Positions 1 through 33,095 of a stretch of 33,095 nt of DNA are shown here, piece by piece. The stretch covers positions 1-33,095 of the forward strand of contig DATKWT010000040.1 in assembly GCA_035529395.1 (NCBI GenBank). Reading direction: 5' to 3'. A program made the translations under genes and the position numbers. Position 1 is the first letter of the stretch, and the number at the start of each line of letters is the position of its first letter. Below the pieces are notes generated by a model. The model saw only the letters and a program-made list of their open reading frames with translations, ran no database searches and was not told the DNA's origin. The stretch comes from Dehalococcoidales bacterium (GTDB lineage: Bacteria; Chloroflexota; Dehalococcoidia; Dehalococcoidales; Fen-1064).

Positions 1-212
1 ATTCTCTCGCCATTCCACTGGATACTGCCGTCGGTTACCTCGCCTTCTTCAATGTGAAGAAGGCCGGAGATTGCCTTGAGCGTGGTACTCTTACCGGCAC
101 CGTTCGCCCCGAGCAGGGCAACAATCGCCCCCTCCTCCACGGTCATCGAGACACCGTGCAGTACCCTGATGACATTAAGGTAAGCGACCTCAATGTTGTT
201 CAGCACCAGCAT
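1..212 (-). CDS. livF: Branched-chain amino acid ABC transporter ATPase LivF, N-terminal part
   Basis: The first 70 or so residues of an ABC ATPase; the rest lies beyond the left edge. It begins at an ATG at 212 with MLVLNNIEVAY and carries a clear Walker A motif, GANGAGKST, near residues 36-44. The start of LivF proteins typically reads like this, with a short lead into the phrase 'VLHGVSMTVEEGAIVALLG'. LivF is one of two cytoplasmic ATPases that power a Liv/HAAT importer; its partner LivG is not in the window and may follow to the left. It is the last visible gene of the liv operon, 227 bases after livK, separated by a repeat-rich spacer. Assignment to LivF rather than LivG rests on the N-terminal wording and on its place beside livHMK. 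The ribosome site is weak. Confidence 0.88.
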   Translation of the reverse strand, partial: MLVLNNIEVAYLNVIRVLHGVSMTVEEGAIVALLGANGAGKSTTLKAISGLLHIEEGEVTDGSIQWNGER

Positions 213-307
213 ATTATTTCCACTTCGGACGGGGACCCTGTTCTCTTGAAGGACCCCCGCCCTACTCCAGCGTTAGTTATAGCAGGGTGATGAAGAACCC
301 TTTCGAC

Positions 308-400
308 CATCCCCCTGACCCCCTTCCTGGCCAGGAAGGGGGGAATAGTTATATCTTGGGGACACCCCCAGACCCCTGCCAAAGGGGCTTCGCCCCTATG
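308..400. repeat. Palindromic intergenic repeats between livK and livF
   Basis: The 227-base spacer 213-439 has no gene. It holds a perfect 24-base palindrome at 319-342 (arm CCCCCTTCCTGG) and a second hairpin at 383-397 (AGGGGC, loop TTC, GCCCCT). The first is related to a stretch at 5957-5998, sharing the CATCCCC-TG-CCCCTTCC core, so this is a dispersed intergenic repeat family with two visible copies. Either hairpin could slow transcription or protect mRNA between livK and livF; neither has a U-run that would mark a true terminator. Confidence 0.7.
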
Positions 401-439
401 GATTTCCCATTTTCAGCATCCTGATAGAGACCGAACGGA

Positions 440-1672
440 CTATTCGTAGCTGATAAACGGCGACTCTACCCAGCCGGTTATGGGTTCCAGCACACCGTCA
501 TCTATCCGAAACACGCGGACGGACTTGGACAACCGGTTGTCACCCGAGGTGTAGGATACCGGACCGTGCAGGCCGCCGACATCGAAGTTCTTGAGCTTCT
601 TAAGGCCCTGTGCCTCCACGACCTGCGGTGTCAGGTTGTCAGCACCGGCGTTCTCTACTGCCAGCCGCAGAATCTCGACGGTAATCAGGCTTTGCGCCCA
701 GGAGATGATGTAGTCCATGTTTCCGTAGTCATCGGGGTGGTACTTCTGGCAGTACTCGGTCATTTTAGCCATCGCGGGTACGTCGTCATCCCAGCCGACG
801 GTCGGATAGACGCCGTAGACGCCCTCGACGATGTCGGCACCGGCAAGCTCGACCAGCGCTGATGTGAAGCCGGCATGGCCGCAGGCGATTGTCATACCGG
901 GGTACATACCAAGCTCGACGGCACTTTTAATAACAATGGCTGTAGGTGCCGGCGTACTGGAAATGTACAGGACGTCAATGTCATCGGGGAGTGTAGTCAG
1001 AGACGTGGTCTCCGAACTGGTGGTAGCAGGATGCTCGAAAATCCATTTGTCACGGAGCTCGATGCCCATGTCCTCAGCGCCTGCCTCCGCGGCCATCCTT
1101 GCCCCGGCGCCGGTGGAGTTGTCCAGCAGGTGAAGCGCCATCTTCGGTTTACCGGGACCCTTCCAAATATTGTCCAGGTAGTATTTGGCGAAGGCTGCCC
1201 AGTCGTCGCCGTAGTCCGGCGTCTGACCGTAGATGTGCTGGGGCGGTTGCGTCAGATTAGGTGAGCTGAAGGCGGCGAAGCCGGACAACTCATTCTCATT
1301 GGCAATCCCCATCATGGCCGTCATCATTCCGGATGAAGCCACTGTGAAGAGGAGGCAGTCCTCATCAACAAACCGATTGACGATGGTTACTGCCTTGGAT
1401 GCATCATAGCCATTATCCAGCCACAGGGCCTCAATCTCGTGTCCATCGACACCACCGAGTTCGTCGTTGACGTACTTGATACAGTCAACGTTAGCATGGC
1501 CCATAGGGGCACCCTTCTCGGCAGCGACCCCGGTGGAAGGCGTGCTCATCCCAATCTTGAGCGGCGCCTTGGTCCCAGGCTCCTCTGCTGTCGATGTGCA
1601 CGCACCCAGCAATGTGGCTACCAGCACCAGACACATAAGCCCGGACAGAACCGTTAGTGTTTTCTTTCGCAT
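440..1672 (-). CDS. livK: Branched-chain amino acid type ABC transporter substrate-binding lipoprotein (LivK family)
   Basis: A 410-residue type I periplasmic-binding protein. It has a lipoprotein signal: basic start MRKK, a hydrophobic stretch and lipobox LGAC with the lipidated Cys at residue 25. The mature part starts with the family phrase 'LKIGMSTPSTGVAAEKG' and has the usual 380-residue two-lobe length. It would capture the ligand outside the membrane and deliver it to LivHM. The ATG at 1672 is preceded by AAGGAG at 1680-1685, a strong ribosome site. It sits after livM in the operon. The ligand cannot be read from sequence: members of this family bind branched-chain or polar amino acids, amides, urea or aromatic acids, and the acyl-CoA synthetase in the same operon points to a carboxylic acid. 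Confidence 0.92.
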   Translation of the reverse strand: MRKKTLTVLSGLMCLVLVATLLGACTSTAEEPGTKAPLKIGMSTPSTGVAAEKGAPMGHANVDCIKYVNDELGGVDGHEIEALWLDNGYDASKAVTIVNRFVDEDCLLFTVASSGMMTAMMGIANENELSGFAAFSSPNLTQPPQHIYGQTPDYGDDWAAFAKYYLDNIWKGPGKPKMALHLLDNSTGAGARMAAEAGAEDMGIELRDKWIFEHPATTSSETTSLTTLPDDIDVLYISSTPAPTAIVIKSAVELGMYPGMTIACGHAGFTSALVELAGADIVEGVYGVYPTVGWDDDVPAMAKMTEYCQKYHPDDYGNMDYIISWAQSLITVEILRLAVENAGADNLTPQVVEAQGLKKLKNFDVGGLHGPVSYTSGDNRLSKSVRVFRIDDGVLEPITGWVESPFISYE

Positions 1673-1745
1673 TTCTATTCTCCTTGTAGTCTATTCCCAA
1701 GCCTTACCTGGGCCCTTACATTCCTTTGTACCTCCTTAATATTAG

Positions 1746-2798
1746 CTAGTATGAGAATGGCCACAGCCGATAGGCGGCCTTGAATAGCTGCCACCGGTGC
1801 GCCAGCCCACGAGGTTCCAATATCAGAAACAGGATGATTATCAGGCCAAACACCATCGGAGCGAGGCCGCTGGCAAATCCCGCAGGCAGTGCGATAGCGC
1901 TGCTCTCCAGAGTCGGGACCAGATAGTGCGTCAGCGAGTGCTTGATGAGACCGATGAAAATCGCGCCGAATATCGGGCCGGTGGTAGTACCCAGACCACC
2001 GATAATAATCATGCCGATGTACAGGATTGAATCTGTCAGCGGAAAGAACTCGTCACTGATAAAGCGTGCCCAGTGGGCGAACAGTGAACCGGCAATCCCG
2101 GCAAAAAAACAGCCGATGAAGAAGGCAATCAGCTTGTAGCGGAAAAGGTTTATCCCCATCACTTCGGCAGCCAGGTCATTATCACGGATAGCAACAAAGG
2201 CCCGGCCTACCCTGGTCCTTGCCAGGTTCTTGGCGAAGAAGATGCTCAATACAGCGATGCTACCAATAAGATAGAACTGGCTGGCATTGCTTTTCAGAAC
2301 TAAACCTCCCAGCGCAGGTGCCGAAACACTCATACCCATATGGCCGCCGGTTACGTCCGTCCAGTGTTTTATCACCCAGATGATGATGAATTGAGCGGCA
2401 ATAGTGGCGATGGCGAGGTAGAAACCCTTGACCCTGAGCGATGGCATTCCGAAAATCATGCCGACCAGACCGGCAGCTACACCGGCCGATATAAGACCGA
2501 CCGGGAACGGAAGCCCCAGACGTTCAGTGAGAATCGCTGATGTGTATGCGCCCACGGCCATGAACCCGGCATGGCCGATTGATAGCTGCCCGCAGTACCC
2601 GGTCAGGATATTCAGACCGGTAGCGGCAATGATGGTGATACCGATGAGATTAGCGACACTCAGCCAGTTACCCCACCACAGGGGGGCTGTGCACAGGACA
2701 ACCAGCAAGCCAATCAGCAACGTCCAGTGCGTCTTCGTCCGGAAGATCGCCATATCCTGTGCATATGTGTAGTTACGCGTACCGGCTGGCAGGTCCAA
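1746..2798 (-). CDS. livM: Liv-type ABC transporter permease LivM
   Basis: A 350-residue multi-spanning permease. The conserved LivM phrase 'GLNILTGYCGQLSIGHAG' lies near residues 62-79, and the later loop with RVGRAFVAIRDNDLAAEVMG is the cytoplasmic coupling segment that contacts the ATPases. It forms the translocation channel with LivH. The longest reading starts at a TTG at 2798, five bases after the livH stop and behind GAGAGGA; an ATG at 2753 (MAIFRTK) is the alternative and removes 15 residues. It lies between livH and livK in one tightly packed minus-strand operon. Confidence 0.92.
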   Translation of the reverse strand: MDLPAGTRNYTYAQDMAIFRTKTHWTLLIGLLVVLCTAPLWWGNWLSVANLIGITIIAATGLNILTGYCGQLSIGHAGFMAVGAYTSAILTERLGLPFPVGLISAGVAAGLVGMIFGMPSLRVKGFYLAIATIAAQFIIIWVIKHWTDVTGGHMGMSVSAPALGGLVLKSNASQFYLIGSIAVLSIFFAKNLARTRVGRAFVAIRDNDLAAEVMGINLFRYKLIAFFIGCFFAGIAGSLFAHWARFISDEFFPLTDSILYIGMIIIGGLGTTTGPIFGAIFIGLIKHSLTHYLVPTLESSAIALPAGFASGLAPMVFGLIIILFLILEPRGLAHRWQLFKAAYRLWPFSY

Positions 2799-2803
2799 AG
2801 TCT

Positions 2804-3688
2804 CTATATCCTCTCTATGCGTTCCTCACCGAACAGACCGTAGGGCTTTACAAACATGACGATAATTATGATGATAAACGGGATAACCTCCCTGACTCCG
2901 GGCCAGGTCAATGGTGTCAGGTAGCCTTCCCCAAGGTTTTCCGCCAGGCCGATAATCGGGCCGGCAATCATTGCCCCGAGAAACGAATCAAGCCCGCCAA
3001 GAATAACCACCGAGAAGGCCTTGAGACCGGTCCCTACCAGGCCAAAGGTTATACCCCCGATGCTGGACATGAGGACACCACCCACTGCCGCGAGAACACA
3101 GGCGAACATCCATGACCGGCTGAAAATCCTGGTCACCGGAATGCCACAGGCCTGCACCGCCCGCTGGTCGTCGGCGGTTGCCCTCATGGCAATGCCCATC
3201 CTGTGATAGCGGAAGAACAGGGACAACAGGCCGAACAGGGCCAGAGAGATAATGGCTGCCCAGAGATATTGCTGGGAGACCACCGCCGGACCAATGTGGA
3301 ATGGTTCCACGGGGAACAGTCGTGGTAAGGCTGCCACACTGGCTGGCCAGATAAAGACCACCAGGCCTTCGATGAAATACGCTAAACCAAGGGTAATGGT
3401 TATCAGAGATAGTATCGGCTGGGCAATCAACGGACGCAGGATGAAGCGCTCAATCAGCCAACCGAGTAGTACAGCAAAGATAATCACTACTATGAAGCCG
3501 GCCCAGATAGGAAGACCAGCCTGGACCAGCATCCCGTAGGTGAACCATGAGGAGAGCAGCACCAGTTGCCCCAGCGCCAGGTTGGCTACCCCGCTTGATT
3601 TCCAGACGAGTACAAAGCCGAGGGCAATCAGAGCATAGACCATGCCCACGGTCAAACCGGTTATAGTAAACTGGAGCAACTCAGCCAT
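2804..3688 (-). CDS. livH: Liv-type ABC transporter permease LivH
   Basis: A 294-residue integral membrane permease with the LivH hallmark near the N-terminus (GLTVGMVYALIALGFVLVW, then SGVANLALGQ). A later segment, RMGIAMRATADDQRAVQACG, is the cytoplasmic loop that docks on the ATP-binding subunits. It pairs with LivM to form the channel. The ATG at 3688 lies inside the end of the acyl-CoA synthetase gene (8-base overlap), with GGAAGGA upstream, so the two are probably translationally coupled. Length and hydrophobic pattern are normal for the family. Confidence 0.93.
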   Translation of the reverse strand: MAELLQFTITGLTVGMVYALIALGFVLVWKSSGVANLALGQLVLLSSWFTYGMLVQAGLPIWAGFIVVIIFAVLLGWLIERFILRPLIAQPILSLITITLGLAYFIEGLVVFIWPASVAALPRLFPVEPFHIGPAVVSQQYLWAAIISLALFGLLSLFFRYHRMGIAMRATADDQRAVQACGIPVTRIFSRSWMFACVLAAVGGVLMSSIGGITFGLVGTGLKAFSVVILGGLDSFLGAMIAGPIIGLAENLGEGYLTPLTWPGVREVIPFIIIIIVMFVKPYGLFGEERIERI

Positions 3689-5606
3689 TACCGTTCTGTC
3701 CTTCCGAGATATCTCTCACCTTGATACTGGTGGTCACAACACCCTGCCTGCCGTCACGGTAGGTTACGGGTGCCTCTATTGTCACTTCCTGGCCATCTCC
3801 GTAGAGTGTGTTAATCAGCTCCCGGTACCGTTCCTCCATGAACTCCCTGCGGAGCTTGCGCGTACGTGTAAGCTCCGCTTCGTCGGGGTCAAACTCCTTG
3901 TGCATCAGGACAAACCTTCTCACCCTGGCAGCCTCCGGCAGGTAGCTATTGACCCGGATGAGGTCTGTCCGTATCAGGTCGGCAACCTCATCTCGCTGGG
4001 AAAGGTCGACAAAAGTGGTATAGGCCAGCCGATTCCTCTCCGCCCATTTGCCCACCATGGCGAAGTCCATGTTTACAATGGCAGAAACGTAGTCCTTTTC
4101 CTTATCACCAATGACCATGGCGTCCTTGATATATGGACTGAACCTCAGTCTGCCCTCAATATACTGTGGGGCATACTTAATCCCCGAGCTAAGCTCTCCC
4201 ATGTGGTCCAGGCGGTCCATGAATATCAGGTGTCCCTTATCATTGATGTTGACGGCGTCCCCGGTGTGGCACCAGCCATCGATCAGTACGGCCTTCGTTT
4301 TCTCCGGGTCCCGGTGGTATCCGTCGAACATGGACTCACTTCGTACCAGCAACTCACCATCATCCATAACCCGGACTTCAGTGTTAAGCGCCGGACGGCC
4401 GACACTCTCGAAGTCAATTTCACCTTTCCCATGGCTGGAGATAAGGCCTGCCTCGGTACTGGCATAGTTCTGTCTCAACTCTATACCGATAGCATGGATT
4501 AAACGGAAGGTATCCAGGCTCAGTACGGAGCTACCGGTAACGGCGAACCTGACCCTGCTGAGACCCAGCTTATCCTTCAAAGGCCGAAAGAGCAGGAAAT
4601 AGGCAATCTTGTAGAGAACTTTCCAGAAAAGATTGGGTTTCCTGTTCTGAAAGCTGAGGTCGGCTATCTTGTGCCCAACCGGCAGGAATAGTTTGTAACA
4701 GAAGCGTTTCAGAGGATGGGCGTCAATCATCTTCACCTGGATTTCGCTGACCAGGCCCTCCCACTGGCGAGGCCCGTATATCACAAAGTCGGGCCCGGTC
4801 TCCCGGGTATCTTCGGTGATAGTATCAGGTTCCTCGGGGAAGTTGAGCCGGGCACCGGTTAGCAGGTGCGGAATGGTAGCGAAGTAGCTGTCGCCTACCC
4901 ATGCAGCCGGGAAGTTGGAGACCAGGTCATCATACTTGTCTACCGGATAGCGGCTAATGAACCCGGCGGCGGTGCTTATCAGGGCACGGTGGGACATCCT
5001 GGCCCCCTTGGGCAGCCCCGTAGTCCCCGAAGTGTAGTAGATGAAGGCGATATCACGCCCGTCGCCCTTCTCAACGTTCTCCTCAAACAGTCCTGTGTGA
5101 GTTTCCTCGTACTCCCTGCCCAAACCAAGCACCTCGGTGAAACCCATCAGGAGGGGGTCGTCGTAATTCTTCAGTCCTTTCGGATCCCAGTAGATGACCT
5201 TTTGGAGATTAGGCAGTTCATCCTTGATTTCCAGGAACTTGTCGGTCTGCTCCTGGTCATTCACGATGGCAAATCTGGCACCGGAGTGCTCAGCGATGTA
5301 CTTCACTTCCGAAGGCACGGAATCAACAAAAACACCGGTGACGATTCCTCCGGCCGCCTGGGTGGCAAACTCACCCCAGAACCATTCCGGCTCGTTGTCA
5401 CCGATGATACAGACCACGTCTCCCCGCTCCAGTCCGAGGCTTATCAGGCCAAGAGAGAAATATTTTACGTTTTCATAATACCGCCGCCAGTTATACCGTT
5501 CCCAGACGCCGAACCTCTTCATGCACATCGCCGTCTGCTTGGCCCATTGGTCATAGTTGTGGGCTATCAGCTTGGGAATGGTGTCATACCTATCCCGCGT
5601 CTCCAT
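3681..5606 (-). CDS. Long-chain-type acyl-CoA synthetase / AMP-binding ligase
   Basis: An AMP-forming ligase of about 641 residues (ANL superfamily, long-chain FadD/FAA1-like branch). It activates a carboxylic acid with ATP to an acyl-adenylate, then transfers it to CoA. Visible motifs are the P-loop YYTSGTTGLPKGARMSH, the adenine-binding YASTEAG, and the hinge region GDAVNINDKGHLIFMDRLDH. The Lys-rich C-terminus (TRTRKLRREF) fits the mobile lid. A GTG at 5621 gives five more residues, but the ATG at 5606 has a better-placed AGAGG and was chosen. It is the first gene of the liv operon and overlaps livH by 8 bases. Uptake followed by CoA activation is the obvious joint job; the acid may be fatty, branched or aromatic. 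Confidence 0.9.
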   Translation of the reverse strand: METRDRYDTIPKLIAHNYDQWAKQTAMCMKRFGVWERYNWRRYYENVKYFSLGLISLGLERGDVVCIIGDNEPEWFWGEFATQAAGGIVTGVFVDSVPSEVKYIAEHSGARFAIVNDQEQTDKFLEIKDELPNLQKVIYWDPKGLKNYDDPLLMGFTEVLGLGREYEETHTGLFEENVEKGDGRDIAFIYYTSGTTGLPKGARMSHRALISTAAGFISRYPVDKYDDLVSNFPAAWVGDSYFATIPHLLTGARLNFPEEPDTITEDTRETGPDFVIYGPRQWEGLVSEIQVKMIDAHPLKRFCYKLFLPVGHKIADLSFQNRKPNLFWKVLYKIAYFLLFRPLKDKLGLSRVRFAVTGSSVLSLDTFRLIHAIGIELRQNYASTEAGLISSHGKGEIDFESVGRPALNTEVRVMDDGELLVRSESMFDGYHRDPEKTKAVLIDGWCHTGDAVNINDKGHLIFMDRLDHMGELSSGIKYAPQYIEGRLRFSPYIKDAMVIGDKEKDYVSAIVNMDFAMVGKWAERNRLAYTTFVDLSQRDEVADLIRTDLIRVNSYLPEAARVRRFVLMHKEFDPDEAELTRTRKLRREFMEERYRELINTLYGDGQEVTIEAPVTYRDGRQGVVTTSIKVRDISEGQNGNG

Positions 5607-5651
5607 CTTCAGCCTCTTCACTCCCCGTCAATAAGCTATATCCGCCACCAT

Positions 5652-5682
5652 AAAAAAGAGTACCTCCCACCCGGGAGGTACT
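5652..5682 (-). terminator. Terminator-like hairpin in the liv operon leader (possible attenuator)
   Basis: On the minus strand a perfect 10-bp stem (AGTACCTCCC, loop GGGT, GGGAGGTACT; arms 5673-5682 and 5659-5668) is followed by CTTTTTT. This is a textbook intrinsic terminator. It sits about 45 bases upstream of the first gene's ATG and about 160 bases after the predicted transcription start, so it would stop the operon's own transcript. That placement suggests attenuation. No alternative antiterminator fold was proved by eye. Confidence 0.7.
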
Positions 5683-5740
5683 ATCCACCAACTACCAGAG
5701 CAAACCTTTGTATCTGCTAGGTACAGGTAATCCCCCCCAA

Positions 5741-5756
5741 GCGCACCCGGGTGCGC
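5741..5756. repeat. Perfect 16-base palindrome in the liv leader
   Basis: GCGCACCCGGGTGCGC is fully self-complementary. It lies in the predicted 5' leader of the liv operon, between the promoter and the terminator-like hairpin. It could be a second RNA stem in the leader or a protein-binding operator. Confidence 0.6.
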
Positions 5757-5852
5757 CCGGTAAAGATGAATTTACGACTCCCTGATGTATTCACCATGGC
5801 GAACACTGTTATTCTCTATCCACTTATCCCATAATCCTACAGACAAGGACGT

Positions 5853-5881
5853 AGTTTACCATAAGCAAAGAGGACTGTCAA
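5853..5881 (-). promoter_or_regulatory. Sigma-70 promoter of the liv operon
   Basis: On the minus strand TTGACA (5876-5881) is followed by a 17-base gap and TAAACT (5853-5858), with TG one base before the -10 (extended -10). Transcription would begin near 5845, leaving a leader of roughly 225-240 nt. Confidence 0.7.
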
Positions 5882-5956
5882 AGGGAAAGTCTATGCGAGG
5901 CCAGAACATCAGCGACAGACGGGACGCCGGACCTTTCTTAAGATCATTATATCGTG

Positions 5957-5998
5957 ACCCCATCCCCTGTATCCCCTTCCCTTTGATAAGGGAAAGAG
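5957..5998. repeat. Second copy of the palindromic intergenic repeat
   Basis: Shares the CATCCCC-TG-CCCCTTCC core with the repeat near 308-345. Its hairpin is TTCCCTT (5977-5983), loop TGAT, AAGGGAA (5988-5994). The loop and arm lengths differ between the two copies while the stem is kept, as expected of a structured dispersed element. Confidence 0.55.
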
Positions 5999-6052
5999 GC
6001 CACAGTGGAAGGGGCCGGTGCAATCCTGAATAGGAACGGGGGAAATGTGAAG

Positions 6053-6238
6053 ATGGAACCAACCTATGAAGACCTGATTGCCTTTCACGGTCATGGCTGC
6101 CCCGGGCTGGCAATCGGGTACCGGATGTCACAGGCGGCTCTGGCCTCCCTGGCAGACTCCAGAGCGGCGGATGAGGAAATCGTGGTTGAGGTTAGGCTTA
6201 CTCCTGTGAAGGCCATGGCCATTGCTGGGGCATGTTGA
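6053..6238 (+). pseudogene. Truncated FmdE-family (formylmethanofuran dehydrogenase subunit E-like) remnant
   Basis: The reading MEPTYEDLIAFHGHGCPG, then LAIGYRMSQAALASL, matches the N-terminus of FmdE-family proteins, whose conserved start is a metal-binding FHGHxCPG motif. The full family has 150-200 residues; this reading stops after 61. The stretch where the family has its next conserved part (usually VENDxCxVDAIQ) reads VEVRLTPVKAMAIAGA, so the second cysteine is lost and a stop follows. It is best read as a decayed fragment. It stands alone, divergent from the liv operon, without a clear ribosome site (a GGGGGA lies upstream). Identification rests on the N-terminal motif only. Confidence 0.6.
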
Positions 6239-6362
6239 AGTACGTGAAGTGCCTAACCAACGCCATATTTCTCATTCATGTTGTCAGGGCGAATTGACTA
6301 CTCTTACTCCCGCAGACCAGGCCAAACAAGGCTTTGCTCTTCTGACTAGAAGGAAGATTCCT

Positions 6363-6830
6363 TTATTCAGTCCCCATAAATGGTGTAACAAAGATACTCG
6401 CAGCCTCGATAGAACCATCGTCCTCTGACTCTCCTGTAACAGTGATAGTATCACCGGGTGAAATATCCTCGATACTACCTTCGCCCATCTTCTGGATGGA
6501 AGTATCATCAGCAACCGTAACCTCTATAACACCCGTCATTGTTTCTAACGTAATAACATTATCGTCAATGTCCTCAACCGTTCCCATGGTTCCCTGTCTG
6601 CCCATAAAGCCTCCCATTCCTCCCGGAAACAGGGGGTTTTGTGGGGTTGTCCCGTCCTGGGTGGTGTCTCTATTACCGAAGCGCGTTGCGAACTGACTTT
6701 GCAGGTCCTGGCTGGCTTCTTCTTCCGCCTGGTTTTTACCGACGGCAATACCCCCGGCGAATGCCCCGCTGATAATGCCTCCAAGCACGATTATGGTAAC
6801 CAGTAGAGTAATAAATGGTTTTTGTTTCAT
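6363..6830 (-). CDS. Small exported or membrane-anchored protein with DUF5666-like domain
   Basis: 155 residues. An N-terminal hydrophobic segment (about residues 6-31, LLVTIIVLGGIISGAFAGGI) acts as a signal or membrane anchor. A charged Q/E-rich stretch and a Gly/Met/Phe-rich linker (FPGGMGGFMGRQG) follow. The C-terminal 75 residues look like a small beta-barrel: TMGTVEDIDDNVITLE, then VADDTSIQ, then ISPGDTITVTGESEDDGSIEA, which is the pattern of DUF5666/OB-like domains. A GAGGAG ribosome site precedes the ATG at 6830, 20 bases after the permease gene. It is the last gene of the MacAB-like operon, so it may assist or be handled by that exporter. The role is unknown. Confidence 0.75.
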   Translation of the reverse strand: MKQKPFITLLVTIIVLGGIISGAFAGGIAVGKNQAEEEASQDLQSQFATRFGNRDTTQDGTTPQNPLFPGGMGGFMGRQGTMGTVEDIDDNVITLETMTGVIEVTVADDTSIQKMGEGSIEDISPGDTITVTGESEDDGSIEAASIFVTPFMGTE

Positions 6831-6850
6831 AGGGCATTTCTCCTCATTAT

Positions 6851-8095
6851 TTATTCGTATCGCAGTGCTTCAATAGGATTCAACCTGGCAGCCCGGTAGG
6901 CCGGATAAAGGCCAAAGACTATACCGATAGCCGCCGAAACAGAGACTGCCAGGATTACTATATCTGCGGACATCGCCGTCTGTATTATGGTCCCACCCAG
7001 GTTCATTCCGGAGACAAAGTGAGAGATGCCCCAGCCCACGAGCACACCGATTCCTCCACCCGTCAGACTGAGGAAAGCAGCTTCTACCAGGAACTGGAGC
7101 AGGATATCCCGTCGCTTCGCCCCTACCGATTTACGGATGCCGATTTCCCGGGTGCGCTCGGTGACAGAGACCAGCATGATGTTCATGATACCGATGCCGC
7201 CGACCAAGAGGGATATTCCTGCGATAGCCGCCAGGAAGACGACCCATACCTGGGTAGACTCCTGTAAAGCTTCCATTGTGTCCTGCTGGCTGGTAATGGT
7301 GAAATCGTCCTCACCCGTACTCCTGTGACGCTCCCGCAGGATGGACGTTATCTGCTCGATGGCGGTATCGGTTTCCTCGATACTTACCACCTGCACGTTG
7401 ATAGACTGTACATTTCGCTCTCCACCGGCAGTGCGCTGGGAAGACAGGCGGTACTGTACAGTCGTAATAGCGGTCAGTACTGCGTCATCGGACGAGCCAA
7501 AACCGGTACCACCTTTGCTTTCCAATACTCCCACTACCTTGAACTGGCGCCCGCTTATTTTCACGTACTGCCCCAGCGGGCTCATTTGCCCGAACAGGGT
7601 CTCCGCTACGTTACTGCCCAGGACAACTACCATGGACTTATTTCTAACGTCAGTTTCGGTGATAAAAACGCCCTCAGCCAACGGAAAGTTGCGTACATAC
7701 TCGTATTCCGGTGTCACGCCCAGTATCTGGTTATTGGAGTTTTGCCTGCCGGCTACTACCTGGGCAAAGGTCTGGACCTGCGGCGCTACCGCTGCCACAG
7801 ACGGCGCCAGGGAGGCGTCAACCAGGGCTTCCGCATCTTCCAGAGTCAAGCTGGTGGCGCTGCCCTGCGTTCCCCTGATACCTGCCTGCATGGTAGCACC
7901 CGGATAAACAAAGAGTAGATTGGTTCCCAGAGATTCAATATTTGAAGTAATGGCTGCCTGGGAACCTCTGCCGATAGACATCAGTGATATCACCGCTGAT
8001 ACCCCGATGATGACACCCAGCACTGTCAGAGTGGAACGCATTTTATTGGAATTGATGGCTGTCATGGAGGTACGCGCTGTTTGTAATATATTCAT
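6851..8095 (-). CDS. MacB-like ABC transporter permease (FtsX family)
   Basis: 414 residues with the four-helix MacB/FtsX layout. A first membrane helix near residues 20-42 follows the start ([21 protein letters not shown]), a large extracytoplasmic MacB core domain follows, then three C-terminal helices. The conserved loop [20 protein letters not shown] and the ending [18 protein letters not shown] are diagnostic. Such permeases use ATP hydrolysis in a mechanotransmission cycle to push peptides, lipoproteins or antibiotics outward through an adaptor. The ATG overlaps the ATPase gene's stop by four bases (ATGA), so translation is coupled. There is no TolC-like outer-membrane gene nearby, which fits a single-membrane envelope. 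Confidence 0.92.
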
Positions 8096-8802
8096 CGGTT
8101 TGCCTTCCGGGAAGCAGCCGCTTCCACTTGAGACACCGGATGGTCGTCAACAATCTGCCCATCCCTGAGCAGGATGATACGTTGCGTGTGCGCCGCTATT
8201 TCCGGTTCGTGGGTAACCAATACGATGGTAATGCCATCCTCTCGGTTGAGCTTTTCGAGGATACCTATAATCTCCTGGCTTGTCCTGCTGTCCAGGTTAC
8301 CGGTTGGCTCATCGGCAAAGATGATAGATGGATTGTTTACCAGGGCACGGGCGATAGCCACTCTCTGCTGCTCACCACCGGATAATTCGCTGGGTTTATG
8401 CTGGGCACGCTCACTCAGTCCTACCCTTGTCAGAGCCTCCAGTGCCCTTTTTTTACTGTTACTACCGTTACCATAAAGTAAAGGCAACTCTACGTTGGCC
8501 ACGGCTGTGGTGCGGGGGATGAGGTTGAAAGTTTGAAAGACAAAACCAATCCTCTTGTTTCTCACCTCGGCCAGTTGCGAGTCAGACATCTGGCTCACCT
8601 CGGACTCATCGAGGATATAGCTGCCGGATGTAGGTGTGTCCAGACAACCAATAATGTTCATAAGAGTAGACTTACCCGAGCCGGACGGTCCCATGATGGC
8701 GATCATTTCTCCCTTTTCAATACGGGTACTTACGCTCCGCAGTGCGTGAACTTCTATCTCACCCATCTGATATGTCTTGACAATATTCTCAAGTTCAATC
8801 AT
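8092..8802 (-). CDS. MacB/LolD-type ABC transporter ATPase
   Basis: 236 residues. Walker [10 protein letters not shown] is at residues 38-46, the Q-loop region reads [20 protein letters not shown], the signature is [16 protein letters not shown], and Walker B is [13 protein letters not shown], followed by the switch His in VTHEPEIA. This wording is typical of the LolD/MacB branch that works with FtsX-type permeases. It powers the permease encoded directly downstream (4-base overlap) and follows the adaptor gene by 25 bases, with AGGAAG as ribosome site. Confidence 0.94.
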
Positions 8803-8827
8803 GCTTTTCTTCCTCGGACAATAATGG

Positions 8828-10384
8828 CTATCTCATCCTGCCAAAGCCGCCCATTCCGGGAATCATCATCCCACCGCCAAAGTCGAACTGGGTCGTCCCG
8901 GTATTTGTAATCTGTACAACCACTATGTCTGTTGCATCCAGTCCTGCAATTACCTCGGTCCAGAGGCCGTCACTAATACCCAGGGTGACTACTCTCTGCC
9001 GGGTCTCCTCGTTGACCATCACGTTGACAACGGGGTTATCAAAACTGCCGCTGATTGCCTGGTTCGGCACCAGCAGGACATTATCAGCTTGCTCAACGAT
9101 GATGCTGGCAGTAGCGCTCATGCCTTCCCTGAGCTGTAAGCCATCGGGCACTGTCAGGCGGATGGTCATCGGATACGTTACCACCCCTGATTGAACCCGG
9201 GCAGTAGTGGATATGGAATACACCTCTCCTGTCAGTTCAATGTCCGACAGGGCGTCCAGGGATATTGTAGCTCGTTGTCCCTGTTTCACCAGGGATATAT
9301 CAATCTCATCCAGAATGGCGTTCAGATCTACAACGGATGGGTCCACAATCTCCATAACATTCTGGCTGGCACTCACATTCTGGCCGGCTTCAACGTTCAC
9401 TGCGACCACAATCCCGTCGAATGGTGCCACCATAGTGGCTGCTTCCAGTCGCTCTATTGCTTTATCAAGGGAAGTTTGGGCACTGGCCACTTCAATTTGT
9501 TTCAGTTCTACCTGCAGGGAATCAAGTTCCAGTGGACCAGTACTATCCTGCATATCCGCCAGGTTCTCCTCCTCCTGGGCAAGGTTAGTCTGTGCAATAA
9601 TTACGTGTTTCTGCTTTTGCTCGATATCAACACTATCCGCACCGGCATTAATTATTGCCAGGTTGTCCTCCGCTTCGGCAAGGTCGAACTCAGCGATAGC
9701 CAGCTGTTTCTGCTTCAGTTTATAATCGGTAATCCAATCAGGTACAGTAGGGTTCATCTCATATCTATCTTCGGCTCTCTCGAACGCGTTCTCCGCATTC
9801 TCTAATGCTATCTCGGCGTTGAGGACGACAAGCTCAGCCCTGACGATGTCAGCCTCAGTATATGGATTCTGGGCCTTATCAAGGTTTTCCCGGGCCGTCT
9901 CTAAAGCCAATCCGGCATTGATAACGGTAAGCTCAGCCTGGGCAATATCAGACTCTGTGTAAGGGTTCCGGGCTTCCTCGAGGTTTTCCTGGGCTGTTTC
10001 CAGGCTGTCCAAGGCGTTTTCCAGATTTATTCTGGACTGTACTACGGCTTGTTGAAGCAGCAACACAGATGCGTCGTCGAGTTTGGTCAACACCTGTCCT
10101 TCCAGGACGGCATCACCCTCCTCCACATTCACTTCCTGAATGGTACCGGCACTGTCAAAGGTCAATTCTTCTCTATAAGGAAACAGCAGGCTGCCACTGG
10201 CGCTAACCGAGTTTTCCAGACTGCCGTACTGCACCTGGACAAGCTGAATATCGTCCGGGATGGCGACGGTATCAGAGCCGGTAGCCCAGTTATATATGGC
10301 GAAACCCCCGCCGGCGATGCCAATGATTACTACGGCAAGTATTGCAGTTTGCCACGGTCTCAGATTCTTCAATGCATCCAGCAT
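8828..10384 (-). CDS. HlyD/MacA-type periplasmic adaptor protein
   Basis: About 518 residues. One N-terminal membrane helix ([20 protein letters not shown]) is followed by the first half of a lipoyl/barrel-sandwich domain, a very long coiled coil of about 200 residues, the other lipoyl half ([20 protein letters not shown]), a beta-barrel and a C-terminal membrane-proximal domain ending in a Gly/Met-rich tail. The coiled coil contains a 33-residue repeat beginning NPYTE, present twice in near-identical form. It would link the ABC pump to its substrate or the cell wall. A first ATG at 10396 exists, but the one at 10384 has GGAGG five bases upstream and was chosen. It is the first gene of the export operon. 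Confidence 0.88.
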
Positions 10385-10469
10385 TTGCCCCTCCATGTCA
10401 CCTACGGTGGTGATAATTTGTTCAATCCGGGTGGTGTAATTTCATTGGGCCCAAGGTATCTACTATCGT

Positions 10470-10501
10470 AATATAGCCATAAATCATTAAGAAGTTATTA
10501 A
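10470..10501 (-). promoter_or_regulatory. Regulated promoter of the MacAB-like operon (11-base direct repeat)
   Basis: Minus strand: TTAATA (10496-10501), five bases, TTAATG (10485-10490), nine bases, then -10 TATATT (10470-10475). There is no good -35; the repeat pair sits where it should be, as with PhoB/PhoP-class activated promoters. The same spacing recurs at two other promoters of this module. Confidence 0.55.
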
Positions 10502-10577
10502 GATATTCCTGGCATTGAATAATTAATCGCGTATACTGAAGTAGAAAATCATGGCAGGATAATATCGTTATAGGAAC

Positions 10578-11924
10578 CTACTCAGCTACCGGGACAGTGA
10601 AGGAGAAACGGCTGCCCTTGCCCGGTTCACTCTGGACTTCAATATTGCCCCCGTGGACTTCCACGAGACGCTTGGCGATGGTAAGGCCGAGCCCACTGCC
10701 ACCGGTTGCCCTGGTGCGGGACTTGTCAATACGGTAAAAACGCTCAAATATATTGGGCTGGTCCTCGGGAGGGATACCTTCACCGTTATCGGTAACGCTT
10801 ATTTCCAACCACCTATCTTTCGTTTTTACGGTAACACTGATATTTCCGCCTTCAGGCGTGTGGGCTATTGCGTTTTCCAGCATGTTACGCAAGACCTGAC
10901 TGATCCTGTGAGAGTCGACGTTGATTGGTGGTAACTCATCGGGCAATTCAGCAGACAACGATACCCCTTTTGCGGTTGCCTGAACATCACGTGCATCAAC
11001 CGCCTGTTGTATAAGTATGGCGCTGTCTTCTGTCCGGCAATTCAGTTTCAATTCACCAGCTTCAGCGAGGCTTAGCTCCTGGAGGTCGTCAGCAAGTCGG
11101 GATAAAATAATAGCCTCTTCATCAAGAGACCGGATTGTATTTGCATCGGGTTCTGCCACCCCGTCACGGATAGCTTCGAGGTATCCTCTTATATTGGACA
11201 GGGGCGTCCTTAGTTCATGCGCAGCGTCCGCAATCATGTCCCTGCGCAGTAGTTCGGTACGTTCCAGGTTTCCGGCCATCAGGTTAAAGGTATCTGCCAG
11301 TTCACCGAGTTCACTCCTGTCATTTACGTCTACTCTTTGAGAGAAGTCCCCCCGTCCCAGGAGCCTTGCCGTAGATGTAAGGGATTTTACCGGGGCTAAT
11401 ATCCTGCGTGACAGGAAAAACGTCATTATCAGTGCAATTGCTGCTGCGATAAGACCTCCCCAGATGAAAAAGAGACCCACCGCTTTGAACGTAATCTGTA
11501 ACGAAGCGATTTCCAGTTCTGCCGAGGATTGAGGGGTGACGTGAAGTGTACCGATACCATCTTTCCTCCACGGAGACTCCAGGATCTGACCCGGTGAATT
11601 AGGGCGATATGGTTCCCCCAGGATGATTTCAGCGGAATCAGCGACTACAATTCCAGCGGTATCAGTCAGAATGATTCGCTGCCCGTAGAGGTTGCCTAAC
11701 TGTTCCACGAAAGTCTGAATTCCTGCCCAGTTTCCTCGGCGCGAATAGTACCGGAATAGCTCAGTTTCCATCCTGATAGCGCGTGCCTGGTCAATACGTT
11801 TTTCAAATTCGCGTATTTCATTACGTGTAGCCTGGTTCAGGAAGAAGAATACTGTACCGATAGTCACTACTATCACCATGGTGAAGGCTATCAGCAAACG
11901 AAAACGCAGGCTATATATCATCAT
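10578..11924 (-). CDS. Membrane sensor histidine kinase
   Basis: 448 residues. A first membrane helix spans about 7-29, an extracytoplasmic sensing part about 30-148, a second helix about 149-171, then HAMP ([20 protein letters not shown]). The dimerisation helix carries the phospho-accepting His236 in [11 protein letters not shown]. The catalytic domain has the N-box [15 protein letters not shown]1 [12 protein letters not shown]-box FERFYRID and G2 [14 protein letters not shown]. It autophosphorylates and passes phosphate to the regulator encoded just upstream, whose gene it overlaps by 14 bases. No own ribosome site is evident, so translation is probably coupled. The stimulus is unknown; envelope stress or an exported compound is likely given the adjoining exporter. 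Confidence 0.93.
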
Positions 11925-12606
11925 TCACCACTGAGAGCTTGTAACCGGCCCCATATACCGTCTTTAAATACCTGGGGTGTCTGGGGTCTGGCTCAAGTTT
12001 TCGGCGAAGGTTGAGAATGTGGACATCAATGGTACGGTCAAAGCCTTCGAAATCATGACCAAGGGCTTTCTCAATAAGTTGTGCCCGACTAAATACTCTG
12101 CCCGGTTCCCTGGCGAAGACTCCAAGCAGTTTGAATTCAACCGCAGTCAGATTAATAAATCTGTTACACAGGTACGCTTCATGCTTGAGGAAGTTAAGTG
12201 TGAGTTTGCCGTACTTGATTTCGCTGGGGCCACGCTCTCCGGGGAGGCGCCTGAGGATAGCCCTGATTCTGGCAGCCAGTTCCCTGGGGCTGAATGGCTT
12301 GGTGACGTAATCATCCGCTCCCATGTCCAGACCCGTAAGCTTGTCTTCATCAGTGGTCCTGGCAGTGAGCATTATTATGGGAACATCGGACTCATTCCTC
12401 AGTGTACGGCATATCTCAAGACCGTCGATGCCGGGCAACATCAGGTCCAGCACGATGAGGTCAGGGTGGCCCTCCCTGGCCAGGCGCAGGGCTTCCACAC
12501 CATCATACGCAGTGAGGACCCGGTAGCCGTCCCTGTTGAGGTACAGCTTGACCAGCTCTACCGTTTTTACATCATCATCAACTACCAGTACCCTTTTTCC
12601 TGGCAT
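11911..12606 (-). CDS. OmpR/PhoB-family response regulator
   Basis: 231 residues from the ATG at 12606; a TTG at 12612 adds two. The receiver domain has the acidic pocket VDDD, phospho-accepting Asp54 in [10 protein letters not shown], Thr in IIMLTART and Lys in [10 protein letters not shown]. The C-terminal half is a winged helix ([22 protein letters not shown], then [17 protein letters not shown]). It binds DNA direct repeats as a dimer and activates sigma-70 promoters. GAGG eight bases before the ATG supports that start. It leads the two-gene operon with the kinase and has what looks like its own binding site in its promoter, so autoregulation is likely. Confidence 0.94.
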
Positions 12607-12638
12607 ACACAAGTCCTCGGCGATTCACTTACTCCCAA

Positions 12639-12670
12639 ATGTTAGAACGTTAATGTTAAGGAAATGTTAA
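12639..12670 (-). promoter_or_regulatory. Regulated promoter of the two-component operon
   Basis: Minus strand: TTAACA (12665-12670), five bases, TTAACA (12654-12659), nine bases, -10 TAACAT (12639-12644). The predicted start near 12632 leaves a leader of about 26 nt to the regulator's ATG. TTAACA repeats at 11-base period match the known Bacillus PhoP box type. Confidence 0.6.
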
Positions 12671-12702
12671 CATTCGGTACTCTACTTCTCAACCACAAAG
12701 AG

Positions 12703-12727
12703 AGAGTGGGAGAAATTCTCCCACTCT
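12703..12727. terminator. Hairpin terminator after the DUF2680-like gene
   Basis: Inverted repeat AGAGTGGGAGAA (12703-12714) and TTCTCCCACTCT (12716-12727), a stem of ten or more base pairs. It lies about 50 bases past the stop of the minus-strand gene and upstream of the two-component promoter, so it insulates the two units. The T-run after it is short (CTCTTTG). Confidence 0.6.
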
Positions 12728-12779
12728 TTCACCTGTTTCACTATTCAATTATTTGAGGTTTCCTGATTACCATGTACGG

Positions 12780-13226
12780 TTATTGTGCCGGAGTACTCGG
12801 CTGTGCGGGTGCAAACATGCCACCCCAGCCGCGACAACCGCCCATACCGCCACGGAACTTACCAGGTCCCCGGTGACCGAATCCGAACGAGACGTCAGGT
12901 TTAGCCTGCTGCCATTCTGAGTACTCGTCGGCCTGTTCCTGGGTTATCTTGCCCGTGTCTACCATGGACTGGAGCCATTCCTGCATAGCCTCTGTTCGCA
13001 TCTCGCTTTGAGCCTGATTTAATGCATCTTTCAGTGCTTCAGTGTCAAGAGCAGTGCCGGTCTTCTCCTGGTATATTGCCGAGATTCTCTCGAGCAGTGC
13101 ATCGAACTGCGCTTCAGGTTGAGTGTCCTCATCACCATCAGCAGCAAGTACCACCCCGCCAATGCTACCAACCAGCACAACTGTCGCCAGTATTGCTGCA
13201 ATAATCAGTTTCCTGCTTTTCCACAT
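12780..13226 (-). CDS. Secreted DUF2680-like small protein
   Basis: 148 residues from the ATG at 13226, which has GGAGGGG upstream; a longer GTG reading from 13307 lacks proper spacing. The signal peptide is MWKSRKLIIAAILATVVLVG with likely cleavage after GVVLA-ADG. The mature part is a charged helical segment (LLERISAIYQEKTG, then ALKDALNQAQSEM, then GKITQEQADEYSEWQQAKPD) ending in a Gly/Phe-rich tail (FGFGHRG, GGMGGCRGWGG). 'Kx-ITQEQAD' plus 'KPD-FGFG' is typical of DUF2680 proteins. It is transcribed alone from a promoter of the same layout as the exporter and two-component operons, so it probably belongs to that regulon. Function unknown. Confidence 0.72.
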   Translation of the reverse strand: MWKSRKLIIAAILATVVLVGSIGGVVLAADGDEDTQPEAQFDALLERISAIYQEKTGTALDTEALKDALNQAQSEMRTEAMQEWLQSMVDTGKITQEQADEYSEWQQAKPDVSFGFGHRGPGKFRGGMGGCRGWGGMFAPAQPSTPAQ

Positions 13227-13335
13227 CGCTTTATCCCCTCCTCTCTTCTGGTTACTACAAAACCTCAGTCTAAGAATCCTGTTTACATCTATTGTATTGT
13301 GTTCCACCTCCTCACTGATTTGACCTTCTGAAACA

Positions 13336-13367
13336 ATGTTAACACCAAAATATTAGAATCCTGTTAA
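13336..13367 (-). promoter_or_regulatory. Regulated promoter of the DUF2680-like gene
   Basis: Minus strand: TTAACA (13362-13367), five bases, CTAATA (13351-13356), nine bases, -10 TAACAT (13336-13341). The -10 hexamer and both spacings are identical to those of the response-regulator promoter. Confidence 0.55.
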
Positions 13368-13370
13368 GAG

Positions 13371-13814
13371 GTGAGGAGAATATCATGCTCCTGTGATTGG
13401 CTCTTTGGAAAAGTTATGTCTAAATATCCAATGAAGGCAGTTGCTTATGTATGTGTCACCGGGAATACGCAGAAAAAAGGTATGCCGGTTACGGTGCTAC
13501 TGGAATTTCAATATTGGGACGTCGTGGATCTGATTGAGTTTCCGGGGGAATTGGGATCACTTTGGATAAGAATCGGATACTATCGGAAAGCAAAGAATCG
13601 GCTGAACTGGCCAGCAAGACCCGGCTTTGAGAAGTTGGACTAACGCTGACTAGACGGCCCTGAGAACCACCGGAAGGCGTGGTAGTAACTCTGTGAAATA
13701 GGGTATCCTGGAGTGTGCTGATGGTCTGCTCTGGGGTATCATATTGTACTCGCCACTGCATATTACCTAGTGTACTGTCTTACAAATACCTTTACGTATG
13801 ATGGATGTTGATGT
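13371..13814. other. Intergenic stretch without a convincing gene
   Basis: An open frame on the plus strand (13371-13643) contains MKAVAYVCVTGNTQKKG from 13431, faintly like the start of serine recombinases (MKAVAYxRVS-Q), but the rest does not match and no ribosome site is seen. It may be a worn-out fragment. Nothing else is recognisable. Confidence 0.4.
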
Positions 13815-13965
13815 CATTCCAGCGCAGGCTGGACTCCCCTCTTCATTCTGAGCGACATGGCACTGGCCTTAGTGGCCCAGAATCTCACAGGTACGAGTCC
13901 ACATTCCTGATGCCACTCCAGTGCAGATCCTTCACTGCACTCATTTCCGCTCAGAACGATAAGAG
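13815..13965. repeat. REP-like degenerate intergenic repeat cluster
   Basis: Three motif types common in bacterial intergenic repeats occur together: TCATTCCAGCGCAGGCTGGA (hairpin TCCAGC/GCTGGA, 13818-13833), TCATTCTGAGCGA ending in CAGAAT (13845-13850 pairs with 13878-13883), and near 13930-13960 an inverted version (GATCCTTCACTGCACTC, then CCGCTCAGAACGA). The opposed ends suggest a palindromic pair. These are imperfect and carry no gene. Confidence 0.5.
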
Positions 13966-14041
13966 TAACACTCTGATAGTCTCACCTATCTATCTGAGCG
14001 AGAGCAAGGGAGTCGGCAAAGAGCCAGAGACATTACCGGTG

Positions 14042-14467
14042 TCACTTGCGGTTGACTGGAATAGTCGTGCCGGTGGCAGTGGCAATCAGCTTACCGTCCT
14101 GGTTGGTCACCGTCATCTGGGAAACGCCAACCCGTCGTCCGCTGCGCACTACCCGGCACTCGGCAGTAAGCTCATCGTCAGCCCCGGCTCCGTTGATATA
14201 ATGGATGTTGAACTGAGTAGCTACACTGGGATAGGACAGACTGTTGGAGGCGTAGGCAAACGCCTGGTCGGCAATCGCGCTGATAACACCGCCGAAAACG
14301 AAGCCATTGAAGTTCTGATACTCCGGTTTAAGCTTCATGCTTACCCGGGAGTAGCCCGGTGTCAGTTCCACCAGCTTCATGCCCAGGAAGGAGGCAATCG
14401 GTTCATTCTGCTCAAGACGTTTTAGCTCAGCAACGCTGTCTGATGTATCTCTATCCGGTGTCGGCAC
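14042..14467 (-). CDS. PaaI-type hotdog acyl-CoA thioesterase
   Basis: About 141 residues with one hotdog fold. The central helix region reads NFNGFVFGGVISAIADQAFAYASN, the PaaI/4HBT pattern with catalytic-type Asp, although the usual HGG is FGG here. Such enzymes hydrolyse aryl- or acyl-CoA to free acid and CoA. The GTG at 14467 has GGAGGA nine bases upstream and lies about 20 bases after the aminotransferase stop; a reading from 14494 would overlap it and has no ribosome site. As the last gene of the iorAB-aminotransferase operon it could release CoA from the oxidoreductase product. Confidence 0.82.
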   Translation of the reverse strand: MPTPDRDTSDSVAELKRLEQNEPIASFLGMKLVELTPGYSRVSMKLKPEYQNFNGFVFGGVISAIADQAFAYASNSLSYPSVATQFNIHYINGAGADDELTAECRVVRSGRRVGVSQMTVTNQDGKLIATATGTTIPVNRK

Positions 14468-14487
14468 ACTCGATTCTCCTCCAGGCG

Positions 14488-15678
14488 CTAGCACAGTTTG
14501 TGCTTCCGGGCAACCTTGCGAAAGCCGTCCAGCGAGCCTTCCAGCGTCCGGTCATCAACACAATAGGATATCCGTATATGGCCCGGCCCGCCGAAACCTC
14601 TGCCCGGTACCGTAAGTACCATCAGTTCTTGAAGTTCCTTCACGAAAGCAACGTCGTCTTCCACCGGGGTCTCTGGGAACAGGTAGAAGGCCCCCTGCGG
14701 CTTAGCCATGGAGTAACCCATCTCAACCAGGTTCCCATAGAGGAAATCACGCTTCCGCTGATAGTCCGCGACAGAGACGGTCACCCCTTGAAGATGGGGC
14801 AACAGGTGTTGTACCAGGGCCGGGGCATTGACAAACCCCAGCGTCCTGGTGCAGAAGACCATCCCGTTGATAAGGTCGTCACGATGGGCGCAGTCAGGAT
14901 GCACGGCGATGTAGCCGACGCGCTCTCCGGGTAATGCCAGGTCTTTGGAGTGGGATGTCACGCTGATAGTATTCGGGTGATACTGGAGCGGAAACGGGAA
15001 CTGGATGCCGTCGTAGACCAGCTTCCGATAGGCTTCGTCACTCAGGATGTAGATTGCTGTGTCGAACTCGGCCTCTTTCCTGCGGATAATCTCACCAATA
15101 TCCCTCAGGAAGTCCTCGCCGTAAACGACTCCCGCAGGGTTATTGGGGGAGTTGATGATTATGGCCTTCGTCCTCGGCCCCACCGCCTCTTCGAGGACAT
15201 CAAGCCTGGGTAGGAACTGCTCATCGGTAGGCAGAACCCTGGGCACCCCGCTGAAGTTCGCGATGTAGTTGAGGTATTCCAGAAAATAGGGGCTGAACAC
15301 TATCACTTCGTCGCCGGGGTTAAGTATCGTCCGGAGAAAGACATTGCAGCCCCCGGCAGCGCCACAGCTCATAATGATATCGTCAGCACCAAACCTGACC
15401 CCCGTCTCCAGGGAAAACTGCCCCGCCACCGCCGTCCTGGTCTCCGGGTAGCCGGCATTGGGCATGTAACGATGCATCCCCGGCACAGGGTTTTGCGCCA
15501 ACTTAAGAAGTTGGCGGTGAAGTTCGGGAGGCGGTTCCACCACCGGGTTGCCGATGGAGAGGTCAAAGACATTCTCCGCGCCATAGCGCTCCCTGAGAAT
15601 GGCCCCTTCCTCGAACATCCGCCGAATCCACGAACCCTCGGCCATGCTCTGGCGGATATTCTCAGACATGAACATCAT
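14488..15678 (-). CDS. Class I/II pyridoxal-phosphate aminotransferase
   Basis: About 396 residues of fold type I. Landmarks: GAAGGCNVFLRTILNPGDEV (phosphate pocket), NSPNNPAGVVY (conserved Asn), ILSDEAYRKLVYDG (Asp and Tyr), the PLP lysine in SHSKDLALPGERVGY, and the C-terminal Arg in HIRISYC. It exchanges the amino group of an amino acid with a 2-oxo acid. The ATG at 15678 (MMFMSEN) follows AAAGGA; a longer form from 15708 is possible. It overlaps the end of iorB by 17 bases. With iorAB it would supply aryl- or branched 2-oxo acids, so an aromatic or branched-chain amino acid substrate is inferred. Confidence 0.9.
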   Translation of the reverse strand: MMFMSENIRQSMAEGSWIRRMFEEGAILRERYGAENVFDLSIGNPVVEPPPELHRQLLKLAQNPVPGMHRYMPNAGYPETRTAVAGQFSLETGVRFGADDIIMSCGAAGGCNVFLRTILNPGDEVIVFSPYFLEYLNYIANFSGVPRVLPTDEQFLPRLDVLEEAVGPRTKAIIINSPNNPAGVVYGEDFLRDIGEIIRRKEAEFDTAIYILSDEAYRKLVYDGIQFPFPLQYHPNTISVTSHSKDLALPGERVGYIAVHPDCAHRDDLINGMVFCTRTLGFVNAPALVQHLLPHLQGVTVSVADYQRKRDFLYGNLVEMGYSMAKPQGAFYLFPETPVEDDVAFVKELQELMVLTVPGRGFGGPGHIRISYCVDDRTLEGSLDGFRKVARKHKLC

Positions 15679-16258
15679 GGATTTCCTTTCTGCCCAGTTC
15701 GAAGGCATCGAGGTTTATCTGGAGCAGCCGTGATGGCAGCCGCTGCGAGAGACTCTCCTTCCAGGCGTCCACCTCGAAAGGAGCGAAGTGCGAGAAGCAG
15801 CCCAGCATAAAGATATTGAGAGTCCTGGCGTTACCCAGCGCGGTGACACGAGTGGTCCCTTCCACGAAGTAGACCTGGTCGGTGCGCTGGCTCAGGATGT
15901 CGTGGATATTCTCATCATCGGGGTATTTTTCAACCCCCAGGTTGACGGCAAGCGGCGGGAGCATGTGGTTGTTGATGATGACCACGGCGCCGGGTCGAAG
16001 GTAGTTGCACCATCTGGCAGCTTCCAACTTCTCAAACGCGAGCATGATATCAACCTCTCCCTGCTTTATCAGGGGTGAATACACGCGGCGGGCGATACGT
16101 ACATGACTGATAACGCTGCCGTTCCGCTGTGCCATGCCCAGCGTATCCGTCTTCTTGACATCGTACCCGGCGGCCAGCGCCGTCTCACTGATAATATCAC
16201 TCGCCAGGATATTCCCCTGGCCACCGACCCCGGTCACAAACAGGTCCAGCACGTTCAC
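15662..16258 (-). CDS. iorB: Indolepyruvate ferredoxin oxidoreductase beta subunit
   Basis: About 198 residues; the gamma-type domain of 2-oxoacid:ferredoxin oxidoreductases. It opens LDLFVTGVGGQGNILASDII and continues KTDTLGMAQRNGSVISHVRI, both IorB hallmarks. With IorA it oxidatively decarboxylates aryl 2-oxo acids to aryl-acyl-CoA while reducing ferredoxin. The GTG at 16258 overlaps the iorA stop (GTGA) and has GGAG seven bases upstream; a second GTG at 16252 is nearly as good. A longer reading to 16351 runs through the iorA repeat region and is not credible. Confidence 0.9.
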   Translation of the reverse strand: MNVLDLFVTGVGGQGNILASDIISETALAAGYDVKKTDTLGMAQRNGSVISHVRIARRVYSPLIKQGEVDIMLAFEKLEAARWCNYLRPGAVVIINNHMLPPLAVNLGVEKYPDDENIHDILSQRTDQVYFVEGTTRVTALGNARTLNIFMLGCFSHFAPFEVDAWKESLSQRLPSRLLQINLDAFELGRKEIHDVHV

Positions 16259-18099
16259 TCCGTTTCTCCGGTCACAGTCCCCGTCTGCGGGGCAGTCCCC
16301 GTCTGCGGGGCTATAGCCTTCTGTGGGCATACCTGCTGGCAGATAGTGCAAATATCACCGACACACAGGGTGGCATCAATGTATACCTTGTCGTCTGCGG
16401 TCTGGATGGCCGGACAGCCAATCAGGAGACACACATCACAACGATTGCACTTCTCGGCATCGACCACCCTGGGTTCACCGCGCCGCGGTGCCCCCACAGC
16501 GCAGGCACCACGTACGATAATGACGGCAAGCTCCGGACTGGCCAGAGCACTCCTGGCTGCGGCCCGCAGATCCTTCATGTCAAAGGCATTAACCACCTGA
16601 ACATCACTGACGCCCACGCCACGCACCACATTCTCCAGTTCCACTTTAGCGGTCGTCTTACCCTGCGCGGAAACGCCGGTACCGGGATGTTCCTGGTGCC
16701 CCGTCATCGCCGTGGTCCCGTTGTCCAGGATAACCACGGTAATCTTGCCTTCGTTATAAACGGCGTCCACCAGCGGCGTAATACCGGAATGCAGGAAGGT
16801 GGAGTCGCCAATGACGGCCACTATATTGGTATCGATTCCGGCCTTCTCCATGCCCAGTGCCTGCCCGATGCTGGCACCCATGCAGGCCGTGGTATCCATA
16901 GCATTAAGCGGTGGGTAGGTCGCCAGCGTGTAGCATCCGATGTCGCCGGTGATAATCAGGTTGGACTTCTTGGCAGGTTTATCCCCCGAACCGGGCGGCT
17001 TCAGCCGCTGCCCCATGCTGGCGAGTACGAAAAACATGCCGGTATGCGGACAGCCGGGGCAGAGAAGCGGAGGCCTTTTCGGAAGGTCGGCGACTGCCGT
17101 TATCTCGGTTGGTACGGAGGCTTCGGTAAGAATCCCGGCATCGACGGCACCCCTGGCAACTACGTCCGAACTCAACTCTCCCACCAGTGGAATGAAGTCC
17201 TTTCCACTGACTTCCACGCCCATTGAGCGGATGTTCTCCTCCAGGAACGGGTCAAGCTCTTCGATAACAACCAGTCGGTCCACCTGTGCAGCAAAGCGGC
17301 GTATCAACTCCCGAGGCAGAGGATGCGTTATGCCCAGCTTGAGAAAGGAGGCGGCGGGGAAGACTTCGCGGGCATATTGGTAGGCGACCCCGCTGGTGAT
17401 AACACCGAGGTTACGTTCACCCGACTCTACCCGGTTCAGGGGAGAGGTCTCGGCAAACCCGGCCAGCTTGACTATGCGCTCCTCGACCAGCGGATGACGG
17501 AAGCGAGCATTAACCGGTAGCATTACGTACTTGGAGACATTGCGCGGAAAACCCACCTCACCTGTCGGTACCGGTCTACTCCGGCTAAGGTCCACCACGG
17601 ACTTGGAGTGAGAGATGCGGGTGGTGGTGCGTACCATCACGAGGGTATCGAACTGTTCGCTGATATCGAAAGCGATGGCCATCATGTCATAGGCTTCCTG
17701 GCTATCGCTCGGTTCGAGCACGGGCACCTTGGCCAGCCTGGCGTAGTGGCGGTTGTCCTGTTCACTCTGGGAACTGTGCGTCCCCGGGTCATCGGCGCAA
17801 ATGAGGACCAGCCCGCCACTGACCCCGGTAATGGAAGCCGCCATGAAGGGGTCGGCAGCTACGTTAAGGCCGACGTGCTTCATGGATACTACCGAACGGA
17901 CACCTGCGTAGCACGCTCCGAGGGCCACCTCCATGGCGACCTTCTCATTGGTTGACCACTCGGCGTAAATATCGTCAAAGCGGGCAATGGACTCAAGTAT
18001 TTCAGTGCTGGGGGTTCCCGGATAGGCAGTGGCTACTCGGGCACCGGCATGGTAGGCTCCCCAGGCAAGGGCTTCATTTCCAGAGAGCAGTCTCTTCAT
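16255..18099 (-). CDS. iorA: Indolepyruvate ferredoxin oxidoreductase alpha subunit
   Basis: 614 residues, normal for IorA. The N-terminal domain starts MKRLLSGNEALAWGAYHAGA, TAYPGTPSTEILE. The thiamine-diphosphate domain has GDIGCYTLATYPPLNAMDTT and VIGDSTFLHSG, then ILDNGTTAMTGHQEHPGTG. The C-terminus has two 4Fe-4S motifs: CNRCDVCLLIGCP and CVGDICTICQQVCP. It forms the catalytic core with IorB, passing electrons to ferredoxin. The ATG at 18099 has no ribosome site and sits only nine bases after a consensus -10, so the transcript is probably leaderless. The tail beyond the clusters is extended by a tandem 18-base duplication (APQTGT twice). Confidence 0.93.
   Translation of the reverse strand: MKRLLSGNEALAWGAYHAGARVATAYPGTPSTEILESIARFDDIYAEWSTNEKVAMEVALGACYAGVRSVVSMKHVGLNVAADPFMAASITGVSGGLVLICADDPGTHSSQSEQDNRHYARLAKVPVLEPSDSQEAYDMMAIAFDISEQFDTLVMVRTTTRISHSKSVVDLSRSRPVPTGEVGFPRNVSKYVMLPVNARFRHPLVEERIVKLAGFAETSPLNRVESGERNLGVITSGVAYQYAREVFPAASFLKLGITHPLPRELIRRFAAQVDRLVVIEELDPFLEENIRSMGVEVSGKDFIPLVGELSSDVVARGAVDAGILTEASVPTEITAVADLPKRPPLLCPGCPHTGMFFVLASMGQRLKPPGSGDKPAKKSNLIITGDIGCYTLATYPPLNAMDTTACMGASIGQALGMEKAGIDTNIVAVIGDSTFLHSGITPLVDAVYNEGKITVVILDNGTTAMTGHQEHPGTGVSAQGKTTAKVELENVVRGVGVSDVQVVNAFDMKDLRAAARSALASPELAVIIVRGACAVGAPRRGEPRVVDAEKCNRCDVCLLIGCPAIQTADDKVYIDATLCVGDICTICQQVCPQKAIAPQTGTAPQTGTVTGETE
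16276..16311. repeat. 18-base tandem duplication at the 3' end of iorA
   Basis: Two perfect copies of AGTCCCCGTCTGCGGGGC (16276-16293, 16294-16311). Each holds a CCCCG/CGGGG hairpin. In frame it encodes APQTGT twice at the IorA C-terminus; it ends 18 bases before the iorB start. Confidence 0.85.
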
Positions 18100-18108
18100 T
18101 TTCAGGAT

Positions 18109-18136
18109 ATTATACCACAACCAGCCCGCAGGTCAC
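18109..18136 (-). promoter_or_regulatory. Promoter of the iorAB operon, likely leaderless
   Basis: Minus strand: -10 TATAAT (18109-18114), preceded by TGG (extended -10), and GTGACC (18131-18136) 16 bases further up. Transcription would start near 18102, about three bases before the iorA ATG. Confidence 0.65.
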
Positions 18137-18155
18137 ACGAGACAACCTGAAGGGT

Positions 18156-18226
18156 TCTACACTAAGCTGGGGTGCTCTGCTTTGTCCATGCTCCCTTCTT
18201 TAAATAAGGCAGTAGCGTAGAGGATA
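18156..18226 (+). repeat. Dispersed foldable repeat, copy 1
   Basis: About 70 bases ending TAAATAAGGCAGTAGCGTAG then AGGATA. The left end CTACACTA is the near-complement of the right end TAGTGTAG as found in copy 2, so the element is an imperfect inverted repeat. Same orientation as copies 2 and 3. Confidence 0.65.
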
Positions 18227-18286
18227 CGCAATGGATTTGCTGGTCGCAGTTGATTCAAGCGGTATGTCTTCCATTCGGAGGTTGTT

Positions 18287-18682
18287 CTATCTCTTTAAGA
18301 AAAACCCAACCAAGCAGAAGACTGGGACGCTCAGGAAGAACACTCCAAATAGTAGATTAGTATTGGAATTCAATGGCTCTGCAACAACTACTGTAATTAC
18401 TGCTCCAAAGATGCTGCCGAGAATACCAAGCAGTAAAGAGCCTTGTTGGTGGAGAATCTTTCTAATTGAGATAATACCAACTATTATTCCAGTAGGGTAA
18501 CCTACTAATATCCCACCAAGAGCGAGACCAAGTGCTCCGAATCCAAATGAGTCACCTCCCAGGACTTTGCCACCTATAAGAGCACCTACTAACCCAAATA
18601 CGATACCGATAATTCCCAAACCGATAGTCATAAGAAGAAACTTGAATATTCTCCCCGCTACGAATGATGATTGCTGAGACAT
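18287..18682 (-). CDS. Glycine-rich small membrane protein
   Basis: 131 residues, almost all hydrophobic with many Gly. Four membrane segments are plausible: about 13-37 (FKFLLMTIGLGIIGIVFGLV), 46-70, 80-101 and 107-128. The start MSQQSSFVAGRIF is polar; the end VGFFLKR is basic. A TATAAT lies at 18722-18727 and AGGAT seven bases before the ATG at 18682, so expression is likely. Domain family not recognised; it resembles small channel- or anchor-like proteins in general form only. It sits between repeat copies 1 and 2 and faces the chagasin gene in the opposite direction. Confidence 0.65.
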   Translation of the reverse strand: MSQQSSFVAGRIFKFLLMTIGLGIIGIVFGLVGALIGGKVLGGDSFGFGALGLALGGILVGYPTGIIVGIISIRKILHQQGSLLLGILGSIFGAVITVVVAEPLNSNTNLLFGVFFLSVPVFCLVGFFLKR

Positions 18683-18799
18683 ACTTTTATCCTAAAGCTC
18701 CTGTTTCTCGCTATCTTGACTATTATACCCTATGAAACGATATGCTACCTTACATAGCTTCAAAATATCCGCCAACCTCACTGACCTGGTACAGATTTT

Positions 18800-18866
18800 A
18801 TGCGGGGTGCTCCCCTTGCTCTATCGTCCACCCTCCCCTCTTCAAATGAGGCAGTAGTGTAGAGGA
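18800..18866 (+). repeat. Dispersed foldable repeat, copy 2
   Basis: Contains GTCCACCCTCCCCTCTTCAA then ATGAGGCAGTAGTGTAGAGGA; the last 35 bases match copy 3 closely and copy 1 with about six changes. CCTC/GAGG and CCTCT/AGAGG pairings can form inside it. Confidence 0.65.
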
Positions 18867-18921
18867 CAATTTACAATTCATGTTTTGTGCGGTCAAAGAG
18901 ATATTCAGGTTCTACCCTTGA

Positions 18922-18950
18922 TTGACATTTCCGTAGGTCAGAACTACCAT
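18922..18950 (+). promoter_or_regulatory. Promoter of the chagasin-type gene
   Basis: TTGACA (18922-18927), 17-base gap, TACCAT (18945-18950, four of six matches). About 55 bases of leader to the ATG at 19010. Confidence 0.5.
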
Positions 18951-19009
18951 TATGCTTATCAAACAGGATTTTTCGTTATAGAGGGTTTCGTTTGTAAGGA
19001 GGAACAATA

Positions 19010-19441
19010 ATGAAACACAAAATCATGCTAATACCTATGATACTAGTCGCCCTGCTAGCACTATCATCATGCATTGTCACGTCAAGTTTAACCAATGTAG
19101 AGATTTCGTGTGACGAATTTGCTGAGAATCCTCATAGCATGAGGAACGAATTTCAGGTAGAGATTGGCGATAAAATTACAGTGAAGCTATGCTCAAACCC
19201 AACGACAGGTTTTCAATGGGATTATGAAACGACCATAGAAAATGTGTTAAAAGAAGAAGACCATGACTTTGAAGAGCCTAAAGATAAGGGTCTTGTAGGA
19301 GCCGCTGGTATAGAAGTTTGGACTTTTGAAGCGGTTGAAAAGGGGACAACTGAAGTGCGAATGGAATACAGCCAGCCGTGGGGAGGTGGCTTGAAGGCAG
19401 AATGGACGTACACTGTGACGGTCACGGTTGATCAGGGTTAA
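19010..19441 (+). CDS. Chagasin-type (I42) cysteine protease inhibitor lipoprotein
   Basis: 143 residues. A lipoprotein signal has lipobox LSSC with Cys21. The mature domain shows the three chagasin loops: NPTTGFQW near residues 64-71, the GLVGAAGIEVWTFEA region (usually GxGGxxxW), and YSQPWGGG (usually YxRPW) near 120-127. Members inhibit papain-like cysteine proteases by inserting these loops in the active site. An AAGGAGG ribosome site lies eight bases before the ATG. Anchored outside the cell it may protect surface proteins from its own or foreign proteases. It lies alone between repeat copies 2 and 3, on the strand opposite to its neighbours. Confidence 0.88.
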   Translation: MKHKIMLIPMILVALLALSSCIVTSSLTNVEISCDEFAENPHSMRNEFQVEIGDKITVKLCSNPTTGFQWDYETTIENVLKEEDHDFEEPKDKGLVGAAGIEVWTFEAVEKGTTEVRMEYSQPWGGGLKAEWTYTVTVTVDQG

Positions 19442-19458
19442 TCAATAGAAGAATGTCA

Positions 19459-19524
19459 CTCTACTGTGGTGCGGGTTTTCGCTTGTCCACCCCCTCTTCA
19501 AATGAGGCAGTAGTATAAAGGATA
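19459..19524 (+). repeat. Dispersed foldable repeat, copy 3
   Basis: Begins 18 bases after the chagasin-type stop. Contains CTTGTCCACCCCCTCTTCAA then ATGAGGCAGTAGTATAAAGG. Shares about 34 of its last 40 bases with copy 2. Confidence 0.65.
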
Positions 19525-20087
19525 CCCTACGAAGCAACCCCCTGATTCAAGGAATAGAAATATTCTATACTTGTGTATTAACGTGTTCATATAATACTGT
19601 CAAAGTAGCTCATCCGGAATGGTTTGCATTCTTTCTAACTGGCAAAGGAGGACTTGCGACAGTGGATTCTGGTTATATGAAAGGATGGTTATTGTGACTG
19701 GCTGCAGGTATGGGTATTGGCATATCTATTGAATCCATCTGTCTATTCTTGATTGCGACTCCATTTCCTACCTCCTTATTATCTAAGCAGGGATGTGTCA
19801 TGCCTGGAGGGCCGACCAAGTAGGGATATCTGTGCTGATGTGGTTGCCGGGAGGGGGGAAGTATCCTCGAAGCAATTCGAGGGCTTCCTGCGGATTTCGG
19901 TCAAATCGGCCACCCCCTGGTGTCTTGGGGATGGTGGAACAGCGCCGAGTTAAAAGTCAGTTTAGCTCAACTTAACGTCATCTGCTAGGTCAGGTTGAAC
20001 AAACCGATGAATTGTGTGATGAGGCTGTATTCTGCCGCAAAATGCAGCCTGCCCAAGAAGCGTTGAACAGTAGACAGCCGGTGTGGG
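19525..20087. other. Gene-free stretch with one hairpin
   Basis: No credible gene seen on either strand. A hairpin at 20022-20031 / 20041-20050 (AGGCTGTATT with AATGCAGCCT, one G-T pair) lies 40 bases past the end of the nitronate monooxygenase-like gene and may mark its mRNA end, though it lacks a T-run. Confidence 0.5.
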
Positions 20088-21167
20088 TCAGACGGGTAGC
20101 CTGTTCTGTGCCATTTCTCCGGTTGCTTCCAGCACCTTCTCTGCTTCAACCACAATCCGCTCAACCAACTCCTGACAACCAGGTATATCAGTTATGCCAC
20201 CGATAACCTGACCTATGTCAAAAGTACCAGCCGATTCATCGCCGTCGAATAACACTTTCTCTACTCTGGCGGTACTGGCCGCATAGCGGAGTTGCTGCCA
20301 CATACTCACTCCCCCCTCACCCTTTCTGGAGCTCAGGCCACTACGAATGAGTTCCCACCACGAAATGCCCAGTAGTCGCTTCGTTTCAACGGCACCTGTG
20401 ATAGACCCCACTACTGGGAACCTCTTCTTCATGGCATCTTCAGCCTGTTTGTTCCGATACACCCTGGCATTGACCGCCGGGTCGCCAACATCCATATATA
20501 CCGTATCTTGCTCGGTGGACTGCAGAATCTTCTGTTTCCAATGTTCGCTTAGAGGACATTCCTGGGTTACGGCAAACCTGGTACCCATCGTCACTCCCGA
20601 AGCTCCCAGGGCTAGGGCTGCTGCCAATCCTCTACCATCGTAGAAACCACCGGCCGCAATGACAGGGACCTTGACAGTACTGGCAACCATGGGTATCAGT
20701 ACCATTGAGGTAGCGAAGCCCCCATGTGCCGCCGCTTCGTGACCGGTAATGTTGACGATGTCAACTCCGAGTTGCTCAGCTCGGGCTGCATGTCTCACCA
20801 GGGCCACGGTGGCCATGACTTTGCCGCCGTAGTTGTGGACTGCTTCGACCAGAGGGACAATATCGGGGGGTCTTCCCAACGTGTAATTGACGACAGGAAC
20901 CTTCTCTTCTATAACGACTGCTAGGTTCGCCTTAGCCGTGGGAGACAGGAGTATTTGGTTAATCGCAAAGGGCTTGCCATCAGTGATATCCCTAATTGCC
21001 CTGATATCACTTCGCAGACTCTCTGGCGTGTGGCTGGAGATAGCCAGGTTGCCCAAACCGCCAGCATTGCTGACAGCCGAGACAATCTTTGGCTGAGTAA
21101 GCCAGTTCATTCCAGCTAGCATGATGGGGTGCCTTATCCCAAGTAGCTCTGTCATCCTGGTTTTCAT
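20088..21167 (-). CDS. Nitronate monooxygenase / 2-nitropropane dioxygenase-like flavoprotein
   Basis: 359 residues, FMN-binding TIM barrel. It opens MKTRMTELLGIRHPIMLAGM and has SAVSNAGGLGNLA, the active-site loop NITGHEAAAHGG (His as in class members), then VIAAGGFYDGRGLAAALALG and GVTMGTRFAVTQE for phosphate binding. Family members oxidise alkyl nitronates; several relatives are enoyl reductases (FabK) or of unknown substrate, so the exact reaction is open. GGAGG seven bases before the ATG at 21167 supports the start. It has its own strong promoter and no close operon partners. Confidence 0.88.
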   Translation of the reverse strand: MKTRMTELLGIRHPIMLAGMNWLTQPKIVSAVSNAGGLGNLAISSHTPESLRSDIRAIRDITDGKPFAINQILLSPTAKANLAVVIEEKVPVVNYTLGRPPDIVPLVEAVHNYGGKVMATVALVRHAARAEQLGVDIVNITGHEAAAHGGFATSMVLIPMVASTVKVPVIAAGGFYDGRGLAAALALGASGVTMGTRFAVTQECPLSEHWKQKILQSTEQDTVYMDVGDPAVNARVYRNKQAEDAMKKRFPVVGSITGAVETKRLLGISWWELIRSGLSSRKGEGGVSMWQQLRYAASTARVEKVLFDGDESAGTFDIGQVIGGITDIPGCQELVERIVVEAEKVLEATGEMAQNRLPV

Positions 21168-21280
21168 TAGCAGCCTCCGCTTTCCATGAAATTACCTGTA
21201 CTCCTGATCGACCAACCGTCACTTGGTTCGAGGTCAATCATCTCGGCTTGTGATGAGTGAATGCTGGTAAGCTGTTGCCA

Positions 21281-21309
21281 ATGATATAAGCATTGCAGAT
21301 GATTGTCAA
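21281..21309 (-). promoter_or_regulatory. Sigma-70 promoter of the nitronate monooxygenase-like gene
   Basis: Minus strand TTGACA (21304-21309), 17-base gap, TATCAT (21281-21286). Leader about 105 nt. Confidence 0.7.
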
Positions 21310-21820
21310 CCTCGCTGAGCCGAGGCCACACCGTAGCCAGGGTCAGACAACAGAGCCAAACTTAAGCACCTGATACGTCGGCTCAGGTGGTGATGACTAT
21401 CACTACCACAGAATGGAACCATTCTCAAGGCACACATTATGGCTTTCTGTGCAATGGCCATTCCACCGGCGTACCGCGCTTCCTGGTGTTCCATTGCGCC
21501 TGGGCACGCCGGATTCCTTGACACTCGGCAGTTCATAGACCCTTTTGACCTGCACGGCTTTCTTGATGCACAAGACGGCTTCAAACTGAGAGTTGATAGG
21601 AAGGGTAACCCCCTGTTGAGACACTTCGGTCAAATATATGATAGGTCACGATCAATCCCATATGATCACACGACCCATGTTGTCAGAATGTTACCTATAA
21701 CGGATAGGGCTACGCCCACCAGGACGTCTTGCGACTGGGGGTCTTCTCCACAGTAGCATTATCCTTGTTTGCGGTTTGGTGGTGAAACCGTTCTTGGACA
21801 AGAGCGCTATCCCATGCTGA
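21310..21820. other. Gene-free stretch downstream of the sulfatase
   Basis: No supported gene. A short minus-strand run at 21508-21558 reads AVQVKRVYELPSVKESG, like the start of DUF488 proteins, but similarity ends at once. No terminator with a clear T-run was found. Confidence 0.4.
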
Positions 21821-24097
21821 CTACTGCCGGCCCATTTCCGTTTGAGTTTCGGCTTCTCGGTATTCCTGCTCAGATTCCCTCGGGATTCTTCTTGGCACAT
21901 CGAAGACCACCTTGTCGATCTTGCCGGTAAATGGAAACTCCCCATCATAGTCCTCTGTGACAGGGGAAAGGGCATCCCGTCCGATATCCATGCCGGCCGC
22001 CGAGATGATCCGCAGTACCCTGGGGAAGGATACGGTTCCGGAATCCTCTCCGTTGATGAGCACCGTAGCCCGGCCCTCCTGGTCGATTCGCTCAAAGCGG
22101 ACGCCCAGGATAGATTTACCCACGGGCACACCTGCCTCGGATGTCACCCGATAGTGAGTGGAAAAGAGGTTGTAATCAAAGATCAGCCGGTTATCCTTGA
22201 TATAGACGCTCAATCCGCTGGTGTTTGTCCCTCTGGCGACCAGTACACCTTCGGTCTTGTCATCGGGTCGATCAACGTCAACCGTGAGGGTCCAGGAGCG
22301 GTTTCCGATTACCGGAGAGGTCTCGGTTGTCATATGGGATACCGGAGGATAGTAGACATACCGCCTGCGTGCAGAAGGGGTGTGCTGCCTTCTGGCGGTT
22401 GTGAAAAGCTGGTTGAGCCGATCATCTAGGGGGAGAACGCCATACTTACCGGCCTCGGTCCACCACCGTTCGATCATCGCTCTCAGTTTTTCAGGATGCG
22501 ATTGAGCGAGATTGTGACATTCCGAGAAGTCCTCTTCGAGATCATAAAGCTCCCACTCGTCCCTTTCGAAGTCCGTGCCGGGCTCATGATAGGCTACCGC
22601 TTTCCAGCCATCGCAGTAGAGACCCCGGTTACCGGCCATCTCGAAATACTGGACGTGCTTGTGACTCGGTTCGGCGGCATTTTCCGGCTTAAAGGTGTAT
22701 GTCATGCTCACGCCTTCGATTGGCTTTTGGGGGATGTCGTGGTAAACCTCGGGTGCTTCCATACCAAGGACGTCCAACACGGTAGGAACGATATCGATAA
22801 CATGATGAAACTGTCTGCGGATGCTATCTTGCTCCTTGATCCCCTTGGGCCAATGGACAATGAGTGGGTCCCTGATGCCACCACCATGGGTGAAGCGCTT
22901 ATAGCGCTTAAGGGGCGTATTCCCTGCTTGAGCCCACCCCATGGGGTAGTTGTTGTTGCTCTTCGGTCCGCCGATTTCATCGATACGGGCAAAGCTGTCC
23001 TTGAAGCTCTCCGGGATGAGATTGAAACCCTTCATGGTGTCCATCACACCGATCGGCCCACCCTCCATGCTTGCGCCGTTGTCTGCAAGCAGAAAGATCA
23101 GGGTATTATCGAGTTCTCCGATATCACCGAGGAAATCGATAAACCGACCCACATGATGGTCTGTGTGGTCCAGCATCCCTGCAAACGCCTCCTGGTAGCG
23201 TACAAAGAGTCGCTTTTCATCATCGCTCAGGTCATCCCAGGGACGTACCCCTTCATTGGGTGGCGCCAGATCCGTGTTCTCAGGCACTATGCCAGACGCT
23301 TTCTGGCGCTGGAGGTATTCCTCCCGCATCGCGTCCCAGCCCCGGTCAAATCGACCCTTATACTTCTCTATATACTCTTTGGGCGCATGATGTGGTGCGT
23401 GGGTGGAGCCGAAACACATGTATAAGAAAAAGGGCTTCTCCGGTACAGTTGATTTTTGGTCTCCAACAAACCGTATTGACATATCCACGATGTCTTCGGT
23501 CAGATGATATCCTTCGTCGGGCCTTCGTGGCGGATCCACGGGATGGTTGTCACAAAAAAGCTCAGGGTAGAACTGGTGGGTCTCGCCCTGCAGGAATCCA
23601 TAGTAGCGATCAAATCCCCTCTGCAGAGGCCAGTTGTCGAAGGGACCCGCTACGGACGTTTCGTCCATGGGTGTGAGATGCCACTTTCCTGTAGCGAAGG
23701 TACTGTATCCCTTGGCGCGGAGGATTTCCGCTATGGTAGCAGCGCTGGAGTCGATGCGTCCACGACAGTTGGGAAATCCCGTATTCCAGTTCGACAGCCC
23801 CCGCATCCCCACTGAATGATGGTTCCGACCGGTAAGGAGACAGGCACGGGTGGGGGAGCAGAGCGCGGTGGTATGGAAATTACTGTAACGGATCCCACCG
23901 GTGGCTAGTCTGTCAAAGTTCGGTGTATCGATGTTGGAGCCGTAGCAACCAAAGTGAGCGAAACCCGTATCGTCGAGAAGGATAAAGACAACGTTGGGGC
24001 TTCCTTCCGGGGGAGTAGGAGGATCTGTCCACTCAGGTACCGATTCACTTAATGTGCGACCGACGACACCACCGAAGTTGATATCGCTTGATGACAT
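21821..24097 (-). CDS. Arylsulfatase-type (S1 family) sulfatase with C-terminal extension
   Basis: 758 residues from the ATG at 24097 (AGGAG six bases upstream; an ATG at 24103 touches the ribosome site). It begins with the metal-binding FILLDDTGFAHFGCYGS. The core LCSPTRACLLTGRNHH is the sulfatase signature, with Cys80 to be converted to formylglycine. GKWHL, THAPHHAP and LADNGAS complete the active site. It hydrolyses sulfate esters. After the catalytic domain (about 520 residues) a further 200 form a beta-sandwich-like extension. No signal peptide is visible, so it appears cytoplasmic. No maturase gene lies nearby; the Cys-type signature needs one from elsewhere in the genome. Confidence 0.93.
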   Translation of the reverse strand: MSSSDINFGGVVGRTLSESVPEWTDPPTPPEGSPNVVFILLDDTGFAHFGCYGSNIDTPNFDRLATGGIRYSNFHTTALCSPTRACLLTGRNHHSVGMRGLSNWNTGFPNCRGRIDSSAATIAEILRAKGYSTFATGKWHLTPMDETSVAGPFDNWPLQRGFDRYYGFLQGETHQFYPELFCDNHPVDPPRRPDEGYHLTEDIVDMSIRFVGDQKSTVPEKPFFLYMCFGSTHAPHHAPKEYIEKYKGRFDRGWDAMREEYLQRQKASGIVPENTDLAPPNEGVRPWDDLSDDEKRLFVRYQEAFAGMLDHTDHHVGRFIDFLGDIGELDNTLIFLLADNGASMEGGPIGVMDTMKGFNLIPESFKDSFARIDEIGGPKSNNNYPMGWAQAGNTPLKRYKRFTHGGGIRDPLIVHWPKGIKEQDSIRRQFHHVIDIVPTVLDVLGMEAPEVYHDIPQKPIEGVSMTYTFKPENAAEPSHKHVQYFEMAGNRGLYCDGWKAVAYHEPGTDFERDEWELYDLEEDFSECHNLAQSHPEKLRAMIERWWTEAGKYGVLPLDDRLNQLFTTARRQHTPSARRRYVYYPPVSHMTTETSPVIGNRSWTLTVDVDRPDDKTEGVLVARGTNTSGLSVYIKDNRLIFDYNLFSTHYRVTSEAGVPVGKSILGVRFERIDQEGRATVLINGEDSGTVSFPRVLRIISAAGMDIGRDALSPVTEDYDGEFPFTGKIDKVVFDVPRRIPRESEQEYREAETQTEMGRQ

Positions 24098-24131
24098 GAT
24101 CATCTCCTTTCAGCTGGGATTTCCTATTTCA

Positions 24132-24166
24132 ACTGACGATGAGGAGCCATGCTCCTCATCGTCAGT
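24132..24166. repeat. Perfect 16-bp hairpin in the sulfatase leader
   Basis: ACTGACGATGAGGAGC (24132-24147), loop CAT, then its exact complement (24151-24166). It lies in the predicted leader, some 20 bases before the ribosome site. No T-run follows, so it is not a standard terminator; it may be an operator or an mRNA stabiliser. Confidence 0.75.
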
Positions 24167-24249
24167 GGCAGCCCAGTGTCACGGGAACTGCTGAAGAACA
24201 CGCCGTACGGCCTGGCAAGTCGAACGCCCCGTGCTGAATTGTTGCCCAC

Positions 24250-24278
24250 AGTCTAAGGGTAGACTGAAAGGATGTCAA
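24250..24278 (-). promoter_or_regulatory. Promoter of the sulfatase gene with overlapping inverted repeat
   Basis: Minus strand TTGACA (24273-24278), 17-base gap, TAGACT (24250-24255). A CAGTCTA/TAGACTG inverted repeat (24249-24266) covers the -10, a usual place for a repressor. Leader about 145 nt. Confidence 0.6.
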
Positions 24279-24526
24279 GCTGTGCGAGGTCTTACTGTAG
24301 ATGTAGAAAGTTGCCACATGGCGAAACAAACAAAGGAACGATTCCCGGATTGCACAAAATGAACTTTTGTGTCCTAAGGGTGGTCATTCGTCTGGTACTA
24401 GCGAATGGCCGGTCAACATCAACAGGCTCCTCGGGTGGCATCGACACGAGCATTATTACCGCCGTGGCCGCGGCAGCCTCCGTGCCAGAGATTACCGAGT
24501 CTCGATCTAAGGTGAGTGCACTCAGT

Positions 24527-24952
24527 CTATACGACGGACCCCACTACATGGTGAGTCCTGGCGTCCACGTGGAACGCCTTTGACTGGGGATCGACGTAGT
24601 AGAGCCAGATTGTCTTGCCTACCACGCGTTGTGGTCTCCCACTTAGCTTGAAACCCGAACCGAAGGACCCAGGCTTGATGGATTTCCATCTGGACGGGTC
24701 ACTCTCATATTTCACAACGACAACCCCCAAGAATTGCCCGGGAAGCGGCCCTTTTCTTTTCTCGCTTCGCGCGCAGTAATTGCGAGCCGCCTGCAGGGCG
24801 CTCCGCTCGTTGTCGTATAGGTCCAAGACATGGTCCTTCGCGGCGCCCTCGTTGGGCTGGCCCAGATTTGGGTGAGTGACGATCCGAGTTCCATCGAAGC
24901 GTTTGACCAGCCTCAACTGGAAATGCATGTTTGGCGGCAATGTCTTTGCCAT
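24527..24952 (-). CDS. Hypothetical small basic protein
   Basis: 141 residues, not recognised. It is rich in Lys, Arg and Val with no membrane segment or signal peptide. It reads as a compact soluble domain (MHFQLRLVKRFDGTRIVTHP, later KTIWLYYVDPQSKAFHVDAR). An AGGCGG lies five bases before the ATG at 24952. It is not overlapped by any better candidate and stands alone between the sulfatase promoter region and the P-loop kinase. It could be a real orphan gene or a chance frame; amino-acid use is natural and favours a gene. Confidence 0.5.
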   Translation of the reverse strand: MAKTLPPNMHFQLRLVKRFDGTRIVTHPNLGQPNEGAAKDHVLDLYDNERSALQAARNYCARSEKRKGPLPGQFLGVVVVKYESDPSRWKSIKPGSFGSGFKLSGRPQRVVGKTIWLYYVDPQSKAFHVDARTHHVVGSVV

Positions 24953-25186
24953 TCGGTCCGCCTGGTAGGTGCCTTACCCGTATTGGCAGCCTTCTCTAAC
25001 CTGTTTCGGAGCTTCTTACCGGAACACGCCCAACCGGGTGTATCTTTGCCACAAAACAGACATTATTCCATATGACCCAACTGGATCAAGAAGACAAATC
25101 GTTGTGTAATCATAACACAAAGCAAAGCAGCCTAGAACATACAAAACGCCCGAAAGTGCAACTGCTGTATTCATATCCACGATTTG

Positions 25187-25750
25187 TTATGCACGGATAA
25201 TACCTACCGAGAAGGCTCGTCGCATTACTTCCTCTGCCGTTTGTTGTGCTGTCATGCCTTGGGTATCTATCCAAAGCCCGATACCGGATAACTCCCCAAG
25301 CATCTCTTCATATAGGTCGATGCAGGATTCAGCTACTGTTTTCTCAATGCGTAAACCGTCACGTTTCAAGGAAACTTCCAGTGGTGGAGCAAGAACAATC
25401 ATAGCAACAGGGCTTACTGTAATCTTCGATACAAGGTTGTTTAGCCGCTTTGTGTTCGACATGCAATTATCGATTACGGGAAAGAAACCAGCTTGAAAGA
25501 AGCTGTTTGCAAGAAGAGCCATGTTCCTCTCCCTGAGTCGTAATTGACGCTCAACTTCTTCTTTATCCTTGGATTCTCCGGGTGGATGAACTCTGCCGGC
25601 CACAATAAGATTGTGAATCTCATCACCATTAATGTGAGCACCTCTCGAACAATTTGTGGCAATCAGTTGGGCAACAGTCGTCTTACCGGAACCGGGGAAA
25701 CCATTAAGAAGCAGGACGCCTGGGGGCTTATATTCTGCGTTCATGTTCAT
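25187..25750 (-). CDS. P-loop AAA-type small-molecule kinase (zeta-toxin/ChlPT-like)
   Basis: 187 residues from the ATG at 25750. Walker A GFPGSGKTT follows a hydrophobic strand (GVLLLNGFPGSGKTT). GAHINGDEIHNLI supplies an acidic residue after strand 2, and FFPVIDNCMS resembles the Walker B region of zeta-toxin, gluconate-kinase and chloramphenicol-phosphotransferase-like ATPases. Such proteins phosphorylate small molecules or nucleotide sugars; substrate unknown. A longer frame starts at 25795, but that ATG overlaps the gene's own -10, so it cannot be in the transcript. No antitoxin gene was found next to it, which argues against a toxin-antitoxin pair. Confidence 0.75.
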   Translation of the reverse strand: MNMNAEYKPPGVLLLNGFPGSGKTTVAQLIATNCSRGAHINGDEIHNLIVAGRVHPPGESKDKEEVERQLRLRERNMALLANSFFQAGFFPVIDNCMSNTKRLNNLVSKITVSPVAMIVLAPPLEVSLKRDGLRIEKTVAESCIDLYEEMLGELSGIGLWIDTQGMTAQQTAEEVMRRAFSVGIIRA

Positions 25751-25786
25751 ACGATTATCAAAGTCTCTTGAGTAAGGAGAGAAATC

Positions 25787-25815
25787 ATTATACATAAGTC
25801 AAAAGAGGCAGTCAA
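25787..25815 (-). promoter_or_regulatory. Sigma-70 promoter of the P-loop kinase gene
   Basis: Minus strand TTGACT (25810-25815), 17-base gap, consensus TATAAT (25787-25792). It lies only about 37 bases before the chosen ATG. Confidence 0.75.
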
Positions 25816-26210
25816 ACCTGATAAAGGTATAATGCCAAAGGACACATTTCGCTACATTGTTGGATACGAGGCCCTTGCCGCAGGACCGCTTATCGCCAGT
25901 TCCGAGAATCGTTCCATTGTCTGATTTGGTGTCCTACCTTCGAGCGGCAAGATTCCTACTTATCTCCAACTCGTTCCTAACCGGTTTCTTACGCGAATAG
26001 TGTAGAGTCCTGACAGAAGAGGACAGATCCGGTATGGGCTGAACAGCACAGAAGGAGCTGTCCTCTTCTACAAGGTCCGGGTGGCAGAACCCTGAGTAAC
26101 CCACTCAGGAGAGGAGTTCCATTCTCAGCCGCTACTCCTGCTGAAGAGAATGACCTCCAAGCCATGCCATAGTGGCTGCACGGGCAGGGGGCTGGACACT
26201 CAAGCCTGAA
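25816..26210. other. Gene-free stretch with inverted repeats
   Basis: No credible gene. A perfect 12-base inverted repeat, AGAAGAGGACAG (26015-26026) and its complement (26058-26069), encloses 31 bases; a smaller hairpin CCTGAGT/ACTCAGG lies at 26091-26109. These may be a terminator-like structure, a transposon relic or an RNA fold. No transposase is visible. Confidence 0.55.
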
Positions 26211-26239
26211 TTGACAAGGGCAGTGTTGTGGACTATAGT
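26211..26239 (+). promoter_or_regulatory. Strong sigma-70 promoter of the tail-collar operon
   Basis: TTGACA (26211-26216), 17-base gap, TATAGT (26234-26239). Start near 26246 and leader about 190 nt to the GNAT gene. It may drive the whole plus-strand unit to the right edge. Confidence 0.75.
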
Positions 26240-26436
26240 GCGCGTATCCGTGTACAGCTAGAACATACGCCTACCCGACCTCAGTACAGCGGCAGGATCC
26301 CCCTGAAGGAGCTGGGTGGTGGAAGATGCAAGGGCACCAGAATCGTCAAGTGAAGCGAGGTCCGTACCGCGGAGCAGCCTGGCGAACAACCACCGGGCCG
26401 CGCAGACGTGTTGTCGCGACGGCCGTGGAGATAGTG

Positions 26437-26967
26437 ATGCGAATCGACCTTGAACCGAAAGCGCGTGCCTTCGCCGTAACTCTTCGGCCCGTTGTCGAAG
26501 CCGATGCGGAGTTCCTGTTTTCCCTGTACGCCAGTACACGCGCTGATGAAATGGCCTTGGTGGACTGGGATGCAGCCCAGAAGGATGCCTTTCTGAGAAT
26601 GCAGTTCACTGCCCAGACAGCCCACTACGCGAGGTTCTTCCCCCGGGCCGTGCACGAGGTCTTGCTGCTCGATGACCGTCCAATCGGCCGGGTCTACGTC
26701 GACACGAATGACGAGGAGATTCGACTGCTTGACATTACCCTGCGGCCTGAACACCGCAACCTTGGCACCGGGACCGCGCTGATGCGGGACCTGATGGACC
26801 AGGCCGAGCTGGAGAGAAAACCCATTCGGTTCTACGTATGGGAATCCAATCTCGCAGCCCAGCGGTGGTACAGGCGGCTGGGCTGCCTTGTCACTGACAA
26901 ACGAGATATCTATATCGCGATGGAGTGGCACCCGCCGCGGATCAGCGAAGGGAGGGAACTAACATGA
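26437..26967 (+). CDS. GNAT-family N-acetyltransferase
   Basis: 176 residues from the ATG at 26437, which has GGAG six bases upstream; the longer frame from 26326 adds an unlikely basic lead. The GNAT fold is seen in VTLRPVVEADAEFLFSLYAS (strand 1 and helix), then LLDITLRPEHRNLGTGTALM, holding the acetyl-CoA pyrophosphate loop (RNLGTG), and FYVWESNLAAQRWYRRLGC, the standard C-terminal motif. It acetylates an amino group of an unknown target. Its stop overlaps the next start (ATGA), so it is coupled to the tail-collar cluster, where GNATs are recurrent partners; it may modify a collar or DUF6916 protein. Confidence 0.86.
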   Translation: MRIDLEPKARAFAVTLRPVVEADAEFLFSLYASTRADEMALVDWDAAQKDAFLRMQFTAQTAHYARFFPRAVHEVLLLDDRPIGRVYVDTNDEEIRLLDITLRPEHRNLGTGTALMRDLMDQAELERKPIRFYVWESNLAAQRWYRRLGCLVTDKRDIYIAMEWHPPRISEGRELT

Positions 26968-27428
26968 CCGGATCATATGATACGCCTGAGCGTGAGAGGA
27001 GTTCGGCCGGCCTGTCACGCCGGAAGTTTCTGAAGTACGCGGGGGGTATTGCCGGGATTGGCGTGCTGGGCATAACCTCTGGATTTGGACTGTCCGGGAT
27101 GGTCAAAGACCCCAAGCCAGCCGATGTGTCAGGTCGTCTCCAGAAACTCACCTTCGGCAGGCTCCTGGGCGAGGCTTTTGGGTTCCGTAAGGACGCCTTC
27201 GATGTCGTTGATCTCGAGCTGGTCGAAGCAGCCGATGCCGGGTCTACGAACATCGACCCGACTGCCGAGTGCTTCTCCCTGCTGTTCAAGGGGCCACGTG
27301 CTTCCCCACTCCAGCAGGGCACTTACCTGGTCCAGAACGAGGCAATTGGCGAGTTCCACCTGTTCATTGTCCCCGTCTATCCGGACAGGGACGCCCTGAA
27401 GTACGAGGCGGTCTTCAATCGAGTATGA
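26964..27428 (+). CDS. Tat-exported DUF6916-like protein
   Basis: 154 residues. A twin-arginine signal is clear: LSRRKFLKYAGG, then a hydrophobic IAGIGVLGITSGFGLSG. The mature part shows the DUF6916 pattern: LTFGRLLGEAF, LELVEA, CFSLLFKGP, PLQQGTYLVQNEAIGEFHLF, IVPVYPD and ending YEAVFNRV. A similar protein without signal is encoded after the collar genes. Tat use means export as a folded protein. GGAGG ten bases before the ATG supports the start. Function unknown; context says it works with the collar proteins outside the cell. Confidence 0.82.
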   Translation: MTGSYDTPERERSSAGLSRRKFLKYAGGIAGIGVLGITSGFGLSGMVKDPKPADVSGRLQKLTFGRLLGEAFGFRKDAFDVVDLELVEAADAGSTNIDPTAECFSLLFKGPRASPLQQGTYLVQNEAIGEFHLFIVPVYPDRDALKYEAVFNRV

Positions 27429-27478
27429 CGATTGCTCAATTATTGGCGTTTAGTCATTACAGCGGAGGATAGACCACT

Positions 27479-27994
27479 ATGGAGCCGTTTATTGGAGAGA
27501 TAAGGATGTTTGCCGGCAACTTCGCCCCCAGGGGATACGCCCTCTGCGATGGGCAACTGCTGACAATTTCTCAGAACGACGCCCTGTTTTCCCTGCTGGG
27601 AACAACCTACGGGGGCGATGGCCGGACCACGTTCGGCCTGCCGGACCTGCGCGGGCGACTCCCCGTTCATGCCGGCACCGGTCCCGGATTGACGCAGAGG
27701 AGATGGGGCGATAAGGCTGGTGCTGAGAACGTCACGGTCACCGTGGGCCAGCTGCCCGTCCATACGCACACGCCTCAGGCGACAAACATCCCGGGATCCG
27801 GCAGTGATCCCGCCGGCGCAGTCCCTGCCGGGGCAACCGGTGGCAGCTACTACACGGCCGAGGAGCCCACCCAGGAAATGAACGCCGGCGCCGTTTCCAG
27901 TGCGGGCGGCGGCCAGCAGCACACGAACGTGATGCCCTTCCTCTGTGTCAACTTCATCATTGCCCTGATGGGCATTTACCCGTCCCAGAACTAA
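27479..27994 (+). CDS. Tail-collar (MdpB-like) protein 1
   Basis: 171 residues of the phage-tail-collar / microcystin-dependent-protein family. The N-terminal half reads FIGEIRMFAGNFAPRGYALC, DGQLL, then TTYGGDGRTTFGLPDLRGR, the collar domain hallmark. A His-rich turn (QLPVHTHTPQA) follows, then a variable Gly/Ser/Ala loop and the conserved end NFIIALMGIYPSQN. No signal peptide. GGAGG lies ahead of the ATG. In phages this domain makes trimeric fibres; bacterial homologues occur in tandem sets like this one. First of three paralogues. Confidence 0.9.
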   Translation: MEPFIGEIRMFAGNFAPRGYALCDGQLLTISQNDALFSLLGTTYGGDGRTTFGLPDLRGRLPVHAGTGPGLTQRRWGDKAGAENVTVTVGQLPVHTHTPQATNIPGSGSDPAGAVPAGATGGSYYTAEEPTQEMNAGAVSSAGGGQQHTNVMPFLCVNFIIALMGIYPSQN

Positions 27995-28024
27995 TGCACG
28001 AGGAGACGACTAAGGAGAAAACCA

Positions 28025-28540
28025 ATGAGCGAACCTTTTATCGCCGAAATCAAGATAGTCGGCTTAAACTTCCCACCGCGGGGTTGGGCCTTATGCGACG
28101 GTCAGCTGCTGCCCATTTCCCAGAACACCGCCCTCTTCTCCCTGGTCGGCATCATCTACGGCGGTGACGGACGCACTACCTTTGGCTTGCCCAATCTGCA
28201 GGGCCGCGCGCCGATGCACCCCGGCACAGGACCGGGGCTCACTTCGCGCAGCCTGGGCCAGCACGCAGGTGTAGAGAATGTGACTCTGACCCAGGGCCAG
28301 ATACCCAGCCACAACCACAAGGCAATGGGGGCGAGCGCCGAAAACGATCATGAGACCCCTGAGGACAATAGCTGGGGCGTCAATGAGCTGGGCGACCAGT
28401 ACCGCGATTCGTCGAACACCACAATGGATGCCAATATGCTCAAGCCGGTGGGCAGCAGCCAGCCGCACAACAACATGCAGCCCTGGCTGGGGCTGAACTT
28501 CGTCATTGCCCTGATGGGCATTTTCCCGTCCCGGAACTGA
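28025..28540 (+). CDS. Tail-collar (MdpB-like) protein 2
   Basis: 171 residues, about half identical to protein 1 by eye. It keeps FPPRGWALCDGQLLPISQNT, IYGGDGRTTFGLPNLQGRAP and the end LNFVIALMGIFPSRN. The His-containing turn is IPSHNHKAMGAS. The central variable loop differs strongly (ENDHETPEDNSWG). AAGGAG seven bases before the ATG. Thirty bases follow the first collar gene. Confidence 0.9.
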   Translation: MSEPFIAEIKIVGLNFPPRGWALCDGQLLPISQNTALFSLVGIIYGGDGRTTFGLPNLQGRAPMHPGTGPGLTSRSLGQHAGVENVTLTQGQIPSHNHKAMGASAENDHETPEDNSWGVNELGDQYRDSSNTTMDANMLKPVGSSQPHNNMQPWLGLNFVIALMGIFPSRN

Positions 28541-28558
28541 TGCACAAGGAGACGACCG

Positions 28559-29065
28559 ATGAGTATACCGTTCTTGGGTGAAATCACGATTTTCGGCTTC
28601 AACTTCCCGCCGCGAGGATGGGCCTCCTGCGATGGTCAGATACTGCCCATCAACCAGAACCAGGCCCTCTTCTTTCTGCTGGGAACCACCTATGGCGGGG
28701 ACGGACGTACCACCTTTGCCTTGCCCGATCTCCGCGGTCGCGTGCCGGTCCATCCCGGCGACCATGGTGTTACCTGGGAGGGGACCAAGGGAGGCGGGGA
28801 GACGCAGGCCCTGAACACAACCGACGTGCCGGCACACACGCACCAGCTCAGCGCCTCCAATCTCGTTCCCAACCGCGAATCTCCCGGGGGGAACTACCTG
28901 GCGGCTTCAGCGCTGAATCCCTATACCCCCGCCAGCCCGGACAAAGAGATGAAACCCGGTTCCATATCAGGCACAGGAAACGGACAAGGACACGAGAACA
29001 TGCAGCCCTTTCTCGTGCTCAATTTCTGCATTGCATTGCAGGGCGTGTTCCCGTCCCAGAACTAG
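28559..29065 (+). CDS. Tail-collar (MdpB-like) protein 3
   Basis: 168 residues. The collar core is FPPRGWASCDGQILPINQNQ, TTYGGDGRTTFALPDLRGRV; the turn is VPAHTHQLSAS; the end is LNFCIALQGVFPSQN. It has the most divergent middle, with a SPGGNYLAASALNPYTP loop. AAGGAG eight bases before the ATG and 18 bases from the second collar gene, so the three are co-translated. Confidence 0.9.
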   Translation: MSIPFLGEITIFGFNFPPRGWASCDGQILPINQNQALFFLLGTTYGGDGRTTFALPDLRGRVPVHPGDHGVTWEGTKGGGETQALNTTDVPAHTHQLSASNLVPNRESPGGNYLAASALNPYTPASPDKEMKPGSISGTGNGQGHENMQPFLVLNFCIALQGVFPSQN

Positions 29066-29104
29066 GTGGGCCCACGAAGTGATGCGGTGAAAACGCGGCG
29101 GAAT

Positions 29105-29416
29105 ATGGTCATTATGGAGAAACTGACAGGCGCCGATTTCCGGCTCCATCTGAATCAGACGTTTCGGATTCATAAGGAGTCTTCCGAGCCTCTTGAATCC
29201 GAGTTGATAGAGGTCTCCGAGGTGGGTCCGGATTCCAGAGAAGGGGAAGCGGCTGCGCGGCGGTCATTCTCTATTCTCTTGCGCGGACCGGCCGAGCCGG
29301 TGCTGCCGCAGGCCATCTATCGCATCGAGCACGCCGAGATGGGGGCCCTGGACCTCTTCCTGGTCCCGATCGGCCCGGATAATCAAGGAATGCGCTACGA
29401 GGCAGTGTTTAATTAG
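29105..29416 (+). CDS. DUF6916-like cytoplasmic protein
   Basis: About 103 residues, a paralogue of the Tat-exported protein but with no signal. Family pattern: LTGADFRLHLNQTF, LIEVSEV, RRSFSILLRGP, PVLPQAIYRIEHAEMGALDLF, LVPIGPD, and the end MRYEAVFN. The start is uncertain: GTG at 29066 (right after the collar stop), ATG at 29105 or ATG at 29114. The middle one was taken because GGCGG lies just ahead. With its exported sister it brackets the collar genes. Confidence 0.78.
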   Translation: MVIMEKLTGADFRLHLNQTFRIHKESSEPLESELIEVSEVGPDSREGEAAARRSFSILLRGPAEPVLPQAIYRIEHAEMGALDLFLVPIGPDNQGMRYEAVFN

Positions 29417-29455
29417 AACCAGGCATCCTGTGTAGTCCTGTGAGGGGAGTCTATC

Positions 29456-32400
29456 GTGAAGAGAGCAAGCCGAACCAGAAACAGAGTCCTTAGAATCGGC
29501 ACTGCGGTGGCCGTGGCCGTCGCCCTGGTGATGACGACCGCTCCGGCAGCCACCGCGGTCACCGGCGCCAACGGCCAGCGTCTCAGCGACATGGGCGGCC
29601 TGGGGACGGCCGGTATTCACGTCGCCGACAACCCGGCGGTGGCCTTTAACAGCAACGATAGTGAGTACCTGGTGGTCTGGGAAGGGACCGAGAACGACTC
29701 CGCCGTCGAGCAGACGAGGATCTATGGCCAGCGCGTTGACGCCGGGACCGGAGCCGAGATCGGGAGCAACGACTTCCTGATTGCGGCAGCGCCCGGGGAT
29801 GCCCACCAAGCCCGGGATGCCTTTGCTCCGGCGGTGGCCTACAACTCCAGCGACAATGAGTACCTGGTGATCTTCGTCGGTCAGCCGAATGCGGCGGGCA
29901 CGGAGTCCGAGGTCTACGGCCAGCGGGTATCGGCCACGGGCACACTGTCTGGAGCTACTTTCCAGATCAGCGACTGCGGAGCGCCCGGCGACACCTCGGC
30001 GGATGTCGGGGCGACGTTCGGCTACCCCCTTGACCTGGCTTACAACGCCACCGACAACCAGTACCTGGTCGTCTGGCGTTGTGACGACGTCGGTGACAAC
30101 GGCATCATCAACGGTGAGTTCGAGATCATCGGGCAGATCGTCAACGCTGACGGCAGCTTGGTACTCGTTGATGATGTCCAGATCAGTCAAGTAGGAGGGG
30201 CGAACGGCGCGAATACGCAGTACGACGCCGAATCGCCGGCCGTGGCCTGGAACAGCACCAACAACGAGTACCTGGTCACCTGGGGGGCCGATAACGCAAC
30301 CCTGGGTGACGATGACCGGGACGGTGACCGGGAGATATTCGGCCAGCGGCTGTCAAGTGCTGGGGCACAGCTCGGGACCAACGACTTCCAGATCAGCACG
30401 ACCTCGCATGGCGGCCCGGACTCGGCCGTCTCAGATGTCGTCCATAACCCGGACCTCAACGAATACCTCGTCGTCTGGTCCGGCGATATCAATACCGACA
30501 ATGAGATGGATATCTTCGGGCAGTTTATTGACGGCGTCAGCGGCGTCTTGAGCGGCGGTCACATCGACATAGGCCAGAACGGCACGGCCACCGACCCCGC
30601 CAACGAGCCGGAAGTGGTCTACAACAGCCTTGAGGAAGAGTACGTCGTAGTCTGGCAGGCGGCACAGGCCGCTGGTGAGAACGAGGTCTTTGGCCAGCGA
30701 ATCTCTGCCGCCGGCATCGAACAGGTGCCGGACGATTTCCGCATCTCCGACCTGGGGCCGGAGGGCAACGCCTCCTATGACGCAAACGAGAGCACCGGCC
30801 TGGCCTATGCCAGCAGTCCGCTCAACAGCTACTACGTCGTCTGGGGCGGTCAGGACGACCAGGATGGCCAGGTGCTCGGCGAGAACGAGATATTCGGCCA
30901 GGCAATTGGGCTTGGGCCGACGGCGGCACTCACCGGTGATGAGACTTTGGGTGAGGGCGAGACCGGCAACTACGATGCCAGCGGTTCTACCTGGAGCCTG
31001 GATGCCATCGTGAGCTATGAATGGGATTGGGACTACGACGGCACGACGTTCAATCCATCCGGCGACACGGGTGTAATGCAGACCCATGCTTGGGATGACG
31101 ATGGGACATACACCGTGGCTGTGAGAGTCACTGATGGTGACGGCAGCACCGACATCGCTACGTTAGTGGTGACCGTCAACGATCTTGGGCTGACGGCGGC
31201 ACTTACTGGCGATGAGACTTTGGTTGAGGGCCAGACCGGCAGCTACGATGCCAGCGGCTCTACCTCGAGCCCGGATCTCATCGTGAGCTATGAATGGGAT
31301 TGGGACTACGACGGCACGACGTTCTTTCCATCCGGCGACACCGGTGTAACGCAGACCCATGCCTGGAACGACGATGGGACCCATACTGCGGCTGTGAGAG
31401 TCACTGATGATGACGGCAGCACCGACATTGCTACGCTAGTGGTGACCGTCAACGATCTTGGGCCACCGACCGCCCCAGTGGTCGATGTCACCCCTGATGC
31501 GCCAGTAACTGGTGATGACCTCCTCTGCTCCATCACTACTGCGAGCACCGACCCCGATGATGACGACATCACCTACTCGTACGCCTGGTACATGAACGCT
31601 GTTCACCAGCCAGACTTTGACGGCGAGATCACTGTGCCTGCCGTCAATACGACCAAGGATGAGACCTGGAGGTGCGTAGTTACGCCTTATGACGGCACTA
31701 ACTATGGGGCCACCGGTGAGGATGAGGTCACTATCGACAATACCCCACCCTCGGTTGATAGTGTCGCCATAGCTCCAGACCCGGCCTACACTGATGATGA
31801 CCTGACTGCAACTTTGTCAGGCTGGTCTGACCCCGATGGTGACCCTGAGGGTTATCAGTGGCAGTGGCAGAAGTATGATGGTGCCTCCTGGCAGGATATC
31901 CCTGGTGCTACCACTGACACCCTAGATAGCTCCAACTGCGTCAAGGATGATCAGATCAAGATCATCTGCACCCCGTTTGACGGCACTGATACCGGTGGCC
32001 CTGTCGAGGGTACTATCACCATCTCTAATAGTCCACCGACCGCCCCAGTGGTCGATGTCACCCCTGATGCGCCAGTAACTGGTGATGACCTCCTCTGCTC
32101 CATCACTACTGCGAGCACCGACCCCGATGATGACGACATCACCTACTCGTACGCCTGGTATAAGGATGACGTCCTGCAGCCGGGCCTCACTACTGATGCC
32201 GTCCCTGCCGCTAGCACGGCAGAGGGAGAGACTTGGAAGTGCGTGGTTACTCCCAACGATGGTACCGATAGCGGCGCGACCGGCGAGGACCAAGCCACTA
32301 CTGCCTACGTGCCACTACCACCTCCTCCTCCGGAGCTACCCATAGACGAGAACGGCGTGTTCACCGAAACCTACAGCATAGAATCCGATGACGGCAAAGT

Positions 32401-33095
32401 CGAGTTCACTGTTAATGAAGGTACCACCGGTCTTACTGCAGAAGGTGAACCGCTTTCCGAGATAACCATAGCTGAGATGGCGGACCCACCGGACCCACCA
32501 GAAGGCGCCAACGTTATTGGTTTGGCCTACGATCTCGGTCCGGACGGTGCTACCTTCGAGCACCCGGATCCCCCGCCAGCGACGCTTATCTTCCACTATG
32601 ACCCTGCCGCTGTACCGGAAGGAGTGGATGAGATAGACCTGGTCATCGCTGTATGGGATGCGGACGCTGGTGAGTGGGTTGAGCTAATCTGTACGGTTGA
32701 CCCCATTAACCATATTATCACCGCAGAATTGTACGGCTTTTCTGCCTTTACCATAATGAGCTTCCCACCTGCGGTGACCACTGACGGTGCTAGCATTGTT
32801 GGCACCAATTCAGCCCGGCTAAGCGGTAGCCTGGCTGACATTGGCACGGCTTCTTCGGTGGATGTCTCCTTTGAATGGGGAGAGACACAGGGTGGACCCT
32901 ATCCCAATGAGACTACTCCGCAGTCAATGAGCTCTACGGGAGACTTGGACTTCGACCTCACTGGTCTCGAACCAGGCACGACCTACTACTTCAGAGCCAA
33001 GGCCGTTGGTGCGGGCACTGTCTATGGTGTGGAGATGAACCTTGTCCTGCCTGCTGTTCCGCCGAGCGTTGCCACCAATGACGCTCGTGACATAA
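29456..33095 (+). CDS. Giant exported surface protein: propeller-like, PKD, Ig-like and Fn3-like (partial)
   Basis: An open frame of 1,213 codons from a GTG at 29456 (GAGGGGAG six bases upstream) to the right edge without a stop. A Sec-type signal ends near ATA-VTG (residue 34). Residues 60-485 hold seven repeats of the form PAVAYNS-NEYLVVW then EIFGQRV, fitting a seven-bladed propeller. Residues 486-667 are two PKD domains, each with VSYEWDWDYDGTTF and RVTD-DGSTDIATLVVTV. Residues 670-955 hold Ig-like units opening PTAPVVDVTPDAPVTGDDL. Residues about 960-1100 are a ZU5-like region, and the end is Fn3-like (LEPGTTYYFRAKAVG). It would be a surface adhesin or polysaccharide binder. The 39-base gap to the DUF6916 gene suggests the same operon. 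Confidence 0.85.
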   Translation, partial: MKRASRTRNRVLRIGTAVAVAVALVMTTAPAATAVTGANGQRLSDMGGLGTAGIHVADNPAVAFNSNDSEYLVVWEGTENDSAVEQTRIYGQRVDAGTGAEIGSNDFLIAAAPGDAHQARDAFAPAVAYNSSDNEYLVIFVGQPNAAGTESEVYGQRVSATGTLSGATFQISDCGAPGDTSADVGATFGYPLDLAYNATDNQYLVVWRCDDVGDNGIINGEFEIIGQIVNADGSLVLVDDVQISQVGGANGANTQYDAESPAVAWNSTNNEYLVTWGADNATLGDDDRDGDREIFGQRLSSAGAQLGTNDFQISTTSHGGPDSAVSDVVHNPDLNEYLVVWSGDINTDNEMDIFGQFIDGVSGVLSGGHIDIGQNGTATDPANEPEVVYNSLEEEYVVVWQAAQAAGENEVFGQRISAAGIEQVPDDFRISDLGPEGNASYDANESTGLAYASSPLNSYYVVWGGQDDQDGQVLGENEIFGQAIGLGPTAALTGDETLGEGETGNYDASGSTWSLDAIVSYEWDWDYDGTTFNPSGDTGVMQTHAWDDDGTYTVAVRVTDGDGSTDIATLVVTVNDLGLTAALTGDETLVEGQTGSYDASGSTSSPDLIVSYEWDWDYDGTTFFPSGDTGVTQTHAWNDDGTHTAAVRVTDDDGSTDIATLVVTVNDLGPPTAPVVDVTPDAPVTGDDLLCSITTASTDPDDDDITYSYAWYMNAVHQPDFDGEITVPAVNTTKDETWRCVVTPYDGTNYGATGEDEVTIDNTPPSVDSVAIAPDPAYTDDDLTATLSGWSDPDGDPEGYQWQWQKYDGASWQDIPGATTDTLDSSNCVKDDQIKIICTPFDGTDTGGPVEGTITISNSPPTAPVVDVTPDAPVTGDDLLCSITTASTDPDDDDITYSYAWYKDDVLQPGLTTDAVPAASTAEGETWKCVVTPNDGTDSGATGEDQATTAYVPLPPPPPELPIDENGVFTETYSIESDDGKVEFTVNEGTTGLTAEGEPLSEITIAEMADPPDPPEGANVIGLAYDLGPDGATFEHPDPPPATLIFHYDPAAVPEGVDEIDLVIAVWDADAGEWVELICTVDPINHIITAELYGFSAFTIMSFPPAVTTDGASIVGTNSARLSGSLADIGTASSVDVSFEWGETQGGPYPNETTPQSMSSTGDLDFDLTGLEPGTTYYFRAKAVGAGTVYGVEMNLVLPAVPPSVATNDARDI
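30911..31456 (+). repeat. Tandem 273-base PKD-coding repeats
   Basis: Two units, 30911-31183 and 31184-31456, each 91 codons, differing at a minority of bases. Each ends with GTCAACGATCTTGGG-like sequence. This is a recent tandem duplication within the surface-protein gene. Confidence 0.9.
31463..31590 (+). repeat. 128-base perfect direct repeat, copy 1
   Basis: From CCACCGACCGCC to ACGCCTGGTA. It is identical base for base to 32033-32160, 570 bases away. It encodes the opening 42 residues of an Ig-like unit. Confidence 0.92.
32033..32160 (+). repeat. 128-base perfect direct repeat, copy 2
   Basis: Identical to 31463-31590, in the same frame, while flanking parts of the two Ig-like units differ. 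This points to gene conversion or a very recent partial duplication. Confidence 0.92.

Follow-up and report, generated by a model that had tools for sequence, protein, structure and literature searches.

Integrons are the textbook system for gathering single genes in arrays. Their attC sites carry the boxes RYYYAAC and GTTRRRY at their ends and form an imperfect hairpin that is conserved in structure. Integrons in Archaea are the subject of one report (PMC9668308).

Two further systems come close to the locus described here. In Dehalococcoides, ssrA islands are described as tandem stacks beside an RNA gene, some of them without an integration module (McMurdie et al. 2011, PMC3146451). According to the same report, these islands involve the serine recombinase DsiB, 20-bp ssrA repeats and a six-gene integration module, and islands lacking the module are proposed to be mobilised with their neighbours. 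The suicidal integrases of archaea (SSV1, pTN3, pT26-2) have their target inside their own gene, and fragments of that gene remain after integration (PMC8371274). They are reported there as N and C gene fragments, the C fragment with the catalytic domain, and as found exclusively in archaea. In the literature, judged mainly on titles and abstract openings, we recognised no description of a Dehalococcoidia cassette system like the one below.

The window is a stretch of 33,095 nucleotides of a Dehalococcoidales bacterium (contig DATKWT010000040.1), to which all window positions refer. It carries three copies of a non-coding module of ~70 bp (R; length ~65-75 bp), all on the + strand and in the same direction: copy 1 at 18167-18234 is the left boundary site of the array, copy 2 at 18800-18875 forms part of a composite site, and copy 3 at 19462-19532 is the right boundary site found in the window. 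Start-to-start spacing is ~642 and ~656. These spans are the best fits of a profile trained on the window copies among others, so that the nhmmer scores of 44.1 bits (E 3.3e-12), 57.3 bits and 43.3 bits are each for a copy in the training set.

The three same-direction repeats had been proposed in the earlier note, and direct alignment of the copies confirms them. A 27-base core pattern, written from the R copies themselves, matches three times in the window at up to 3 mismatches and 0 times in 100 dinucleotide shuffles. Over 41 bases, copies 2 and 3 are 85% and 66% (ungapped) identical to copy 1, and the events are therefore old. As that note also described, the copies alternate with two genes. 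The first cargo gene, a 131-aa ORF at 18287-18682 on the minus strand, is membrane-type by eye and has no Pfam and no NCBIfam match; the second, at 19010-19441 on the plus strand, encodes a chagasin-type (I42) inhibitor (PF09394, E 9.4e-25) that looks like a lipoprotein by eye.

We read this array, with a probability of roughly 0.6, as a stack of single-gene mini-cassettes that lack an integrase, lie at sites of a tRNA-targeting tyrosine recombinase and are moved in trans by a related integrase. The two window genes have moved between distant relatives as separate units, probably with the help of a cut-and-rejoin enzyme.

R is confined to a single place in its genome. A 26-base core at up to 3 mismatches occurs at three places in the 2.36-Mb genome (191 contigs), all at the array. 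Profile matches outside the array reach E 0.02-0.2 only, and a nucleotide search with copy 1 alone gave copy 1 as its sole strong match. An even spread of copies across intergenic regions, the outcome that the earlier note would have held against a link to gene gain, is not what we found: confident copies are restricted to one locus. The same observation bears on the suggestion of MITE-like elements. Independent insertion of MITE or REP-like repeats on both sides of small genes would fit copies that are short and intergenic and in which no coding signal was found, but confident copies lie on one contig per genome, keep the same orientation within each locus and have no conserved terminal inverted repeat or fold. 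We find this explanation hardly credible.

The complementary ends once ascribed to the repeats belong to different copies, CTACACTA to copy 1 and TAGTGTAG to copy 2. Across 14 R copies, the longest run of end complementarity is 3-7 bases, a length equalled in at least 28 of 300 shuffles for every copy, and conserved terminal inverted repeats were not found. Nor did the proposed folding hold up: the window copies fold not significantly better than shuffles on both strands (z -1.47 to +1.03), and the RNAalifold consensus has 0 pairs in 8 copies and 0 pairs in 11 copies. We also considered R as an RNA element; this was ruled out by the absent consensus fold together with the absence of any Rfam match in the window at the gathering threshold.

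The window arrangement resembles integrons but is without their known site features. A direct repeat array, small genes between the repeats, accessory cargo and a tyrosine recombinase in the wider system are shared with attC arrays, and the first two could suggest an integron array without integrase (CALIN) whose attC sites have diverged. However, neither GTTRRRY nor RYYYAAC is present in any of the 14 R copies and there is no conserved hairpin, which makes a CALIN very improbable. In contrast to integrons, moreover, the cargo here lies in both directions, one of the site modules is the 3′ end of an integrase gene, and several of the integrases are found at tRNA genes.

To the left of the array lies iorA (16255-18120; POR_N and TPP_enzyme_C domains), whose protein is 93-94% identical in the genus-mates G001 and G002. 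Near-identical DNA stops at window position 18154 for G001 and 18149 for G002, just before copy 1, and copy 1 is therefore the left edge of a strain-specific region. Past the stop, G001 carries different DNA, with genes for tRNA-Gly and for a PAS-domain histidine kinase; in G002, the contig has only ~75 more bases. The right edge was not found in this comparison. Neither G001 nor G002, whose genomes are incomplete (95% and 88%), has a near-identical stretch for window 19540-33095, and to the right of copy 3 the best G001 match reaches 63-68% identity over parts and 82% over 73 bases, with none in G002. No tRNA or tmRNA was found in the window, no tRNA fragment near the array and no tRNA-derived repeat between the window cassettes. 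Further left, window 5884-14019 (~8.1 kb) is absent in both genus-mates, in which 5371-5883 adjoins ~14020 onward; it has the appearance of a clean-ended, strain-specific insertion.

The relatives of the two cargo genes lie in other genomes of the order. The 131-aa ORF has its best relative in G088, from another family, at 80% amino acid identity (next best 50%). DNA homology with G088 covers 18277-18792 at 80%; it starts 43 bp past copy 1 and stops just before copy 2, reaching neither repeat. The chagasin protein is 75% identical to one in G151 and 53% identical to one in G011, each beside an R copy. With G151, again from another family, DNA homology covers 18833-19474 at 77%, from inside copy 2 to the start of copy 3, and ends in the 5′ end of copy 3. 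In both intervals, similarity to the relatives' DNA thus begins and ends at the repeats or at most ~45 bp from them. The comparison therefore shows both intervals to have moved between families as units of cassette size. The G151 gene has a clear R on one side and a divergent R on the far side, the latter known by eye and from a profile trained on it; the second R model (below) did not list it.

Other chagasin homologs are mostly free of R. Three of 29 loci, the window's own excluded, have R at E<0.02, and no R lies beside the homologs of G065, G107:C57, G150, G119, G106 and G129 (55-70% amino acid identity); at the G012 homolog, a divergent copy may be present by eye. Of the 156 genomes of the order, 64 encode chagasin-type inhibitors related to that of the window, the closest being in other families, not in the genus-mates.

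Copies in other genomes flank small genes as well. G011, from the same family and another genus, has five confident R copies in one direction within 4.1 kb. The intervals between them hold an ATC_hydrolase-like gene, a lipoprotein gene (by eye), a PEMT-type methyltransferase gene, and a membrane-type gene (by eye) together with a chagasin gene; the last two are separated by a weak extra R copy (by eye). ABC transporter genes come after the array and G011 is without a close iorA, and its neighbours therefore differ from those of the window. In G149, small genes lie between two R copies, the second one divergent and at a contig end. The earlier note had proposed that the repeats mark sites where small genes are gained, and this is well supported by the interval matches to G088 and G151, the different DNA of G001 and the G011 and G149 loci. 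On its further question, whether relatives lack the island, G001 has other DNA on the iorA side, and the right side is unmatched in the genus-mates.

The wider distribution of R was followed with two models. The first, sequence-only and trained on 8 copies (window and G011), listed 51 of the 156 genomes of the order at E<=0.05. Nine of these were strong (>=29 bits), namely the two training genomes and seven further genomes, and matches below ~29 bits were treated as chance. The second, trained on 15 copies and run on 393 genomes of the class, listed 9 at E<=0.001 and added one confident match outside the order, G282; G482 (1.3e-4) is weak, and G237, G485, G248 and G169 (2e-4 to 1e-3) were put aside by eye.

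Searched with higher sensitivity, 13 chosen genomes yielded 17 R sites at E<=1e-8; the sites lie in 11 of these genomes, on a single contig per genome. Fifteen of the 17 sites had trained the model, while those in G282 and in a contig labelled Thorarchaeota had not; a G012 match (0.13) was retained as weak, and weaker matches elsewhere in the 13 genomes were taken as chance. The sample of 11 genomes with confident R is small, and within each locus the orientation of R is uniform. An exact R pattern searched in 84,980 genomes matched five contigs, four from known R genomes (Dehalococcoidia/Dehalococcoidales) and one from the MAG labelled Thorarchaeota. A viral origin of R was considered and rejected: a 21-letter pattern had two exact matches in viral contigs, which share their surroundings and carry no more of R by eye, and a longer R pattern had 0 matches in viral contigs.

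The link to a recombinase comes from a second module, S, which flanks the relative of the 131-aa ORF in G088 as a repeat and whose sequence also adjoins copy 2 in the window. On the opposite strand, S reads as the 3′ end of a tyrosine recombinase gene: it is contained in full-length ORFs of G007, G072, G079, G145 and G034, which match Phage_integrase (PF00589) at E 1e-17 to 2e-26. The window S, at 18744-18798 on the minus strand, comprises the last ~15 codons of such a gene, reads ..C^TRSVRLADILKLCK and is joined directly to copy 2. It matches the S pattern with 1 mismatch (0 matches in 100 shuffles), scores 37.7 bits with an S profile that had this copy in its training set, and reaches E 0.0027 with a model of six full-length integrase genes that was trained without it. 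This 3′ remnant is all that is found of a tyrosine recombinase at the window repeats; full-length PF00589 genes are present at related loci.

Of the 156 genomes of the order, 28 contain the S pattern at up to 3 mismatches, with 47 matches in total, compared to 8 matches of a reversed control. The pattern requires the 3′ core, and fragments without the core are therefore mostly missed. One of the full-length genes, that of G145, is without the stretch next to the HTFRR motif in the alignment and may be defective. In a phage search with a full-length integrase as query, all matches were below 60% identity, with 22.8-28.6% in the best 10 of 364.

By eye, the reverse strand of R (VLYTTALFEEG..) resembles the S tail (RYTRSVKFEES..), and R was considered as an integrase tail in its own right. 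This candidate failed a randomisation test. In a six-frame alignment, the R consensus scored 19 compared to a null mean of 18.6, and 242 of 500 randomised sequences (first-order resampling) were as good; copy 2 was equalled by 306 of 500 and the G107 copy by 128 of 500. Mismatches by codon position are flat (0.295/0.251/0.290), no full-length integrase gene was found ending in R, and a plasmid search with the 24-aa R consensus gave no match.

How much of the integrase gene is left in each S copy was assessed with a model built from the final 460 bases of six full-length genes, G052 excluded, on part of the 47 pattern matches. At the loci examined, 25 of 33 gene ends are remnants and 8 fill the model, the latter being the six training genes, one gene in G052 and a G150 gene split into two ORFs. 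No remnant begins farther than 72 nt upstream of the catalytic Tyr codon: of the 25, 11 start within -9 to +10 of it, 10 at 25-43 and 4 at 52-72, with none between 72 and 393. A previous build of the model likewise yielded 25 non-redundant remnants, none farther than 80 nt from Tyr. Three of 36 rows were dropped for ending short of the Tyr codon, a divergent second integrase (L193) and, both in L195, a contig-end fragment and a tail-less integrase fragment; the last of these speaks mildly against a pure tail picture. At the loci examined, the S boundaries are non-random.

The boundaries weigh on the main rival, in which complete integrase-plus-cargo elements were stacked, their integrase genes decayed to 3′ ends, and integrase-less cassettes never moved. 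Several loci have the look that such a history predicts. The G033 layout (L193) is a tandem accretion: a tRNA-Lys gene at 4223-4298 has an exact 43-bp copy at 8631-8673, 4.4 kb away, before a second integrase. In G052 (L196, 9115-9639) a second integrase tail lies no more than ~20 bp beyond a full-length integrase, in G150 the order is broken integrase, cargo, tail, cargo, and L195 has the integrase fragment without a tail. The ssrA islands of Dehalococcoides are described as stacking likewise (PMC3146451). However, random decay would not be expected to leave 25 of 25 remnants so close to Tyr and none of intermediate length, no tRNA-derived repeat separates the window cassettes, and one cassette found in three families has tails with no integrase body detected directly beside it. 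The absence of intermediate remnants in particular disfavours accretion and decay, which we judge rather unlikely.

That cassette carries a cold-shock gene (PF00313) and is common to G088, G081, G066 and G034:C105 at 72-87% DNA identity. G088 and G081 have an S tail on both sides, and homology extends from one tail to within 36-41 bp of the next one. G066 and G034:C105 each have a single detected S tail, which the homology with G081 enters.

Cassette boundaries at or near shared sequence, with S or R on both sides of some cassettes, would also be expected from RecA-type recombination between short repeats after DNA uptake, the repeats serving as homology handles left by old elements. Nevertheless, the shared sites are ~50-75 bp long and mostly ~70-90% alike, hence poor substrates for homologous recombination, and S boundaries near the Tyr codon are left unexplained. 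This route seems improbable to us.

A site-specific reading makes S itself a candidate recombination target, which would be shared with the suicidal integrases as described (PMC8371274), whose target also lies in the integrase's own gene. Unlike the fragments reported for those, the remnants here are the last codons only, from about the catalytic Tyr; their boundaries cluster at the 3′ end, the full-length genes keep a tail, and no pair of an empty and an occupied site was found. Synonymous identity among five integrase genes, which are few and not independent, is highest (0.58) in the block around Tyr (columns 320-340), compared to 0.40 from column 60 to Tyr and 0.24-0.50 in the other 20-column blocks. 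From the Tyr codon on it is 0.52, and with other blocks reaching 0.50 the signal of codon conservation is therefore modest.

Several full-length recombinase genes of the S family sit at tRNA genes. In G079, tRNA-SeC is followed by a full-length integrase, and in G081 and G091 a weak S tail comes within ~45 bp after this tRNA gene, with single-gene intervals behind it and no integrase detected; this tRNA (L190, L192, L206) looks like an insertion hot spot. The most compact case is in G034, where exact 47-bp tRNA-Pro repeats bound an element of ~1.7 kb with the order tRNA repeat, full-length integrase ending in S, one CBS-domain gene, R, tRNA gene. Integrase, S and R co-occur in this one element. 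Full-length PF00589 genes, several of them at tRNA genes, and the exact tRNA repeats of G034 are features shared with tRNA-targeting Phage_integrase elements. Unlike the usual ones, the G034 element is very small, with an integrase and a single gene, and related loci contain single-gene units that are integrase-less and end in integrase tails. Direct repeats of a tRNA 3′ part, present in G034, were not found at the ends of the window array.

With the ssrA islands, as far as they are described (PMC3146451), these loci share a related bacterial group, tandem stacking beside an RNA gene and units without an integration module. They differ in having a tyrosine recombinase (PF00589), tRNA genes and single-gene units, and the window has neither tRNA nor tmRNA.

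R adjoins S, always in one relative order, in the window, G107, the Thorarchaeota-labelled contig L112 (S weak) and G151:C8, where the first part of R only lies beside S. A 114-bp composite of R and S is common to the window and G107 at 79%. This adjacency and the G034 element therefore link the window repeats to the recombinase family. By profile search, no S was detected beside many of the R copies and no R in S-only arrays. In G107 (L020 / L048), two direct S repeats 116 bp apart enclose R, which gives the impression that R had entered an S site.

We propose that each cassette would consist of a gene plus a boundary site, the sites all pointing one way whatever the direction of the gene. 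Two modules would serve as sites, the non-coding R of ~70 bp and S, the 3′-terminal part of the integrase gene, which begins near the catalytic Tyr codon and reaches the stop. The recombinase may cut at S and R, and a cassette of the form S-gene-R would be excised, possibly as a circle, and re-inserted without the integrase body, a related integrase acting on it in trans. An R|S joint, for example that at window 18744-18875, would represent the closed end of one unit, and stacking would produce arrays of the type R-gene-R|S-gene-R.

A stronger version of this proposal, which we put forward tentatively and somewhat doubt, is a separate kind of bacterial cassette system. In Dehalococcoidales, a tRNA-targeting tyrosine recombinase would use the 3′ end of its own gene (S) and R as its site and move integrase-less single-gene cassettes in trans. 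It would be an integron-like platform of independent origin, and its enzyme the first bacterial integrase known with a site inside its own coding end. If true, a second, independent way of gathering single genes would exist in a large, mostly uncultured bacterial order. It would reveal by what route small genes of unknown function spread in the order and provide a sequence signature for finding more cassettes. The concrete question raised is whether the end of an integrase's own gene can serve it as a site; a single enzyme and a single DNA fragment would suffice for an in vitro test.

Finally, in G057 (L021, 950-1480), an NgoPII-type restriction enzyme gene, matched over the first half of the family profile, ends shortly before R. 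The contig from the MAG labelled Thorarchaeota (L112, JAOUFI010000100.1) has R at 6349-6412 with a decayed S tail adjoining, reflecting either cross-domain transfer or misbinning, and it carries defence-type genes (AbiU2 HEPN, DndB-like).
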